From Dyadobacter fanqingshengii (GTDB lineage Bacteria; Bacteroidota; Bacteroidia; Cytophagales; Spirosomataceae): a DNA stretch of 64,000 bases. Of this stretch, positions 1-64,000 are shown in pieces (within the stretch, counting starts at the first letter, position 1; every line of letters starts with the position of its first letter). The stretch lies in the NCBI RefSeq assembly GCF_023822005.2, contig NZ_CP098806.1, forward strand, positions 5,206,501-5,270,500, written 5' to 3'. The notes under the pieces were generated by a model. That model saw only the letters and a list, made by a program, of their open reading frames with translations, did not search any database and was not told where the DNA came from. The position numbers and the translations under genes were made by a program.

Positions 1-26
1 CTGAAAATGCGGTCCGCCGCTCCTAA

Positions 27-58
27 AGCACTTAGCATTAATTTGCTAGGTGCTTTTT
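27..58 (+). terminator. Rho-independent terminator
   Basis: AGCACTTAGCA and TGCTAGGTGCT pair as an 11-bp stem with one G-T pair around a short AT-rich loop, followed directly by TTTTTTC. It would end a plus-strand transcript that begins left of the window. The bases before it (1-26) could not be assigned to a gene. Confidence 0.75.
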
Positions 59-395
59 TCTTTTGTTGCAATAAAAGTTGCAATAGTTATCAAATAGGCA
101 GAAAGTGATTGGCGAGCTTCAACCATCGGCTCGCAATTACAAACGGGCTTACTAGGACAATGATAATATCTTCCAAAAATCATTAATGTTGCATTTTATG
201 AGTATATCTGTCTTTCCTTCGATAGTCCGGTAGCTTTTTTCTAAAGCACATAAGTTTCCAACTTTTGGGGTTTCCAAATATTGATGTTTTTACTATCGCA
301 ATATAAAAATGGGCTAGGCTCAGAAAGTCATGGAGAGTGTTACACAACTCTTGCAATTGCTAATCCTCGATTTGCTTGCTGAGAATCAATGACTA
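59..395. other. AT-rich gap without a recognised gene
   Basis: No open frame of useful length and no tRNA-like fold was seen on either strand. It separates the terminator at the left edge from the 3' end of the minus-strand membrane protein gene. Confidence 0.5.
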
Positions 396-791
396 TTATT
401 TCCTTAGAAGTGATATGAAAACGTTGGCTATGAAAGCGAGTTGAGCTACTGCGAATAAAACAAGGAGTTTAAAAGGACTAATAAGCCCAAATGACGGCAC
501 CGCTACGATGGTGAAAATTACTATTGTTGTCGTAAGGTGCAAAAGGGAGAATACATAATTAGGCTTCTTGCCTGCCTTGTCAAATGCCCAATATATCATC
601 CCAAAAGACCATAAAAGGACGACTGCTGCGACAACATATTGGTGTATAGTCATTACATAATAGGTGTCATAGAGCTGAACATCTAGTGTGGCTTGCCCCA
701 ATTGCAATCCTAAGAGGATAATAAGGGGCATACTTAACCAGCATAAGACATAAGGCGAGGTCCAGAGAGATGTTTGCTTCTTTGACATCAT
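396..791 (-). CDS. Small four-helix membrane protein with a COX1-like motif
   Basis: 131 residues with about four hydrophobic helices (roughly 13-33, 48-70, 79-101 and 104-128). Helix 2 is preceded by DVQLYDTYYV (37-46). This resembles the segment of heme-copper oxidase subunit I that leads into its heme-binding helix, usually read as HDTYYVVAHFHY. Here the two heme-ligand histidines are not in place: the equivalent residues read TIHQY (48-52). The protein is far too short to be an oxidase subunit. It may be a diverged, non-catalytic relative, or the match may be convergent. ATG at 791; a second ATG follows at once. It stands alone, with no oxidase genes beside it. Function unknown. Confidence 0.7.
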   Translation of the reverse strand: MMSKKQTSLWTSPYVLCWLSMPLIILLGLQLGQATLDVQLYDTYYVMTIHQYVVAAVVLLWSFGMIYWAFDKAGKKPNYVFSLLHLTTTIVIFTIVAVPSFGLISPFKLLVLFAVAQLAFIANVFISLLRK

Positions 792-1262
792 GAAGAGCGA
801 TCCTTTTTTCGAGATTATAAAACTATGATCAACACTAAAAATGGGTCTTACGCACTGCGTTTAAACTTTTAGATTTTTTTTTGGATAACTGGAATTTTAT
901 AACCTTCAGGAATGCAAGGAAAGAAAAATTATTCAGAAAAGCTTTTCATCAGTTTCCAACTTTCAGACCGCGTTCCCAAAGAAAACTTCTATTGAAGGCT
1001 TGGCGAAACGCTTGATTTACAGTTTTTCCACAGAGACACCCGCGCGCTGTATGGCAACACTGGCAATCCATTAATCATATGCTACTGAAATAGGTTGACA
1101 GTCACCCAGTTTGGAAAAATGATCTGGATACTGGACATTTTCGAAACGGATTTAAGTATCATCTTATGATGCAAACTTGGAAATCAGCCTGCGGCCGCGA
1201 TTATTCAACTCCGAGTAAAAAGTATCCGAATTTTTCATGGCTGTTAAGCCCACTGTCTATGG
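792..1262. other. Intergenic gap, possibly decayed coding sequence
   Basis: The first part carries a 12-bp palindrome GAAAAGCTTTTC near 940. From about 1097 the plus strand stays open into the 3' end of the neighbouring gene and reads protein-like (for example HFRNGFKYH), but it has no plausible start and an in-frame stop just upstream. I recognise no family. It could be a remnant of a lost gene or chance. Confidence 0.3.
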
Positions 1263-2123
1263 CTACAAAATATCAAGATCGCGGGCCACATAGTAGCTTG
1301 GCACCAATGGCCGGAAGCCGGTTTTCCTGCGGAGTTTGGAAATATCATGAACGCCTTGAAAGGGGTCGGTAAGCGGCCCGTCCGTTCCATCAAAGGTATC
1401 TGCCGCTTTTCCGACAGAATCAGCCAGTTCGTACAGGGTTACCGGTGCATCGTCGGCTACGTTGAAGATCTCGCCATCCAGTCCTTCGATGGTGAGCAGC
1501 AGGACCAATGCCTGCGCAACATCCAGGTGATGTACCATATGCATGCGCGATCCTGAATGCATGTTCAGCTTTTTAATATATGGGATGATTTCAGCAATAT
1601 GTGGGTCTTTATCACCGTAAACGAAGCCAAGGCGCAAGATACGGACGTCAAATCCCTGGTTTTGATGCATCTCGATTAATTCCCTTTCTGCGGCGATCTT
1701 GCTGGAAGAGTAAGCGCGCGGATCGTTGATATCCACTTGTTCGTCTTCTTTCGCAGGGCGGTGGTAACCCAAACCGTACACATTAGAGGTGCTGGTAAAA
1801 ACAAATCGTTTGACACCGGCTTCGTGAGCTGCTTGCGCTAGTGCGATACTTCCCTCGCGGTTGGTTTTGATGATACCTTCATTATCTGTAAAGGTCCGGA
1901 AGAGCGCTGCAAGGTGGATCACGGCATCCATGCCGGAAACGGCCGCTGGCAAAGTCGCTGGTTCAAATAGATCGCCTGTTATGGGTTTCGCGCCAAGTTC
2001 AATCAAACTGCCAGCCTTTGCAGCGTCCCTGACTAATATCGATACATCGTAGCCTTTGGCTATCAGGCGTGGCACTAAACGGCTACCTACTTTTCCTGTC
2101 GCTCCTGTTACTAATATTTTCAT
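1263..2123 (-). CDS. NAD-dependent epimerase/dehydratase (extended SDR)
   Basis: 286 residues with an N-terminal Rossmann dinucleotide motif GATGKVG (7-13), the active-site serine/threonine stretch FTSTSNVYG (109-117) and the YxxxK pair Y138/K142 in [10 protein letters not shown]. This is the extended short-chain dehydrogenase layout used by nucleotide-sugar epimerases and related reductases; the substrate cannot be read from sequence. The length is slightly short for a sugar epimerase (about 310-330). It is the last gene of a minus-strand run that includes two AraC regulators and another SDR enzyme, which suggests joint control of a small redox or detoxification unit. Cytoplasmic. Confidence 0.9.
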
Positions 2124-2208
2124 TGTTGAATGATTTAATAATGATAGGCCAAAATTAGGCCGCAGCTTGGCGGACAGCCAATCAATATCAAACCGATAAC
2201 TATGATTT

Positions 2209-3072
2209 TCAAACCTTGCGAAAAGTATTCGGTGTGCTGCCGGTTAGGCGCTTGAAATAATTATTGAAATAGGCAGGGTACTCAAATCCAAGCGCGTAGG
2301 CGATCTCGGACACGCTCCAGTCACTATGCTGCAACAATGCTTTTGCTTCGGCAATAATCCGTGCAGATATATGCGCTGAGGTGGTTTTGCCCGTCGTTTC
2401 CCTGACAGACCGGTTCAGGTAATTGACATGTACACTTAAATGCCTCGCATAGTCCTGCGGACTGCGTAGACGAAGTGGATCGTCGCTGCGTTCAATAGGG
2501 AATTGCTTTTCGAGCTGCTCAGTGAAAAGATGTGTAAGGCGGCTTTCGCCATTTCGGAAGGTAGATCCATGCCGCGCGGGCTGTATTCGAAGGGCCTCGT
2601 GGATGATCAGCGCAATGTAGTTTTTGATCAGATCTCCCTTGTGAAGATAGTCGCCATCGTACACTGCCAGCATTTTCTCAAAAAGGCCACTCATAAATGC
2701 GGCTTGTTCTGCATTCAGCGTAACAACCGGATTTTCGCCGACCCTGAAAAGAGGAGAGTCCTGTAATTCCCGGCCATTAAGGAAGGTTTCCGTAAAGATA
2801 CAGGCGTAACCACTGGTACGATTAACGCGGCGGACAAGAGCGTGCGGTACATGCGGGTTGACGAAAAAGAGTGCGGTCCCTTTGATCTCCATTAGCTGAC
2901 CGCCATAATTAATGGTCATGTCGCCGTTGACCAAACCCATTTTGTAAAAGTCGCGACGTCCAGCTTTGACCGGGATTTCTGTTGATTCAGGAAGGGCGTG
3001 AACTTTAAAACCTTTAAGCCGAAGGTCCGCTTCATTCAGTCCGGGTATTCCAGTTTTTTCTTCATTTAGCAT
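2209..3072 (-). CDS. AraC-family transcriptional regulator
   Basis: 287 residues. The C-terminal about 95 residues contain two helix-turn-helix units; the second reads [20 protein letters not shown], followed by the family end FKRLTG and TPNTFRK. The N-terminal half looks like a cupin-type effector domain ([20 protein letters not shown] region). Such proteins usually activate a neighbouring operon. The likely target is the epimerase 85 bp downstream or the SDR gene at 4119. The effector is unknown. A second AraC gene lies 64 bp upstream, but the two differ too much to be a recent duplication. Confidence 0.92.
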
Positions 3073-3136
3073 GTGGCAAAGTTAATAAAATCAATCCTTT
3101 GCCATTCTCACTTTTACTGCCTGTGAGCGAATGTTA

Positions 3137-4060
3137 TTACGTAAACGAAGCCCTAAATTCCATCGGAGATTGATTGGTTTTGTTTTTGAATAGCTTGCTG
3201 AAACTTTGCGAATGTTCAAATCCGAGCTCATAGGCAATTTCGGACATGCTTAGCTGCGTCGTGGTCAGCCGCTCTTTGGCTTTCTCGATTAATTTTTCGT
3301 GGATGTACTGCTGGGCATTCTGACCGATCAGCGAACGGAGCATATCGCTTAGGTAACCCGGCGAAAGGTTTAGTTTTTCAGAGAGAAATTGAACGGTAGG
3401 AACCCCGTCATGCAGGGATTGCCGGCTGTTCAAATAGTTATCAAGTATGGCTTCTGTTTTCGATAGGATATCATCGTTGACCACCTTGCGGGTAATGAAC
3501 TGCCGCTTGTAGTAGCGGTTAACATAGCTCAACAGCAATTCGATATGGGCGATCATGAGCTCCTGACTAAATTCATCCACCCGGCTGTTGAGTTCCTTTT
3601 CCATGTGCCTGTAAATCGAAAGGATATTTTCCTTTTCTGTGTCGGATAAATGCAGTGCTTCATTCGCTGAATATGCGAAATAGCCATATTGCCTGATCTT
3701 ACTTGCCAAAGGGTGGCCCAGTAAAAAATCGGGATGTATGAGCAGGATGTAACAATAGGTCTTGCTATTATAATCCGTGCTGCCCACTAATTGGTTAGGC
3801 GCCAAGAACAGCATGCTTCCTTCGTCGAAATCATAGTAATCCCGTCCGTATTTCAGCCTTCCGTTGTTATCGGTGATGAAGGTGATCTTATAGAAGCTAA
3901 GCACGTCGTAGATCGGCGCCATGCTTGTATTGAAGGGATTACGCTCGCTGAAATGGACAAGGCTGATCAAAGGATGTTGGGGTTTGGGCAGACCAAAGGC
4001 CTCATGCGTTTCCGATATCGTTATGAACCGTATCAATTTTTCCTCCTTATTTTTCATCAT
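3137..4060 (-). CDS. AraC-family transcriptional regulator
   Basis: 307 residues from the ATG at 4060. The frame stays open to 4150, but that longer version would overlap the SDR gene at 4119 and adds 30 residues unlike the family, so the shorter start is preferred. The C-terminus holds the AraC DNA-binding domain, with QLSMSEIAYELGFEHSQSFS and LFKNKTNQSPMEFRA near the end. The N-terminal part resembles the cupin-like sensory half of Bacteroidota AraC proteins. It lies between the SDR gene and the other AraC gene on the same strand, so it probably regulates one of the two enzymes. Confidence 0.9.
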   Translation of the reverse strand: MMKNKEEKLIRFITISETHEAFGLPKPQHPLISLVHFSERNPFNTSMAPIYDVLSFYKITFITDNNGRLKYGRDYYDFDEGSMLFLAPNQLVGSTDYNSKTYCYILLIHPDFLLGHPLASKIRQYGYFAYSANEALHLSDTEKENILSIYRHMEKELNSRVDEFSQELMIAHIELLLSYVNRYYKRQFITRKVVNDDILSKTEAILDNYLNSRQSLHDGVPTVQFLSEKLNLSPGYLSDMLRSLIGQNAQQYIHEKLIEKAKERLTTTQLSMSEIAYELGFEHSQSFSKLFKNKTNQSPMEFRASFT

Positions 4061-4118
4061 GTAAATGTACCAAAACCCCGTGACTGTTTCCAGCCACAGG
4101 ATTTTGGCCTTATTACTA

Positions 4119-4892
4119 TTACCATGCAACAACGTTGTCCGATCCCGCATAATGAGCCGGCCCCGTAAAACTTCCTGTCGGCAGGTCTTCTGACAAGGCT
4201 ACCCTTATTGGTTCGATAGACCCTTCTTCCACCGTATCGGTTCCCTGGAAATTATTGAGTGCCGTTGCCGTAAAACCAGGACTTACCAGGTGTACTTTGA
4301 TATCGGTATCCGCTAAATCGATGGCCAACGAAAGGAAAACGCCATTAAGCGCAGTTTTGGATGCCCCATAAACCGCATCGAAAGCCGAGCGGAATGGATT
4401 AGCCGGATTGGCATTCAAAGTGAGGGAGCCGAGTGCGCTCGACACAGTCACGATCCGTGCTTTTTCAGCCTTCGTCAATAGAGGTAAAAAGGCTTGTGTC
4501 ACGGCAAGTGTACCAAACACATTCGTTTCCCAGACCGTTTTCATTTCGTCGATGGGTGCGATACTGGCGCGTTGAGCTCCAAGAACCTCTTCCATCGCGC
4601 GCCCAGGTTTCCCTGCATTCGAGATGGCCGCGTTATTTACCAGCAGCGTCAGGTATCCGGCTTCGCTTTGAATTTGTCTTACTGCTGCATCGATGGATTG
4701 GGAATCGGTAATATCCAATTGAATAGCTTTTGACTGTTTGCCGATCTCGGTAACGGCAATCTCCCCCTTGTCTTTGTTTCTGGAACCGACGTAAACGGTA
4801 TAGCCTTCATCGGCAAGTGATTTAGCGATCTGGTATCCCACGCCTGTATTTGCTCCTGTTACCAGTGCCACTTTCTTTGTTTCTGTCTGCAT
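4119..4892 (-). CDS. Short-chain dehydrogenase/reductase
   Basis: 257 residues of a classical SDR: cofactor motif TGANTGVG (12-19), NNAA (86-89), active-site serine in VTVSSALGS (148-156) and Y175/K179 in YGASK. The enzyme should reduce or oxidise a carbonyl/alcohol with NAD(P)H; the substrate is not predictable. The second Rossmann strand ends in SRNK (37-40), whose basic residues favour NADPH. It is the first gene of the minus-strand run with two AraC regulators and an epimerase. The upstream 600 bp contain no other gene. Confidence 0.92.
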   Translation of the reverse strand: MQTETKKVALVTGANTGVGYQIAKSLADEGYTVYVGSRNKDKGEIAVTEIGKQSKAIQLDITDSQSIDAAVRQIQSEAGYLTLLVNNAAISNAGKPGRAMEEVLGAQRASIAPIDEMKTVWETNVFGTLAVTQAFLPLLTKAEKARIVTVSSALGSLTLNANPANPFRSAFDAVYGASKTALNGVFLSLAIDLADTDIKVHLVSPGFTATALNNFQGTDTVEEGSIEPIRVALSEDLPTGSFTGPAHYAGSDNVVAW

Positions 4893-5330
4893 ATCATTTT
4901 AATTTTTACACAACAAAATTCCGCGATCATGACACAGCGCTTGTAGCCGAAACAGGAAATGTTGTAGCCAAATTGAGGGTGCATTCAGTATTGTACTTTT
5001 AAGCTTTTTTGGATGTTAAGTCATAATCCTCGAGGCTATTGATAAAGGAGACCAGAATGTTTCGTGCTTTCATCAATTCATAAAACGAGCATGAACTGCT
5101 AAAAGGATAGCCACGACAAAATTACCTACCATACTCAGGCCTTAATGGGCCTCGTATTGGAATTGCAGGTGCGGATCAGGATTTCCTTTAATCGTGGGAT
5201 GTAACTTAAACTATTGATATGAATAAAAGGTGCAATAGAGTTTAAACTGAATATTTGGATAGGGATGTTTTAGATAATCCCGATTGTGGCGGCTTGCTAA
5301 TGTTTCGCAAAAGTTACGACTTACGATAAA
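4893..5330. other. Intergenic gap with a possible gene remnant
   Basis: No full gene seen. On the minus strand 5132-5073 encodes a short hydrophobic peptide (NFVVAILLAVHARF plus ends) that resembles one helix of a DoxX-type membrane protein. It could be a remnant of such a gene, but it is too short to be sure. Confidence 0.3.
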
Positions 5331-5359
5331 ATCCGGCACGGAAAACTTCTGTGCCGGAT
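5331..5359 (-). terminator. Hairpin terminator of the candidate small RNA
   Basis: A 9-bp perfect stem, rich in GC, with an 11-nt loop. On the minus strand it is followed by four T in ATTTTATC. On the plus strand no T-run follows, so it is directional. Confidence 0.5.
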
Positions 5360-5429
5360 CTGCTTATAACAAATCTAAAATTTTAATGAAGAAGACCTTC
5401 TTCCGAACACAAGCCGGGTTGACGAACTA
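5331..5429 (-). ncRNA. Candidate small RNA, about 100 nt
   Basis: A promoter-like element TAGCTTTG (5443-5436, minus) is followed by about 100 nt without a plausible reading frame. The stretch ends in a perfect 9-bp hairpin (ATCCGGCAC at 5359-5351 after orientation, GTGCCGGAT at 5339-5331) followed by TTTATC. A second symmetric element, GAAGAAGGTCTTCTTC, lies inside. The start is inferred as about 7 nt after the -7 element. The U-tract is short, so the terminator is moderate. No known RNA family was recognised. Confidence 0.45.
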
Positions 5430-5435
5430 CTGGGA

Positions 5436-5507
5436 CAAAGCTACATGCAGTTGACTAGCCCGACTATGGTGATGATCCCCATATTATGCGGCAAAATTCC
5501 CTATTTT
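5436..5507 (-). promoter_or_regulatory. Promoter module with AAAATAGGG box (copy A)
   Basis: On the minus strand the 18-mer AAAATAGGGAATTTTGCC starts at 5507, followed by TAATATGGG, and TAGCTTTG begins exactly 64 nt after the start of the box. The same three parts, at the same spacing, occur at 18031-18102 on the plus strand. TAnnTTTG is the known -7 form of Bacteroidota housekeeping promoters. The box overlaps the stop codon of the LuxR-type gene, so it is not an upstream site of that gene. The upstream box would be an activator or repressor site. Confidence 0.6.
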
Positions 5508-8098
5508 AAAATTTCGAGTTTCAAAGCCTCATTGACGGCCTTAACACGTGAGTTTACATTGAGTTTGACCAGCAATGCAGAGATATGGTGATCTACTGTT
5601 TTGGAGGAAATAAACAACTTCGAGGCGATTTCCTTATTCTGCATACCTTCTTTCAGCAGTTGCAGCACGGTCAATTCGCGGAGCGTCAAATTGGCAACAT
5701 TAGAACTTGTCGTTTGCCGCATTCCGCGTGGGATACGTCTGATACCCGAAGCCAGCATCACGGACTTGAGTTTTTGATAAGTAGCCGTTGCGCCCATTTT
5801 CTGGACGAGTTTGATCGCATTGCTTTTATCCTTTTCATCACCATCGAATAGGGTTATGGCCTCTTCGTAAGGACATCCTGCGGCTTGCCAAAATTGCGTA
5901 GCCTGTGTAGCCAGCGTATGGTTGCAGATTTTGTATTTTTCGTACATGCCGTCAACGGATATTTCCTGACTCCTAACTTTAAGCAGCCAGAAACAAAATT
6001 CAGAGTTTTCATAGATATTACCCATTATTTCAGTCATCTCAATGGTCCTGTCCAGCTCGTGGTTGCTCAGGATTTTTTCGCCTGTAAGCCATTCATATTC
6101 AAGTAAGGCAACCATTGCCGGGATGATCCTTTGTAATTCCATTGTCTCAAATGCCTTTTCCTGCGCACGGAGTAAAATTGGAAGTGCCCCTGCTTCTGCT
6201 CTTCTCATTTTAATGGTCCCAACGATGATCATCGGCCCGATGGTTACGACAGACGGGTGTTCGTCGTTTGCAAGGAGTTGTTCCGCAGTTCGGTAAGCGT
6301 CGTCCCATGCGCCGGTTTCCATGTCCATTCTGGCATTGAGCGACACCATATAATTGGTCCAGGAATCGAGCTCGCGTTTTTCGCAATATTGAATTCCTTC
6401 ATCCAGTATTTTTTTTGCGAACGCGAAATCTTTGAGCCGGATTGAACTTGCGCCCAGGTTCGTGTAGGCACGGGCGGCGTGTTCGTGAAAAGAACCTTTC
6501 AATGCGATATGAAGACTTTCCTGCAATACATCAATTCCCAACTGTTTCAATTCCGGCATTTCCATCTGAACGGTGCCAACATTGTTGAGCGCATGAGAAA
6601 GCGTTTCCATGTCATCCAGCTTCTTGGCCATAGCAATGGCAAGCTGTCCCCAGGTCATACATTCATGTGGCTGGTGCGAAAGCATCTTTAATTGAGATAT
6701 ATTACTGAATGCCTGCGCCTTGACCCGCGAGTCAGGCTGTTTTTCCAGAACTTCGACGGCCTGAAACCCGTATTTTTCAGCTTCGTTGCGGTTTCCTTCA
6801 AACCACCACAAACGGGAAAGGAAACGCATACAATCGCCAATTTTTTCCACATCATTTTGCTGCTGGAATAAGGCCAGCAACTTTTCCTGATATTTAATCG
6901 CCTCTCGTGTCTGGTTGGTCAAATAACATTCATAGGCGTAAGATTCGTAATAATGAATGAGCCTGGCCATATCCTGGCCTTTGTAATAAGTTATGGCTGT
7001 ACAATACAACTTAGCCGCTTCCAGATGGGCTCCGAGGCTAATGGCCTGGCGGGCGGCCAACGGAATATAACGGAGCATCAGATCATATTCATTAGCCCGT
7101 TCAGCGTGGTGGATAATTCGTTCTGTTTCCTGCTCCGGCTCGGCGGCTTCCAGCAGCAGATCGAGAATGCTTTTATTTAGAGCCGTTTTGGCGAATGGTG
7201 AAATAGATGATTCAATCGTGCGACGATACAGTTCATGCTTAAAAAATAGTTTATCTGCTTTCAACAACAGGATTTTAGAATCCAATGACTGCATGATCAT
7301 CCCGGTATAAGAGGGGATGAGCTTTTCAAGGTATTTGATCTCCAATCCCGTCGGCGCTACTGAAAGGATCTCCCACACATTGCGGGTTTCGTCACTTTGC
7401 CTGGCACAAACAGAAAGTATGGAGTCTTTGATGCTTTCGGGTAGTCCGCTGCTGTAACTTGCCAGGATCTCGGTAACATAAAAAGGGTTACCGCCGGATA
7501 TTTCGTAAACGTCCTCGCCGCTATATCCTTTCTCAGCTGCCATCCTGTCCACCGCATGTTTGGAGAGAGGAAGGAGTTCCAGACGCGAAAATGAGTCGAT
7601 GGGCAACTGGCCCAAAAGATTTCGCAATGGGTGCCGGGAATGAATTTCGTCATTCCGATAGGTGAGAATAAACATGCACTGGAGTTGATTGATACGCCTG
7701 CTGAGGAATTTGATAAAATCCAGGGTTGCTTCGTCCGCCCAATGAATGTCTTCAAAAATGATGACCGAAGGCTCCGTCAAATTTTTCAATTCCAGAAGGA
7801 AATCAGCGAATAGGTCGCCTCTACTGCCTTTATTTCCTGTCTGCGTTAATGTGTCGTTTCCAAGTTGCCAGATGATATCGTATAACGGTGCCAGTGGCCG
7901 GGGCGTAAATAATGCATCGCAGGTACCCCTGAATATCCTGCAATCTCCTTTCCGCTCAGTGCAAAATGCCTTTACGAGCGAACTCTTACCCATTCCGGCC
8001 TCACCACTCAGCAGAATGCAATGACCTTCTCCGTTTATGGTATCATCAAATTGGGTGTTTAACCGGGTCAAAAAACCCGATCGTTCTATTAATTCCAT
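5501..8098 (-). CDS. Large ATPase LuxR-type regulator (LAL/MalT-like)
   Basis: 865 residues. The N-terminus is an AAA/STAND ATPase with Walker A GEAGMGKS (32-39) and Walker B VIIFEDIHWAD (112-122). The middle (about 330-770) is helical and TPR-like. The last about 64 residues are a LuxR helix-turn-helix (LTLRELTVLQLLKEGMQNKE, then SSKTVDHHISALL). Such proteins bind a ligand or partner through the repeats and activate transcription in an ATP-dependent way; the inducer is unknown here. It is divergent from the metalloprotease gene at 8300. AAAATAGGGAA-type boxes lie on both sides of it and before the DUF4242 gene, so it is a candidate for the protein that reads them. That link is inference. Confidence 0.9.
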   Translation of the reverse strand: MELIERSGFLTRLNTQFDDTINGEGHCILLSGEAGMGKSSLVKAFCTERKGDCRIFRGTCDALFTPRPLAPLYDIIWQLGNDTLTQTGNKGSRGDLFADFLLELKNLTEPSVIIFEDIHWADEATLDFIKFLSRRINQLQCMFILTYRNDEIHSRHPLRNLLGQLPIDSFSRLELLPLSKHAVDRMAAEKGYSGEDVYEISGGNPFYVTEILASYSSGLPESIKDSILSVCARQSDETRNVWEILSVAPTGLEIKYLEKLIPSYTGMIMQSLDSKILLLKADKLFFKHELYRRTIESSISPFAKTALNKSILDLLLEAAEPEQETERIIHHAERANEYDLMLRYIPLAARQAISLGAHLEAAKLYCTAITYYKGQDMARLIHYYESYAYECYLTNQTREAIKYQEKLLALFQQQNDVEKIGDCMRFLSRLWWFEGNRNEAEKYGFQAVEVLEKQPDSRVKAQAFSNISQLKMLSHQPHECMTWGQLAIAMAKKLDDMETLSHALNNVGTVQMEMPELKQLGIDVLQESLHIALKGSFHEHAARAYTNLGASSIRLKDFAFAKKILDEGIQYCEKRELDSWTNYMVSLNARMDMETGAWDDAYRTAEQLLANDEHPSVVTIGPMIIVGTIKMRRAEAGALPILLRAQEKAFETMELQRIIPAMVALLEYEWLTGEKILSNHELDRTIEMTEIMGNIYENSEFCFWLLKVRSQEISVDGMYEKYKICNHTLATQATQFWQAAGCPYEEAITLFDGDEKDKSNAIKLVQKMGATATYQKLKSVMLASGIRRIPRGMRQTTSSNVANLTLRELTVLQLLKEGMQNKEIASKLFISSKTVDHHISALLVKLNVNSRVKAVNEALKLEILK

Positions 8099-8121
8099 GG
8101 CTAATTGATTAAAGTAGGAGT

Positions 8122-8142
8122 GTAAGCCTCTTGTTTACACGT
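8122..8142. promoter_or_regulatory. Inverted repeat upstream of the LuxR-type gene
   Basis: GTGTAA and TTACAC face each other across a 9-nt spacer, 24-44 bp before the LuxR-type ATG. The position suits an operator in the divergent region shared with the metalloprotease gene. Short symmetric sites can arise by chance. Confidence 0.3.
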
Positions 8143-8209
8143 TTGAGTAGATACGTAGCAATGATTATGATAGTTGCTTGAATTGTAATATAGGAGTGGG
8201 AAATATTAC

Positions 8210-8282
8210 AAAATAGGGAATACCTCTTATATCGGAAACAAGATTCCGCCCTTGTTTTGCATCAACAAGTTTTCCTGCTTTG
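8210..8282 (+). promoter_or_regulatory. Partial copy of the AAAATAGGG promoter module (copy C)
   Basis: AAAATAGGGAAT starts at 8210, and CTGCTTTG, a weak form of TAnnTTTG, begins 65 nt later, 18 nt before the ATG of the metalloprotease. Only the first 12 bases of the box match copies A and B; the TAATATGGG block is not at the same place. It is therefore weaker evidence than the other two copies. Confidence 0.35.
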
Positions 8283-8299
8283 ATCAACACATAAATGCT

Positions 8300-9766
8300 A
8301 TGAAAAAAAATGTTCTGGTAGTCATCTTTACTACCCTATGTCTGTACGCTTGTCAGCAGGAGGCTGTCACGGTCGACACGTCCGTTCCTAAGGAGATCCA
8401 TGATTCTGTATCAATTGAAGTATTAAAACGATTTCTTACGGAAGCCATGGGCGCATCGGAAAAAGCAATCGTTTACAATCCGGCCGACACCATGTTTGTC
8501 ATTGAAGGTGACATTTTGATATCCAAAACAGAAGCTGAGAAGCAATATAAAGATAACGTAAATCTGGCCAGCGCGCATCGTCGGAGGCGTTGGCTCGTGT
8601 CTGATACTTGGGTAAGAAACATTAAAATTTATATGCGTCCAGGTACTCCACCAGAATGGGTTGCGGTCACAAGAACTGCCATAGCGCAATGGAATCTACT
8701 GAGGGGTATCAAAGTCAAATTTTCGGAGGTGAGTGAGCTCCGTTGGGCGGACATGGAAATAGTGTCTAATGTTAATGCGGAGAGCCCTCAAGCAGCTAAC
8801 GCGCAGTTTCCAAGCATGGAGGGAAAGCCAGGATCTAGCATTGTTATCAATTTGAAGTATAGCTATATTCCCGACGCTGAAAAATTAACTGTTATGGCCC
8901 ATGAGCTAGGGCACACAATTGGGATAGCGCACACTGATCTGCAGACACCCGGTTTTTTCGAGCAAGTTATCCCGGGTACTCCGACTGCTGACCCTCATTC
9001 AGTAATGAACTCCATGAGCAGTAACTGGACAGGATTTACTATTGGCGACAAGAAGGCCGTTCAGATCTTGTATCCCAATGGTGAATGGGTTCAGATTGCT
9101 GGATCTGCCACGGATATTGCAGTGGGAGCACAAGGGTCGGTTTTTGCCATTGGCAAGGACCCCGTGGGTGCTGATTTTGGAATTTATCGACAAAGCACAT
9201 CCGGTAGCTGGATAAAGATGCCAGGATCGGCCATAAAAATTACGGCAGGTGCAGGTGATGTACCGTGGGTTGTCAATTCGGTTGGGGGTATTTATCGCTT
9301 CAACGGAAGCTTATGGGATCGAATGCCCGGGACTGCAAAGGACATTGCGGCGGCCGGGGACGGTTCGGTATATATGGTCGGAGGGGCCGCAGTTGCAGGA
9401 GGTTTTGGTATACATAAATGGAATGGTACCAACTGGACTAAGCTGCCGGGTGGAGCTGTGCGTATCGCAGCGGGCGCGCAGGGTATCCCTTGGATAGTCG
9501 ACAATACGGGTAAAATTTCCTTCCTCGGAGGTAATTCCACGAGTTGGTCAGGAGTGTCCGGATCGGCCACTGATATTTTCGCCGGACTCGACGGATCCGT
9601 TTACATTACTGGTCGCAATCCCGTCTATGGAGGTTATACCCTATCCAGGTGGAATGGAACTGGTTGGAGCTCAATGCCGGGAACTGCGGTTACATTGGCT
9701 GTTAATCCTATCGGTCAGCCTTGGGCAGTGAATAGCTTGGGAGAAATCTGGTACCAGAGTTTATAG
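8300..9766 (+). CDS. Lipoprotein metalloprotease fused to a tectonin-type propeller
   Basis: 488 residues from the ATG at 8300. The frame is open from 8252, but only this start gives a clean lipoprotein signal, MKKNVLVVIFTTLCLYAC (lipobox LYAC). The middle is a metzincin-type zinc protease: HELGHTIGIAH (H201, E202, H205, H211) and a Met-turn HSVMNSM (about 233-239). It most resembles the M57 'HEIGH' family of Bacteroidota. From about 261 to the end six repeats alternate W-x-x-x-x-GSA-x-x-IA and W-V-x-x-x-G, the pattern of tectonin beta-propellers that bind glycans or lipopolysaccharide. A surface protease targeted by its lectin-like part is a fair inference; the substrate is unknown. Confidence 0.85.
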   Translation: MKKNVLVVIFTTLCLYACQQEAVTVDTSVPKEIHDSVSIEVLKRFLTEAMGASEKAIVYNPADTMFVIEGDILISKTEAEKQYKDNVNLASAHRRRRWLVSDTWVRNIKIYMRPGTPPEWVAVTRTAIAQWNLLRGIKVKFSEVSELRWADMEIVSNVNAESPQAANAQFPSMEGKPGSSIVINLKYSYIPDAEKLTVMAHELGHTIGIAHTDLQTPGFFEQVIPGTPTADPHSVMNSMSSNWTGFTIGDKKAVQILYPNGEWVQIAGSATDIAVGAQGSVFAIGKDPVGADFGIYRQSTSGSWIKMPGSAIKITAGAGDVPWVVNSVGGIYRFNGSLWDRMPGTAKDIAAAGDGSVYMVGGAAVAGGFGIHKWNGTNWTKLPGGAVRIAAGAQGIPWIVDNTGKISFLGGNSTSWSGVSGSATDIFAGLDGSVYITGRNPVYGGYTLSRWNGTGWSSMPGTAVTLAVNPIGQPWAVNSLGEIWYQSL

Positions 9767-9783
9767 TCCAAAGCGACAAATAA

Positions 9784-9983
9784 ATTCAGAAAAATTCATC
9801 CATTGTCGAGTACGCCACGCTTATCACCGACATCAAAAATCCACCTGCTGTTCCCGAAGGTTTTCAGGTAAGGACGATGAATTGGAGACCAATACAGAAT
9901 TTAATTTGTGGACGCTGCATACCTGGGTTGAACTGGATAATACGCACGGCATATTCGCTCCTCACAATACTACATTACCGTGA
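9784..9983 (+). pseudogene. Frameshifted gene fragment
   Basis: Two plus-strand frames read as protein next to each other. The first, from about 9784, gives EYATLITDIKNPPAVPEGFQ. Near 9870 sense moves to another frame giving LWTLHTWVELDNTHGIFAPH and ending at TGA 9983. The second part looks like the C-terminus of small secreted hypothetical proteins that end in an LHxWxxxxNPxGxFxxxNP-like motif (from memory, no family named). No start codon is present. Probably the 3' remnant of a lost gene between the protease and the DUF3455 lipoprotein. Confidence 0.4.
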
Positions 9984-10011
9984 TCCATTTATAGTGTAAA
10001 AACTGATTATA

Positions 10012-10623
10012 ATGATCAAAATATTTCATTCGTTCACAACTTTGATAAGGATGGCTGTATTTGCAGCAGTCTCTCTGACCGCATGTACCGACCATGTTGA
10101 TCCAGACACGTCATCGCCAGCTTTTAAAATTGCCCAGGCCCTGGCATTGCCAATTCCAGCGGCAGTAGCATTGCCCGCTAATCCTAATGGAAACAGTCCA
10201 GTGGCAGTTTATTTTGCAGAAGGCGTACAAAGATACAAGGCGCAGGAAAAACTATATAGCTATCCTACTTCATATGAATGGGTATTCGTTGAGCCAGAAG
10301 CTGATTTATTCGCTGTTTCAAATGCGAAAGTGGGACGACATTTTGGTGGGCCATCCTGGACGGTTGATGCTACGAATTCGTTGATCGTAGGCCAGCAGTT
10401 TTCTCCGGCAAAAACTACTAACGTGGATCCGCAGCACATCGATTGGCTGCTCTTAATGCCTAAGACAGGAACAATACCTAATGGCAGATTTCAAGAGACC
10501 GATTATATTCAGCGCATTGCAACAAAGGGAGGGAGGGCGCCTGTTGTCCCGCCGGGTAATGCGCTGGAAACCGTAGACGTTCCTTACACGGCTGTTTATA
10601 TATTCTCAAAAATCAATCCCTGA
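10012..10623 (+). CDS. DUF3455-family lipoprotein
   Basis: 203 residues. The N-terminus has a lipoprotein signal ending in the lipobox LTAC (about 22-25). The rest matches the DUF3455 pattern: VAVYFAEGVQRYKA, WVFVEPEADLF, GRHFGGPSW, DWLLL, YIQRIATKGGRAP and the closing VPYTAVYIFSK. Members are secreted or lipid-anchored proteins of unknown function, found in bacteria and fungi. It lies downstream of the metalloprotease and the gene fragment on the same strand but has 240 bp of its own leader, so it may be transcribed separately. Confidence 0.85.
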   Translation: MIKIFHSFTTLIRMAVFAAVSLTACTDHVDPDTSSPAFKIAQALALPIPAAVALPANPNGNSPVAVYFAEGVQRYKAQEKLYSYPTSYEWVFVEPEADLFAVSNAKVGRHFGGPSWTVDATNSLIVGQQFSPAKTTNVDPQHIDWLLLMPKTGTIPNGRFQETDYIQRIATKGGRAPVVPPGNALETVDVPYTAVYIFSKINP

Positions 10624-10658
10624 AACCAAGTTCTGATAAGAGATTAACAGTTTTGTAG

Positions 10659-12446
10659 TTAATGTAGGGCCTGCATTAGATTCAAATGCTTGTCGTGCGC
10701 CCTTTTCATTTCCAGACCTTCTTTCAGGCTCATCAAAGGCTGCTTGCCATTATGAGCATTGATCATGCTGATCTTGAAAACGATTTCCCAATGTCGGTAA
10801 ATCTCCTTCCATGCGAAAAACAACGAGTGGGCGGGGTCGTAAATGTGTGTGGGTTCGCTGCCTGTACCATTCAATTCGATGATCGAAAAATGTCTTCCGG
10901 CTTCGAGTTCTTCCCAATTTTTAAAGCGGATATCCAGTCTGCCGAAATAAAAGCCGGGCACCTGTGTGCATACCTTATCGATCATATCTGTTAGGCCAGG
11001 TGTTATGCGGCTATGCAGGTCAATGAACCTGGATCCACGGCTATGATTGCCGTACGGTACCAGGGTAAGTATCTCCCCGGAGTCAGGAATGTTATCAAAC
11101 TGATCGCCAAAGACAGCTGCCAATGCGTGCAGCTGCAAAACAGCTCGGTCATTTTGCATTAGTAGAGACAGCAGACTGGTCTGTCCATCTCCGGTCACGC
11201 TTAAAAACTCTTTCCCGACAATACCTGATAGTTGCCCGTTTTTATTTCCTGGAATACGGTAATAGAAAATGCCGATCTCATGGGAATAGTCGATATACTC
11301 CTGTAATAAAAAGTCAACCTTGCTGCGAGAACGATAGGCGTCTAAGTCAGCCGGCTTACGTAAAAGTTCAACTTGAATGCCGCGCTCGCCGATATCGGGT
11401 TTGGCAATCAAAGGGAAATCAAGAGAGGACTCGCGGAGCACCGAATTGATCTCCCCAGCCGACATTCCGGTTTTGCAAAGTACGCCTTTTGGATATAACC
11501 CTTCCGGCAATAATGGGTAAATATCGCTTTTGCGTTCCTGGATAAAACCGGAGTATGCTATCCCGGGATTTGCCGCACTGAAAAACAACAATGACCGGGC
11601 CCGCAAGCTGAGCCATAACCACAGCGGGACCAGGGGAAGATACAAGCATGCGAATGGCCAGTATTCCCAATGTCTGAGACGGATCCAAAATCTCCGGGTT
11701 TTCCAATAAAAACTGTTAAACAATAATGGTGTGCCAGAAGCCTGTGTTTGCATGCGTTTGGCAGCGACTTCGCCCGAGTGCAGATCATGATAAAGCACGC
11801 TAGCCCGCCTGTCAGTCGAAAGCGCTAACAAGGTGACACTCACCGTCCGGATATTTGCATTATGAGGCGCATTGCTGGTCTCATACCTCATGTTGGCGCC
11901 TAGGTGAAAGTCCGCCACAGCTTCCGGTTTTACCTGCCTGGTCTCTTTGAGCCACTGTATTAGGGCGTTTTCACGTTGTAATTGCATATCGCGGTCATAT
12001 AATGTTACCGACGCCCAGATATGTGGTTTGGTCGCGTCGAGCTCAGTGAGATGTTTATGGTCCCCGTCCCACGTGCAACGCCGAAGTCTTCCTTGGGTTA
12101 AAAGAATGATGGTGAATGGCTCAATGGCTTTAAGGTCCATAGCCTGGAAATGGTCGGCAGGCGAATTTGTACTCATTATATCCAGCATGATGAGTCCCCG
12201 GCTTTTGCGGTACGGCGTCTGGTAAAAATGATTTTTAAAACCGCCGTTTAAGAGCACTGCTGCCGAACGGTCACCGTTCAGAACGATCCATGTCCCGCCT
12301 GCCTGCGCATCTTTGGGGTAGATCATTTCAATTTTATTTACGCAATAGCACTCGGGCGGCACTGCCGGAGCCCGGTCAATGCGTTCGTCCCGGTTAGAGG
12401 TGAGGAAAATGCTGTTTTCAGCCGGGATGTAGGTTACTGTACACAT
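10659..12446 (-). CDS. NRDE (TANGO2-like) domain fused to an ATP-grasp membrane protein
   Basis: 595 residues in one unbroken frame. Residues 1 to about 235 are an NRDE/TANGO2-type domain, starting MCTVTYIP with NRDE at 18-21; this fold is related to Ntn hydrolases and linked to heme handling in recent work on TANGO2. Residues about 245-300 are basic then hydrophobic (EYWPFACLYLPLVPLWLWLS), followed by an ATP-grasp-like region to the end (FPLIAKPDIGERGIQ, DFLLQEYID, YFGRLDIRF, IIELNGTGSEP). In related bacteria I recall the second half as a separate protein. The ATG overlaps the stop of the DinB gene by 13 bp, so the two are translationally coupled. Activity unknown. Confidence 0.82.
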   Translation of the reverse strand: MCTVTYIPAENSIFLTSNRDERIDRAPAVPPECYCVNKIEMIYPKDAQAGGTWIVLNGDRSAAVLLNGGFKNHFYQTPYRKSRGLIMLDIMSTNSPADHFQAMDLKAIEPFTIILLTQGRLRRCTWDGDHKHLTELDATKPHIWASVTLYDRDMQLQRENALIQWLKETRQVKPEAVADFHLGANMRYETSNAPHNANIRTVSVTLLALSTDRRASVLYHDLHSGEVAAKRMQTQASGTPLLFNSFYWKTRRFWIRLRHWEYWPFACLYLPLVPLWLWLSLRARSLLFFSAANPGIAYSGFIQERKSDIYPLLPEGLYPKGVLCKTGMSAGEINSVLRESSLDFPLIAKPDIGERGIQVELLRKPADLDAYRSRSKVDFLLQEYIDYSHEIGIFYYRIPGNKNGQLSGIVGKEFLSVTGDGQTSLLSLLMQNDRAVLQLHALAAVFGDQFDNIPDSGEILTLVPYGNHSRGSRFIDLHSRITPGLTDMIDKVCTQVPGFYFGRLDIRFKNWEELEAGRHFSIIELNGTGSEPTHIYDPAHSLFFAWKEIYRHWEIVFKISMINAHNGKQPLMSLKEGLEMKRAHDKHLNLMQALH

Positions 12447-12940
12447 TTATCCTGATGGTATCGGATTGTCGAACTGGCAACGCCGAAATCCTCAGCCAGC
12501 TCAATGTTAGATATAGCTCTGATACCGATCTTCAATATCGCCATATGGTGCACTGTGTGTTCGAGGTTGTACAGCAGCTCGCGCTCGTAGCTAGTCTGAA
12601 CATGAAAATTCGGCGTTCCGCTGCTCGGTTTATAAGCCAGCAGCAGTGTTTTATTATCATATTTGAGGTCCGCGATTATTTGGCGGAGTTTTAATATAGC
12701 ACAATCCAGGTGGTTTTCAATAGCCTTTTCCCGGCGTCTGGCATCGTAATCTACACAGCCGACAAGATAGCCCTGTTCGAGCTCCTGGAAAAACTCAATG
12801 ATGTGCCGCACATGCATACCCAGCGAAGCTTCCGACAATACGGGAATTTTGCTGATATACTGCACATCGCTAAGCCTGCTCAGGACATCGCCGAGTTGTT
12901 CCAACAGTGGAATCAGTGATGTTGTTATTAGTCTGTTCAT
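12434..12940 (-). CDS. DinB-like four-helix metal-binding protein
   Basis: 168 residues from the ATG at 12940; a GTG at 12982 in the same frame would add 14 residues and is less likely. The helical sequence with LGMHVRHIIEFF and, later, LEHTVHHMAILK gives the spaced histidines of the DinB/YfiT superfamily, whose members bind a divalent metal and often act as thiol-dependent transferases. The 3' end overlaps the start of the NRDE/ATP-grasp gene. It follows DoxX and two YHS genes on the same strand, so it is probably part of their operon. Exact reaction unknown. Confidence 0.82.
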   Translation of the reverse strand: MNRLITTSLIPLLEQLGDVLSRLSDVQYISKIPVLSEASLGMHVRHIIEFFQELEQGYLVGCVDYDARRREKAIENHLDCAILKLRQIIADLKYDNKTLLLAYKPSSGTPNFHVQTSYERELLYNLEHTVHHMAILKIGIRAISNIELAEDFGVASSTIRYHQDKCVQ

Positions 12941-12993
12941 ATCAATCGTATGGTCAAAATCAGCCAGTACCTCGCCAGGCACCGGCTGATCAA

Positions 12994-13392
12994 TTAATGT
13001 TCACGCATTCTAATGCCTGACAAACTGCTACGTTGCCAATAGGCCAGAATCAAACAGCTTCCCATCACCAGCACCGCGTAAATAAACAGCTGCCCCGAAT
13101 CGCCTTGCACTTCAATACCCAGACGTGTAAGGTGCATAAATATCGCGCCGGTCATTACGCCGATCCCCACCAAGGCTCCGTAAGCTGTGGTGCGTGGCAC
13201 CAGAATCAATACCGAAGCGATCAGTTCAAAAACGCCGACCAGTATACGGCCCCATGGCTCCATCCCCAGACTGGAAAAGATGTAAACGGATTCCGGGGCT
13301 GCGGTAAATTTGAAGAACAGGGTTTGAAGCATGATCCCGGCGGAGGCCAATCTGAGCAGCCATGTCCAGGTCTTTTGAGTTTTACGCCTCAT
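12994..13392 (-). CDS. DoxX-like membrane protein
   Basis: 132 residues from the ATG at 13392, whose A is the last base of the preceding YHS gene's TAA stop (TAATG). An upstream in-frame start at 13419 would overlap that gene by 28 bp. Four hydrophobic helices with the DoxX-type features KF in helix 1 (LQTLFFKFTA), then GVFELIASVLILVP and a third helix GALVGIGVMTGAIFMHL. DoxX proteins are inner-membrane proteins linked to redox and sulfur or quinone metabolism; no catalytic residues can be assigned. Stop-start overlap indicates co-translation with the YHS protein. Confidence 0.85.
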   Translation of the reverse strand: MRRKTQKTWTWLLRLASAGIMLQTLFFKFTAAPESVYIFSSLGMEPWGRILVGVFELIASVLILVPRTTAYGALVGIGVMTGAIFMHLTRLGIEVQGDSGQLFIYAVLVMGSCLILAYWQRSSLSGIRMREH

Positions 13393-13832
13393 TATTGCTT
13401 GTCTTTGATCAGTGGCCACTCTGTATCGGCTTTCCTAATGAGCTCATCCCGCTTTTTCGACCAGTTTTCCTTCACTTTCTGGTTGTAATTGAAGTATAAT
13501 TTATCGTTGACGATGGTCCAGGTATCCGTTTCAGTAGGAGCTTTGTGACCTTGGGATGTTCCGTAGGCACAATAGCCGCCGTATTGGGGCATATACATGT
13601 CGGGATTTGCTTTGAATGCATCCAGGTTGGCGCGGTTGGCAAATAGCCACTGGGCATCTTTGTATTGGTAGGATAAGCTATCGGCCCCGGCAACAGGTCC
13701 GGCATCTTTGAAGAATGCCACTACGTCATATCCTTTAATGGCTTTGCCACCGGGTGCGAATATCTCTGATTTTTGAGCATAACTGCCCAATGCAGTTAGT
13801 ATGAAAGTCGTTGCTAAAATAATTTTTCTCAT
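13392..13832 (-). CDS. Secreted YHS-domain protein
   Basis: 146 residues with a cleavable signal peptide ending near LGSYAQ. The mature part is a YHS domain: IKGYDVVAFFKD, a WLFANRANLDAFKANPD helix and PQYGGYCAYG, then KLYFNYNQKV. YHS domains are TRASH-like and often bind metal ions or sit beside metal-handling proteins; only one cysteine is present here, so classical metal binding is uncertain. It is a paralogue of the next gene upstream (13848-14315) and is co-translated with DoxX. Periplasmic. Confidence 0.88.
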   Translation of the reverse strand: MRKIILATTFILTALGSYAQKSEIFAPGGKAIKGYDVVAFFKDAGPVAGADSLSYQYKDAQWLFANRANLDAFKANPDMYMPQYGGYCAYGTSQGHKAPTETDTWTIVNDKLYFNYNQKVKENWSKKRDELIRKADTEWPLIKDKQ

Positions 13833-13847
13833 GATGTATTTTGGATT

Positions 13848-14315
13848 TTAAGGTACAAATTTGCTCCAGTTCTTATTCGCCTGCGCTTTTAGACGGGCTT
13901 CGTCCTGATTCCAGCTTTTAAGGGTGTTGTTGAAATACTTATTGTAAAAAAGATAAAGCTTACCGTCAATGACTTTGAAAGTTTCGGGATCAACTTCCAC
14001 CTTTTCCCCTTTCTTGCCCATTGCAAATGCACACCAGCCGCCATACTGAGGTTCGTAGCGGGCAGGGTTACCCGCAAATTCATCCCGGTTCTGTTTGGAC
14101 ATAAACCGATAGACAGTTCCGTTGAAGTTGGTCGAAAACTCCTTTTTACCTTCAAGTGCCTTGTTCATCATAAAATATGCAACCGGATCATAGCCTTGAA
14201 TCGCCAGCCCGGAACCTTCCAGGTTAAATTGCTTTTTACGAATCTCGACCGTTTGCGCAAAGGCTTGTCCAAGACCGAGCGCGAGCAATAAAAAAATGCT
14301 GATTTGCTTTTTCAT
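13848..14315 (-). CDS. Secreted YHS-domain protein (paralogue)
   Basis: 155 residues, signal peptide to about AFAQ (residues 18-21). YHS signature: IQGYDPVAYFMMNKAL, FMSKQNRDEFAGNPARYEPQ, YGGWCAFAMG and DGKLYLFYNKYF, with a tryptophan-rich end. Its layout is the same as that of the YHS gene 15 bp downstream, which shows a tandem duplication, although the two have diverged a good deal. It lies between the spondin lipoprotein gene (45 bp upstream) and the second YHS gene. The group probably forms one periplasmic system, possibly in metal or redox stress. Confidence 0.88.
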   Translation of the reverse strand: MKKQISIFLLLALGLGQAFAQTVEIRKKQFNLEGSGLAIQGYDPVAYFMMNKALEGKKEFSTNFNGTVYRFMSKQNRDEFAGNPARYEPQYGGWCAFAMGKKGEKVEVDPETFKVIDGKLYLFYNKYFNNTLKSWNQDEARLKAQANKNWSKFVP

Positions 14316-14360
14316 TAGATTGAATTTAAAACCCGTTGCATTGCCACAGCGAGGCGTGGG

Positions 14361-15647
14361 TTATTGCAGCGTAACTTTGATCATGCTGCCGATCGCTGGC
14401 AGCGTGGTGAATTGGTTAGGGTTGGGGACCAGAGCAATGGCTTTACTCTCTGCCAACGGCGTTCCAGCCAGATTAAATTGGGTAATACCTGCACCGGGAA
14501 ATTGGTCAATGGCCGTACCATTATCATATAATCCGATGGAGCTGGAAACATCTCCCGTGGTGCTTCCGTCAATACCATTGCCTTTCGGGGCAAAAAACCA
14601 GTCGTTCGAAAATCCGTACATGGTTGCAATCGCGATGCGGTCGCCGGGCATAAGTGACAGTGACTGGGAAACTTTGCCGCCGGGATTTCCGCCGATTTTA
14701 GGCAACAACACAGTGCTGTTAGGTTCTTTGAGAACGTAAACATTTTTAACGCCACCCTTACCCGTCAGGGCCTTAGCCAACATGTCGGCATTGCCTTTTT
14801 GTGCCAATTCCTTCAATCCTTCGCCCCTGTCGTTTTCCCCGGACTTGAAAAAAGGGTTTTCACTACCGTTGTAAACAATCACAAGGATTGGCGACAGCGG
14901 AGTGAATATGCCTGTCAGACCGGTCAGCATTGCACTCATTGGTCCATTGTCGCCTGCTTCGGCAATGCGTGTCAATGCTTCCGTTGTAGCCTTATCTTTG
15001 GAATAGATCGGTTCGGGCAAAAGCAGGTCGTTGCCCGCCACATAGGAAATCGCCCAGTTGCCTGGACTGAATGGTGTTTCGTTAGCCGTACCGCCTGACT
15101 GGTTTTTGATCGTGACAGTGAACATTGAACTGCCGTCATAATTTAGCGACACCTTCATCAATTGCGATGCGGGCAGAAATGCATGGCCATAGTCGTCCAT
15201 GCCATTCACTTCCTTGATGTTTCGTTTCGCAGCTTCTGCCGTGCCAGGGTGCACGAGGGCCATTCCTGGTTTGCCGTTCACCCTTGTCCCGTTATCCCAT
15301 AGTTTGATCTTCGACGAAATTTCTCCTGTAATGGGCGTTCCATCGTCACCATAGAGCCTTATACCCGGATTTTCTGGTGCAAAAAACAGGTCATTGCTCC
15401 ACCCGTACATGGTGGCGAAGGTCAGGCGCTGGTTTTTGGATGCCGAAAATGAGAAAGATATGGATTGCCCGGGCAGGATTACAGGGGGAGCGCCGGCCCC
15501 TTTGAATGTTCCCGACTGTACCAACGGTTTGCTGTCAAGGACATTCTCGATCGAAATAGTCCTCGGCTGTGGTTGAGGATCGTGGTCCTTCGTACAAGAA
15601 CTGAAAATAAGGGCTGTCAGCGATAGCCCAAGCAGTGGTTTGATCAT
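14361..15647 (-). CDS. Spondin-domain lipoprotein with two repeats
   Basis: 428 residues from the ATG at 15647, which starts the lipoprotein signal MIKPLLGLSLTALIFSSC (lipobox FSSC). The frame is open to 15686, but the extra residues do not suit a signal peptide. Two copies of a Spondin_N-like domain are visible: the first with LTFATMYGWSNDLFFAPE and KLWDNGTRVN, the second with IAIATMYGFSNDWFFAPK and GLYDNGTAIDQFPG. Between them is a linker around IYSKDKATTEALTRIAEAGD. Bacterial spondin proteins are surface or periplasmic proteins of unknown role. It heads the minus-strand cluster with YHS, DoxX and DinB genes and is divergent from the two-component pair. Confidence 0.85.
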   Translation of the reverse strand: MIKPLLGLSLTALIFSSCTKDHDPQPQPRTISIENVLDSKPLVQSGTFKGAGAPPVILPGQSISFSFSASKNQRLTFATMYGWSNDLFFAPENPGIRLYGDDGTPITGEISSKIKLWDNGTRVNGKPGMALVHPGTAEAAKRNIKEVNGMDDYGHAFLPASQLMKVSLNYDGSSMFTVTIKNQSGGTANETPFSPGNWAISYVAGNDLLLPEPIYSKDKATTEALTRIAEAGDNGPMSAMLTGLTGIFTPLSPILVIVYNGSENPFFKSGENDRGEGLKELAQKGNADMLAKALTGKGGVKNVYVLKEPNSTVLLPKIGGNPGGKVSQSLSLMPGDRIAIATMYGFSNDWFFAPKGNGIDGSTTGDVSSSIGLYDNGTAIDQFPGAGITQFNLAGTPLAESKAIALVPNPNQFTTLPAIGSMIKVTLQ

Positions 15648-15785
15648 ATCCGGTTGTGTTTTGCGTGTTGGAATGATGCAAAACAACGGAGACGATATCC
15701 CACCGGCGTTACAGAATTATAACAAAAGTATCACACCGGATTTTGTGCTGTTTTATTTATGAACTTGCAGAAAATCAGGGGGCAA

Positions 15786-16490
15786 ATGGATACAAGAAAT
15801 GTTTTGATCATTGAGGACGACAGCAATATCACAGAGCTGCTGACCATCCATCTATCTGATCTGGGATGTAAGGTGGTTGCTGAAAAAAATGGGCAGAATG
15901 GTCTTGAGAGGGCATTGGATTCGGCATTCGAGCTGATTATCCTGGATGTAATGCTGCCAGGTATGAACGGGATGGAAGTGTGCAGAAAGGTAAGGCAGAA
16001 CGACCGACAAACGCCAATAATGATGCTTACTGCGCGGTCCGAAGAAATTGATAAGGTTATGGGCCTTGAAACAGGCGCCGACGATTACCTTACCAAACCC
16101 TTCAGCATCAGGGAATTTATTGCACGTGTACGCGTCATTTTTCGCCGGAGCGAAGAAAAGGCCAGGTACAGCACGCCGCGGCCACCGCAGATCAGCATTG
16201 CCGGTCTTGAAATCGATATTGATAAACGTAAAGTTATGCTACTCGGGGAGCGCATCGAGCTTTCGCCGCGTGAATTTGAGCTGATCGTCCTGCTGGCTTC
16301 CAATCCTGGCAGGAGTTATAGCCGCAAACAGCTGCTGAGTCTGGTTTGGGGTTACGATTTCGAAGGCTATGAGCATACGGTTAACACACATATTAACCGG
16401 CTCAGAGGAAAAATTGAAGTGGATGTTTCCAATCCGTCATTTGTATTAACCACCTGGGGCATTGGCTACCGATTTAATGAAGACCTGTAA
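15786..16490 (+). CDS. OmpR-family response regulator
   Basis: 234 residues from the ATG at 15786 (preceded by AGGGGG; a longer start at 15759 is possible). The receiver domain begins NVLIIEDD, with phospho-acceptor D54 in ILDVMLPGMNG and conserved lysine in LTKPFSIREF. The C-terminal winged helix has ELSPREFELIVLLASNPG and VNTHINRLRGKIE. It is followed after 1 nt by its histidine kinase. The divergent cluster headed by the spondin gene, whose start lies about 140 bp away, is the most likely target. Confidence 0.95.
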   Translation: MDTRNVLIIEDDSNITELLTIHLSDLGCKVVAEKNGQNGLERALDSAFELIILDVMLPGMNGMEVCRKVRQNDRQTPIMMLTARSEEIDKVMGLETGADDYLTKPFSIREFIARVRVIFRRSEEKARYSTPRPPQISIAGLEIDIDKRKVMLLGERIELSPREFELIVLLASNPGRSYSRKQLLSLVWGYDFEGYEHTVNTHINRLRGKIEVDVSNPSFVLTTWGIGYRFNEDL

Positions 16491-16491
16491 T

Positions 16492-17994
16492 ATGTCTGTA
16501 AAAACCATCCGTGGAAACCTGTTATTCTGGAAGATCAGCGGCGTATTTGCGAGCCTTTTACTAGTGCTTGCCCTGGTGTTCGTCTTAATTGGATCGCGGT
16601 TTTCCAAATCGTACTATATGGCTGCCCATCAGCAGCTTTATGGTGACATTGCGGGGCACCTTGCCTCGTTTACCCAACCTATCAAAAACGGAAAGCCTGA
16701 TACGACGGTTACGCACGATATCATCCATGCAACGATGGTGGCCAATCCGAGTGTGGAAGTATACCTGCTCGATACACTCGGCAAGATCACCGATTATGTA
16801 GTACCCCAAGCTACCGTTCAAATGAACAAAGTCGACATGGCCAAGGTCAGGGAATGGCTGGCGGCCGATTCAAGCAAGCGGCCGCTGGGTGATAATCCTA
16901 AACATCCCGACGAAGCAAGCATTTTCTCTGTCGCACCTGTTTTTGAAAATGGGAAGGTGGCGGGGTATGTATATGCGGTACTCGCAAGCGAAAAGCAGAA
17001 GGAAATTCTCGGCTCGCTCAATGATGACCTTTATTTCCGGCTAGCTGTTTACATATTTTTTGCGGCCCTGCTAGGAGCATTTGTGGTGGGTGTAGTGACT
17101 TTTTTTCTGATCACCGACAGCATCTGCAGCATTGCAGGCGTAGTGAAAACCTTCAAGGATGGAGACTACTCAGCAAGGATACGTGGCTACGCAAAGGGTA
17201 ATCTGGGTGTACTCACGTCTACCTTCAATGATATGGCCGATGTCATCGTCGATAACATTGAAAAAATCACCGCCGCCGATCGGTTCCGGCAGGAGCTGAT
17301 CGCGAATGTGTCGCATGACTTGCGGACGCCGCTTTCGATTATGCAGGGCTATGTGGAAACGCTGATGATCAAAGGTGATTCGCTGTCCCACGCTGAAACC
17401 GAGCGGTATCTATCCATTGTCCACGAGGGCACTAAAAGGCTTTCCGGGTTGGTGGATCAATTGTTCCAGTACTCGAAACTGGAAGCCAATGTCGTTACAC
17501 CGCAAAAAGAGCTGTTTCCGATAGGAGAGCTGGTCTCTGACATTCTCAGTGCCTATCAGCTGAAAGCCACGGAACGCAGTATCCGCCTGACACTCGAAGC
17601 ACCCACCGTTCTGCCGACGGTATTCGCGGATATCGCACTGACAGAGCGGATTTTCCAAAACCTGCTTGACAATGCTTTCAAATTTACTCCGGATGGCGGG
17701 CAAATATCCGTAGGCCTCCTCGAACTCGGCAACGGCGTGAGGGTAAGAGTTACCGACACCGGCGTGGGGATAGCCAAGGAATATCAGGAGCAGATCTTCG
17801 AACGCTACAAACAGGCCGACCTGCATATCGCATCCTCGAAAGGGATAGGACTGGGCTTGGCTATCGTCCGAAAAATCCTTGAATTACATCAGTCTTCCAT
17901 TGAGGTTTTGAGTGAACCGGGAAAGGGAGCCATATTTGAATTTTTCTTGCAAAGTGGATTCTATCCTGTTGTAGTCCCTAATAGTAATAAGTAG
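16492..17994 (+). CDS. Sensor histidine kinase (HAMP, EnvZ/BaeS type)
   Basis: 500 residues from the ATG at 16492, 1 nt after the regulator's stop. TM1 about 15-35, a periplasmic sensor of about 145 residues, TM2 about 185-208, then HAMP (to about 260). The HisKA H-box is ANVSHDLRTP with H275. The catalytic domain shows the N-box NLLDNAFKF, G1 VTDTGVGIA and G2 KGIGLGLAIV. The periplasmic part has no family I recognise, so the signal is unknown. It should phosphorylate the regulator at 15786. Confidence 0.95.
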   Translation: MSVKTIRGNLLFWKISGVFASLLLVLALVFVLIGSRFSKSYYMAAHQQLYGDIAGHLASFTQPIKNGKPDTTVTHDIIHATMVANPSVEVYLLDTLGKITDYVVPQATVQMNKVDMAKVREWLAADSSKRPLGDNPKHPDEASIFSVAPVFENGKVAGYVYAVLASEKQKEILGSLNDDLYFRLAVYIFFAALLGAFVVGVVTFFLITDSICSIAGVVKTFKDGDYSARIRGYAKGNLGVLTSTFNDMADVIVDNIEKITAADRFRQELIANVSHDLRTPLSIMQGYVETLMIKGDSLSHAETERYLSIVHEGTKRLSGLVDQLFQYSKLEANVVTPQKELFPIGELVSDILSAYQLKATERSIRLTLEAPTVLPTVFADIALTERIFQNLLDNAFKFTPDGGQISVGLLELGNGVRVRVTDTGVGIAKEYQEQIFERYKQADLHIASSKGIGLGLAIVRKILELHQSSIEVLSEPGKGAIFEFFLQSGFYPVVVPNSNK

Positions 17995-18030
17995 ATGATT
18001 TCGATGAACATTAAGTGCACCTGCTATTCT

Positions 18031-18102
18031 AAAATAGGGAATTTTGCCTAGTAATATGGGCAATAATACCAAAATCCATATAACCAGTGCACAATATCTT
18101 TG
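18031..18102 (+). promoter_or_regulatory. Promoter module with AAAATAGGG box (copy B)
   Basis: AAAATAGGGAATTTTGCC at 18031, TAATATGGG at 18052-18060 and the -7 element TATCTTTG at 18095-18102, 32 nt before the ATG of the DUF4242 gene. Spacing and boxes equal those of copy A at 5436-5507 (minus). The region between the boxes and the -7 element has diverged, which points to selection on the boxes rather than a recent duplication. Confidence 0.65.
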
Positions 18103-18133
18103 TGACCAAATTATAAACAAATAAAAAAATCAA

Positions 18134-18412
18134 ATGAAAAAATTTGTTATCGAACGAGATATTCCTGGTTTGGGAAATCTTTCAGGAGAAGAATTGCAGG
18201 CTATCTCGCAATTATCGTGCGCCACAGTCAGCGAACTCGGTGTGCCTTATCATTGGATACAATCATTTGTTACAAATGATAAACTTTACTGTGTCCACAT
18301 TGCGGAGTCAGAGGAAGTGATACGAGAGCACGCCCGGCTTGGAAATTTTCCAATTAGTTCCATTGCGGAAGTTAAAACCATCATTGATCCCACTACCGGC
18401 GCAAACACCTAG
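18134..18412 (+). CDS. DUF4242 family small protein
   Basis: 92 residues. MKKFVIERDIPGLGNLS, ISQLSCATVSELG, the YCVHIAESEEVIREHAR stretch and ending IIDPTTG match the DUF4242 family, a ferredoxin-like fold for which a nickel-binding actinobacterial member is known. A cysteine and histidines that could bind metal are present (C32, C56, H58, H67 approximately). It has its own promoter with the AAAATAGGG box 103 bp before the ATG. Cytoplasmic; role unknown. Confidence 0.85.
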   Translation: MKKFVIERDIPGLGNLSGEELQAISQLSCATVSELGVPYHWIQSFVTNDKLYCVHIAESEEVIREHARLGNFPISSIAEVKTIIDPTTGANT

Positions 18413-18544
18413 TAGCAGGCACAATTCCATTGTGAAGATTAAGGTTGTTATGGCCATATCCGCTCCGAACATTTCCGCGGCGAATATTATTGCTATTTGA
18501 CCAATGGCAACAACAATGGTATAGTCAAAACGACTCGCCCTAAA

Positions 18545-19060
18545 ATGTTATTAACGATTATGGAATTGCCAGAAAAAGAAAGCCAGTTAGTAATTAGTTC
18601 CCAAATTAGGATGTTAAACGATAACGACAAAATTCCTTACAATTTACTGTTAGATGCTGATCCATCGAAAAAACTTGTTGATAGTTATCTATCAAGCGGA
18701 GAAACCTATCTTACAGTGATTGAAAATGAAACAATTGGAGTTTGTGTACTTGTGACTGTGAATTCCGAAACTATTGAGATAAAAAATCTTGCTGTTGCTG
18801 AGAATATGCGAGGTCAGGGAATTGGAACAAGAATGATAAAAAATTCCTTTCAAATTGCTAAACAGAAAGGATATAAAACCATTCTTATTGCTACTTCTAC
18901 CCCTAATATAGGGCCACTATATCTTTATCAGAAAATGGGATTTGAATATGATTACCTCGTCAAGCATTATTTTGACAGTAACATTAACAACTATAATGAA
19001 CCACTATTTGATCATGGAATTAAATGTAATCATCTGATAGTACTCTCAAAAAGGTTATAA
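18545..19060 (+). CDS. GNAT-family N-acetyltransferase
   Basis: 171 residues from the ATG at 18545 (another ATG at 18560 is possible; the frame is open upstream to about 18443). The acetyl-CoA loop is NMRGQGIGTRMIKNSF, preceded by IKNLAVAE, and the fold closes with LYLYQKMGFEYD, all typical of GNAT enzymes. The substrate cannot be told. The gene is clearly more AT-rich than its neighbours and sits alone in an AT-rich stretch (18.4-19.3 kb), which is compatible with horizontal gain. Confidence 0.85.
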   Translation: MLLTIMELPEKESQLVISSQIRMLNDNDKIPYNLLLDADPSKKLVDSYLSSGETYLTVIENETIGVCVLVTVNSETIEIKNLAVAENMRGQGIGTRMIKNSFQIAKQKGYKTILIATSTPNIGPLYLYQKMGFEYDYLVKHYFDSNINNYNEPLFDHGIKCNHLIVLSKRL

Positions 19061-19328
19061 ATACATGTAAATAAGAGAACTAATAGCTAATTGAACCGCA
19101 CAGGTACCAACTTACTGTTTTTAATTTTTACGACTATGATTTCTAGTGAGTGGGTATCTTTTGCTTTTTCAATAACTCATTACTAACGGATTGCTAATTT
19201 TAGCATAAATTTGACAACTGCACAATGACTAGTTTTCAGTTTTCTTATCTCAGTTGATCGGTGAGTTGGGAGAGTAGGTAATCCACGTCGGTGATTCTGT
19301 TAGGATCTTTACTGCGACCAATCTATCT

Positions 19329-19336
19329 TAAATTTG
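19329..19336 (+). promoter_or_regulatory. -7 promoter element
   Basis: TAAATTTG matches TAnnTTTG exactly, 23 nt before the ATG of the alpha/beta hydrolase. A TTTA at 19306-19309, 19 nt upstream, is a near match to the -33 TTTG. The roughly 250 bp before it (19061-19305) show nothing recognisable. Confidence 0.45.
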
Positions 19337-19359
19337 TTTTTAAAATGTTGCTATAATCA

Positions 19360-20739
19360 ATGAATAGCTTGGATATCCTGATTTTGGTAATGCTGGTGAT
19401 GACTACAGTCTATGTAATAATCTCTTCTAAGCGGGCCAACAGCATACTGACTATTTCAACTGGCTTACTAGCCCTTTTATTTGTAATTCAATTTTTTTGG
19501 AAAGGTTTCTATTGGCAATATATTCCAACTTATTTGCAGAGCTGCTTGTTGATGATCGCAATCTACGGCAAACTAGGATCGCGTCGAAAACTTCTGCACT
19601 TTAGTTTAGGGATCTTAACGGTCGTTGCCCTGGTGCCCTGGGCTATTTTTCTACCTGTTCCTGGTTTAACAAAGCCTGTCGGCAAGTATTCTGTCGGAAC
19701 CCAGATTTTTCGCTGGGTAGATTCAACCAGAGCTGAACAGATAAGCGAGGACCCTTTTGATAAAAGAAATGTAATTGTTCAAGCCTGGTACCCGGCACAA
19801 GGGGACGCGAAAGGAACCCATTCACTTTATCTGGATGGGTTGCCCACTTTACCGCCAAAGGTGAGCATTATGCCAAGCTTTTTAATGGATCACTACGATC
19901 AAATTGATACTTATGCAGTAACAAATGCAGCACCAGCAAAAGCTCGGGAAAAGTGGCCTGTTGTGCTTTTTCTGCCAGGCTATGGAGCCGCGCGCGCGTT
20001 TTATACCAGCCTTGCTGTTGGTATGGCAAGTCATGGCTACGTTGTGCTCTGTCTGGATCATCCCTATGAAGCCGCTATAACGCAACTAGCAAACGGCAAA
20101 CTGGCCACCACGATTGAAAACTTTCAACCGGGGGATTCTGACCGACTTGGGTTTATGAAAGACCGGCTCGACATTCGTGTTGCTGATGTGAAGTTCGTAA
20201 TCAATCAAATAGAAAATAAAAGTTCTAACGCTGATACTTTTTTCACTTCCCTTGACCTGAACCGGATTGGCATCGCAGGTCATTCCCTAGGTGGCGCTAC
20301 GGGTGCAGCAGCCATGGCTGGTGAGTCGAGAATTAAAGCAGCGGTCAATATCGATGGCACCCTGTACGGCGGGTTACCCAAATCAACTGTTTATCTTCCT
20401 TTTCTATTAATAGAAAGTAAAAAAGATGAAGTAGGTCGGTTCGAAAGATATGAAGCGGGCAATCAGGCGTTATTCAAGCAATTTCACGGTGGGTATCGAT
20501 ACGAACTGGAAGACGCCGATCATTACAGTTTTACGGATGTACCGCTCCTGTTAGCACCTCCTGCGCGCCTGTTGGCGGGGTATGTTTTAAGTATTGGTCA
20601 ACAATCGAAAAAAACGCATAAGGCAACGGTCAGCTTATTAGATGCGTTTTTCGATCATACGTTAAATGGCAATCCATCTCAGACTGACGCCGTTGCTAAC
20701 CGCTATGAGAGTATCGCGAGGAAATCAGTTGCTTATTAA
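19360..20739 (+). CDS. Membrane-anchored alpha/beta hydrolase (PAF-acetylhydrolase-like)
   Basis: 459 residues. The N-terminal about 105 residues form four hydrophobic helices. The rest is an alpha/beta hydrolase with nucleophile S309 in GIAGHSLGGATG, an acidic residue D332 in VNIDGTLYG and a histidine in DADHYSFTD (about 388), an arrangement seen in PAF-acetylhydrolase-like and dienelactone-hydrolase-like enzymes. The oxyanion region is FLPGYGA. It probably hydrolyses an ester or lipid on the outer side of the inner membrane; the substrate is unknown. It stands alone with its own promoter, convergent with the next gene. Confidence 0.88.
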   Translation: MNSLDILILVMLVMTTVYVIISSKRANSILTISTGLLALLFVIQFFWKGFYWQYIPTYLQSCLLMIAIYGKLGSRRKLLHFSLGILTVVALVPWAIFLPVPGLTKPVGKYSVGTQIFRWVDSTRAEQISEDPFDKRNVIVQAWYPAQGDAKGTHSLYLDGLPTLPPKVSIMPSFLMDHYDQIDTYAVTNAAPAKAREKWPVVLFLPGYGAARAFYTSLAVGMASHGYVVLCLDHPYEAAITQLANGKLATTIENFQPGDSDRLGFMKDRLDIRVADVKFVINQIENKSSNADTFFTSLDLNRIGIAGHSLGGATGAAAMAGESRIKAAVNIDGTLYGGLPKSTVYLPFLLIESKKDEVGRFERYEAGNQALFKQFHGGYRYELEDADHYSFTDVPLLLAPPARLLAGYVLSIGQQSKKTHKATVSLLDAFFDHTLNGNPSQTDAVANRYESIARKSVAY

Positions 20740-20829
20740 CGTTCATGCAGGTCCGTCACCATGCGCTAGCGGTGATGTATTCGTTTTTACTTATGATTCG
20801 ACAAAGCATATCCAGGCTACATGTTTTTA

Positions 20830-22434
20830 TTATTTTTTTGTTTGGACAATCAGCGTACCATTTCCTCCCCTCGACCCAAATCCCGCTGAACTGCCATATC
20901 GAACGGCAGAAATGGATTTTAAATCACTGACATTTATCGAATTAAGCATAGGAACAACCGTGCTTGCCCCGCTGTAAAAAACATTGTCAAGCAATAGGGC
21001 TACAGTATTGTCAAAATTGCTGTCTGCACTGATATTGGCATTGTTTTCAACAAAGTGAACCCTGTATTCATTGGATCTTTCATTATAAGTCACTCGCAAG
21101 CCAGGGATTCTTTTTAGTAAGTCAAATATTGAACCCGAGCGATCTGTCTCATTTATAGATACAACGTAATCAGGTGTGACCAATGCTGTATCTAGTTTAA
21201 AATCAGCTTGTAAAAGTCCTTCCTTGTCCAAGATAGTCTGTTGGATTTCGACGTTAGGTAGTTTTGTTTCAGCTGGCGCGTCCCATTTAACCTTACCTGA
21301 ATGCTGAATAAGCGCAATCGAAGGTATAACTGTGTCGCTTTCAGGCGGCAAGTAGTCTATTGGCAGCAATTCAGCGAAGCCTTCACTCGCCCATGCATCA
21401 TGAATAGTGATCCCGTTCGGAGCTATTAACCAACCGTTTTCTGTAAACGTACAATACTGATTAGGCAAAACGATCTGTGAATATTTAAATGGGTAGTCAG
21501 AAAACACTGATGTACTGCTGTAGTGTTTTCTTTGGAAGACAATCAAAGGATATTTAGAGTGCAAAATAAAGTGCCCTTTGTCTTTATCAAAAACACAGAT
21601 AGAGTCAGCACTGACAGGAACAAAATTTCCGCTGGCAACTTCGCGTTCCAAAGGGATTTTTGTTAAATAAAATTCCCTTGTCATTTTCATAGTAAACATC
21701 TCGAAACCGTATGAATCAAGGTTTTTCCTTGTAAGTGAGACTAAAAAATTCCTGAAAGAATCTTTAAAAGCTGTGTCCCTGTTGCGAATTTGCTTCTTTT
21801 TCTTATCGGGATCTTCAAGTAGCGCATTTTCAAAAAATTTATAACCGGAGAGAAATGTTTTTTTTCCATCTGATTCAAACTTGCTCATCTGAAAACTTAC
21901 GCGGTAACCCAGGGCTAAATTTTCGATTAGCACAGGTTGGTTGCTTATTGCAGTGACACGGCCAGTCTGCTCATCTAAATTGAGCGTGATTGATTCGGGG
22001 TTAACAATGCGGCACTGTCTGGCCAATGGAGAATCCCCGAGTAGTCCCGTTTGAAAAATCCTCCATTTTCGTTTCCAATGCTTGTCACGTTTTCCAGTGA
22101 TCACAACCTCACGGATTACATTGTTGATATCAAGCTTGAATACCACATTAGCCGTGCGGCCAGGGGCAGCGAGCAGATGCTTAACTTCCGGCTTATATCC
22201 TACGAAAGAGGCGATTAACTCTACCTTTTTATATCGGGCAGGAACAGTTATATGGAATTTACCGCTCCTGTCCGTAGAAGCACCAATAGATGTATTATTA
22301 ATGTAGACAGCAGCAGAAGGCAGTGCTTTACCAGCTTCGTCATAGACAATTCCAGCAATTTCCCATGCGATGTCCTGCGATTGGGACGTGTGCGATATCC
22401 ATAAGAAAAAAAGAAAGAGATACCGTATTTGCAT
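20830..22434 (-). CDS. Secreted protein with carboxypeptidase-like and TonB-plug domains, no barrel
   Basis: 534 residues from the ATG at 22434, which starts the signal peptide MQIRYLFLFFLWISHTSQSQ. Residues about 25-100 are a carboxypeptidase-regulatory-like beta-sandwich (IAGIVYDEAGKALPSAAVYI, GKFHITVP). The C-terminal about 110 residues look like a TonB-receptor plug (IFDLLKRIPGLRV, ALLLDNVFYSG, ISAVRYGSSAGFGSRGGNGT), yet no beta-barrel follows and the protein ends there in VQTKK. The middle (100-420) is not recognised. Such proteins recur in Bacteroidota near signalling or transport genes. Probably periplasmic or at the outer membrane. Confidence 0.8.
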   Translation of the reverse strand: MQIRYLFLFFLWISHTSQSQDIAWEIAGIVYDEAGKALPSAAVYINNTSIGASTDRSGKFHITVPARYKKVELIASFVGYKPEVKHLLAAPGRTANVVFKLDINNVIREVVITGKRDKHWKRKWRIFQTGLLGDSPLARQCRIVNPESITLNLDEQTGRVTAISNQPVLIENLALGYRVSFQMSKFESDGKKTFLSGYKFFENALLEDPDKKKKQIRNRDTAFKDSFRNFLVSLTRKNLDSYGFEMFTMKMTREFYLTKIPLEREVASGNFVPVSADSICVFDKDKGHFILHSKYPLIVFQRKHYSSTSVFSDYPFKYSQIVLPNQYCTFTENGWLIAPNGITIHDAWASEGFAELLPIDYLPPESDTVIPSIALIQHSGKVKWDAPAETKLPNVEIQQTILDKEGLLQADFKLDTALVTPDYVVSINETDRSGSIFDLLKRIPGLRVTYNERSNEYRVHFVENNANISADSNFDNTVALLLDNVFYSGASTVVPMLNSINVSDLKSISAVRYGSSAGFGSRGGNGTLIVQTKK

Positions 22435-22540
22435 GTTGACGATACACAATTAAAATGAAAGTTAATCGTTCGGCTGTATGCTTTTTGAGGCAATATATGT
22501 TATCCATTCTACATATTGCGACAACAGTATTCATTCCCGC

Positions 22541-23122
22541 CTACCCCTTATTTTTCGTTAAAATCCTTGCTCTTAACCTGCTTAAAGATTCGGGTTTGAT
22601 ACCTAAATAGCTCGCTAATTGGTGTTGTGGCACTCGTTGGATAAGGTCTGGCCTTTTCTGTAATAAATTCAAATATCGTTGTTCCGGGGAAGAGGTCTTA
22701 AACTCGTCGAAATTGATTTGCTGTTTAGCTAAAAGTTCTTCCGATAAAACTCTGCACATTGATTCGAATTTTGGGAATTTATTGAAAACCTCGACATCCA
22801 TTTCTGGATTTGAAACATTAAGTATGGAGTCTTCAATACAAGATATGTAATATTGGGAAGGTGCTTTACTGGTAACACAATGCGGCGTCAAGCCTTCCAT
22901 TTCTGTGTAGAATGCGGTTGTTTTTTCTACTCCGTCAATAAGGTAATATGACCGGATACAACCTTTCAATACGAAATATACTTCATTAGAATATTGCCCC
23001 TCTCTTAAAAGCGTTGTTCCTTTTTTGAATGTCCGAAAAGTGTTAAAAGAGATGATGATATTCTTTTCATCTTCTGTCAAGGAAACATATTTTGATATAA
23101 AGTCAAATAGCACGTCTTGCAT
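22541..23122 (-). CDS. Crp/Fnr-family regulator
   Basis: 193 residues. The N-terminal cyclic-nucleotide-binding fold reads FRTFKKGTTLLREGQYSNEV, then YFVLKGCIRSYYL and TTAFYTEMEG. The C-terminal helix-turn-helix is LASYLGIKPESLSRLRARI. The cAMP-contact residues of true CRP are not obvious, as usual for this Bacteroidota subgroup. It is divergent from the TonB receptor at 23293 with 170 bp between the starts, so control of that gene is likely, by position only. Confidence 0.92.
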   Translation of the reverse strand: MQDVLFDFISKYVSLTEDEKNIIISFNTFRTFKKGTTLLREGQYSNEVYFVLKGCIRSYYLIDGVEKTTAFYTEMEGLTPHCVTSKAPSQYYISCIEDSILNVSNPEMDVEVFNKFPKFESMCRVLSEELLAKQQINFDEFKTSSPEQRYLNLLQKRPDLIQRVPQHQLASYLGIKPESLSRLRARILTKNKG

Positions 23123-23292
23123 TTTCTGCTTTCTTTTATCTGTCCCAGGTAGTAAGGTTATCTACAATCCATGAATATACGAAGATTGTTACAAGTGGGG
23201 TAACGTTCGCTCTTCATTTCTTAACCAAAGTCAATGGATGCCGGTTAACTTCAATTCAACTTTGCGAAAATATCAACTATTAGCAAAGCAAC

Positions 23293-25725
23293 ATGAAGTA
23301 CTTCTCTTTAACATTCTTCTCGCTTTTAGCCATGGCGGGAAGTGCTCAGACCGTCACTCAAAACATCCGCGGGACATTGTCCGACGCCGACAGCAAGCAA
23401 CCGTTAACTGGTGCAACAGTCTTAATTGCCGGATCAGCGCCGGTAAAAGGTGTAATAACCGATCAATCAGGCCGATTTTCATTGGAACAAATTCCCCTGG
23501 GCCGGGTCACGCTCGAACTCCGGCTGGTAGGATATGAGCAGCGTCAGGTTTCCAACATTGTTGTGGATGCGGGCCAGGAGGTGGTTTTGGAGCTGGTCAT
23601 GCAGGAAGCAACTACGCAGTTGAATGAGGTGGTGGTAACTGCAACCGAAAACAAAGGCGAGGCGCAAAATGATATGGCACTCCTGAGCGGCAGGTCTGTT
23701 TCACAGGATGAAACAAAAAGATATGCGGGAGGTTTCAATGACCCGGCTATGATCCTGTCGAGCTTTGCGGGGGTTACCAATAATGCTACCGGAAGCAATG
23801 AAGTGATTGTTCGGGGTAATTCGCCAAAATACGTCCAGTGGCGGCTCGAAGGTGTGGAGATTACCAACCCTAACCATTTCGCAGACCAGAATTCCGTGGG
23901 TGGCGGTGTCAGCGCATTGAATAATAACCTGCTCGCTAAGTCGGATTTTTATACAGGCGCATTCTCCGCGGAATATGGTGACGTGCTTTCGGGCGTGTAT
24001 GATGTGAAGCTTCGGAATGGGAACAATCAGAATTTTCAGTCAATACTGGGACTGGGGATTTTGGGTGCCGATGTGACGCTGGAAGGGCCTTTTCGGAAAG
24101 ATTACCAGGGATCGTTTTTGGCCAATTACCGGTATTCCACAATTGGTCTTTTAAGTGACATTGGATTGGTGAACATAGAAGGCGGCGCTCCCACATTTCA
24201 GGATGGCGCATTCAAATTATCTTTACCAACCAAAAAAGCAGGAACCTTCTCATTGTTTGGGCTGGGCGGGTTGAGCAGGGTAACTCTTGACAATTTCAAT
24301 CCCGGCACAGCCCCGATTCCGGGAAATCAGTCAGCTCTGGAAGGAATCCGCAAGGACTATGATAAACGCTCATTTTTGATGAATGCAGGCCTATCGCATC
24401 GTTTGCAAATCAGTAAAAATGGATCATTAACGACGCTGCTTTCCTTTTCAGGGAACGGGATCAATGAGGATATCGACCAATCCGATGTCATCAAAATCCG
24501 TGATGATGCGGGTCAGTGGCTCAGGGACTCACTGGCAAACGAAAGACTCAGTTACAAAAGCCGGTTGAACAATGCCGCCTATCGTGCGTCGATCACTTAT
24601 AATAATAAATTGAATGCCCGTCACCGGATTGAGGCCGGCGCCAAGTTTGTGTATAACAACTTTTCTTATGCCCAAAGCTTTTTGAATGATACTACCGGCT
24701 CACCTCAGGTTCTGTCGGACTTTGACGAAGGCATTGCTACGCTTCGCAACTTTGTGAGCTGGAAATACAGGGCTGGAAACAGGGTAACCATCGTAACCGG
24801 CCTCCACAATATGAATGTGCTTTATAATCATAAAAGCACGCTCGAACCGAGACTGGCGATTCGCTGGAATGTCGGTAACCGGGGGACATTCAATGCTGGA
24901 TATGGGCTGCACAGCACGATGGACCGGGTACACAATTATTTTGCGAAAGTAAAGCAACCCAATGGAAGCTACACGGAGCCTAACCGGAATCTTGGCCTGC
25001 TAAAAGCACATCATTTCGTGGCGGGTTACGAATATCGCTTAACGGAAAATCTCAGGGTTAAGGCAGAAGCTTACTATCAGCATTTGTACAATTTACCAGT
25101 TGAAAATTCGGATACCAGCGCTTATGCGACCATTAATGAAGGCCAGGACTTTCGCTACGTGGAGCTCGTTAATAAAGGAAAAGGCAGGAACTACGGCGTC
25201 GAGCTGACCATTGAAAGGTTTTTTGACAAAAATTACTATTTCCTGATCAATTCGTCTTTGTACCAGTCCAAATACACGCCACTTGACGGTAAGGAAAGGA
25301 ACACGGCCTATGCCGACAATTACCTAGTCAATGTGCTGATGGGCAAGGAGTTTACTAACCTCGGCCGCAGGAATAACAAAAGTATTTCGCTTAATGCAAA
25401 AGTCTTTTTCGGAGGTGGGAAAAAGTACATTCCGTTACTGCGGAATGGTGCCGGACAGGTGATAGCCAACCCGGAAAGCGGAACAATCTGGGATTATAAA
25501 AGAGCATACGAAGGCAAGATTGACGACATTTACCAGGTCACTTTCTCGGCCAGTCACAAGGTCAACAAACGTAAAACAACGCACGAGCTTTTTCTCAATA
25601 TCGACAACATTACCAATCGCCTGAGCCGGATTTCGGAATATTACGACGATACTAAACCTGGCTCTGTGGGTTATTTTAAGCAATTTGGCATTTTTCCCAA
25701 CATCATGTATAGGATTTATTTATAG
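23293..25725 (+). CDS. TonB-dependent outer-membrane receptor
   Basis: 810 residues with a signal peptide (to about MAGSAQ), a carboxypeptidase-regulatory-like domain (IRGTLSDADSKQPLTGATVL, LRLVGYEQRQ), the TonB-box region NEVVVTATENKGEAQ, a plug (RYAGGFNDPAMILSSFAGV, VIVRGNSPKYVQWRLEGVEI) and a long beta-barrel ending in GIFPNIMYRIYL with a C-terminal aromatic-type strand. It imports a large substrate using TonB energy; the ligand is unknown and no SusD partner follows, so a siderophore- or peptide-type receptor is as likely as a glycan one. It faces the Crp/Fnr gene. Confidence 0.93.
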   Translation: MKYFSLTFFSLLAMAGSAQTVTQNIRGTLSDADSKQPLTGATVLIAGSAPVKGVITDQSGRFSLEQIPLGRVTLELRLVGYEQRQVSNIVVDAGQEVVLELVMQEATTQLNEVVVTATENKGEAQNDMALLSGRSVSQDETKRYAGGFNDPAMILSSFAGVTNNATGSNEVIVRGNSPKYVQWRLEGVEITNPNHFADQNSVGGGVSALNNNLLAKSDFYTGAFSAEYGDVLSGVYDVKLRNGNNQNFQSILGLGILGADVTLEGPFRKDYQGSFLANYRYSTIGLLSDIGLVNIEGGAPTFQDGAFKLSLPTKKAGTFSLFGLGGLSRVTLDNFNPGTAPIPGNQSALEGIRKDYDKRSFLMNAGLSHRLQISKNGSLTTLLSFSGNGINEDIDQSDVIKIRDDAGQWLRDSLANERLSYKSRLNNAAYRASITYNNKLNARHRIEAGAKFVYNNFSYAQSFLNDTTGSPQVLSDFDEGIATLRNFVSWKYRAGNRVTIVTGLHNMNVLYNHKSTLEPRLAIRWNVGNRGTFNAGYGLHSTMDRVHNYFAKVKQPNGSYTEPNRNLGLLKAHHFVAGYEYRLTENLRVKAEAYYQHLYNLPVENSDTSAYATINEGQDFRYVELVNKGKGRNYGVELTIERFFDKNYYFLINSSLYQSKYTPLDGKERNTAYADNYLVNVLMGKEFTNLGRRNNKSISLNAKVFFGGGKKYIPLLRNGAGQVIANPESGTIWDYKRAYEGKIDDIYQVTFSASHKVNKRKTTHELFLNIDNITNRLSRISEYYDDTKPGSVGYFKQFGIFPNIMYRIYL

Positions 25726-25881
25726 CATTCTTTTGTCACCTCTGCATCTGTATTAGTGGTTTACTTTTCTTGCACTCCAATTCAAAATGGAACCACAACA
25801 TCGGAAATCCGGATTTTTTTCTCTATTTGTGGTAATAGTTCGTAAATTGACAATAGAGTGTGATCTCAGAAACCCCAGGAT

Positions 25882-26298
25882 ATGCGTAGACTATTGACGA
25901 TCATTTTTTGCTTTTTCTTCATTAATTTCTCCTTTGCCCAGTTCGGGGTTAGCGTTCACCAATCCAATTTGCCTTTCATAGGGCTTAATTATGAGCTGGC
26001 AGACCGGTTTGTTCCAGAACTCCGCCTGGGGATAGACACGCAGCTGGAGAATATGTCGGTGGAGGCAGTTGCTACCTACCAGTTTATCAACAAGCAAGAT
26101 GTGGAAGTGTATGTTGGATTGGGCGGTCGGGCAAATGCTATTGCCGGACTGGTCGCACCCATCGGGGCTCATTTCTTTCCTTTTCCTGCGAAAAATTTCG
26201 GGTTTCATATCGAATTGGCCCCCATCATTTCTGAGGGTTCAACGATCGTCAGAGGAAGTTGGGGGATACGGTATAGATTTAAGCAAAAAGAGCGATAA
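25882..26298 (+). CDS. Small beta-barrel-like outer-membrane protein
   Basis: 138 residues with a signal peptide (FCFFFINFSFAQ) and short alternating strands (VPELRLGIDTQL, VEVYVGLGGRANAI, FGFHIELAPII) ending SWGIRYRFKQK. This pattern suits a small outer-membrane barrel or porin-like protein of about 8 strands. No family is recognised with confidence. It lies 156 bp after the TonB receptor on the same strand and 84 bp before the DGPF gene. Confidence 0.75.
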   Translation: MRRLLTIIFCFFFINFSFAQFGVSVHQSNLPFIGLNYELADRFVPELRLGIDTQLENMSVEAVATYQFINKQDVEVYVGLGGRANAIAGLVAPIGAHFFPFPAKNFGFHIELAPIISEGSTIVRGSWGIRYRFKQKER

Positions 26299-26382
26299 GG
26301 CAAACCAATACAAAAATATTTCGTGCCTGGTGTCCCCATAGTCGTTTTTCAATCGTCATTTGAAAAACTAAATGACAACTAT

Positions 26383-26724
26383 ATGACAGAATTTGCATTG
26401 ATTTTCAGATTGAAAGACATTAGTGACTTCAAGCCATCGCCGGAGCAAATGCAGGAACGTATGAACTGGCTGGCCGGGATCGCTGCGCAAAACAAATTGG
26501 TGGATAAGGGAAATACGCTTCTGCCAACGCCCGGAAGCGCGAAGACTGTAAGGCCCGATTCCGTGGTTACCGACGGTCCGTACACAGAAATCAAAGAGTT
26601 TATCACTGGTTACATTGTGATTAAAGCGGAATCCATCGATGAAGCGGTTGAAATAGCAAAAGGAAATCCGATTTTTAAAAGTGGTGGAAATATCGAAGTT
26701 CGAGAAGTTTTAAAGCGTGACTAA
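26383..26724 (+). CDS. YCII-like DGPF-domain protein
   Basis: 113 residues from the ATG at 26383; a GTG at 26323 would add an unlikely leader. EFALIFRLKDI, NWLAGIAAQNKLVDKGNTLL, the motif VTDGPYTEIKEFITGY (DGPY for DGPF) and VEIAKGNPIF define the YCII-related DGPF family. These small proteins are typically coded next to an ECF42-type sigma factor, as here: the sigma gene begins directly after this stop codon. Their function is unresolved; a role tied to the sigma factor is inferred from this constant pairing. Confidence 0.9.
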   Translation: MTEFALIFRLKDISDFKPSPEQMQERMNWLAGIAAQNKLVDKGNTLLPTPGSAKTVRPDSVVTDGPYTEIKEFITGYIVIKAESIDEAVEIAKGNPIFKSGGNIEVREVLKRD

Positions 26725-27972
26725 TTGGAAAGCAATCTATTGCTAAACGATCTGTTACCCGACCTTTTCCGGCAAGAGTATGCTAAAATGACGGCTGTCT
26801 TATGCCGTCGTTTTGGTTTGGAGCACTTCGAAATCGCCGAAGACATTGCCAGCGAAACTTTTTTAAAAGCATCAGAGCAATGGGCACTAGACGGAATTCC
26901 TGCGAATCCAAGGGCATGGCTCTACACCGTTGCAAAAAATAAGGCCTACGACCATATCAAACACCTCTCGGTAATTGACGTAGCCGCAAAGAACATTGTC
27001 ACTGATAGCATAATCGGGAATGACGCAGAATTTGAATTTAGTGATCAAATTATTTCCGATAGCCAGCTGGCAATGATCTTTGCGGTTTGCAACCCCGCAA
27101 ATTCAGCCGAAACCCAAATCTCCCTCGCACTTCAAATTCTCTGCGGATTTAGCATTCAGGAAATTGCCGACGCATTGCTTACCAAGACGGAAACAATCAA
27201 AAAACGCTTGCTAAGGGGAAAGACTAACCTACGGAACGACCGTTTCGAGCTGCGGCAGCTTAGCCAGGAAGACATTGAGCAACGCATGGAAACGGTGTTG
27301 AAAACCCTGTATTTGTTCTTTAATGAAGGATACTATTCTAAAACAAACAACCAGATTGTAAGGAAAACTTTGTGCGCGGAATCCCTGAGGTTGACATTGG
27401 TTCTCACCGAAAATGCATATACGAACACAGCATCCGTAAACGCATTGCTTGCATTAATGTGTTTTCAAAGTTCACGCCTTAATTCCCGGATCAGCGCAAA
27501 AGGAGAAATCGTACTTTTTGATGAGCAGGATCAGGCTGAATGGGATGTATCATTGATTGAAAGAGGCAAATACTATCTTATAAATGCCGCAGGCAGCCAG
27601 GAAGTTTCGAAATATCATTTCGAGGCAGGAATTGCTTATTGGCACGCTACAAGCAACGATGAAAGTAAATGGCCGCACATTTTGCAACTTTACAATCAAC
27701 TGATTTTGATTGAGTACACGCCGGTAACCGCATTGAATAGCGCTTTTGCGTTTGGCAAAGTTTATGGAAACAAAGCTGCTATTAAAGAAGTGGAGAAATT
27801 GAATCTTTCAGGTAGCGCTCACTACCATGCCACGCTTGGCTATTTATATTCGGCAGAGGATGTTGGCACCGCGATAATCCATTATAAAGAAGCCATTAGA
27901 TTAACAAAATCCAGGGGAGAGAAGGCCACATTGCAAAAGCAGTTATCGAGCCTATTTAATAAAAGTAAGTAA
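26725..27972 (+). CDS. ECF42-type RNA polymerase sigma factor
   Basis: 415 residues starting with TTG at 26725, immediately after the TAA of the DGPF gene. No ATG gives a full domain 2, so the TTG start and translational coupling are favoured. Sigma domain 2 holds FGLEHFEIAEDIASETFLKA and NPRAWLYTVAKNKAYDHI; domain 4 holds ILCGFSIQEIADALLTKTET. The long C-terminal extension (about 190-415) contains FFNEGYY and TPVTALNSAFA and ends in TPR-like repeats, the mark of group ECF42. No anti-sigma factor is nearby, also usual for this group. Confidence 0.92.
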   Translation: MESNLLLNDLLPDLFRQEYAKMTAVLCRRFGLEHFEIAEDIASETFLKASEQWALDGIPANPRAWLYTVAKNKAYDHIKHLSVIDVAAKNIVTDSIIGNDAEFEFSDQIISDSQLAMIFAVCNPANSAETQISLALQILCGFSIQEIADALLTKTETIKKRLLRGKTNLRNDRFELRQLSQEDIEQRMETVLKTLYLFFNEGYYSKTNNQIVRKTLCAESLRLTLVLTENAYTNTASVNALLALMCFQSSRLNSRISAKGEIVLFDEQDQAEWDVSLIERGKYYLINAAGSQEVSKYHFEAGIAYWHATSNDESKWPHILQLYNQLILIEYTPVTALNSAFAFGKVYGNKAAIKEVEKLNLSGSAHYHATLGYLYSAEDVGTAIIHYKEAIRLTKSRGEKATLQKQLSSLFNKSK

Positions 27973-28054
27973 TTTGCTTCGGAGCGAAACTCTAAAATTT
28001 TCTAGCAAAAATTGTAGAGTTTAAACTATTATCCCGAAAAAGTGTTGGGTTCGT

Positions 28055-28387
28055 ATGCAAGCACTACAACGCATCGATCTGCAACAGGTCAGTGAAGCCG
28101 CGGCAGGAAATTACACCAATTTGCCGCTTAGTCTGGTTAATGATCATGTGATCAGGATCAGCATCATGACCGAGCCATTCTATTGGCATTATCATCCCAA
28201 TTCAGATGAAAGTTTCTTATGCATAGAAGGCGTCCTTGTCATAGCGCTTGAAAGCGAAACCATTGAACTCCATCCCGGACAACTTTTCACGATCCCCAAA
28301 AATGTACTCCACAAAACAAGTCCCAAAGGTCCCAGATCGGTGAATCTGACATTTGAGTTGGAAGGAATGGAAACAAAAACGGAATAA
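28055..28387 (+). CDS. Cupin-domain protein
   Basis: 110 residues. A single small beta-barrel with metal-site residues FYWHYHPNSDESFLCIEG (HxH then E) and HPGQLFTIPKNVLHKTSP (late histidine) matches the cupin motifs 1 and 2. Such proteins bind a metal and often a small ligand or modify it; no further assignment is possible. It lies 82 bp after the sigma gene on the same strand and may or may not share its transcript. Confidence 0.88.
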   Translation: MQALQRIDLQQVSEAAAGNYTNLPLSLVNDHVIRISIMTEPFYWHYHPNSDESFLCIEGVLVIALESETIELHPGQLFTIPKNVLHKTSPKGPRSVNLTFELEGMETKTE

Positions 28388-28566
28388 TGAAAGGCTGCTT
28401 TGCTGGCAATCTTCAAAGCGCGTCGTATTAATTAGACTTAATTGAACCTGCAAATCCGCAATTTTTAGCCTATTCGAATATTCGTGACCGTTCTTTCGTT
28501 TGCATTTGAGCGCAGAGTTTGTAATATTTATTTGATAGATGCGTGCTCGCCCAAAAATGCCCTGAA

Positions 28567-30456
28567 ATGAGAGTCCTAATCGTTTGCGCGCTGTTGATGA
28601 TGTCGATGATAATGCCTGCATCCGGTCAGGTTGAAATGATCCGAAAACTGCAACATTCACTTCCACAGATCAAGGACAGCGTTCGCTATGTGGATGCTGT
28701 CAATAAAATATCATTGCTTTTCTACGAACAAAATGCCGATAGCACTTTCTACTATTCGCTGCGTGCGCGCGAAATTGCCACACGACTGGAATATGCGAAA
28801 GGGATTGCGGATGCGACTAATAATTTGGGGATTGTATTTGATATAAAAGGCAATGTGCAACTCGCGCTTCGCTATTATAATGATGCTTACAACCGTTATG
28901 TCGCCATCGGCGATTCCTCCAACATTGTTCAGACCCTCATGAACATTGCCATGGTTTACACCGTTACGGGCAAAACCCAGAAATCCATTGCCAACTTTAA
29001 ACAGGCGCTGGAACTCGGAAACCGCATTGCTCATGATTCCATTACGGCTATCGCGATCTACAATTATATGTTGATTTATCCCGGTGAATTCAAGGGCAGG
29101 ATAAGGGACAAAAGTATTGAGCGGGCAACAAATATCGCCGCAAAGTACAATGACCGGCGCATGCAACTTGCCATTGAACAATTGCGTGCTGCGGATTACC
29201 TGGCTAATAATGAGCGGGATAAAGGCATCGAATTGCTGAAACAAATATTGGCAAAGAGCCTGAAAATGGAACTGTACTTTTTTAGTATGGACTTGCTGAT
29301 CAACCTGGGCGACCAGCATCTTGCCAGCCTTCCGGACACTTCGATCACTTACTATAAACGCGCATTAGAGATCTCGGAACAAAAGGGTTATCGATTATAT
29401 GCCAGGGATATAGCCAGAAAACTGTACGATTTTTACACCGTGCGAAATGATAAAGCACAGGCTTACAGCTATGCACAAAAACTGATCGGGCTTTTTGAAG
29501 AACAAATTAAAATTGACAAAGTTTCGGGCATAGATTACATCGAATATGCGGTGAAGGACCAGGAATTAAGGTCGGAGCAGGTAAAAGTGGCTTATAACAA
29601 GCGCTTCTTATGGCTTGCAGTCGCAATTTGTGTCCTTACGATCCTGAGTATTGGATTTTTGCTCCGTACATGGCTCATGACTAAGCGGACCAATGAAATG
29701 CTACGCATCCAATTCCGACAGCTCGAAACGACCATGGAAGCGCTGGAATCGACCAATGAAAACTATGCGCGCGTGATCAAGATCGTGGCGCATGACCTCA
29801 GAAACCCTATTGGCGCCATCAATGCGATGAGCGGTATGCTTATTGATGATGATACGAATCCGCAGGAAAGCCGGGAATTTATTCAAATGATCAATGAGTC
29901 GAGCAAAAACTGCATGACCATGATCGGTGATTTGCTGGTGACGGATTTTGGCTTAAAAGAGTCGGAGCTTAATAAAGAGGAAATTGATCTCCCGGTTTTT
30001 CTTCAACAAGTTATCAAGCTCCTGATTTTCAGGGCAAAAGAAAAAAATCAGGAATTGGTTTTGTCTAATTCGGTTAACGCGACCATTCTGGTGGATGGGG
30101 ATAAACTCTCACGCGTGCTCAGTAACCTTGTCATCAATGCAGTGAAATTCAGCCCCGAGGGTGGTTCGATTGAAGTGAGCACTTCGGAAACAGCCGGTGG
30201 AATCCTGATCGCCGTTAAGGATAACGGTCTGGGGATCCCCAAAGAATTTGAGAACAAAATCTTTGATCCGTTTACTTCTTCAAAACGTGCCGGAACGGCT
30301 GGTGAGCAGCCATTTGGTCTAGGGCTGTACATTAGCAAGCAGATCATTGAAGCGCATCATGGCCGCATCTGGTTCGAAAGCGAGGCCGGAATTACCACCA
30401 CATTCTACATCCTGCTCCCCAGCAGCGTCATTGTAAGCTCTGGCATAGAAGCCTAG
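28567..30456 (+). CDS. Periplasmic-TPR sensor histidine kinase
   Basis: 629 residues from the ATG at 28567 (a GTG at 28543 is possible). A signal peptide (VCALLMMSMIMPASGQ) is followed by about 320 residues of TPR repeats (GIADATNNLGIVFDIKGNVQ, VQTLMNIAMVYTVTGK), one transmembrane helix (FLWLAVAICVLTILSIGFLL), a short coiled coil and a kinase core with H-box IVAHDLRNPIGAI, N-box LVINAVKFSPEGG and G-boxes VKDNGLGIP and PFGLGLYIS. No partner regulator is adjacent, so it may act through an unlinked one. It is convergent with the phospholipase gene, with only 3 bp between the stops. Confidence 0.92.
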   Translation: MRVLIVCALLMMSMIMPASGQVEMIRKLQHSLPQIKDSVRYVDAVNKISLLFYEQNADSTFYYSLRAREIATRLEYAKGIADATNNLGIVFDIKGNVQLALRYYNDAYNRYVAIGDSSNIVQTLMNIAMVYTVTGKTQKSIANFKQALELGNRIAHDSITAIAIYNYMLIYPGEFKGRIRDKSIERATNIAAKYNDRRMQLAIEQLRAADYLANNERDKGIELLKQILAKSLKMELYFFSMDLLINLGDQHLASLPDTSITYYKRALEISEQKGYRLYARDIARKLYDFYTVRNDKAQAYSYAQKLIGLFEEQIKIDKVSGIDYIEYAVKDQELRSEQVKVAYNKRFLWLAVAICVLTILSIGFLLRTWLMTKRTNEMLRIQFRQLETTMEALESTNENYARVIKIVAHDLRNPIGAINAMSGMLIDDDTNPQESREFIQMINESSKNCMTMIGDLLVTDFGLKESELNKEEIDLPVFLQQVIKLLIFRAKEKNQELVLSNSVNATILVDGDKLSRVLSNLVINAVKFSPEGGSIEVSTSETAGGILIAVKDNGLGIPKEFENKIFDPFTSSKRAGTAGEQPFGLGLYISKQIIEAHHGRIWFESEAGITTTFYILLPSSVIVSSGIEA

Positions 30457-30459
30457 CGA

Positions 30460-32976
30460 TCAGGCTCTTGCCATCAGCGGATCCGTTGTGCTTTCTTTTC
30501 CGGTTTCAACGTGGCCTGCGAATCTTTTTACGACATTTTCATTGCCAGTTTTTACATGGAAATCGTACCAGCTGTTGCTTTTGCCAAGCGAAATGGTTGC
30601 ACGTTGTGATCCCGAAGCCGGCACCTTCATCTCAACAGGTTTCTGGCCGTAGCTGACATCTATAATGTTTACGGTTTGTGCCGCGCTTTCATGATTTTGA
30701 ACTTCAACAAGCACATCGCCCGTTGGTTTTCCTTTTTTATCCAAAACATAATGGCAGCCGATCTGGACATGAGCATCCTGCGCACTGCCCGCAAACTCCC
30801 TGAAAAACCCGTTAGGCCCGTAAACGCGTAAATGATAGCGGCCCCCCTCAAAATCCTCTAAATTCCAGCTGTCCGTAATTTTGTCGCCCGCACGAACAGC
30901 GTAATTCCAGACTTTCATAGGCTCATTTTGATAAGCATTAATGGCGTAAACGATGAATGGCGATCCTGCTGATTGTTTGCCAAACACCTTGTTGCCAGCT
31001 TCAAATGTGATCTCAAATGTTTGCTTATTCGCTCCTAATTTGCCGTCAGCATGCAGCTCATACGGAATTGCGCACGATTTCCGTGTGCCGGGTTCCTGCT
31101 TGGGTAAACTCGCGGAAGCGTATGGGTCTTTGTTAATGGCGCTGATCTCATCATTATTAAGCGCCTTGAAATTGGCCGGGGCCGCTTTAAACTGCGCTTT
31201 ATGAATTGTCGTCACAATTTCATCCCGGTCGACAGGGGTAGGTTTTTTGTATGTTGAGGGGTCATAGGGCTGGAAAACCGTGCTGATGTTGCCGCAAACT
31301 GTTCTGCGCCATTCGGAAATGTTCGTTTCCTTTACCTCTTTTTTGGCTTTATGACTCGCAAATTCTTCCAAAAATTGCAGAATGGATGTGTGGTCAAAAA
31401 CCTGTGAATTTACCTTTCCGCCTCTCGACCAAGGGGATGCGACAACCAAAGGCACCCGAAAGCCCAAACCTATGGCTCCTTCACGCGCGTTCGCCTTTGG
31501 AACTTGTGTCATATCCTGCTCCAAAGTCACATATTCAGCTTCCAGATCAATGCCTTCTGACACTTTTCCCGTGTTGGGTTTAAGCGGATTTGGAATGGAA
31601 AATGGCGGAATGTGGTCATAGTAACCATCATTTTCGTCATAGCAAAGTATGAAGATCGTTTTCTTCCAGACTTGCGGGTTCTTGGTAAGGATATCCAATG
31701 CTTCCGACACAAACCACGCTCCATACCAGGGCGCCGAGGGGTGATCTGAGAAGTTTTGCGGAGCAGTTAAATAGGAAACCGTCGGCAGCTTGCCTTCATT
31801 TACATCTTTCCTGAATTGGTAAAATATGTCGCTCTTAGGAACGTCAACCGTTCTTTTTTCTGTCCCGTCATTGTAAGTGATCGAACTCAGCTTCATATAA
31901 TCCGGATCATTCCGATTCGTGACAAATGCGCGTTTATGAATTCCCTGCTCAATAACGGAGAGTTTTTTGAAATTCTCTTCGGTGTAATGTGCTATTTCTG
32001 TTTCATATTTTTCCAACATGGCCCGCTTACCCTCGTTGGATTTGGCAAGTTTGTCCTTTTCCTCAGATGTCGACGCTGTTAATGTTGGATCTGATTCGGC
32101 GAGCTGTTTTCTTATTTTCTCACTTTCAAGCTTGATAAAACGGACATATTCCTTCGAAAACTTCACATTATACTGCGCGTGACGTTCGAGGGGATTGCAG
32201 CCGAAGTTACCCAGCCAGGAGCCCTGTTTTGGATTAAACTGCATGACAGCGCTGATCTCATTTTGATAAAAAGCCCAGGGAACGCCAGCTTCTTCCAGTC
32301 TTTCAGGGAAGGTTTTCCACTTAACAGGTTTGTTATAAGAGAAATAACTGTTGCGAACCACCGCCAGCGAGTCAATGCTTGGTTTTTCTCTGATGGTGCC
32401 CGACCACAAATAGTAGCGATTCGGGTGTGTGGGCGTCATGGAAGAACAAAAATTCTGATCACAAACCGTAAACGCATCGGCTAATGCGTAATAAAACGGA
32501 ATGTCTTCCCTGTCATAGTGGCCCAAAGTCAGCGGCATGTCGGAATATTCCTTTCGGGTTGACTTCTTGGAAGATAGCCATTTATCATATTTTCCACCAT
32601 TATAAGCATCCACCTGTGACTCGCGCGAATGCGGCAGATCGTGCATCCACGTTGCCTTGGTGCCTTTGATGTCCAGCCGGAAAGGAGCGTAGGTGTCTCC
32701 TTTTGTATCGGTTTGCAGCCAGACTTTATTTTTATTGGGTAAATCAATCGCACGCGGATCGTTGAAACCTCTCACGCCTTGCAGTTTGCCATAACAATGA
32801 TCAAAAGAGCGGTTTTCCTGCATTAAAATCACAACATGCTCCGCATCCAGATAAGTGGAATTCGGCTCCGGATTAATCGCCATCGCTTTTAAAACTGACT
32901 CAGGAAAAAGTCCGGCCATGCCAGCCCCGCCTGATAGCATTGCTGCTTTTTTCAGAAATTCCCTTCTTGAATCCAT
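30460..32976 (-). CDS. Phosphocholine-specific phospholipase C (Tat-exported)
   Basis: 838 residues. A twin-arginine signal, SRREFLKKAAML (3-14), opens the protein. The acid-phosphatase-like phosphoesterase domain (about 45-530) has the metal-site motifs VILMQENRSFDHCYG, MTPTHPNRYYLWSG and CYDENDGYYDHIPPF. Two DUF756-type C-terminal domains follow (about 640-735 and 740-830). This is the architecture of non-haemolytic phospholipase C, which cleaves phosphatidylcholine or sphingomyelin outside the cytoplasm, often for phosphate supply. It is 124 bp upstream of no other gene on its strand except the LytTR pair that precedes it; a phosphate link is not shown by the sequence. Confidence 0.93.
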   Translation of the reverse strand: MDSRREFLKKAAMLSGGAGMAGLFPESVLKAMAINPEPNSTYLDAEHVVILMQENRSFDHCYGKLQGVRGFNDPRAIDLPNKNKVWLQTDTKGDTYAPFRLDIKGTKATWMHDLPHSRESQVDAYNGGKYDKWLSSKKSTRKEYSDMPLTLGHYDREDIPFYYALADAFTVCDQNFCSSMTPTHPNRYYLWSGTIREKPSIDSLAVVRNSYFSYNKPVKWKTFPERLEEAGVPWAFYQNEISAVMQFNPKQGSWLGNFGCNPLERHAQYNVKFSKEYVRFIKLESEKIRKQLAESDPTLTASTSEEKDKLAKSNEGKRAMLEKYETEIAHYTEENFKKLSVIEQGIHKRAFVTNRNDPDYMKLSSITYNDGTEKRTVDVPKSDIFYQFRKDVNEGKLPTVSYLTAPQNFSDHPSAPWYGAWFVSEALDILTKNPQVWKKTIFILCYDENDGYYDHIPPFSIPNPLKPNTGKVSEGIDLEAEYVTLEQDMTQVPKANAREGAIGLGFRVPLVVASPWSRGGKVNSQVFDHTSILQFLEEFASHKAKKEVKETNISEWRRTVCGNISTVFQPYDPSTYKKPTPVDRDEIVTTIHKAQFKAAPANFKALNNDEISAINKDPYASASLPKQEPGTRKSCAIPYELHADGKLGANKQTFEITFEAGNKVFGKQSAGSPFIVYAINAYQNEPMKVWNYAVRAGDKITDSWNLEDFEGGRYHLRVYGPNGFFREFAGSAQDAHVQIGCHYVLDKKGKPTGDVLVEVQNHESAAQTVNIIDVSYGQKPVEMKVPASGSQRATISLGKSNSWYDFHVKTGNENVVKRFAGHVETGKESTTDPLMARA

Positions 32977-33100
32977 CTGACTTTTGAATTATTGTTGAAA
33001 TTTTATCCGTGCTAATAACTCAAATAAAAGGGTGTTTCAAGAAAAATTACTGTTATCAATTTGTGATTAAGTGAATTGTTTAAAAAATTTGAAATCTTAA

Positions 33101-33853
33101 CTATCTGACATTCAGCAATTTTATGACTTCCAATTTCTTCCTGCGGGATATTTCCACTTCTGTGCCGTCGCTTACCACAATGTAACCGTGATCGTGGCTC
33201 ATCTGGGAAATGTGTTTGGGATTCACCAAATGTGATTTATGCGTGCGGATAAAACCAAACTCTTCCAGCATTTCATCAAAGTATTTCAATGTTTTGCTCG
33301 TGACGATCGGTTTTTTGTTTGTGGTGTGGATAAATGTGTAATTACCGTCTCCCTGCATACGTATGATCTGTTCCAAAGTAAGAAACAGCACGCCATCCTT
33401 GGACGGGATCGCGAGACGGAAATCATTGATTTCGCTTTTTCCAATGTTGTGAACAAGATTATCATACAGGATCAAATTGCTTTTGGCATCCACTTTCTGA
33501 ATTTTCAGATATCGGTCCATTGCAAACCTCAGCTCATCGGGATCAACGGGTTTCAGCAGATAATCCAGCGCGCTGAAACGGATCGCCTGAACTGCGTATT
33601 GATTGTAAGCAGTCGTGAAAATGACCTCAAACGATGGATTTACCAGCGAGCGCAAAAAGTCGAAGCCGTTTCGCTTGGGCATTTCCACATCCAGAAAAAC
33701 GATTCCCGGGTTGTAATTGCGTAAAATTTCGAGCGCCTGGTCTACCGACTCAGCCTGCCTGATTTCCGTAATTTCCTCAACAAAACTTTCAATATAATAT
33801 TTAAGCACGGTCCGTGCTTTGGGCTCGTCGTCAATAATCAGCGCTTTTATCAT
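33101..33853 (-). CDS. LytTR-family response regulator
   Basis: 250 residues. The receiver domain begins IKALIIDDEPKARTV with acceptor aspartate in GIVFLDVEMPKRNG and lysine in DYLLKPVDPDE. The C-terminal LytTR DNA-binding domain carries IIRMQGDGNYTFIHT and GFIRTHKSHLVNPKHI. It begins 8 bp after the stop of the kinase gene at 33862 and certainly works with it. Target genes are unknown; the phospholipase 124 bp downstream on the same strand is the nearest. Confidence 0.95.
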   Translation of the reverse strand: MIKALIIDDEPKARTVLKYYIESFVEEITEIRQAESVDQALEILRNYNPGIVFLDVEMPKRNGFDFLRSLVNPSFEVIFTTAYNQYAVQAIRFSALDYLLKPVDPDELRFAMDRYLKIQKVDAKSNLILYDNLVHNIGKSEINDFRLAIPSKDGVLFLTLEQIIRMQGDGNYTFIHTTNKKPIVTSKTLKYFDEMLEEFGFIRTHKSHLVNPKHISQMSHDHGYIVVSDGTEVEISRRKKLEVIKLLNVR

Positions 33854-33861
33854 TGTCTTGC

Positions 33862-36800
33862 TTATACATTGTTGAGGTACGTTGATAATTCAATTTCAAT
33901 CAGGGTCCCGCCAGCAGCACCATTTTCATCGTAGAGGTCGGTTATAGTGAGCAATGCATGGTTTCCTTGTTTATTGAGCAGGTCGATGCGGTCTTTTGTT
34001 ATGCTTAATCCTTGTGATTCGTGCTGTTTATACTTGACACTTTCGGCCTTTAATTCAAATGATTTTTTTATTCCGATACCATTATCCTGGATCCTGCACA
34101 GGAAAATATCCTCGTTAACCAGCCTGAATTCAATGAGCAGCTTGCGTTCGCCGTCCTTATGCAGCAACCCATGCCAAAGTGCATTTTCCACATAAGGTTG
34201 CAGAAGCATGGAAGGCAAAGCAACATTGTCGTCTTCCAGCGCAGGGTCAACGATGATTTCGTAGGTAAAACTTTCCTCGAAACGCATCAATTCCAGTTCC
34301 AGGTAAAGTTCCAGGACCTGACGCTCCTGGGACACCGAAATCAGGTCTTTGCCGGAGTTCCGCAGGACCATCCTGAAAAGTTTGGAAAACTTGTTCAGAT
34401 ATGTGCTCGCCTGCGCATATTTGCCTGTAACAATGCATTCCTGAATACTATTAAGGCAGTTAAAGATAAAATGCGGGTTCATCTGCGCCCGTAATGCCAT
34501 AAGCTGACTTTCTGCAAGCATCTTGCTTATTTTCAGCAACATTAGTTCCTTATGCTCGCTCTGCGCGTTTTGCTGCTTGCGTTGTCTGTAAGCCTGGTAA
34601 GTAAAATACACCGCAACCCCCGCCAGGATCAGGCATAGTAACCTGAACCACCAGGTTTGCCACCAGTTTGGCCTCACGATCACCTGCAACTTCTGGATTT
34701 TAGTCATCCACCTCCCGAATTCATCCGTACTCCGCACTTTAAAAAGGTATTTTCCGGGCATGAGATTCGTATATGTGGCCGTGATCGCCCGGCCTGCATT
34801 CACCCAATTTTCATCAACGCTTTCCAGTTGGTAACTATATTGCAATGCCGGAATGTCGCGATGGCTTAACGATGCATATTGAAAAGTGATAAAGTCTTCA
34901 TTAGGTGCAAGTTCCAAAACCCCTTCCTTCTCAAATCCAAGCTTTTCCTGGCCAAAAACCTTTATTGAAGTAATAAATGGCGGCTGCTTAACCGGCATAC
35001 CAGCGAAACTGAAAGGGTCGATTAACAAAATATGGTCCAGCATGACAGCATATATTTTACCATTCGCGAATGTCAGGTTGTTGTAATAATCCTGCAATGT
35101 TTTGCCAAGGTCAATTTCCACTTTTGTGACTGCCCGCGTATCCGGATTAAAAAACATAAGCCCTTCTCTGCTCGCTCCCCAAACCGCGCCCCGCGAATCG
35201 ATGGCAATGCTGGACAGATAATCGTAAAACAGGCCGGTCCTGCTGTCTATGCTATCCAGCGGGGTTCCGTTTCGATTTATTTTAACCAAACCTTTACCAC
35301 TCACGGCAGCCCATATATCGCCTTTTTTATCCTCTGCCAGCTTCAAAACCTGCACGTCGGCAAACTCTTTATTCGGTAAGATCGAGAAATGTTCTTTTTG
35401 GTAATCAAAACGCAGTAAGCCACTTCCGGGCAATGAAAACAGAATATCCTTATTACTCAATTGTATGGAACTCGGGCAACTCTTAAATGCAAATAACCCA
35501 AAACGGCTGTCAGTGCCGTCATAGCGCGTCGTTTTCTTAGTTACCGGATCGTGCCGGTAAATGGCGTCTTCCAGGATCTGAAACCAGACATTGCCCTTAT
35601 GGTCGGTGAAAGCAAAATTTGCGTAACGGTTGGGTGTGTCCTTCTTGATGTCTTCAAATCTTACCAGCTTGTCGCTCCCGTTTCGCAAAACATGAACGCC
35701 GTCATTTCCCACAAACCACCATGCGTCTTTGGCCTTTGTGCACATCACGAACCGGTTTCTGCGCAAATCCTCCTCTGTCACGATGTAGCGCTGGTAAGTG
35801 CGGTTGTCCGTGTGATATGCTACGATTCCGTCCTCTTTACAGGCCATTACCAGATTTTTATCCACCGTAATGGAATTCGCATGCGCGAAGCCGGTTTCAA
35901 GGAAAAATTTGAAATTAGGCAGCTGATATATCGCCTGCAACGGATATTGCGACTGGCTTTTACTAACGCCATTGATCGTCCCTAGCCACACATTCCCCTC
36001 TTTATCCGTAATAGCATCTCTAAAATGCCCATATCCGATACAATAGGACAAATTCTGATCATACTCAATTTTCTTGATTTTCTGCCCGCGCTCCTTAATA
36101 AATGCCGCAAACAGCCAGGTCGAGATCCACAGCCTGTCTTTATGATCAATGAATAAAAGATTAATTCCGTCGCTGATCTTCTTGCCATCGAGTTCGTAAA
36201 AGCTTTGCACTGAACCCGTTTTGGCATTCCAGTAATTGAGCGTCAGGTTATCATCGCATCCATACCAAACATCGCCTTTGCTATCCACAGCGAGCGCATT
36301 TACATATTTCTGCTCAAAAATGGGCGAACGGAGCACATTGTTGTCCTTATGGTAGATTGCCTTTTTCCTGGTGTCGATAAAAAACGGCTTGCTTCCAACA
36401 ATCCAGAATCCGTTTCGCGTCGTGTCCCAAACCATTCCCGATAGGAAATAATCGGATTGGCTGAATATACTGGCAGCCGCCGGGACAATGGCAGAAAGCG
36501 GGCGCACCTTTCCCTTCTCATAAATGTAAATCCGGTTGGAAGTGCCAATCCAAAGCCGACCTACATGATCCGTTTTGATGGTAATGACCGTCTCTTTTTC
36601 CAATGCAGAAAACCGGCTGTCCTTTAAAAAAGAACCCGAGCTGGCATTGAACAGCATAATGCCGTTCAACAATCCCAAAACCAATGTATCTCCTTTGCCT
36701 AGTGGCTGAATGGCATTGATCAGGAGGTTTTTCTGTTTTGTACCATGCTTATATTGTTTTACAACCGCCCCATCGTAACGGTTAAGGCCATTGTTTGTCC

Positions 36801-36954
36801 CGATCCACAAAAACCCCGTATCGTCTTTGTAAAGGCAGCGCACCTGTTTTGCGCTCAGGCCATCCTGCCATTTGATATTTTGAAAGATTGTCTGCCCAAA
36901 AAGCATTGCGGGGATCAACCAGAAAGCAAATAAGAACGCAAATCTCTGACGCAT
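33862..36954 (-). CDS. Propeller-sensor histidine kinase (HTCS-like, LytS-type kinase)
   Basis: 1030 residues: signal peptide, then about 680 residues of two-component-propeller repeats (CLYKDDTGFLWIGTNNGLNR, DHVGRLWIGTSNRI, DSKGDVWYGCDD and others), a Y_Y_Y domain (FITFQYASLSHRDIP through PGKYLFKVRS), one transmembrane helix (WFRLLCLILAGVAVYFTY), and a His_kinase core with LRAQMNPHFIFNCLNSIQ and the ATP-site LQPYVENALWHGL. Bacteroidota use this sensor type for polysaccharide or cell-envelope cues. Unlike classical hybrid HTCS proteins the regulator is a separate LytTR protein directly downstream. Confidence 0.95.
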   Translation of the reverse strand: MRQRFAFLFAFWLIPAMLFGQTIFQNIKWQDGLSAKQVRCLYKDDTGFLWIGTNNGLNRYDGAVVKQYKHGTKQKNLLINAIQPLGKGDTLVLGLLNGIMLFNASSGSFLKDSRFSALEKETVITIKTDHVGRLWIGTSNRIYIYEKGKVRPLSAIVPAAASIFSQSDYFLSGMVWDTTRNGFWIVGSKPFFIDTRKKAIYHKDNNVLRSPIFEQKYVNALAVDSKGDVWYGCDDNLTLNYWNAKTGSVQSFYELDGKKISDGINLLFIDHKDRLWISTWLFAAFIKERGQKIKKIEYDQNLSYCIGYGHFRDAITDKEGNVWLGTINGVSKSQSQYPLQAIYQLPNFKFFLETGFAHANSITVDKNLVMACKEDGIVAYHTDNRTYQRYIVTEEDLRRNRFVMCTKAKDAWWFVGNDGVHVLRNGSDKLVRFEDIKKDTPNRYANFAFTDHKGNVWFQILEDAIYRHDPVTKKTTRYDGTDSRFGLFAFKSCPSSIQLSNKDILFSLPGSGLLRFDYQKEHFSILPNKEFADVQVLKLAEDKKGDIWAAVSGKGLVKINRNGTPLDSIDSRTGLFYDYLSSIAIDSRGAVWGASREGLMFFNPDTRAVTKVEIDLGKTLQDYYNNLTFANGKIYAVMLDHILLIDPFSFAGMPVKQPPFITSIKVFGQEKLGFEKEGVLELAPNEDFITFQYASLSHRDIPALQYSYQLESVDENWVNAGRAITATYTNLMPGKYLFKVRSTDEFGRWMTKIQKLQVIVRPNWWQTWWFRLLCLILAGVAVYFTYQAYRQRKQQNAQSEHKELMLLKISKMLAESQLMALRAQMNPHFIFNCLNSIQECIVTGKYAQASTYLNKFSKLFRMVLRNSGKDLISVSQERQVLELYLELELMRFEESFTYEIIVDPALEDDNVALPSMLLQPYVENALWHGLLHKDGERKLLIEFRLVNEDIFLCRIQDNGIGIKKSFELKAESVKYKQHESQGLSITKDRIDLLNKQGNHALLTITDLYDENGAAGGTLIEIELSTYLNNV

Positions 36955-37007
36955 GCTTAAATGGATTATTTCATTAAAAGAAGATCGAAACGTTGTGAAG
37001 TGGTTGA

Positions 37008-37100
37008 TTAACGATGGTTGGTATACTTAACGTTTGCCGTTAAATAGCCCAGATCGACCGTTCCCTCTTTGGTTTTGACTTTGTAACCTTGGAAAGCCAA
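37008..37100 (-). pseudogene. Possible gene remnant or very small protein
   Basis: A minus-strand frame reads as protein for 30 codons (AFQGYKVKTKEGTVDLGYLT and NVKYTNHR, stop at 37008). It has a TTG but no ATG, and an in-frame stop lies about 27 codons upstream. It may be the C-terminal remnant of a lost gene or a true micro-protein. No family is recognised. Confidence 0.2.
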
Positions 37101-37166
37101 CTTTAATACTGAAAGTAAGGCAATTAGCCGTGAAAAATAATGAAACTATCCTAATCAACGTTCGTC

Positions 37167-37919
37167 ATGATCAACATTAGTGCCCTGGCTTCCCGCATCA
37201 CCAACAACACAAAATTTAAGAATGCACTTTCCAGGGAACCGGGATACTACGTCAGAAAGAATAAGGTGTACTACTGCGGAAGCCTGGCAAGCCCCACATT
37301 TGATCTGGTTGCAGGTGCTGATGTCAGATCATTTCAAACATTGCAAAACAATTTTTCCAAGCTGCCGTCAATCAGGCAATACGCGATCGATGAAAAGTTT
37401 GTTTATTATAAAGGCAAGACCATTCCAGGCGCTGATCCATCTTCATTTGTTGTGCTTGGCTATGCCTGGGGCAAAGATTGCAATCACATTTACACAGCTT
37501 ATAAAATCGTTTCAAACGATCCCGATCACTTTGTTAAAATAGACAGGCATTTGTCAAAAGACAGCAAATGTATCTACTATGCTGATCGGGTTATTTCTTA
37601 TGATGCTCCTCACTTTCAATTACTTGCCAAGGTTGACGGCCTTACATATTTCAAAGACCGGCATAGCATTTTTGTTAATGGTATCCGGGTTAAAGAGCCG
37701 GATGTGCGATCCTTCGAGCCTCTGCGGCATGGTTATTCCAGAGACGCCGATCATGTTTACTTAATGGGGCCTGCTTCTTTCAAAATAATGGAAGGTGCCG
37801 ATCCGGAAAGTTTTCAGGTGATCAATCAGTATTACAGCCTCGATCAGAACCACGTATACTGGCGTGGTGCCCGGCTCATCGACTGCGAGCCATCCACTTA
37901 TGAAGCATTAAATTGCTAA
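37167..37919 (+). CDS. DKNYY-repeat protein
   Basis: 250 residues made of repeats of about 25 residues with the pattern D-x-x-x-V-Y-Y-x-G-x-x-(I/L)-x-x-A/D-P-x-S-F: YYVRKNKVYYCGS, EKFVYYKGKTIPGADPSSF, SKCIYYADRVISYDAPHF, RDADHVYLMGPA and QNHVYWRGARLIDCEPST. This is the DKNYY family of predicted surface or cytoplasmic repeat proteins with no known function. No signal peptide is visible. It stands alone. Confidence 0.85.
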   Translation: MINISALASRITNNTKFKNALSREPGYYVRKNKVYYCGSLASPTFDLVAGADVRSFQTLQNNFSKLPSIRQYAIDEKFVYYKGKTIPGADPSSFVVLGYAWGKDCNHIYTAYKIVSNDPDHFVKIDRHLSKDSKCIYYADRVISYDAPHFQLLAKVDGLTYFKDRHSIFVNGIRVKEPDVRSFEPLRHGYSRDADHVYLMGPASFKIMEGADPESFQVINQYYSLDQNHVYWRGARLIDCEPSTYEALNC

Positions 37920-37979
37920 GTAACTTTTTGCCCTTACTGACTTGTATATGAATACAATTCAGATCTAAACTCTTGACAA

Positions 37980-39269
37980 ATGTTGGCTTGCACGCATGCA
38001 AAGAACGCCGGACGCGTTGCTGGATTTCTGTGTTCCCTGCTGTTTTTATTTTCTCCTTATTTTTCCAATGCCCAGGATATTGAACTCCTGCTGAAAGGCG
38101 GGCATGTCATTGATCCCAAAAACAACATTGACGCAGTGATGGACGTCGCCATCGCCGGTGGAAAGATCGTCCGGGTAGCCAGCAACATTGCTGCATCCGA
38201 AGCCAAAAAGACGGTAGACGTGAAAGGCTATTACGTCACACCCGGCCTTATTGATATGCATGCGCACGTTTTCGCAGGCACGGTGCCCGACGCCTACATT
38301 GCCAACGCATCCACCAGTCTTCCACCCGACGGCTTCACTTTTCGGGCCGGAATCACCACAGTCGTGGATGCAGGATCATCGGGTTGGCGCAACTTCCGGA
38401 CATTTAAAGCACAGACGATCGACAAGGCGCAAACACGCGTTTTGGCATTGCTCAACATTGTAGGCACAGGCATGGCGAGCCGTTACGAAGAGCAGGATCT
38501 TTCGGATATGAACCCGGTGATGGTCGCCAATATGATCCAAAGGCTTTTTCCCAAGATTATCGTCGGTGTAAAAGCCGCGCATTTCTGGGGCGACTATGCG
38601 CAGGTAAAAGCCGCGGTTGAGGCTGGAAAGCTGGCTAATGTGCCGGTTATGGTTGATTTTGGTGAACATCAGCCGCCCTTGTCTATTGAAAAATTATTCA
38701 AAGAATATCTTCGTCCGGGCGACATTTTTACGCACACGTATTCGCATGGGCCTGCAAACCGGGAAACGGTTGTGGATGAAAATGGGAAAGTAAAACCATT
38801 TGTTTTCGAAGCACAGAAAAACGGCTTGATTTTCGATGTGGGTCACGGCGGCGGCGCATTCGCGTGGCGGCAGGCAATTCCGGCCATGCAGCAAGGATTT
38901 AAACCCAACGTGATCAGCACAGACTTGCATACCGATAGCATGAACGGCGGCATGAAAGGCCTGGACAATGTAATTTCCAAATTTCTCAACATGGGCATGA
39001 CGCTCCCGGATGCCATCCTGCGCGCTACATGGAACCCCGCACAAGTGATCAAGCGACCGGATCTTGGAACATTATCAGTAGGTTCTGAGGCTGATATCGC
39101 AGTTTTTAATTTGAAAAAGGGCGATTTTGGTTTTTTAGACACGCGAAAACTGAAACTGAAAGGCGATAAGAAACTGGAAGCGGAGCTCACCATTCGTGCC
39201 GGGAAAATTGTTTGGGACCTGAACGGGATCAGCGCTGCGGGTTGGGAGTCGGAAATGACGGCTAAATAA
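37980..39269 (+). CDS. Exported amidohydrolase/deacetylase metallohydrolase
   Basis: 429 residues with a signal peptide ending near FSNAQ (32). It is an amidohydrolase-superfamily barrel: HxH H94/H96 in DMHAHVFAG, bridging lysine K198 in GVKAAHFWG, H230 in DFGEHQPP, H252 in THTYSHG and D315 in STDLHTD. These residues build the two-metal site of dihydroorotase-like hydrolases. The family is annotated as amidohydrolase/deacetylase; the substrate (an N-acyl amino acid or cyclic amide) is uncertain. The next gene is a diverged paralogue, followed by a sorbosone-dehydrogenase-like gene, with gaps of only 2-30 bp, so the three form one operon. Confidence 0.9.
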   Translation: MLACTHAKNAGRVAGFLCSLLFLFSPYFSNAQDIELLLKGGHVIDPKNNIDAVMDVAIAGGKIVRVASNIAASEAKKTVDVKGYYVTPGLIDMHAHVFAGTVPDAYIANASTSLPPDGFTFRAGITTVVDAGSSGWRNFRTFKAQTIDKAQTRVLALLNIVGTGMASRYEEQDLSDMNPVMVANMIQRLFPKIIVGVKAAHFWGDYAQVKAAVEAGKLANVPVMVDFGEHQPPLSIEKLFKEYLRPGDIFTHTYSHGPANRETVVDENGKVKPFVFEAQKNGLIFDVGHGGGAFAWRQAIPAMQQGFKPNVISTDLHTDSMNGGMKGLDNVISKFLNMGMTLPDAILRATWNPAQVIKRPDLGTLSVGSEADIAVFNLKKGDFGFLDTRKLKLKGDKKLEAELTIRAGKIVWDLNGISAAGWESEMTAK

Positions 39270-39301
39270 TAATGGCAATGTATTCAACGAACATTGATAG
39301 C

Positions 39302-40534
39302 ATGATAAATGCCTGCAAAATTCATTTTTGCCTGCTGATTCTGCTTGTTTTCGGCGGCAATGTTTTTGGTCAGAAATATGATCTGCTCATTAAAGGCGGC
39401 CATGTTATTGATCCTGCGAATGGCATTGATAAAATAATGGACATTGCTGTTAATAAAGGCATTATCGCAAAGGTTGCGGTCAAAATCAATGAGCCTGCTG
39501 AAAAAATAATTGAGGCGAAAGGGTTGTATGTGACGCCTGGTTTTATTGATATGCACACGCACGTTTTTGTGGGCCCCAATGCCGGACTTTTTGCCGACGG
39601 CGTAAACAGCGTTTCTCCCGATGATTTTACGTTTCGTTCCGGTGTAACCACGGTTGTTGACGCAGGAACTTCCGGCTGGCGTAGTTTTCCTTTGTTTAAA
39701 AAACAGGTGATTGATCAGTCTAAAACAAGGATTTTGGCTTTCATCAACATTTCAGGAGACGGCATGACGGGTGCGGAACATGAGCAAAATATCGCCGATA
39801 TGGTCCCGGATTCCGCTTTAAGCATCATCAACCAACATGCTGAAACGATCGTCGGCGTGAAGATAGGACATTATAACGGAACGGACTGGACCCCTTATGA
39901 CAATGCAATAAAATTGGCGAGACAGGTCGAAAAGCCACTTTTTGTGGAATGTCACTTGCCTCAATATTCCTTGCAGGATCAGCTTGCTAAACTCAGCGCG
40001 GGCGATATGATCACGCATACTTATGAAAACATTAAAGAGCGGATGCCCATCATTGGCGAAGATGGAAAGGTGCGCCCATTTGTCCTGGAAGCAAAGAAAC
40101 GGGGCATTTTGTTTGATTTAGGACATGGCGGCGCGGGCTTTTGGTTTGATCAGGCTGCACCTGCGGTGAAGCAGGGATTTGCACCCAATTCGTTTGGAAC
40201 CGATCTGCACCGTTTCAGCATGAATTCGGCCATGAAGGATATGACGAATGTGATGTCCAAATTCATGGCGTTGGGTCTATCGCTTAATGATGTGGTGCAA
40301 ATCGCCACCTGGAATGCTGCTATGGCTATTAAACATGAGGAATTGGGAAATCTGAAAGCAGGCAATGTGGCCGATCTGGCCATTTTCAAAGTAAGCGAAG
40401 GCACATTCGGCTTTACCGATTCAGGGGGAAAAACGATATCAGGTTCCAAAAAGCTGGAAATGGAGATGACAGTGAGGGACGGAAAAATTGTGTGGGATTT
40501 AAATGGTTTGGGCGCTAAAAAAGTAGATTTTTAA
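39302..40534 (+). CDS. Exported amidohydrolase metallohydrolase (paralogue)
   Basis: 410 residues from the ATG at 39302, which gives the signal peptide MINACKIHFCLLILLVFGG; the ATG at 39272 would add 10 residues. The same metal ligands as in the preceding gene are visible: DMHTHVFVG, bridging lysine in VGVKIGHYNG, the histidine in VECHLPQ, THTYEN and GTDLHRFSMN. The two proteins are alike over their full length and are a tandem duplication. Both are exported, unusual for dihydroorotase-like enzymes. Confidence 0.9.
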   Translation: MINACKIHFCLLILLVFGGNVFGQKYDLLIKGGHVIDPANGIDKIMDIAVNKGIIAKVAVKINEPAEKIIEAKGLYVTPGFIDMHTHVFVGPNAGLFADGVNSVSPDDFTFRSGVTTVVDAGTSGWRSFPLFKKQVIDQSKTRILAFINISGDGMTGAEHEQNIADMVPDSALSIINQHAETIVGVKIGHYNGTDWTPYDNAIKLARQVEKPLFVECHLPQYSLQDQLAKLSAGDMITHTYENIKERMPIIGEDGKVRPFVLEAKKRGILFDLGHGGAGFWFDQAAPAVKQGFAPNSFGTDLHRFSMNSAMKDMTNVMSKFMALGLSLNDVVQIATWNAAMAIKHEELGNLKAGNVADLAIFKVSEGTFGFTDSGGKTISGSKKLEMEMTVRDGKIVWDLNGLGAKKVDF

Positions 40535-40536
40535 TC

Positions 40537-42303
40537 ATGATGAGATCCTTTTTTTATAAACAAAAATGGAGGCTTACGCAGCGCTATCTTTGCTTCGGCC
40601 TCATAGTAATGCTTTTCTCAGGCGCACAAAAACAGGATCTGCTTCCCAAAGGCGACCCGGACAATGGCGGTCTGGCAACGCCGGAAGGTTTCGAAACGCT
40701 TGTTGTTGCCGATAGCACCGGACTTGCACGGCATATCGTGGTAAATGAGAATGGCGACATATATATAAAGCTGCGCTATTTTGGAAAAGGTCAGCAGGGC
40801 GGGACCGTGGCGCTCAGGGACACAAATCGCGACGGGAAAGCCGACATAATCAAGAATTTTGGCAACTATCCCGACCAAAGCAGCCTCGCTAACGGCATTA
40901 CGATCCGCAACGGATATTTGTATTTCAGTTCTTCATTGTTTGTTTACCGCAGCAAACTGATCCCCGGCCAGCTTTTGCCTGACAGCACCGTGGAGGTTAT
41001 TTTAAAAGATGATCACGAGCACGGCACGCACTGGCACATTACCAAACCCATGGCTTTCGATGACAAAGGCAACATGTATGTCCCGTTCGGTGCGCCTTCG
41101 GATGCTTGCCAGGATATGCTCAACTTACCGGGCGGCAAGCCGGGAAGGAGTGGTTTAAATCCTTGCCCGGATCTTGAAAAACATGGTGGAATATGGAAAT
41201 TCAGTGCAGATAAGCTCAATCAAACACAGGCGGACGGCAGCCTTTTTGCGACTGGTTTGCGGAGCATCCTGGGAATGCGCTGGAATTATGCAGAACAGAA
41301 CCTGTATGCAGTGGTGCATGGCCGCGATAATTTGCGGCGGCTGTTCCCTGACATTTATTCCTCGTGGCAAAGTGCCGTCTTACCAGCCGAGGAATTTGTA
41401 AAAGTCACACAAGGAACCAATCTGGGCTGGCCTTACTATTACTTTGACCAAATGAAGGGTAAGAAAATTTTGAACCCGGAATACGGCGGCGATGGAAAAA
41501 AAGAAGCAGAAGGGGCCAAATACCAAAATCCGATCATTGGTTTTCCCGGACATTGGGCACCCAACGACATGCTGTTTTATACCGGAAACCAATTTCCCGA
41601 ACGCTATAAAAACGGTGCATTTATCGCTTTCCACGGCTCCACAAACCGCGCGCCCTATCCGCAGGCTGGTTATTTCGTTTGCTTCGTGCCTTGGGTGAAT
41701 GGTAAATTCTCGGAGAAATGGGAAGTTTTTGCGGATGGTTTCGCAGGCATGGATCCGATTATTAATGTGAGCGACGCCAAAGCACGGCCTATGGGGCTGG
41801 CACAAGGACCGGACGGTTCCCTTTACATTTCAGATTCGAAGAAAGGAAAGATCTGGCGGGTGATGTTCAAGGGCAATAAGCAATCATTTGGGGCATCGCA
41901 ACTGGCTGCCATGGAAAAGCACAAGTTGCTGGGAAATATCAGGACGCCGGATGTGGTGAAGGACAATCTGGATAAGGATACAAAACTGGCCGGAGAAAAA
42001 ATTTACAGCACTTATTGCACGCCTTGTCACCAATCCAACGGCCTAGGCGATGGCAGCCGCTTTCCACCACTGGTAAATTCGGAATGGGTTACGGAGGATA
42101 AAAGGAAGCTCATTCAGGCCGTAGCCAATGGTTTGGAAGGCCCAATAGAAGTGTTAGGGAAGCCTTATAATGATCTGATGCCTAAACACGATTTCATTAC
42201 GCCGGAGGAAATGGCGCAGCTGCTGACTTATGTAAGGCAGCAATTCGGGAATATGCCGGACAGGGTTTCGGTGGAGGAAGTTAACCGGGTTTTGAAAAAA
42301 TGA
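40537..42303 (+). CDS. Sorbosone-dehydrogenase-like propeller with cytochrome c domain
   Basis: 588 residues, 2 bp after the second amidohydrolase. A hydrophobic N-terminus (about 18-30) is a signal peptide. Residues about 40-450 are a PQQ-type beta-propeller of the glucose/L-sorbosone dehydrogenase superfamily (TGLRSILGMRWNYAEQNLY, GTNLGWPYYYFD, AQGPDGSLYISD). The C-terminus is a cytochrome c with CTPCH (494-498) and a candidate axial methionine in NDLMPKH (M548). It would oxidise a sugar or other polyol in the periplasm and pass electrons to the respiratory chain. Joined to the two hydrolases it suggests stepwise breakdown of one exported substrate. Confidence 0.88.
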   Translation: MMRSFFYKQKWRLTQRYLCFGLIVMLFSGAQKQDLLPKGDPDNGGLATPEGFETLVVADSTGLARHIVVNENGDIYIKLRYFGKGQQGGTVALRDTNRDGKADIIKNFGNYPDQSSLANGITIRNGYLYFSSSLFVYRSKLIPGQLLPDSTVEVILKDDHEHGTHWHITKPMAFDDKGNMYVPFGAPSDACQDMLNLPGGKPGRSGLNPCPDLEKHGGIWKFSADKLNQTQADGSLFATGLRSILGMRWNYAEQNLYAVVHGRDNLRRLFPDIYSSWQSAVLPAEEFVKVTQGTNLGWPYYYFDQMKGKKILNPEYGGDGKKEAEGAKYQNPIIGFPGHWAPNDMLFYTGNQFPERYKNGAFIAFHGSTNRAPYPQAGYFVCFVPWVNGKFSEKWEVFADGFAGMDPIINVSDAKARPMGLAQGPDGSLYISDSKKGKIWRVMFKGNKQSFGASQLAAMEKHKLLGNIRTPDVVKDNLDKDTKLAGEKIYSTYCTPCHQSNGLGDGSRFPPLVNSEWVTEDKRKLIQAVANGLEGPIEVLGKPYNDLMPKHDFITPEEMAQLLTYVRQQFGNMPDRVSVEEVNRVLKK

Positions 42304-42314
42304 TTTGAATTACA

Positions 42315-42350
42315 TTAAACAAAGCACCGGACGATCAACATCCGGCGCTT
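42315..42350 (-). terminator. Hairpin terminator of the T9SS cargo gene
   Basis: Read on the minus strand, AAGCGCCGGA and TCCGGTGCTT pair as a 10-bp stem with one G-T pair around a 9-nt loop and are followed by TTTGTTTAA. It lies 22 bp after the stop of the minus-strand gene at 42373. On the plus strand the same stem has a mismatch and no T-run after it. Confidence 0.65.
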
Positions 42351-42372
42351 GGTATGTATCGTGTAAAACCTT

Positions 42373-43800
42373 TTAAGGGATCAACACTTTTTTTGTTTGC
42401 CGTGGATTGTTACGGAGATGAAGCAGGTATAGCCCGCTTGAAATGCTGCCCTGCGGTTTAAGGATAAATGTATTTCCTGTTTTTGACAGTGAAAATGCAA
42501 CTTTCCTGCCCCGAATGTCATGCAGCATGATGTTCTCCGAATTTTCATTTTTCAAAATAAACCGCACTTCACGGTTAATAACGGGATTGCCCAGAAGCTC
42601 AAAGGCGATGCTATTGCCATGGTTGGCAACCACGACGATGGTGGAATGTTCCATACTTCCATCCAGATCGACCATTTTCAGACGGTAATAGTTATTTCCC
42701 TGCAATGGAGCCTCATCCCGAAAGCCATAATGCTGCGTAACATCAGTGGTTCCTTTTGACTGGATGCGGCCCAGGTTAACAAATTCCACCGCATCGCCGC
42801 TGCGTTCAACCTGAAAATAACTGCTTTCCAACTCTTCCGTCGTGATCCACGAAAGCGCTACAGCATTGTCCAGCAGGTCACCTTTGAATTTGGCCAGTTT
42901 CACAGGCATGGTTACCGAGCAATTATTAATGATTTCAAATACAATAGGGTCAGACAATGTGGGCGAGGTGAGCACCACCCAGATGGATCTTTTGCTTTCC
43001 ATGGGATCATAGGGATAAGCAACGTCCATTTTGGTGATTGGAAGCGATGAGGATAGCGTAATTGTGCTTTCGGAAATAAATTCGTCGCCCGGACCAAAAG
43101 TCGTGTGGCCGCTGGTTAACACGCCGTCATCAAGATAGAGTTTGTACGTAACCTCAAATGCGGTTGGGTTGGCCGTAGTAATGCTGAGATCATAGGTTCT
43201 AGGCCCGTTCGGCTCATTGCAATTAATTTCGCCAGTGATTGCAGGATCTTTGATCGTCAGTGGCACGCAGGTTGCAACACAGTGGACAGGAGGATGTTTG
43301 TCGGCTTCGGCCTGTGTTGACCAGATGTCGCTTTTCAATTTTGGAAGGTCCCCGCAGGCTCCCGGGACAATGAGTTGAATGTTGCTGATCGTAATCTTCG
43401 CTAATTTCCCGCCAAGATCTTCCTCCACAATGAATAAACCGGCGAAAAGCGGCGTGACGTTTTCCTCGTCCGGGCCGTAATTGGGAAGCAGAGAAGCTGT
43501 GCCGTCCGTATTGATGGCTATCGTTCCCAGTGCATCAACCAGGTCGTCGCCGTCCGGCGCTTTTTTGTATTCAAGAGCTGGATAGTCGGCTGCAGTCCAC
43601 AAATGTACATAGGTATACTTGTTTCCCTTGTTTCTATCAATTGTAAATGAGACGGTTACATGTACAGTGCAATTTGGGTCCGAGTCCGAAACACTGATTA
43701 ATTCAACTGTCGGATCGAGGATTGTGCATTGTGCCTGGGAGCGCAAACTGATGGACAGACCGACCACGATCATCCATAGGATAGGGTAGAAAGTTTTCAC
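42373..43800 (-). CDS. Secreted protein with T9SS C-terminal sorting domain
   Basis: 475 residues. A signal peptide ends near LRSQAQ (24). The last about 75 residues are a type A T9SS sorting domain (FELLGNPVINREVRFILKNE, LHDIRGRKVAF, SSGLYLLHLRN, ending KKVLIP), preceded by a beta-sandwich with ALSWITTEELESSYFQVERS as in many gliding-bacteria surface proteins. The first about 300 residues contain paired cysteines but no recognised domain. The protein should be carried across the outer membrane by the type IX system. Monocistronic with its own terminator. Confidence 0.88.
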   Translation of the reverse strand: MKTFYPILWMIVVGLSISLRSQAQCTILDPTVELISVSDSDPNCTVHVTVSFTIDRNKGNKYTYVHLWTAADYPALEYKKAPDGDDLVDALGTIAINTDGTASLLPNYGPDEENVTPLFAGLFIVEEDLGGKLAKITISNIQLIVPGACGDLPKLKSDIWSTQAEADKHPPVHCVATCVPLTIKDPAITGEINCNEPNGPRTYDLSITTANPTAFEVTYKLYLDDGVLTSGHTTFGPGDEFISESTITLSSSLPITKMDVAYPYDPMESKRSIWVVLTSPTLSDPIVFEIINNCSVTMPVKLAKFKGDLLDNAVALSWITTEELESSYFQVERSGDAVEFVNLGRIQSKGTTDVTQHYGFRDEAPLQGNNYYRLKMVDLDGSMEHSTIVVVANHGNSIAFELLGNPVINREVRFILKNENSENIMLHDIRGRKVAFSLSKTGNTFILKPQGSISSGLYLLHLRNNPRQTKKVLIP

Positions 43801-44219
43801 GATGAGGAACGTTTTTTAAGTGTAAATGATAAATTAATATACCATCATTCATCTTAAAAAAATTAAATCCTCCGGCGCTTTTAAACTTGTTTTATAGGAT
43901 TGTAAAAGAAAAGTTTACTTTTTCAAACTATATCTATAATCCAATTTTATCTATTTATAATCTTGTAGAAATAGTGTCGGGATTAGAAGTCAATATAAAT
44001 GTATTCGATTGATTATAAGTATTTTGAGAGTAGAAATCGCTCTTAAAGTTCGTCATTCCGGGTGATTCATCCAAAGTTGAGTTACTTATTTTAGAAACTA
44101 ATTTTAAGTAACCCATAATAACAAATGTCGAATAGGAATAGTTATATTTTATTCCAATATTGCAATCGTTGTTCTGTGCTATTTTGTTCTTGGATTTTCG
44201 GGGAAGTGTCACCGTAATT
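43801..44219. other. AT-rich intergenic region
   Basis: Clearly more AT-rich than its flanks. It separates the T9SS cargo gene from the nitrilase operon. Apart from the doubtful small frame 43955-44212 I see no gene, hairpin or repeat. Confidence 0.5.
43955..44212 (-). CDS. Doubtful small open frame, 85 residues
   Basis: The frame starts with ATG and is composed mostly of N, S, T, Y and K, as expected of random AT-rich DNA but also of some secreted proteins. No signal peptide, helix pattern or family is visible. It ends 7 bp outside the nitrilase gene on the same strand. Listed because nothing else explains the stretch; more likely not a gene. Confidence 0.2.
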   Translation of the reverse strand: MTLPRKSKNKIAQNNDCNIGIKYNYSYSTFVIMGYLKLVSKISNSTLDESPGMTNFKSDFYSQNTYNQSNTFILTSNPDTISTRL

Positions 44220-45125
44220 CTAAACCAATGTATGTTGAATGCTTAACTTCTCACCAGACCATTCCATGCTGACCTTTCGTTGGTCACTGAAATTGAAAAC
44301 GTGCCCATCGCGCCTTACTTCCCCAATTTTAGTGAAATCCAACTCCTGAATCAGCCAGCCTTCCTGTTGAGGTGATTTAATTGCGATAATGCCTTCTTCC
44401 GGTAAGTCCTTGTCGGGAGTTGAGTAAAAGGCCGCATACCCGTAGTTAATGTCCACCGCTGGTGACCATTCTGCATTGCCAACAGTTTGAGAAACAGTCA
44501 CATAAACCTGATTTTCCAATGCCCGCGCCCGTGCGCCCACATGCACGCGTGTAGCGCCACGAATTGTTTCTGTACAGCTTGGGGCCAGAATTAATGAGGC
44601 GCCAGCATTGCAAAGTGATTGCGATCCCAATGCAAATTCCACGTCATAACAGATCTGAATGCCAAATTTCCCCCAGGATGCTTCAAAAACGGTTAATACT
44701 TTTGGCGCGCTCTGAATTCCCCAATCTTCATTTTCGAAGCGTGTCATGAAAAACTTGTCCTGATATCCTGCAAGGCCTTTTTTGGAAAAAACAAAAACCC
44801 GGTTTAAATGTTGGCCATCTTCAATAACGGGCAGGCTGGGCGCGACAATAATAACGTTGTGTTGCACGGCAAGTTCCGCAAAAACATCGCAAAATGACTC
44901 CTTAAAATTGTCCATAGCCGCAACTTGGAGCAGGATATCACTTTTAATATCAGGAGATAAGATGCTTACCAGCTCCATTGCCCCATATTCAGGGAAAAGC
45001 AAGAGTTCAGCGCCTTTCGCCGCGGCATCGCTCACCCAGTTTTCAATGTGCTTTTGCCAGGCAGCAAAATCTGCATGTTCGGTAATGGGATATTGAGCGG
45101 AAGCGATTGTAACAAACATAAGCAA
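44220..45125 (-). CDS. Carbon-nitrogen hydrolase (nitrilase superfamily)
   Basis: 301 residues with the full catalytic triad: E46 in LLFPEYGAME, K124 in GYQDKFFMTR and C159 in GIQICYDVEF. This fold hydrolyses nitriles, amides or carbamoyl groups; the specific substrate is unknown. It starts at the base directly after the stop of the GNAT gene, and that gene overlaps the NTF2-like gene, so the three are co-translated. Nitrilase-family members fused to or paired with RimI-type acetyltransferases are known (the branch 12 type), which supports a joint function in amide or acyl-amine metabolism. Confidence 0.92.
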   Translation of the reverse strand: MLMFVTIASAQYPITEHADFAAWQKHIENWVSDAAAKGAELLLFPEYGAMELVSILSPDIKSDILLQVAAMDNFKESFCDVFAELAVQHNVIIVAPSLPVIEDGQHLNRVFVFSKKGLAGYQDKFFMTRFENEDWGIQSAPKVLTVFEASWGKFGIQICYDVEFALGSQSLCNAGASLILAPSCTETIRGATRVHVGARARALENQVYVTVSQTVGNAEWSPAVDINYGYAAFYSTPDKDLPEEGIIAIKSPQQEGWLIQELDFTKIGEVRRDGHVFNFSDQRKVSMEWSGEKLSIQHTLV

Positions 45126-45728
45126 CTAGCTGTTAAGTGGTTTGATCCAAAAAGTCATGTTTTTGGCCGAGGAAGACGTTTCGCCAATGTCGGGCCATTC
45201 CATAATGCTTTGCAGGGCAGGTTCCTTAACGTAACCGCGTTTGAGCCAAAAGGCATCATTAGGACGGTAATCTGCTGGTTTTGCGGGATGATTATCGCCT
45301 CTTTCAACGGAGCAGAAACAACTCAGCTCGAAGTTTCCAAAGCTCCTGGCGTGTGCTTCACGTTCATCGAAAAATCGGTGCCCGAGGCCAGATCCGCGAT
45401 ATTCGGGCAACAAAATGCTTTCACCAAAGTAAAAAATGGTGCTTATATCAAAGCCCGCGTCTTCGAATGGCTTGCGAACTTCCGCAGCTTCGTCCGTTAA
45501 TGGAATGCAAGTTGTTGCACCCACCATTTTACTTCCATCAAATACGGAGAATAAAAACGCGCGTTCGGACTGGACATAAATTTGCAGATAATCCTTTTCG
45601 TAGTCGAGCGAACCCTCATATAAATAAGGATAATCGTGGAAAACTGCGATCCGCAATGCGCCCAATGCCTCCACAACGGCCGCTATTTCAACGCCCTTAT
45701 AAGCTGCAAATGTAAGTTGATCAGACAT
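45126..45728 (-). CDS. GNAT-family acetyltransferase
   Basis: 200 residues. ESILLPEYRGSGLGHRFFDE is the acetyl-CoA pyrophosphate loop, preceded by strands FLFSVFDGSKMVGATT and followed by FWLKRGYVKEP. The N-terminal half (LRIAVFHDYPYLYEG) is the version found next to nitrilases. Its stop abuts the nitrilase start, and its start overlaps the NTF2-like gene by 8 bp. It may acylate an amine that the nitrilase later releases or the reverse; the direction is not known. Confidence 0.9.
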   Translation of the reverse strand: MSDQLTFAAYKGVEIAAVVEALGALRIAVFHDYPYLYEGSLDYEKDYLQIYVQSERAFLFSVFDGSKMVGATTCIPLTDEAAEVRKPFEDAGFDISTIFYFGESILLPEYRGSGLGHRFFDEREAHARSFGNFELSCFCSVERGDNHPAKPADYRPNDAFWLKRGYVKEPALQSIMEWPDIGETSSSAKNMTFWIKPLNS

Positions 45729-46134
45729 TTGTGGGCTTGGAAACCAGTTGTATCCAAAGCGGCAGGTTGTAATAAGTGGTAACCCGGCAAATTTTTTCGT
45801 TTTTTAATTCCAAAAATGCAGCTGCCGGAACCTTGTAAGATTGCCCGTAAGCCTCCGGAAAGCCTTCTTCACCTTTTTTATAAATTCCCCTGACAATGAA
45901 TTCCACCGCAATCCGCGAGTCGTCCGGTGTTGTGAAAAAGACCATATCGGTTAGCGTTTCTTCGTAGGACTCATCCATTGTGCGCAGAAACTCGGTGAAT
46001 TTTTCAATGCCAATGCGCACGTCGCCCTGGTTGGGTTCGTGCCTTACTTCGGGGTGCACCAAGGCGAGCATGCCCTCCCAATTTTTTTGATTGAAGCTTG
46101 TATAATATGCTTGAACAATGTCCAGAGAAGCCAT
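45721..46134 (-). CDS. NTF2-like (SnoaL/ketosteroid-isomerase-like) protein
   Basis: 137 residues. DIVQAYYTSFNQKNWEGMLA, LVHPEVRHEPNQGDVRIGIE, FTEFLRTMDESYEET and KICRVTTYYNLPLWI give the cone-shaped NTF2 fold with the helix-strand order of SnoaL-like proteins. Such domains bind small molecules and sometimes catalyse isomerisation. It is the first gene of the three-gene operon with GNAT and nitrilase. Confidence 0.88.
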   Translation of the reverse strand: MASLDIVQAYYTSFNQKNWEGMLALVHPEVRHEPNQGDVRIGIEKFTEFLRTMDESYEETLTDMVFFTTPDDSRIAVEFIVRGIYKKGEEGFPEAYGQSYKVPAAAFLELKNEKICRVTTYYNLPLWIQLVSKPTNV

Positions 46135-46178
46135 GTTGGAATGTTAATGTTTGTATTGATAATAAAATAGAGCAGCAA

Positions 46179-48161
46179 CTAGTTCACCGGCATATATATA
46201 AAAGTGCCGGTAACGCTCCATTTTTTAACATAAGTGCGGCCATGATAGGTCATGTGGTTTCCTTCGAAATGTTCGGCAATAATGCAGTCGGGCCGGAAAG
46301 TTTTGTTTTCCAGGATGTGTGAAGGGTTGCGCACTTTTATGTGCTCAAAGTGCCGGTCTGGTGCTCTCAGGATATATTGGTAAGCATAATCGAGGCTGGA
46401 TTCCAGAAAGTCGAAGCCGATATTTTTAGCTCCGATCGAGTCTACGTAAAAGCGCATTTTCTCTGCCTGATCCGTATAATCTCCCCAAACGACTTTTTCA
46501 GGTTTGGAAAATAAAATGCTGGGCTGTTTCAGGTTCATATTGGCCTTACCAATGTTGATATTCAGGTTAAATGCCGTATTAACCTTTGGGAAAATCTCTT
46601 CAAAAAACCATTTCGTAGAAAGCAGCGGATGGCTTGTGCTCAAAACCGCAAATGGCAGCGCGAAAATCCACAGTATCAAGCATAGAAGCACGGGGACCGC
46701 GCGGATTTTAAGCGAGCCGTAAACGATCCCGATGATGGGCGCAATGAGGAGGAAGAAAGGAATGTGAAGTCTCGAGCCGTAAATCTGATAGCCGATAAAA
46801 AAGCAAAAGAGCAGAAAACTCACAAATGAAAACGCAGCATACCAGCGTGCGGTTTTGGATAATTTAGTAAAAAATAAAAGAGGTAAAGAAAAGATGACGA
46901 GCCACATAGCCAGAAAGTTATGGGCGAAATCTTCATTAAAATTCAACTTGTTCATCTTAAATATCATCCCGGTTCCCGGCGCATTAAGCGGAATGCCTAT
47001 AACTTCGTGAAATCGGTCCAACTTGTTCAACATGAACTTGTTATATCGATCGCCCGGCGAAACAAATCCTAAATGAAGAAAAACGTGCTTGGTTGTGGAG
47101 GAAAGCAAATTGGCAGGATTTGAAACATCATTTTTGTTACCATTACTCATTCTCCCGATTGGCGTTTCGTAGATCTGGTAAGTCCTGTACCAGAACGGCC
47201 CGTTGAGCAGCAGCATGATCGCAACGGCACCACCTATCAAAAAAGCCAATGGCTTCCATTGAAGCGGTTTGGCAATCATGAAAAAGAAAATATATGCGGC
47301 AAAAGGAAGGACATAAAATACAAATGTGCCCTTCGTCATCATGCCTAGTGCCGCCGCGGAAACCAGGAGAATAAGCGAAATTTTATTGGTTTGACGCACA
47401 TAATCGAAAGTATGAAAAGCGCAGGCGACGATGAAAAATGCCACCACAATGTCATTCTGCGTCGTCATTGATTCCAGGACAACAATAGGCAGCGTAACAC
47501 CAAAACAAAGTGCCACCCGCATGGCAGAGCGGCTACTGGAGAGCATTTCGACGAGTAATGAAATGTACATGAGCAGGCCAACCATACAACCCCATTGCAA
47601 TAATTGAAACGCACGTTCACTATTCGACAACAAAAATGAATGTAAATGCACATATTCCGAAAATGGGCTGAATGAGATGGACCGCTCGATATGAGACGCA
47701 TAATGATTCACATTGCCATTCTGGATCCAATATCCGAGCCTGCTCAAATGATAGGCCATCGAATCCATATTGTTGGGCGTAGCAACTACCGCAACAATAA
47801 AAGTGAGCGCAGAAATGGAAAACAAAACGACATTGGTAAGGCTACCGGTTTCACGAAAAAAGGCCCGTCCGGACGATAACCAGCCCTTTAAAATGTCGGG
47901 CATTGAAATATTTTCCCTTTTGCTTAATCGCCTGAAAAGCAGCATAAGGGCAATGTTCAGGATTGTCCAGGCCGTTTTTACAGAGGTTGCATTCACGAAA
48001 TTTGCGGGACTAAGCATTTCGGTCGATGCTGCAATAAAGAAGAATATGCCAATCGCGGCAGTCAATAGAGAGCGACGGAATGCTTGCGGGCTTCCGTTAT
48101 AAAATGCCAGGAAGCAATTGGCTGTGCCCAGCCAGATTGCCAGCGGAATTAGAAAGATCAT
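46179..48161 (-). CDS. Membrane glycosyltransferase (GT39/ArnT-like)
   Basis: 660 residues from the ATG at 48161. The frame is open to a TTG at 48200, but that TTG overlaps the -7 promoter element, so it cannot be the start. About 12 hydrophobic helices, a first periplasmic loop with PNNMDSMAYHLSRLGYWIQN (the DE/DD-type catalytic loop region) and SPFSEYVHLHSFLLSN match the dolichyl-phosphate-mannose/ArnT-like superfamily that moves sugars from a lipid carrier in the inner membrane. The C-terminal about 150 residues are soluble. Acceptor and sugar unknown. Monocistronic. Confidence 0.85.
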   Translation of the reverse strand: MIFLIPLAIWLGTANCFLAFYNGSPQAFRRSLLTAAIGIFFFIAASTEMLSPANFVNATSVKTAWTILNIALMLLFRRLSKRENISMPDILKGWLSSGRAFFRETGSLTNVVLFSISALTFIVAVVATPNNMDSMAYHLSRLGYWIQNGNVNHYASHIERSISFSPFSEYVHLHSFLLSNSERAFQLLQWGCMVGLLMYISLLVEMLSSSRSAMRVALCFGVTLPIVVLESMTTQNDIVVAFFIVACAFHTFDYVRQTNKISLILLVSAAALGMMTKGTFVFYVLPFAAYIFFFMIAKPLQWKPLAFLIGGAVAIMLLLNGPFWYRTYQIYETPIGRMSNGNKNDVSNPANLLSSTTKHVFLHLGFVSPGDRYNKFMLNKLDRFHEVIGIPLNAPGTGMIFKMNKLNFNEDFAHNFLAMWLVIFSLPLLFFTKLSKTARWYAAFSFVSFLLFCFFIGYQIYGSRLHIPFFLLIAPIIGIVYGSLKIRAVPVLLCLILWIFALPFAVLSTSHPLLSTKWFFEEIFPKVNTAFNLNINIGKANMNLKQPSILFSKPEKVVWGDYTDQAEKMRFYVDSIGAKNIGFDFLESSLDYAYQYILRAPDRHFEHIKVRNPSHILENKTFRPDCIIAEHFEGNHMTYHGRTYVKKWSVTGTFIYMPVN

Positions 48162-48197
48162 GTGAAGGGGTGAACTGCTTTGGCTAGTTTCGAAGGT

Positions 48198-48231
48198 CAA
48201 AACTAACTAATTCGATTAAACAATATTCAAA
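48198..48231 (-). promoter_or_regulatory. Promoter of the membrane glycosyltransferase gene
   Basis: Minus strand: TTTG at 48231-48228, a 22-nt spacer, then TAGTTTTG at 48205-48198, which fits the Bacteroidota form TTTG/TAnnTTTG. Transcription would begin near 48191, about 30 nt before the ATG at 48161. Confidence 0.5.
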
Positions 48232-48255
48232 TTTTGCCACCAGCGGGCACATAGA

Positions 48256-49278
48256 TTATTTGCTGTGAGATTTTATTCCCAGAACCAGGTCTGCAATGTT
48301 GAAATATTTCGATCCATGCAAAGGGGATTTTATTTGCCAAACCGCAGTTTCACCCTCGCGATCGCAATGCACCTTGAACATTGCATGAACATCATCCGTA
48401 ATGCCGAAACCTTCCCGCTGCAATGCTCTTCCCGTCCAAAATGTCAATATCGCATCACCGGAAAGACTTATGGAATGCGTGCATACATCCTGATAAATGT
48501 TGAACGTGCCGCTGGATTTATTAAAGAAAAAACCACTTTTGGCAAATGCAGATTCAAACGCACCGTTCAGAACAAGATCTTCCGGAACGCCCGTGGCCAG
48601 TGCTCCGTCTTGCTTCATAAGCCACAGTATATCAGCTGCTTGCAGCGCGAGATCGAGCTCGTGTGTGCTCAGTAAAATAGCTTTTTCGGTTTGCCGCGCC
48701 AATGTGTGCAGCAACCGCATCATTTCCACGCGGTTAGGCAGATCCAAATGGGCAGTTGGTTCGTCGAGCAGAATGAGCTCTGTATCTTGTGCGAGCGCGC
48801 GGGCCAGCATTACTTTTTGTCGCTCGCCGTCGCTGAGCTGATGGATTTTTCTGTTAATCAAATCTTCAACATTAGCCAGCCAGATGGCTTCATTGATCTT
48901 ATCGTGATCAATTTTGCTTAGTGCGCCGAGCCAACCTGTGTAGGGTGTACGGCCTAATGTGATGACTTCCAGTGCGGTAAGGTTCCCGGCTTCAACGCGT
49001 TCTGTCAAAACCAGACTGAGTTTTTGCGCGAGCTCGGCAGATTTCAAGCCAGCGAGTGGCTGCTGACCAATGTAGACAACGCCTTCCAAAGCAGGTTGCA
49101 AACCAGCAATTGTGCGCATTAATGTTGATTTTCCCGAACCGTTGGAGCCTAGCAAACAAACCAGCTGCCCGGGTTTCAGCGTGAGATTCAGGGTTTTCGA
49201 GATAATCCGCTCCGTTCTTTTGGTTTTATATCCAATAGCAAGATCCTTTGTTTCCAGAAATGGCTTTAAATCACTCAT
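48256..49278 (-). CDS. Iron/cobalamin-type ABC importer, ATPase, with C-terminal extension
   Basis: 340 residues. Walker A GSNGSGKS (44-51), signature LSDGE (148-152), Walker B LILLDEP (168-174) and the H-loop in STHELDLAL place it with FecE/BtuD ATPases. The C-terminal about 85 residues (from ISLSGDAILTFWTGRAL) are an extra domain not found in FecE, of unknown role. It is the third gene of the importer operon: its start overlaps the permease stop by 4 bp (ATGA). Confidence 0.92.
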   Translation of the reverse strand: MSDLKPFLETKDLAIGYKTKRTERIISKTLNLTLKPGQLVCLLGSNGSGKSTLMRTIAGLQPALEGVVYIGQQPLAGLKSAELAQKLSLVLTERVEAGNLTALEVITLGRTPYTGWLGALSKIDHDKINEAIWLANVEDLINRKIHQLSDGERQKVMLARALAQDTELILLDEPTAHLDLPNRVEMMRLLHTLARQTEKAILLSTHELDLALQAADILWLMKQDGALATGVPEDLVLNGAFESAFAKSGFFFNKSSGTFNIYQDVCTHSISLSGDAILTFWTGRALQREGFGITDDVHAMFKVHCDREGETAVWQIKSPLHGSKYFNIADLVLGIKSHSK

Positions 49279-50357
49279 GAGAAAGAAGAACGAAGGTTAT
49301 TACGGCTGATAATGATCCAGATAACCACCGGCGCACCCAGTAACGAAGTCACAACATTAACTGGAATGACGGTTTGCATGCCGGGCAGCTGTGCAATAAT
49401 GTCACACAAAAGCAAGAGAACCATGCCCGTTAAACAACAGCCCGGAATCAGTACGCGGTGATCGGACGTGCCAAATAGTGAACGGGCAATATGTGGAATA
49501 GCGATGCCTACAAATCCGATGGGCCCGCAAAAGGCCGTAATGCTGCCCGTTAACAGGCTCGTACTGAGCATGATGATCAGCCTCGTTTTCCCAATGGTGA
49601 GCCCCATGCTTCTTGCGTAATTTTCGCCCAACAAAAGTGCATTCAGCGCTTTGGAAGAAATAAATGCCAGCAGGAGGCCAAATGCGACAACGCCGGTCAG
49701 CGCATAAAGATGATACTGGGTAACGCCGCCCAGCGAACCGAAAGTCCACATAATGTATTCCTGCAATTGTTCTGGCTGACTGAAATATTGCCAAATGCTG
49801 ACAATTGAAAGAGTTATGGTTCCAATCATCACGCCCACAATCAGCAAAATCACATTGTCCCTGATCCTGCCCGCTATCAACAAAATGAGTGATAAAACCA
49901 GTGCAGACCCCAGCGAAGCCATCACAATGATCAGCCAGCTACCCGAAACGCCGAGCTTGCTGATCGCATACAGGCTGGCGCTACTTCCTCCGGCGAGCAT
50001 AACGGCCGCCACACCCAGTCCGGCTCCGGCGGTAATGCCCAGTTCGGACGGCCCGGCTAATGGGTTTCGGAATAAGGTCTGCATTTGTAACCCGCTGACA
50101 GAGAGTCCACAGCCAACCAGGATGGCTGTTATCGCTTTGGGAATGCGTATTTTTTCAATAATAAATAACCAGGCGGTGTTTGCTGATTCTTGAAAAAAAA
50201 TGATTTTGACAACTTCTCTGAACGGAATTTGGACTGAGCCGAGCATAACGTCCAAAATAAAGAACACGATCGCTAATATGATCAGTCCTGCAAACATGAG
50301 TCGGTGCGCGGCTTTGGAAGATTTAAGCGAAGAGTTTTTTTGGAGGATTTCTGCCAT
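49275..50357 (-). CDS. FecCD-family ABC importer permease
   Basis: 360 residues with about 9-10 hydrophobic helices. Family motifs: PKAITAILVGCGLSVSGLQM, FRNPLAGPSELGITAGAGLG, the coupling-helix region GENYARSMGLTIGKTR, FCGPIGFVGIAIPHIAR and the end PVNVVTSLLGAPVVIWII. It transports an iron-siderophore, heme or cobalamin complex; the chemistry cannot be resolved from the permease. It overlaps the ATPase gene by 4 bp and the binding-protein gene by 1 bp (TAATG). Confidence 0.94.
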   Translation of the reverse strand: MAEILQKNSSLKSSKAAHRLMFAGLIILAIVFFILDVMLGSVQIPFREVVKIIFFQESANTAWLFIIEKIRIPKAITAILVGCGLSVSGLQMQTLFRNPLAGPSELGITAGAGLGVAAVMLAGGSSASLYAISKLGVSGSWLIIVMASLGSALVLSLILLIAGRIRDNVILLIVGVMIGTITLSIVSIWQYFSQPEQLQEYIMWTFGSLGGVTQYHLYALTGVVAFGLLLAFISSKALNALLLGENYARSMGLTIGKTRLIIMLSTSLLTGSITAFCGPIGFVGIAIPHIARSLFGTSDHRVLIPGCCLTGMVLLLLCDIIAQLPGMQTVIPVNVVTSLLGAPVVIWIIISRNNLRSSFS

Positions 50358-51547
50358 TATTTGAGCTGTTTGTAATAAACCAAATGATGCTCTGGCAACA
50401 ATTCCGGATGCAATATTTTAATGAGATCCGAAAGTACAATATGCGGATTTACGGTCCCCGATTCAAAAAAATCATTCGCGCCCTGATCATTTACACGGCC
50501 ACAATAACTATACATTCGCCCCGACTTATAGGCCTTAAAATCGCTGTAACGCGAATCCTGGGCAAGAATATTCGCTTTCGTATCACTTTTGTCAAACCCG
50601 ACATTCAACCAGGCATCGGCTTCCAATGCAATGGGATAAACCGACTCGAAATTCAAAGGCAAGCTGCCAGCCGCCTTTGTTTTGCTCCAATGATAATCCC
50701 CACCTGCATCCCGGAAAAACTGGGACATATAACTGTCGCCATTCGGCAAAAACCATGCGTCCTTGGTGTTAAGGCCAGAAATGATCGACGGTTTCTCCTT
50801 CACTTCTTTCACAAGCTCAGCTAGCCGGGCATATTCCGCCTCGATTTTTGCAAACTTTTCATTCACCTCTTTTTCCTTATTTAACAATGCTGCAACAAGC
50901 TTAACCCACTCAGCACGCGCTAATGGCGTTTTTTCAATCCATTCTGAGTTGATCAAAACGGGAATTCCGGCTTGTGCTAAAATGCGATAATGATCGACTT
51001 TGGCGCCCGGGCCGCCCATGGCCATCACCACATCCGGATGCATTTCCAGAAGCTTTTCCTCATTCAATCCCTGATCCCGGCCAATATTCACAACTTTTCC
51101 AGCTTTAATCATTGCCTGAACTTTGGCAGAATAAATATATTGCGGATTACTCAACCCGATAATAATGCTTTCTGAATCCAAAAATTCAAGCAATGCAACA
51201 TGCATGGAAGAAGTCGCAACAATGCTTCTCAAAGGAATTTCAATCACCTGCGCTTCTTCCAAACCCGTCGGGCGCGCAGTTCCTCTTTCAAGTAAAATGT
51301 ATTTTGAAGTATCGGTCCCGGTTTCAAACGGGCTTAGGATGCTTACGATCTTATAATTACTGTGATATGTTATTGTAAAGCCTTTCGCGTGGTTGATTTT
51401 GGTTTGGTCAGCGTAAGTATTTTTCTCAACCTTGGATGACTCTTCTTTGGATTGCTTTTTCTCAGAATTACAACCTGAGAGGTGTAAAAAGGAAAACAGG
51501 AATAAAAAAAGAAATGTTGAGTTTTTAAAGGAACGTTGGTTGGTCAT
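50357..51547 (-). CDS. ABC importer substrate-binding lipoprotein (BtuF/FecB-like)
   Basis: 396 residues. Lipobox LSGC at about residue 26. The two-lobed TroA/BtuF fold is seen in VSILSPFETGTDTSKYILLE, EKLLEMHPDVVMAMGGPG, AQAGIPVLINSEWIEKTPLA and FKAYKSGRMYSYCGRVND. It should capture the ligand and pass it to the permease. No cobalamin or other riboswitch is seen: only 25 bp separate it from the gene upstream (DUF5618). The TonB-dependent receptor that would bring the ligand across the outer membrane is not adjacent. Confidence 0.93.
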   Translation of the reverse strand: MTNQRSFKNSTFLFLFLFSFLHLSGCNSEKKQSKEESSKVEKNTYADQTKINHAKGFTITYHSNYKIVSILSPFETGTDTSKYILLERGTARPTGLEEAQVIEIPLRSIVATSSMHVALLEFLDSESIIIGLSNPQYIYSAKVQAMIKAGKVVNIGRDQGLNEEKLLEMHPDVVMAMGGPGAKVDHYRILAQAGIPVLINSEWIEKTPLARAEWVKLVAALLNKEKEVNEKFAKIEAEYARLAELVKEVKEKPSIISGLNTKDAWFLPNGDSYMSQFFRDAGGDYHWSKTKAAGSLPLNFESVYPIALEADAWLNVGFDKSDTKANILAQDSRYSDFKAYKSGRMYSYCGRVNDQGANDFFESGTVNPHIVLSDLIKILHPELLPEHHLVYYKQLK

Positions 51548-51572
51548 TCAATAAAAGTTTACTGCACTGTGT

Positions 51573-51968
51573 TTAAATGTATGTAAGCATTTGCCTGACA
51601 TTATCCAAGCCTAGCTGTATTGTTCTAGCAGATGATGTCCCGTGGTAGTAACCAGCAATATGCAGTTCGTCATAAACCTCAACTAACAGTCTCATTAATT
51701 TCTTATCGTATTTTCTTACCCTATTGGTATAATCTTCAATACTTGTAGGCTTGGTAAATTTGAGTCCTTCTTTCTGTTTTAAGAATTCGTCCAAAATTAG
51801 TAATGCAGCGGAATATGCTGTGCCGGAAGCCATTTTTACATATTTGACATCCGCATACAATCCATCTTTTTTGCCTGCCTTTTCGCTCAAAATCGTTTTG
51901 GCATTTTCTAAATAGCGTGCGGCTTCTTCGGCAGGGGCAAGGGCAGGGCCTTGATTTTTCCTTGTCAT
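51573..51968 (-). CDS. DUF5618-family small protein
   Basis: 131 residues, mostly helical: PAEEAARYLENAKTILSEKA, LYADVKYVKMASGTAYSAAL, LLILDEFLKQ and YDKKLMRLLVEVYDELHIAG. This is the HEPN-like layout of DUF5618 proteins in Bacteroidota, often found near toxin-antitoxin or regulatory genes. It is 25 bp upstream of the ABC importer on the same strand and divergent from the DNA repair operon. Function unknown. Confidence 0.8.
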   Translation of the reverse strand: MTRKNQGPALAPAEEAARYLENAKTILSEKAGKKDGLYADVKYVKMASGTAYSAALLILDEFLKQKEGLKFTKPTSIEDYTNRVRKYDKKLMRLLVEVYDELHIAGYYHGTSSARTIQLGLDNVRQMLTYI

Positions 51969-52061
51969 AATTATTTATAGTGTTTAATGATTCCTGATTT
52001 AGACGTAGCTTCCTAAAAAAGTCACTCAAAAATAGCATTAATTTTCGGGGAGACATGAGCG

Positions 52062-52083
52062 GTGCCAATTTGTCAATTGGCAC
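52062..52083. promoter_or_regulatory. Perfect 9-bp inverted repeat before the DNA repair operon
   Basis: GTGCCAATT, 4 nt (TGTC), AATTGGCAC. It ends 21 nt before the ATG of the exonuclease and lies 94 bp before the divergent DUF5618 start. A half site, ATTGGCACA (54835-54843), occurs again 20 nt before the helicase start inside the same operon. The position suits an operator that controls the repair genes. Confidence 0.5.
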
Positions 52084-52104
52084 ACTTTTAATATTTTCCA
52101 AGCC

Positions 52105-53238
52105 ATGCCAGCACAATCTCTTTTACAATTCACAGGGAAAAGTATATACTGCGCCGTTGCGGATGCGCACATTGATCCGTGGATTCCCGTGGATCGCGCA
52201 ATCATCACACATGCACATAGCGATCACGCGCGCTGGGGTAGCAAGCATTATCTGGCCCATAAAGACAGTGAGCCCATTTTGCGGCTGAGGTTAGGCCAGG
52301 ATATTTCACTTCAAACAGTTGAATACTACGAGAAATTTGTGATCAATGGTGTCACATTTTCCTTGCATCCTGCCGGGCATATCATTGGTTCAGCGCAGGT
52401 TCGGGTTGAGTATAAGGGTGAGGTTTGGGTTGCGAGCGGCGACTACAAATTGGAAGTCGACAATTTCGCACCACCCTTTGAACCAGTTAAATGCAATGTG
52501 TTTATAACTGAGTCAACTTTTGGTTTACCCATTTACAAATGGCAGCCGCAGCATGAAGTGATGAGTGAAATCGATAACTGGTGGCGGCAGAATAAAAGCG
52601 AAGACAAAGCCAGTGTGCTCATGGGTTACTCCCTCGGTAAAATGCAGCGGATCTTGAAAAATATTGAACTGCAAGATAAAATAATCTACGCCCACGGCGC
52701 TATTTATACATTAAATGAAAGGCTAAGACAAGCGGGTTTCGACCTGCCTGAGTTAACATTGGTAACCAAAGAAACCGACCGAAAATTATTCCGCGGTTCA
52801 CTGGTCTTAGCGCCGCCATCCGTTGATAGCAGCACCTGGATCAAGAAATTCGCCCCTTACTCATTGGGTTACTGCTCAGGTTGGATGGCCCTACGCGGAG
52901 CCAAAAATCGCCGAGCCGTGGATCAGGGTTTCGTGTTAAGCGACCACGTTGACTGGCCCGATTTAAACACAGCCGTAAAAGAATCAGGTGCCGAAAAAGT
53001 GTACGTAACTCACGGTTATACGAGCATTTATGCAAGATATCTCAATGAAAACGGCATCGAAGCCGGAGAAGTGCACACGATGTACGGCAATGAAGACGAA
53101 AACGAGGAAGAAGAAGTAGTCCAGGACATCAGCGCCGGAACCGAAGCTTATCAACAACACAAAGAATCATTAGATGACGAAGTCATCGATACAAAGCCAT
53201 CACCAAAAAAGTCCCCTTCGGGGGATATAGGGGCATGA
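52105..53238 (+). CDS. Ligase-associated DNA exonuclease (metallo-beta-lactamase fold)
   Basis: 377 residues. ITHAHSDHARWG (H36, H38, D40, H41) is the metal-binding HxHxDH motif of the metallo-beta-lactamase fold; further GHIIGSAQVRV, SGDYKL and the late SDHVDWPDL complete the nuclease site, as in the exonuclease that accompanies LigB-type ligases. The C-terminal about 50 residues are acidic (GNEDENEEEEVVQDI) and end in SPSGDIGA, which is encoded by a repeat-like hairpin (see 53205-53234). It is the first gene of the operon; its stop overlaps the ligase start by 4 bp (ATGA). Confidence 0.93.
   Translation: MPAQSLLQFTGKSIYCAVADAHIDPWIPVDRAIITHAHSDHARWGSKHYLAHKDSEPILRLRLGQDISLQTVEYYEKFVINGVTFSLHPAGHIIGSAQVRVEYKGEVWVASGDYKLEVDNFAPPFEPVKCNVFITESTFGLPIYKWQPQHEVMSEIDNWWRQNKSEDKASVLMGYSLGKMQRILKNIELQDKIIYAHGAIYTLNERLRQAGFDLPELTLVTKETDRKLFRGSLVLAPPSVDSSTWIKKFAPYSLGYCSGWMALRGAKNRRAVDQGFVLSDHVDWPDLNTAVKESGAEKVYVTHGYTSIYARYLNENGIEAGEVHTMYGNEDENEEEEVVQDISAGTEAYQQHKESLDDEVIDTKPSPKKSPSGDIGA
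53205..53234 (+). repeat. Repeat-like GC hairpin at the end of the exonuclease gene
   Basis: AAAGTCCCCTTCGGGGGATA followed by TAGGGG forms a CCCC-TTC-GGGG hairpin. From memory the same kind of element (TCCCCTTCGGGGGATTTAGGGG-like) is scattered in intergenic regions of many Cytophagales and related genomes. Here it lies inside the coding sequence and supplies its last residues. Confidence 0.5.
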
Positions 53239-54833
53239 AACAATTTGCAGAACTTTTCATGAACCTGGACCGCACCAACAAAACCAATGCGAAGGTGGAG
53301 TTCATGAAGCAATATTTCCTTACGGCATCCGATGAGGATAAACTTTGGGCTTTAACACTGTTCACTGGTCGACGTCCATCCTTTAAAGTGAACAGGACCA
53401 TGGTGAAAGAGTGGGCGGCCGAGGAAGCAGGCATTCCCATGTGGCTTTTTCAGGAAAGTTATCACAGTGTGGGTGATTTGGGAGAAACCATTTCACTGCT
53501 TTTGCCAAGAAATAAAACAGAAGGATCTGACAAGTCGCTTACTGAATGGTTCTACTATCTGGGGCTGCTTCCCGGCATGACGGACGAGGAAAAGCACGAT
53601 CATATTTTGCAGGCCTGGATGCAACTATCTCAACACGAGACATTTGTTTTCAATAAATTACTAATGGGCAGTTTCAGGATCGGCGTTTCGCAAACATTGG
53701 TTGTGCGCGCATTGGCCGAAGCCACCGAAACCGATTCCAATGTGATTGCGCATCGGGTAATGGGGCAATGGGAGCCGTCCGGGACGACTTTTGAGCAATT
53801 GATTCTGGATAAAGGCGAAAATGACAACGCTTCCAGGCCTTACCCGTTTTTCCTGGCTTATCCGATCGAAGGCGATGTTTCTGGCTTGGGCAATCCCGAG
53901 GATTGGTTTGCAGAATGGAAATGGGACGGAATACGGTCGCAGATTATATATCGTAACAATGAGCTCTTTATCTGGACGCGCGGCGAAGAATTATCCACTG
54001 AAAAATTCCCTGAGCTGCATTTCCTGAGCGAAGTCCTGCCAAACGGAACGGTGCTGGATGGCGAAATCGTCAGTTATATGGACGATAAGCCCATGCCCTT
54101 CAACGTATTACAAACAAGAATTGGCAGGAAAAATCTCTCCAAAAAAGTCCTCGAAGAAGCGCCGGTTGCATTTCTTGCATACGACATTCTGGAAGCGAAT
54201 GGCATTGACATCAGAGGCTTAACCCAGCAGCAGCGCCGCGCAGAGTTGGAATTAATTCACGAGAAGGCTCCTGATCAGTATATATTTAATCTTTCCCCGC
54301 TTATTGATTTCAAAGAGTGGGCTGTGTTACGCGAGTTACATTCGCTTTCCCGGCAAAATATTGCGGAAGGTTTCATGATCAAAAGGAAAGAAAGCACCTA
54401 TCAGGTCGGCCGTAAAAAAGGCGATTGGTGGAAATGGAAAATCGACCCGCTGAGTGTTGACGCAGTGCTCATATATGCTCAAAAAGGCTCGGGAAGACGT
54501 GCCGAGCTTTTTACAGATTATACATTTGCCGTTTGGGGAGAGGACGGAAAATTAGTCCCATTTGCAAAAGCATACTCCGGCTTAACGGATGTAGAAATTG
54601 GTCAAGTGGATTATTTCATCAAAAGGAACGTCCTCGAAAAATTCGGCCCCGTCAGGACAGTGAAGCCTGAACTGGTTTTCGAAATTGGCTTCGAAGGGAT
54701 CAATGAATCTTCAAGACACAAATCCGGGATCGCGGTAAGATTTCCAAGAATATTGAGGTGGCGGAAGGATAAAAAGGCTGAGGAGGCTGATACTTTGGAG
54801 GCTTTGAAGGGGATTTTGGAGATGTATAGGTGA
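53235..54833 (+). CDS. ATP-dependent DNA ligase (ligase-associated repair cassette)
   Basis: 532 residues. Adenylation motif I EWKWDGIR has the nucleophile K229. Motif III/IV are in LDGEIVSY and FLAYDILE, motif V in EGFMIKRKES followed by WWKWKIDP. A helical N-terminal domain (1-200) and an OB-fold C-terminus are as in bacterial ATP ligases of the LigB/LigC type, here the version always coded beside the exonuclease and Lhr-like helicase. It seals nicks during repair. Confidence 0.95.
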   Translation: MKQFAELFMNLDRTNKTNAKVEFMKQYFLTASDEDKLWALTLFTGRRPSFKVNRTMVKEWAAEEAGIPMWLFQESYHSVGDLGETISLLLPRNKTEGSDKSLTEWFYYLGLLPGMTDEEKHDHILQAWMQLSQHETFVFNKLLMGSFRIGVSQTLVVRALAEATETDSNVIAHRVMGQWEPSGTTFEQLILDKGENDNASRPYPFFLAYPIEGDVSGLGNPEDWFAEWKWDGIRSQIIYRNNELFIWTRGEELSTEKFPELHFLSEVLPNGTVLDGEIVSYMDDKPMPFNVLQTRIGRKNLSKKVLEEAPVAFLAYDILEANGIDIRGLTQQQRRAELELIHEKAPDQYIFNLSPLIDFKEWAVLRELHSLSRQNIAEGFMIKRKESTYQVGRKKGDWWKWKIDPLSVDAVLIYAQKGSGRRAELFTDYTFAVWGEDGKLVPFAKAYSGLTDVEIGQVDYFIKRNVLEKFGPVRTVKPELVFEIGFEGINESSRHKSGIAVRFPRILRWRKDKKAEEADTLEALKGILEMYR

Positions 54834-54863
54834 GATTGGCACATTGAAACTGATTATTTAGAT

Positions 54864-57353
54864 TTGACTAACACATTACCAAAAACAAACTTGACCAAAT
54901 CTCCTGGACACACGATTGCTGAAAATTGGTTTAAATCCAAAAAATGGAAGTGGGCGGCTTTTCAGAAAGAGGCGGCAGAGGCTTATATGGAGGGTAAAAG
55001 TGGGTTGGTAAATGCGCCTACGGGAAGCGGAAAGACACATTCTCTTTGGGTGCCGATCCTGATCCGCCATATTAATGAACGCAGCAATAAAGAGCTTAAA
55101 CCCAAGCGAGGCCTGCAAGTGCTCTGGATAACGCCCTTGCGTGCGCTTTCCAAAGACTTGTTCCGGAATATGGAAACAGCCACCCTTGAAATGAACCTGA
55201 CTTGGCGGGTTGGTATTCGCACGGGCGACACAAATACCAAAGACAGAAACGATCAGAAAAAGCAAATGCCTGATGCACTGATCATTACGCCTGAAAGTCT
55301 CCACATTCTTTTTGCTCAAAAAAACAGTTCTGAAACATTCAAAAACCTGCATACGGTCGTCGTCGATGAGTGGCACGAACTGATGGGAAGCAAGCGCGGA
55401 ACGCAAACCGAATTGGCGCTGGCAAGGCTTAGAAGCCTGAAACCCGATTTGCAAACCTGGGGCATTTCGGCAACCATCGGAAATTTAGAGGAAGCGAAAC
55501 ACGTTTTGCTGGGTATGAAGTTTCCGGTGGGAAAATCTGCGATTATCAAGGCTAACACAGACAAAAAGATCCTGGTAGAAAGCATTATTCCCGAGAAAGT
55601 GGAGACATTGCCCTGGTCGGGTTATATGGGGACGCGGTTGGTGGATCAGGTTGTAGAAATCGTTAATCAGAGCAAAACAACATTGCTTTTTACCAATACG
55701 CGCTCCGGAACCGAGATTTGGTATCGCACGATCATTGATAAATATCCTGAATTTGCAGGCATTATGGCTTTGCATCACGCTTCGCTGGATCGGGAAATTC
55801 GCGACTGGGTGGAGGAGGCGTTGCATGACGAACGATTGAAGCTGGTTATTTGCACGGCAAGTTTGGATTTGGGTGTGGATTTCAGGCCGGTAGATACGGT
55901 TATACAAGTTAGCAGTCCAAAAAGCATTGCCCGGTTTATTCAGCGCGCGGGCAGGAGTGGACACCGGCCTGGCGTGGATAGTAAAATTTATTTCTGTCCA
56001 ACCAATGCATTGGAGCTCATTGAGGCCGTTTCGCTCAGGGAAGGCGTTGAAAAAAACATGCTGGAAGACCGTCCGCCCGTTGCGCACGCATTTGATGTGC
56101 TGGCACAATGGATGATGACTTTGGCGGTTGGAGAAGGTTTTGATGAAGCCCAATTGTTCGACGAAGTTTGCGATGCCTATGGCTACCAATATCTAAATAG
56201 GCAGGAATGGGAGTGGCTTTTGGGATTCATTACCACAGGAAGTTCGTCGCTTCAGGTGTATGATGAATATAAAAAAGTAGAGCGCGTTGATGGGCTTTAC
56301 AAAGTGACGAGCCGCCGCGTTGCATTGCGCCATCGGTTGAGTATGGGCACAATTGTTTCGGAAACAGGCATTAAGGTCAAACTGCAGTCGGGCAAATATC
56401 TTGGAACTGTTGAAGAATCCTTCGTAACCTGGATGAAGCCCGGCGACGTTTTTACATTCGCGGGCATGACCGTCGAATTTGTCCGGATTCACGAAATGAC
56501 GGTTAGTGTCAAAAAGGCTGAGGGAAAAAAGGGCTTTTTGGTGCGATGGGCTGGCGGAAGGATGCCACTTTCTTCACAACTATCCACGTTTATCCGCGAA
56601 CGCCTGGCCGATGCTATTGAAAACCCCTATAATTCTCTCGAACTGGCCAAACTGCGTCCTTTACTGGAATTGCAGGCAAGCCGTTCCATGATCCCAAAAA
56701 CGGATCAACTCCTTATTGAGCAATGCGAAACGCGGGAAGGCCATCATATTTTTATCTTTCCGTTTGAAGGCCGTTTGGTGCATGAAGGCATGTCGATCAT
56801 TCTCGCTTACCGGATCAGCAAGTTGACACCGATCACCTTTTCCGTCGCGATGAATGATTATGGATTTGAACTGCTAAGCGATCAATATGTGGATTTTGAA
56901 AAGATTATGAATGAAGTCGATCTTTTTTCTACCAAACATCTGGTCGATGACATTTATCAAAGCGTGAATGCGACGGAAATGGCGAAACGAAAATTCAGGG
57001 ATATTGCGGCTATTTCGGGATTAATGTTTCAGGGTTATCCTGGAAAGAATGTGAAAACGAGGCAGTTACAGGCTTCAAGTTCGCTGCTTTTTACGGTGAT
57101 GAGCAAGTATGAAGATAATAATTTGCTTATCAAACAGGCTTATCAGGAGGTTTTGACCTATCAATTGGAAGAAGTTCGGATGCGCGACGCACTGGATCGG
57201 ATCGCAAAGCAGAAAATTATTGTTAAACAAACCCGGAAACCAACGCCTTTTTCGTTCCCTATCATGGTGGACCGCTTGCGCGAACAATTAACGTCGGAAA
57301 AGCTGGATGACCGGATCCAGAAGATGCTCAAACAGTATAGTGATGCAGATTGA
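54864..57353 (+). CDS. Ligase-associated DEXH-box (Lhr-like) helicase
   Basis: 829 residues starting with TTG at 54864; no upstream ATG in frame is available, and the first internal ATG would remove the Q-motif region. Walker A APTGSGKT (51-58), motif II DEWH (168-171), SATIG, and motif VI QRAGRSGHRPG are all present. The C-terminal winged-helix and Lhr-specific domains follow (FVTWMKPGDVFTFAGMTVEF). It unwinds DNA 3'-5' in the repair cassette; the phylogenetic type is the ligase-associated one rather than the full-length Lhr (over 1400 residues). Starts 30 bp after the ligase stop. Confidence 0.94.
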   Translation: MTNTLPKTNLTKSPGHTIAENWFKSKKWKWAAFQKEAAEAYMEGKSGLVNAPTGSGKTHSLWVPILIRHINERSNKELKPKRGLQVLWITPLRALSKDLFRNMETATLEMNLTWRVGIRTGDTNTKDRNDQKKQMPDALIITPESLHILFAQKNSSETFKNLHTVVVDEWHELMGSKRGTQTELALARLRSLKPDLQTWGISATIGNLEEAKHVLLGMKFPVGKSAIIKANTDKKILVESIIPEKVETLPWSGYMGTRLVDQVVEIVNQSKTTLLFTNTRSGTEIWYRTIIDKYPEFAGIMALHHASLDREIRDWVEEALHDERLKLVICTASLDLGVDFRPVDTVIQVSSPKSIARFIQRAGRSGHRPGVDSKIYFCPTNALELIEAVSLREGVEKNMLEDRPPVAHAFDVLAQWMMTLAVGEGFDEAQLFDEVCDAYGYQYLNRQEWEWLLGFITTGSSSLQVYDEYKKVERVDGLYKVTSRRVALRHRLSMGTIVSETGIKVKLQSGKYLGTVEESFVTWMKPGDVFTFAGMTVEFVRIHEMTVSVKKAEGKKGFLVRWAGGRMPLSSQLSTFIRERLADAIENPYNSLELAKLRPLLELQASRSMIPKTDQLLIEQCETREGHHIFIFPFEGRLVHEGMSIILAYRISKLTPITFSVAMNDYGFELLSDQYVDFEKIMNEVDLFSTKHLVDDIYQSVNATEMAKRKFRDIAAISGLMFQGYPGKNVKTRQLQASSSLLFTVMSKYEDNNLLIKQAYQEVLTYQLEEVRMRDALDRIAKQKIIVKQTRKPTPFSFPIMVDRLREQLTSEKLDDRIQKMLKQYSDAD

Positions 57354-57984
57354 AATTAGAGGAAACCATTTTATTTTACTTACACAAAGGGCCATTTTTT
57401 GGGAAGAAACGCAGACTTTGTTAATCGGTGACATCCATTTAGGCAAAATAACCCATTTCCGAAAAGAGGGAATCGCAGTCCCGCCCAATGCCATTGAAAA
57501 CAACTTCAAAAGACTCAACGAACTAGTCCAGACCACCGGCGCAACCCGCATTATTTTCCTGGGTGACCTTTTTCATGCCCAATACAATGCAGAATGGGAT
57601 CTTTTCAAAACCTGGCGCACAGCACACCATTACATCGAAATGCTGATCGTAATCGGTAACCACGATATTTTGCCCGTAAGTCTGTTCCTCGAAGCTGATT
57701 TGGAAGTGCATTTAAACGATTTCGAAGAAGGAGACTTCATATTCACCCACCACCCGAAAGTTGAGGCCATTTCAGAAAAATTCATCTTCGCCGGCCACGT
57801 CCATCCCATCTTTACAACCTACGGAAAAGGCCGCCAAAGCGTGCGTCTGCCATGTTTTGTGATCGATAATCATCAAGCAATCGTTCCCAGTTTCGGCGTT
57901 TTTACCGGGGGTTTTCAAATGGAGGTGGTTAAGGATAGGAAGATTTATATTACCACGGAGACAAAGGTTTTTTCTGTTTGTTAG
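57343..57984 (+). CDS. pdeM: Ligase-associated DNA damage response endonuclease PdeM
   Basis: 213 residues from the ATG at 57343, which overlaps the helicase stop by 11 bp. Calcineurin-like phosphoesterase motifs: GDIHLGK (D30, H32), FLGDLFHAQ, IGNHDIL, FTHHPK and FAGHVHP. These form the two-metal site of PdeM nucleases, the fourth member of the ligase-associated cassette. It closes the operon; a terminator lies about 200 bp further on. Confidence 0.93.
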   Translation: MQIEIRGNHFILLTQRAIFWEETQTLLIGDIHLGKITHFRKEGIAVPPNAIENNFKRLNELVQTTGATRIIFLGDLFHAQYNAEWDLFKTWRTAHHYIEMLIVIGNHDILPVSLFLEADLEVHLNDFEEGDFIFTHHPKVEAISEKFIFAGHVHPIFTTYGKGRQSVRLPCFVIDNHQAIVPSFGVFTGGFQMEVVKDRKIYITTETKVFSVC

Positions 57985-58121
57985 AACGTGACAATCACAC
58001 TAGGCGAGCCAATCATCTCGCTTCCGCTATCTTTTGAAAGAACTCTTTTTTGATCTCAAATTACTGTATTAGTGCAGCCTCGTCACCGATAAATTTTTCA
58101 TTCCCGCCGTTCATTTCTTTG

Positions 58122-58154
58122 TTTGCTGAATTTTGTAGTGTGTCCATATTTTTG
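58122..58154 (+). promoter_or_regulatory. Promoter-like element before a short hairpin transcript
   Basis: TTTG at 58122-58125, a 21-nt spacer and TATTTTTG at 58147-58154 fit the Bacteroidota TTTG/TAnnTTTG form. About 70 nt later a strong terminator ends the stretch, with no gene between. Confidence 0.4.
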
Positions 58155-58160
58155 AAGAAG

Positions 58161-58228
58161 TTTGATTCTGAACTTGATTAAACTGAACCCGGATGCAATT
58201 GTTGTGTGGCAATGCTCCGGGTTTTTTG
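58161..58228 (+). ncRNA. Candidate short RNA, about 70 nt
   Basis: Bounded by the promoter-like element at 58122-58154 and the terminator ending at 58228. No start codon with an open frame of use lies inside. It could also be only the end of a long 3' UTR of the repair operon. No known RNA family is recognised. Confidence 0.3.
58186..58228 (+). terminator. Rho-independent terminator
   Basis: AACCCGGA (58186-58193) pairs with TCCGGGTT (58216-58223) as a perfect 8-bp stem, followed by TTTTGC, six T in all. It points along the plus strand and lies between the repair operon and the convergent toxin gene. Confidence 0.7.
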
Positions 58229-58260
58229 CTGGCTTAGTTTACAAAGAATTCCATAAAATT

Positions 58261-58713
58261 TTATTTGTGATCGTTGCTCAGCAAAAGCTCCCTAATCTCA
58301 TCCTTAAACTCCTCATCAATACGCCTGCTCACCAAAAGCCCATTGATAATTTTTTGGAATTCAAAATCGGTCACGGCTCCGCAGGCTGGAATATCTCGCT
58401 TTGCGTTTAGAGCCAATAATTCGGCTTCGGTGTAAGAAAAGTAGTTGTTGCAATTGATGTAAGTGAAATTATGCAACCTATTATTCACAGTTTCATGATC
58501 GATGCAGACCAATGTGTCGAGGCTTTCGCCAACTCGTGTAATGTGTTGAAGATTTTTTTCAAACTGCGAAGTGCAACAAACGGTGGTTAAATAACCGCCA
58601 TCTATTTTTTTGATAAAAATGTGATAATGCGGAATGCCTTTGGCGATTTGCGGATCTGAGATATAAAGTAGATTTCCCGCGACAAGTGCGTGCCTTAATT
58701 CTTCTGCCTTCAT
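58261..58713 (-). CDS. Putative toxin of a Panacea-type toxin-antitoxin pair
   Basis: 150 residues, 12 bp after the stop of the Panacea gene and preceded by GGGAG. No family is recognised. The first 110 residues are strand-rich: AGNLLYISDPQIAKGIPHYH, then LTTVCCTSQFEKN, DTLVCIDH, and NFTYINCNNYFSY followed by a helix-rich end (FQKIINGLLVS). The strand order and the TSQ strand recall MazF/PemK-like barrels, but the RNase residues are not evident, so this is only a possibility. There are five cysteines, many for its size. The function as toxin is inferred from its partner and layout. Confidence 0.6.
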   Translation of the reverse strand: MKAEELRHALVAGNLLYISDPQIAKGIPHYHIFIKKIDGGYLTTVCCTSQFEKNLQHITRVGESLDTLVCIDHETVNNRLHNFTYINCNNYFSYTEAELLALNAKRDIPACGAVTDFEFQKIINGLLVSRRIDEEFKDEIRELLLSNDHK

Positions 58714-58725
58714 GCTCCCGGCAGG

Positions 58726-59298
58726 CTAAGCGTTGGCTGTTTCGAAAAATAGCTGCTTAGCTACTTCCAAATCTTCTTTCTTGTCGTTGAATAGGCCTTT
58801 TTCATCAATGTAGTTCTCGAAAAAATCATTGATATCCATTTTGTAACTGGACCCTGATTTTTCAATTTTTTCCTGAAAACGTTTCCATTCAGGAAAAAAA
58901 TGAGAATATTCTGCAAGTTCGAATTGATCGAGTCCGTTGTAATTTTTGAGTATTTCGTCTGCAACTTCCAGGTCAGTTTCCGAAAATACTTTGGGATTTA
59001 CTTCCTGAATAGAGCTTATCGTTTGTCCTTCCAAAGACAAAAACTGATCGAAATATAGCTTCTCTGTGGATTGAGGAGCAACCTTACTTTCTACAAAATC
59101 CTTGGTGTTGGAGGGAACTGCACCCCATTCCATTGCATAATGTATGTCGCCTGTCACGGTTCGGGCATATCTCCTGAGGTGCAGCCTGTTAACCAGCCAA
59201 ATCAATTTGAATGCTTTCATTTTATTAATAGCACCTTGATTGTAGGCAGCAAAATAGTTGATTAACTGAGCGGCTTTCTTATGGTTATAACCTTTCAT
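58726..59298 (-). CDS. Panacea-domain (DUF4065/SocA-like) putative antitoxin
   Basis: 190 residues from the ATG at 59298; an in-frame GTG at 59322 overlaps the -7 promoter element and is rejected. The first about 75 residues are a Panacea domain: YNHKKAAQLINYFAAYNQG, FKLIWLVNRLHLRRYARTVT, GDIHYAMEWGAVPS. The domain is known as the neutralising part of many toxin-antitoxin pairs with very different toxins. The C-terminal half (VFSETDLEVADEILKNYNGL to the end) is helical and typical of its Bacteroidota form. Paired with the small gene downstream. Confidence 0.85.
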   Translation of the reverse strand: MKGYNHKKAAQLINYFAAYNQGAINKMKAFKLIWLVNRLHLRRYARTVTGDIHYAMEWGAVPSNTKDFVESKVAPQSTEKLYFDQFLSLEGQTISSIQEVNPKVFSETDLEVADEILKNYNGLDQFELAEYSHFFPEWKRFQEKIEKSGSSYKMDINDFFENYIDEKGLFNDKKEDLEVAKQLFFETANA

Positions 59299-59321
59299 GA
59301 TTTGTGCGTGAATATGCGTCA

Positions 59322-59329
59322 CAAATATA
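59322..59329 (-). promoter_or_regulatory. -7 promoter element of the toxin-antitoxin pair
   Basis: TATATTTG on the minus strand (59329-59322) matches TAnnTTTG exactly, 24 nt before the ATG of the Panacea gene. No clear -33 TTTG is at usual spacing. Confidence 0.45.
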
Positions 59330-59376
59330 AATCATTTCGCACCGGAATTGAGCTTTTCAAATGCCGAACCCACCCT

Positions 59377-60294
59377 TCACTTACCCAACGCCGCGTTTCG
59401 TTTATCCTCCGGCAAATTGTTCTTATTCCCAGCCGCCTTCATAAACGCCAAAATCTCCCCATATCTCGCATTCCAGGGATTAAAAAACTGGGTAATCATG
59501 GGGACGTGCTTCTTGCTTTTCTGAATGCGATAAGGCGTTTCAGGCGCATAGGCGCGAAGCGCTTGGATAAATTTTTCGTTGCTTTTCAGAATCGATGTAT
59601 AGGTTTTTCCGCCTCTGTAAATAAGCATGGGCGGCATATTTGGGTGCAGATGATAGAGTGGGGTGGCTTCTTTCCAGGTTTTTGGATCGCTGGAGAACGT
59701 TTTGAGATAGGTGTTTCCCTTTTCGAACTTTTCTTCCAGCAGATAACCATGCATGTCAAGCCCCGCGGCGTCGATGAGGATGAGGCCTGAGAGTGGATTT
59801 TCCAGACCTATATTTTTGAAATAATGATCGTCAAGCGCTACAAGTGCGGCAAGATGACCGCCAGCGGAGTGGCCTGACAAGAAGATTTTATCGGGGTTGC
59901 CGCCGTATTGGCTAATATTCTCCTTCACCCATTTCACAGATCTTGCGACCGAAATGGCCATTGCGTCGAAGTCAGCAGCTGGGCTTAATGGATAGTCAAC
60001 AATGACCGTTACCACGTCTTTCTTAGCCCAATGTCCTCCGATAATGTTGTATTGCGACTTTTTACCAGAGTTCCAGTTTCCGCCGTGAACAAAAATCAGC
60101 ACTGCCGCAGGTTTGGTATGCTTCCTCGGAGCGAACACATTTAGTCGCTGTTCGGCGGAAGTTTTATCTGCTTTTTGGTATACGATATTCTTCGACTTCG
60201 TAATTCTTTTGAAAGAACAACCCGACAATGTGAGCATGAATGCGCCCAATAAAATCATTAAAAGTATTAGTGTGATGCGTGCCTGCGATTTCAT
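59377..60294 (-). CDS. Lipoprotein alpha/beta hydrolase (esterase/BD-FAE-like)
   Basis: 305 residues from the ATG at 60294, which starts a lipoprotein signal with lipobox LSGC; the frame is open to 60453, but those residues would not be a signal. Oxyanion motif IFVHGGNW, nucleophile in FLSGHSAGGHLAAL, and the aspartate and histidine near the C-terminus (PPMLIYRGGK, KSKKHVPMI) fit the hormone-sensitive-lipase/BD-FAE esterases. It probably acts on carboxyl esters in the periplasm. It is divergent from the molybdenum hydroxylase pair. Confidence 0.88.
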   Translation of the reverse strand: MKSQARITLILLMILLGAFMLTLSGCSFKRITKSKNIVYQKADKTSAEQRLNVFAPRKHTKPAAVLIFVHGGNWNSGKKSQYNIIGGHWAKKDVVTVIVDYPLSPAADFDAMAISVARSVKWVKENISQYGGNPDKIFLSGHSAGGHLAALVALDDHYFKNIGLENPLSGLILIDAAGLDMHGYLLEEKFEKGNTYLKTFSSDPKTWKEATPLYHLHPNMPPMLIYRGGKTYTSILKSNEKFIQALRAYAPETPYRIQKSKKHVPMITQFFNPWNARYGEILAFMKAAGNKNNLPEDKRNAALGK

Positions 60295-60411
60295 AAATAT
60301 TCGTTGTATGCTTACACATACGCTGAAAGCTTGTTGAAAGATTAAGAAACAAGTAGTTAATAAATGACTTAGGCTTAATTTTATTATTCTGGTGGTTAAA
60401 CAAAGTAGGGC

Positions 60412-60882
60412 ATGGCTGAGCTGATTAACATTAAAGTGAACGGCAAAAATCACCGCGTGACGGTCGATCCGGAGATGCCGCTGCTTTATCTTTTACGCAA
60501 TAATCTCCAATTGAATGGCCCGAAATATGGCTGCGGAATTGAGCGTTGCGGCAGTTGCATGGTGCTACTGAATGGCAAAGCGCAACCCTCTTGTGTAATA
60601 CCGGGCTCGGCTGCGGCAGTTTATGAGGTCACAACATTGGAAGGGCTTTCTAAAAATAATGTGCTTGACCCGATTCAGGAGGCATTTATTGAGGAGCAGG
60701 CTGCGCAATGCGGCTATTGCACTAGCGGCATGATCATTTCGGCGAAGGCACTATTGACAGAAAACAAAAATCCGACCGATCAGGAAATACGGCAGGCTTT
60801 GCAACGGAATTTGTGCCGCTGCGGAACGCATACGCGCATCATTAGCGCAGTGCAAAAGGCGGCGGCTAAAATGAATAAATGA
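60412..60882 (+). CDS. Molybdenum hydroxylase small subunit, two [2Fe-2S] (IorA-like)
   Basis: 156 residues. The plant-type cluster ligands are C41, C46, C49 and C61 in YGCGIERCGSCMVLLNGKAQ, the second cluster C100, C103, C135 and C137 in AQCGYCTSGM and NLCRCGTH. This is the electron-transfer subunit of the xanthine-dehydrogenase family, of the size found in isoquinoline 1-oxidoreductase or aldehyde oxidase. The large subunit starts 1 bp after the stop. No separate FAD subunit is coded here, which fits the IorAB type. Confidence 0.93.
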   Translation: MAELINIKVNGKNHRVTVDPEMPLLYLLRNNLQLNGPKYGCGIERCGSCMVLLNGKAQPSCVIPGSAAAVYEVTTLEGLSKNNVLDPIQEAFIEEQAAQCGYCTSGMIISAKALLTENKNPTDQEIRQALQRNLCRCGTHTRIISAVQKAAAKMNK

Positions 60883-60883
60883 T

Positions 60884-63109
60884 ATGAAGCAATTGGATGA
60901 TATAAAATCCGGCAGGCGCGAATTTCTTCGGAGTTCAGGTTATTTATTAATGGGCTTTACTCTCATGCCCGGGCTTGGATTTACGACTGAGCCGGACGAA
61001 TGTTACTTGCCGGAGCAGACATTAATTGCTGATCGTGAAGCGGTTGACTCATGGATCAGGTTTGATGCACAGGGGATTTTGACTGTGTTAACAGGTAAAA
61101 TGGAGCTTGGACAGGGAATACGGACTGCTTTAATGCAAATGGCAGCGGAGGAACTGGACATTGATATCACGCAGGTCCGTATTATCATTGCCGACACCGG
61201 ACAAACACAGGATGAACGCTATACGGCCGGCAGCGGATCCATCGAAGGAAGTGGAAACGCGATCAGAAATGCCGCTGCTGAGGCCAGGAAATATCTTTTG
61301 GAAATGGCAGCAAAAGAATTGGGTGCACATGTTGAAGAACTTTCTGTGATTAATGGAATTGTAAAATCAACTAAAAACCAAAGAACAATTGCCTACAAAG
61401 ATCTGGTGAAGGGCAAGCGGCTGGAAGCGGAGGTTTCCGGCAAGTCTGTGCTAAAAAAGCCAGCTGATTATAAGCTGGTTGGCAAGCCCATTAAGAGGTT
61501 GGATATTAATGATATAGCGGCGGCGAAAACGCATTTCATTCAGGATCTGCGCTTGCCGGATATGGTTCATGCGCGGATAATGCGGCCACCGGCTTATAGT
61601 GCTAAATTGGTGTCGCTGCCTTCTGAGCAGATTCAGAAATTGCCGGGCGTTTTAAAGGTTGTGGTTAATGGAAACTTCGCTGCTGTAATTGCTTTGCAGG
61701 AATATGAGAGCATGAAGGCGCTTCAAAAAATGAAAGCGCTGGCGAAGTGGCAAAGTGAAGCTGTAACGCCCTTGCAAGGCCAGTTATATGCTGATATGGT
61801 AAAAAACGGCAACACTGGCGAAGTTGTTGAAGGAGACAAAAACGAAAATAAAAAGCTTTCTGAAAACGCAATAACGCTTGAAGCGGAATACAAGCGGCCT
61901 TATCAAATGCACGGCTCGATCGGTCCGTCGTGCGCGATCGGGCTTTGGAAGGATGGCCAGCTGACGATATGGTCGCATACGCAAGGCGTTTATCCCCTGC
62001 GCAGCACGATTAGTGATTTGGTGAATATTCCAATGGATAAAATAAGGGTGATCGGCATGCCGGGCGCGGGTTGTTACGGGCATAATGGCGCCGATGATGT
62101 GGGCGGTGACGCAGCATTGCTGGCTGTGCAAATGCCGGGTAAGCCGGTTCGGGTGCAATGGATGCGCGAAGATGAGCACAAATGGGAGCCTTATGGTTCG
62201 GCTATGGTGCTTAAAATTGAAGCTGCATTGAATGCTGATGGTAAAGTGACTTCCTGGCAAACAGATATTTGGTCGGATACACATAGTTCGCGGCCGGGTG
62301 GGAAAGCGGGAAATTTGATTGCGGGCAGACATTTGGATAAACCATTTGCATTTGAAGGCGGAGGCTTCTCGGGCGGGAGCCATCGGAATTCACTGCCCTT
62401 GTATGATTTTGAAATCAAAAATGTTGTATTACACAATTACAAGGGCCCTTTACGGACTTCTGCATTGCGAAGTCTGGGTGCTTATGGGAACATTTTTGCA
62501 TTGGAATCCTTCATGGATGAGCTGGCGGTGAAAGCAGGGAAAGATCCTGTTCAGTTTCGTTTGGATCATTTGAAAGACGAACGTGCCAGAGAAGTGATCA
62601 CGACATTGGTGGCAAAGGCAGGCTGGGATTTAAAGAAAGAACCCGGTTTAGGAAAAGGTTTTGCTTTTGCCCAATATAAAAACAATGCTTCCTATTTCGC
62701 TGTAAAGGCAGAAGTCAAGCTGGATCGTGCGGCCAAAACTTACCGTTTGGTGAAATTAACAGGCGTGATTGACTCGGGGCAGGCCATTAATCCGGACGGC
62801 ATTATCAATCAAACTTCCGGCGGAATGATCCAGGCGGCCAGCTGGACCATGTTGGAGCAAGTTAATTATGGTGCTGATGGCGTAGAAAGCAATTCCTGGG
62901 AAACATATCCGATCCTTCGTTTTGAAGATGTGCCTGATACAGAAGTGTTTGTGATAGATCGCCCGGAACTCAAACCACTCGGTGCAGGAGAAGCAGCGCA
63001 AGGGCCGGTTTCGGCTGCGATTGCCAATGCTATTTTCGACGCGACCGGAAGTCGATTGAGGGAAATTCCCCTGACGCCGGATAAAATCGATTGGAGCAAA
63101 ATCAGCTGA
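60884..63109 (+). CDS. Molybdenum hydroxylase large subunit (IorB-like), Tat-exported
   Basis: 741 residues. A twin-arginine motif GRREFLRSS (about 10-18) before a hydrophobic stretch shows export to the periplasm together with the small subunit. Molybdopterin-binding features: GKMELGQGIRTALMQMAAEE (about 70-90), GSGSIEGSGNAIRN, GPLRTSALRSLGAYGN and the closing PLGAGEAAQGPVSAAIANA with the active-site glutamate in GAGEA. It hydroxylates an N-heterocycle or aldehyde with water as oxygen donor; the electron acceptor is probably a periplasmic cytochrome. The substrate is unknown. Confidence 0.93.
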   Translation: MKQLDDIKSGRREFLRSSGYLLMGFTLMPGLGFTTEPDECYLPEQTLIADREAVDSWIRFDAQGILTVLTGKMELGQGIRTALMQMAAEELDIDITQVRIIIADTGQTQDERYTAGSGSIEGSGNAIRNAAAEARKYLLEMAAKELGAHVEELSVINGIVKSTKNQRTIAYKDLVKGKRLEAEVSGKSVLKKPADYKLVGKPIKRLDINDIAAAKTHFIQDLRLPDMVHARIMRPPAYSAKLVSLPSEQIQKLPGVLKVVVNGNFAAVIALQEYESMKALQKMKALAKWQSEAVTPLQGQLYADMVKNGNTGEVVEGDKNENKKLSENAITLEAEYKRPYQMHGSIGPSCAIGLWKDGQLTIWSHTQGVYPLRSTISDLVNIPMDKIRVIGMPGAGCYGHNGADDVGGDAALLAVQMPGKPVRVQWMREDEHKWEPYGSAMVLKIEAALNADGKVTSWQTDIWSDTHSSRPGGKAGNLIAGRHLDKPFAFEGGGFSGGSHRNSLPLYDFEIKNVVLHNYKGPLRTSALRSLGAYGNIFALESFMDELAVKAGKDPVQFRLDHLKDERAREVITTLVAKAGWDLKKEPGLGKGFAFAQYKNNASYFAVKAEVKLDRAAKTYRLVKLTGVIDSGQAINPDGIINQTSGGMIQAASWTMLEQVNYGADGVESNSWETYPILRFEDVPDTEVFVIDRPELKPLGAGEAAQGPVSAAIANAIFDATGSRLREIPLTPDKIDWSKIS

Positions 63110-63158
63110 CGACTACCGGACGAGCAGCATTACTGATACTATCTCTCGAATAATCTCT

Positions 63159-64000
63159 CTATGAAAGCGACGGAAACGAAATTCCTTTGATTTTTCTGAA
63201 CAATTCCACTGCATACAGATCCGTCATGCCCGATACAAAGTCTAAAACCGTCTGAATTTTGGCATATTCATCTGTTTTAGAGGTGATAAATTGTTTAGGG
63301 ATAAGATCAACCAATTTTCGTGAGTAGTGGGAATTATTATTAAGGTAGGCAGGAACAAATTCTTCAAGCAAACCGCCCATCACCTTATAGCCAGCCACTT
63401 CAATCTGGACAACGGAAGCATAATTGTAAATTTTGTTGACAGAAATTTTCGAAATGTCCTTCATCACAGATCGGTATGGCTCGGGAATTGCGTCGATCAG
63501 GCCGGAGTTGAAGTCACCGTTAAGAATAGTTTCCTGCTCATTATAAAACAACTCGGAGCATTGGAAAATCAATGTGCTGATAGATTTTGCCCTTAACAGG
63601 CTGATTTTTGCATCTTCATCTTCAATTTCCGTAAGTCTGGCAGGCATTTTCGGATCATTGCAAAGCCTGAGTAACAATGTTTCCACCTCGCCGTAAGACA
63701 ATATTTTCAGTCGGTGCGCATCTTCCAAGTCGATAATGTTATAGCAAATATCATCCGCGGCCTCAACCAAGTAAACCAGTGGATGGCGCTTGTAAACCAA
63801 TGGAGATTCCGTAACCATATCGAGCTCTAAATCAGCGGCGATCTTCTGAAAACCAGTTTGTTCCGACTGGAAAAACCCGTATTTTTTCGTGTAAATTTTC
63901 GATTTGTTATGCCCGGCAATGGATTCGCATGGATATTTCGCAATGGCCGCAAGTGTGGAATAAGTGAGTGCAAAACTTCCGTAGCCCTTGCCCGCGTACG
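63159..64000 (-). CDS. dgt: dGTPase (dNTP triphosphohydrolase), partial
   Basis: The frame stays open to the right edge, so the N-terminus is missing (about 280 residues are seen). FALTYSTLAAIAKYP, KKYGFFQSEQ, then VYLVEAADDICYNIIDLEDA and TILNGDFNSGLIDAI match the C-terminal part of HD-domain dGTP triphosphohydrolases, including the late HD-domain aspartate region EAADDI. The enzyme breaks dGTP to deoxyguanosine and triphosphate and helps control dNTP pools. It is convergent with the molybdenum hydroxylase pair, 49 bp from its stop. Confidence 0.9.
   Translation of the reverse strand, partial: YAGKGYGSFALTYSTLAAIAKYPCESIAGHNKSKIYTKKYGFFQSEQTGFQKIAADLELDMVTESPLVYKRHPLVYLVEAADDICYNIIDLEDAHRLKILSYGEVETLLLRLCNDPKMPARLTEIEDEDAKISLLRAKSISTLIFQCSELFYNEQETILNGDFNSGLIDAIPEPYRSVMKDISKISVNKIYNYASVVQIEVAGYKVMGGLLEEFVPAYLNNNSHYSRKLVDLIPKQFITSKTDEYAKIQTVLDFVSGMTDLYAVELFRKIKGISFPSLS

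Follow-up and report, generated by a model that had tools for sequence, protein, structure and literature searches.

A 64,000-nucleotide stretch of the Dyadobacter fanqingshengii genome (contig NZ_CP098806.1, positions 5,206,501 to 5,270,500; hereafter the window, whose own numbering is used below) contains two promoter-like segments, 12.5 kb apart and on opposite strands, that share the same boxes at the same spacing. One of them, site A, precedes a gene for a DUF4242 protein; the other, site B, starts at the stop codon of a gene for a LuxR-type ATPase. What do these copies do, and which protein would read them? An earlier note, made from the letters of the window, had read them as conserved regulatory structure belonging to a small regulon and had named the LuxR-type ATPase as a candidate for its activator. 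Comparison with related genomes strongly supports this description, from which we infer binding and activation. We consider it very probable that sites A and B, together with a weaker third site, C, serve the LuxR-type ATPase (5501-8098(-)) as operators, through which it would activate the DUF4242 gene and a metallopeptidase gene (Table 1).

Results

Two exact copies of a direct repeat

The pattern AAAATAGGG-n12-TAATATGGG matches with 0 mismatches at 18031-18060(+) and at 5507-5478(-), and so does its longer form AAAATAGGGAATTTTGCC-n3-TAATATGGG. TAnnTTTG, the known promoter consensus of Bacteroidota, starts 64 nt past the first base in both sites. The two copies with identical spacing that the earlier note had reported are thus exact, and the pattern was found in 0 of 100 shuffles. 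The "18-bp box" of the same note stands as a sequence match, but not as a single unit: the real unit consists of a 9-bp box that occurs twice in direct orientation, and beyond AAAATAGGGAAT the second half of the 18 bp is spacer, as is the TTTTGCC singled out earlier.

The full pattern occurs nowhere else in the genome (6.27 Mb, 2 contigs), even when 3 mismatches are allowed. Among 99 genomes searched as relatives (source included), the strict pattern occurs in two, the source and a congener (G017), which has both copies in the same arrangement. A match to a shorter pattern with 3 mismatches at genome position 2554555(+) (L016) and its counterpart in G046 were judged to be chance, because a reversed control gave 3 matches in 48 genomes and the pattern itself matched in 6 of 48, source and G017 included; at both places the downstream TTTG lies at a different distance. 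A looser pattern gave a 2-mismatch match at 885978(-) and 1 match in its control. Rfam had 0 matches in 4800-18700.

Table 1. Features of the window that bear on the proposed regulon.
Feature	Position	Strand	Remark
Site B hairpin, TTTTAT tail	5329..5361	-	Downstream of promoter B; predicted terminus of a transcript of roughly 100-110 nt
Site B -7 element, TAGCTTTG	5436..5443	-	Kept in G017, G037 and G032
Site B box 2, TAATATGGG	5478..5486	-	Exact match
Site B box 1, AAAATAGGG	5499..5507	-	Contains LuxR stop TAG (5503-5501); ranks 1st of the window in the hold-out model
LuxR-type ATPase, 865 aa, AAA_16 and C-terminal GerE HTH	5501..8098	-	Pfam; co-conserved with the site
Site C box 1, TAATATAGG, degenerate	8186..8194	+	GG-GG 23 nt
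Site C box 2, AAAATAGGG	8210..8218	+	Score equal in G017
Site C -7-like element, TTGTTTTG	8252..8259	+	TTnnTTTG; TTTG at 8256-8259, 40 nt after box 2 GG
M57-type metallopeptidase with tectonin domain	8300..9766	+	Pfam; candidate target of site C
DUF3455 protein, next after the metallopeptidase	10012..10623	+	Pfam
Site A box 1, AAAATAGGG	18031..18039	+	Exact match; site ranks 2nd of the window in the Dyadobacter-free model
Site A box 2, TAATATGGG	18052..18060	+	GG 22 nt after box 1 GG
Site A -7 element, TATCTTTG	18095..18102	+	TTTG 40 nt after box 2 GG
DUF4242 / SCO4226-like protein, 92 aa	18134..18412	+	Pfam PF14026; proposed target of site A

A scoring model for the proposed operator and the third site

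From 33 sites at LuxR 3' ends in Bacteroidota, the unit reads TAAAATAGGG(AAT), then T(A/T)AAATAGGGAA, then a C-rich stretch. The two GG are 22 nt apart in 27 of these sites and 21 nt in 6, and TTTG follows the second GG at 40 nt in 26, at 39 nt in 3 and at neither distance in 4. By eye, CTCCC after box 2 in some distant loci (L097, Acidobacteriota; L092, Chloroflexota) forms an inverted half. A two-box matrix was built on the 33 sites, and a score of at least 17 was taken as a site; 2 of 1,078,551 background positions reached it, both then followed by TTTG at 40 nt (L073, L108). The matrix replaced an earlier, looser two-box pattern, which had found 71 matches across 43 Bacteroidota loci outside Dyadobacter, compared with 21-30 in each of five shuffles; in 35 of the 43 loci a site stood next to LuxR. 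In a hold-out model from 25 training sites, without any Dyadobacter, the three best places of the window are B (38.4), A (35.3) and C (18.1), each of them followed by TTTG at 40 nt; the next-best place scores 12.3 and is without TTTG at this distance. The position 39437(+), which scores 17.3 in the full model and 12.3 in the hold-out model, lies within an ORF, has no TTTG at 40 nt and was set aside as chance.

The partial copy that had been noticed before the metalloprotease is real, with two boxes and a TTTG at the same 40 nt as in A and B, and site C is best read as a third member of the regulon with a weak first box. Its -7-like element bears on the annotation as well: since the TTG at 8252 listed for the metallopeptidase ORF sits inside this element, translation is more likely to start at the ATG at 8300.

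Relatives of the metallopeptidase and of the DUF3455 protein are found near LuxR in D. soli (G032) and D. arcticus (G037). In D. soli, LuxR has the DUF3455, M57 and HGSNAT-type genes to one side and DUF4242 to the other; the window shares the cluster, except that the HGSNAT gene is missing and the LuxR end lacks DUF4242. An HGSNAT-type gene stands directly behind the site corresponding to C in both G017 and D. soli. In G017, a gene for an HGSNAT-type membrane acyltransferase and a further ORF (L006:3610-5888(-)) are placed between LuxR and the metallopeptidase; mostly because these two are missing in the window, the copies are 12.5 kb apart here and 15.6 kb in G017.

The LuxR-type ATPase

The candidate regulator matches AAA_16 (E 6.8e-19) and, at residues 803-856, the GerE HTH (E 2.2e-18), while for central helical repeats, a further feature of MalT-like regulators, a TPR_12 match (E 1.5e-5, 25.5 bits) is below the cut-off of 30.1. 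The consensus of 10 aligned LuxR sequences includes GEAGIGKSS and VFEDIHWAD, the Walker motifs of the N-terminal ATPase. An N-terminal AAA_16 ATPase and a C-terminal GerE HTH are also the layout of the LAL family, of which MalT is the type; the scores against the NCBIfam models for MalT (34.6 of 537 bits) and IniR (32.9 of 750) stay under their cut-offs. MalT recognises direct repeats of its MalT box. Unlike in LAL regulators such as MalT, there are two 9-bp repeats here with their GG 21-22 nt apart, the presumed targets are DUF4242 genes, and the proposed operator overlaps the regulator's own stop codon. LuxR stops were covered in 50 of the 51 Bacteroidota loci described below: 32 of these 50 end in AAA TAG GG, as the window does at 5507-5499, and 3 more in AAA TAG GT.

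The HTH part matches models or chains of PedR, GerE and DevR, the PedR model with 48.7 of 120 bits and hence under its cut-off. The consensus of GerE of B. subtilis equals the PedR motif. This motif is given as RWWTRGGYNNYY (RWWTRGGY) in a review (PMC13421787), and AAATAGGG of the present boxes fits RWWTRGG / RWWTRGGYNNYY. PedR is described as a redox-sensing dimer; unlike PedR, the protein here is an ATPase, and two boxes stand in fixed phase with a Bacteroidota promoter. Three direct repeats are bound by MilO, according to PMC11784345. In the open-licence literature, we found neither a description of this clade of LuxR-type ATPases nor a link of AAAATAGGG to LuxR, and among the matches listed those for AAAATAGGGAA with a regulator look unrelated by title.

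The site follows LuxR within Dyadobacter

Of 48 Dyadobacter genomes, 9 have relatives of the LuxR-type ATPase (10 genes in all) and 12 have DUF4242. In five genomes (G032, G002, G018, G009 and G015), the LuxR and DUF4242 genes adjoin each other on the same strand with 98-101 bp between them, and a related site in this interval overlaps the LuxR stop codon (AAA TAG GG). Among the sites of the genus at LuxR 3' ends or DUF4242 genes, TAnnTTTG is found at ten: window A and B, the two of G017, and those of G037, G032, G002, G018, G009 and G015. Its offset is 64 nt in nine of the ten and 63 nt in G015, where the spacer is one base shorter; the two G034 sites are without the full element. D. arcticus and one of the two G034 LuxR genes have a 3' site and no DUF4242 in the locus. 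When orthologous DUF4242 promoters were compared, as the earlier note had advised, the site was present in 7 of 7 LuxR-bearing Dyadobacter (5 of the 7 sites belong to the training set) and in 0 of 5 without LuxR, where the best score was -3.0.

Another regulator lies closer to site A. In the source and in G017, an OmpR-type response regulator (15759-16490(+)) and a histidine kinase (16462-17994(+)) are encoded immediately upstream of it, and OmpR-type regulators also use direct repeats, so that this pair might control site A with LuxR as a bystander. We regard this as very improbable. At the cut-off used, 17 of the 48 Dyadobacter genomes have the kinase, and in 10 other loci examined (of 15), with 1.5-kb flanks, neither the site nor DUF4242 was present in any; the best site score in these 10 was 4.9, against 43.6. 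Across the phylum, moreover, the site follows LuxR rather than the response regulator and kinase. Since the other kinase loci examined are without DUF4242 and site, DUF4242 probably reached its place beside the kinase secondarily, in the line that the source shares with G017.

The site follows LuxR across Bacteroidota and, in part, beyond

From the best 80 of 362 LuxR matches, 79 distinct loci were kept, 51 from Bacteroidota (L040-L089, L108) and 28 more distant, among which a Bacteroidetes MAG (L090), which is without a site, was counted. A site scoring at least 17 lies beside LuxR in 50 of the 51 Bacteroidota loci, on both sides in 32; these loci are related, some near-identical, and the counts are not independent. 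The exception is L085, where a DUF4242 gene that is 1.3 kb from LuxR, on its upstream side, is preceded by a site. At LuxR 3' ends, 41 of 49 testable loci have the site, a count that includes 32 training loci (9 of 17 outside training), and 8 of 49 score below 17. The training set contains no divergent site, and the divergent promoter has one in 41 of 50 loci, with 9 of 50 below 17; TTTG follows at 40 nt in 35 of these 41 and at 39 nt in 2. Control windows in LuxR coding DNA gave 0 sites in 1020. Adjacent DUF4242 genes have the site in all 33 divergent cases and in 32 of the 33 downstream ones (65 of 66 in total).

In a sample of the phylum, this LuxR (at 1e-100) was found in 2 of 395 genomes, source included. 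The strict operator pattern has matches in 23 of the 395 and its reversed control in 12; source A and B match it at 3 mismatches. The sole match with fewer than 2 mismatches (1) is in G235, 27 nt beyond the other of the two LuxR matches (39% identity) and before a DUF4242 gene. The pattern is matched at 2-3 mismatches by 21 genomes without this LuxR, of which 10 belong to one family that has 22-bp tandem repeats. Among these matches, several genomes of the Bacteroidota family f37 (for example G319:C47:30646, G447:C160:1381, G271:C17:27453) show successive operator-like 22-bp repeats, AAAATATGGAATC and so on, which look like a tandem array.

Outside Bacteroidota, conservation of the site is partial at this score. 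It is present in 11 of the 28 more distant loci and absent from 17 with a model built on Bacteroidota, although half-sites can be seen by eye in some of the remainder (L094, L104). The 3' end has it in 7 of 26 testable loci and the divergent promoter in 4 of 28, three of them near-identical; downstream DUF4242 genes reach 17 in 2 of 7 cases, and the single divergent DUF4242 gene does not. The loci in which the operator can be recognised include some with the labels Ignavibacterium, Chloroflexota and Acidobacteriota.

These results bear on whether A and B might be functionless remnants of a duplication or inversion of the segment 5508-18030. Outward-facing inverted copies are what would be expected after an inversion with staggered breaks, the only two strict copies of the genome stand inverted at the two ends of this one segment, and the position of DUF4242 beside LuxR in five other Dyadobacter makes a rearrangement likely. 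The earlier note had preferred a remnant in case the genome held only two copies and related species lacked the boxes; only two strict copies exist, but related loci do have the boxes. Of 72 positions, 25 are different between A and B, yet boxes and spacing are kept, and site B differs from its G017 copy by 3 changes in the first 72 nt, all between the boxes. The site also recurs at every one of the divergent DUF4242 genes counted above, and a common origin of A and B, which is possible, would not remove their function. We therefore give functionless remnants hardly more credit than control by the two-component system.

Site B, a probable promoter without its gene

No DUF4242 gene follows the 3' site in the window, in G017 or in D. 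arcticus; the boxes and the -7 element are kept, with a hairpin downstream. As far as tested, then, the copy at 5507(-) does face a region without a gene, as originally described. In the source and G017, DUF4242 with its own site is instead beside the two-component system. Site B is probably the original DUF4242 promoter, from which the gene is absent. With its start assumed, promoter B is predicted to give a short RNA of about 100-110 nt (window 5430-5325(-)). A strict terminator scan after B found none, despite the strong hairpin with TTTTAT, and this hairpin may simply be the LuxR terminator. In D. arcticus, one A-U pair of the hairpin stem has become G-C, with both sides changed, and one pair is lost.

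Both an inversion with duplicated ends and losses from two modules are compatible with the trees as the way in which the window came to hold both sites, and the second can be pictured more specifically. Dyadobacter has two LuxR clades, and site A could be a relic of a second LuxR-DUF4242 module that lost its LuxR, with site B as the first module minus DUF4242 and the surviving LuxR serving both. The DUF4242 protein of the window is 84 and 86% identical to DUF4242 of the other clade, against 78-80%, and groups there in the best DNA tree, yet the support for this grouping is 64/60 and the alternative is kept (p-AU 0.27). Shuffles did not establish a LuxR 3'-end relic in front of site A: 39 of 500 score as high against the window's own LuxR end, and over 13 LuxR ends the number ranges from 0 to 298 of 500. 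We hold this history to be possible and somewhat doubtful; it is compatible with sites A, B and C as operators of the LuxR-type ATPase.

The DUF4242 protein

The proposed target of site A is the sole PF14026 match in the source genome (E 9.1e-20, 71.1 bits against a cut-off of 28.5). At E 1 the protein matched no solved chain, and the G235 relative reached E 0.67 with 4oi3. It shares its Pfam family with SCO4226 of Streptomyces coelicolor. Unlike the target of site A, SCO4226 adjoins phoU-phoR-phoP, and control by PhoRP and nickel is reported for it in PMC4186839 and PMC4991794, in which the word "luxr" has 0 occurrences. For nickel together with LuxR, the only match in the open-licence literature is unrelated by title.

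Divergent DUF4242 genes are present in 33 of 50 testable Bacteroidota loci (within L043-L089 and L108), and most encode two domains. Two PF14026 stretches each, and also DUF3303, were seen in the DUF4242 proteins of L044 and L064 (divergent) and L067 (elsewhere). By eye, the N-termini of the divergent two-domain proteins resemble signal or lipoprotein sequences. Of additional note, other genes behind the operator (L041:5317-5844, L086:8674-9267, L073:9613-10296 and L076:4742-5863) likewise look lipoprotein-like by eye; none of the four has a Pfam match at 0.01.

Discussion

Based on these comparisons, we propose a mechanism for the LuxR-type ATPase at its operators. Through its GerE-type HTH domains at the C-terminus, the protein would contact the two 9-bp repeats, which are about two helical turns apart and present the same face of the DNA. 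Since the repeats lie just upstream of the core promoter, the bound protein would recruit RNA polymerase to the -7 element; the fixed geometry points to activation, and repression may be an alternative that is compatible with the sequence. As in other Bacteroidota promoters with TAnnTTTG, the -7 element is complete in A and B, and C has TTnnTTTG only; what goes beyond such plain promoters is that the repeats appear to be placed where an activator would touch the polymerase. From its domain make-up, the protein may assemble in a signal-driven and ATP-dependent manner as MalT does. Its targets would be, through site A, the DUF4242 protein and, through site C, the M57 metallopeptidase, possibly together with the DUF3455 protein. 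Site B would mark the ancestral position of the DUF4242 promoter at the LuxR 3' end, given the presumed direction of the rearrangement.

A broader scheme can be offered only as speculation that we think rather unlikely in full: a cross-phylum cassette in which a LAL ATPase with its stop codon in the operator controls one or two DUF4242 genes, whose products may feed back as ligand carriers or inhibitors, and in which the gene-less 3' promoter, seen in three Dyadobacter, yields a regulated RNA of about 80-110 nt.

Judged from DNA comparison, the sites, the LuxR-type ATPase and DUF4242 together look like a widespread and little-studied control circuit. The circuit is small enough to be studied with one protein and one reporter. 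An operator that overlaps the stop codon of its own regulator, recognisable in Bacteroidota and some other phyla, is unusual. DUF4242 proteins gain a candidate regulatory partner, and a clade of LuxR-type ATPases for which we found no description in the open-licence literature gains a putative DNA target, a promoter geometry and a family of target genes.
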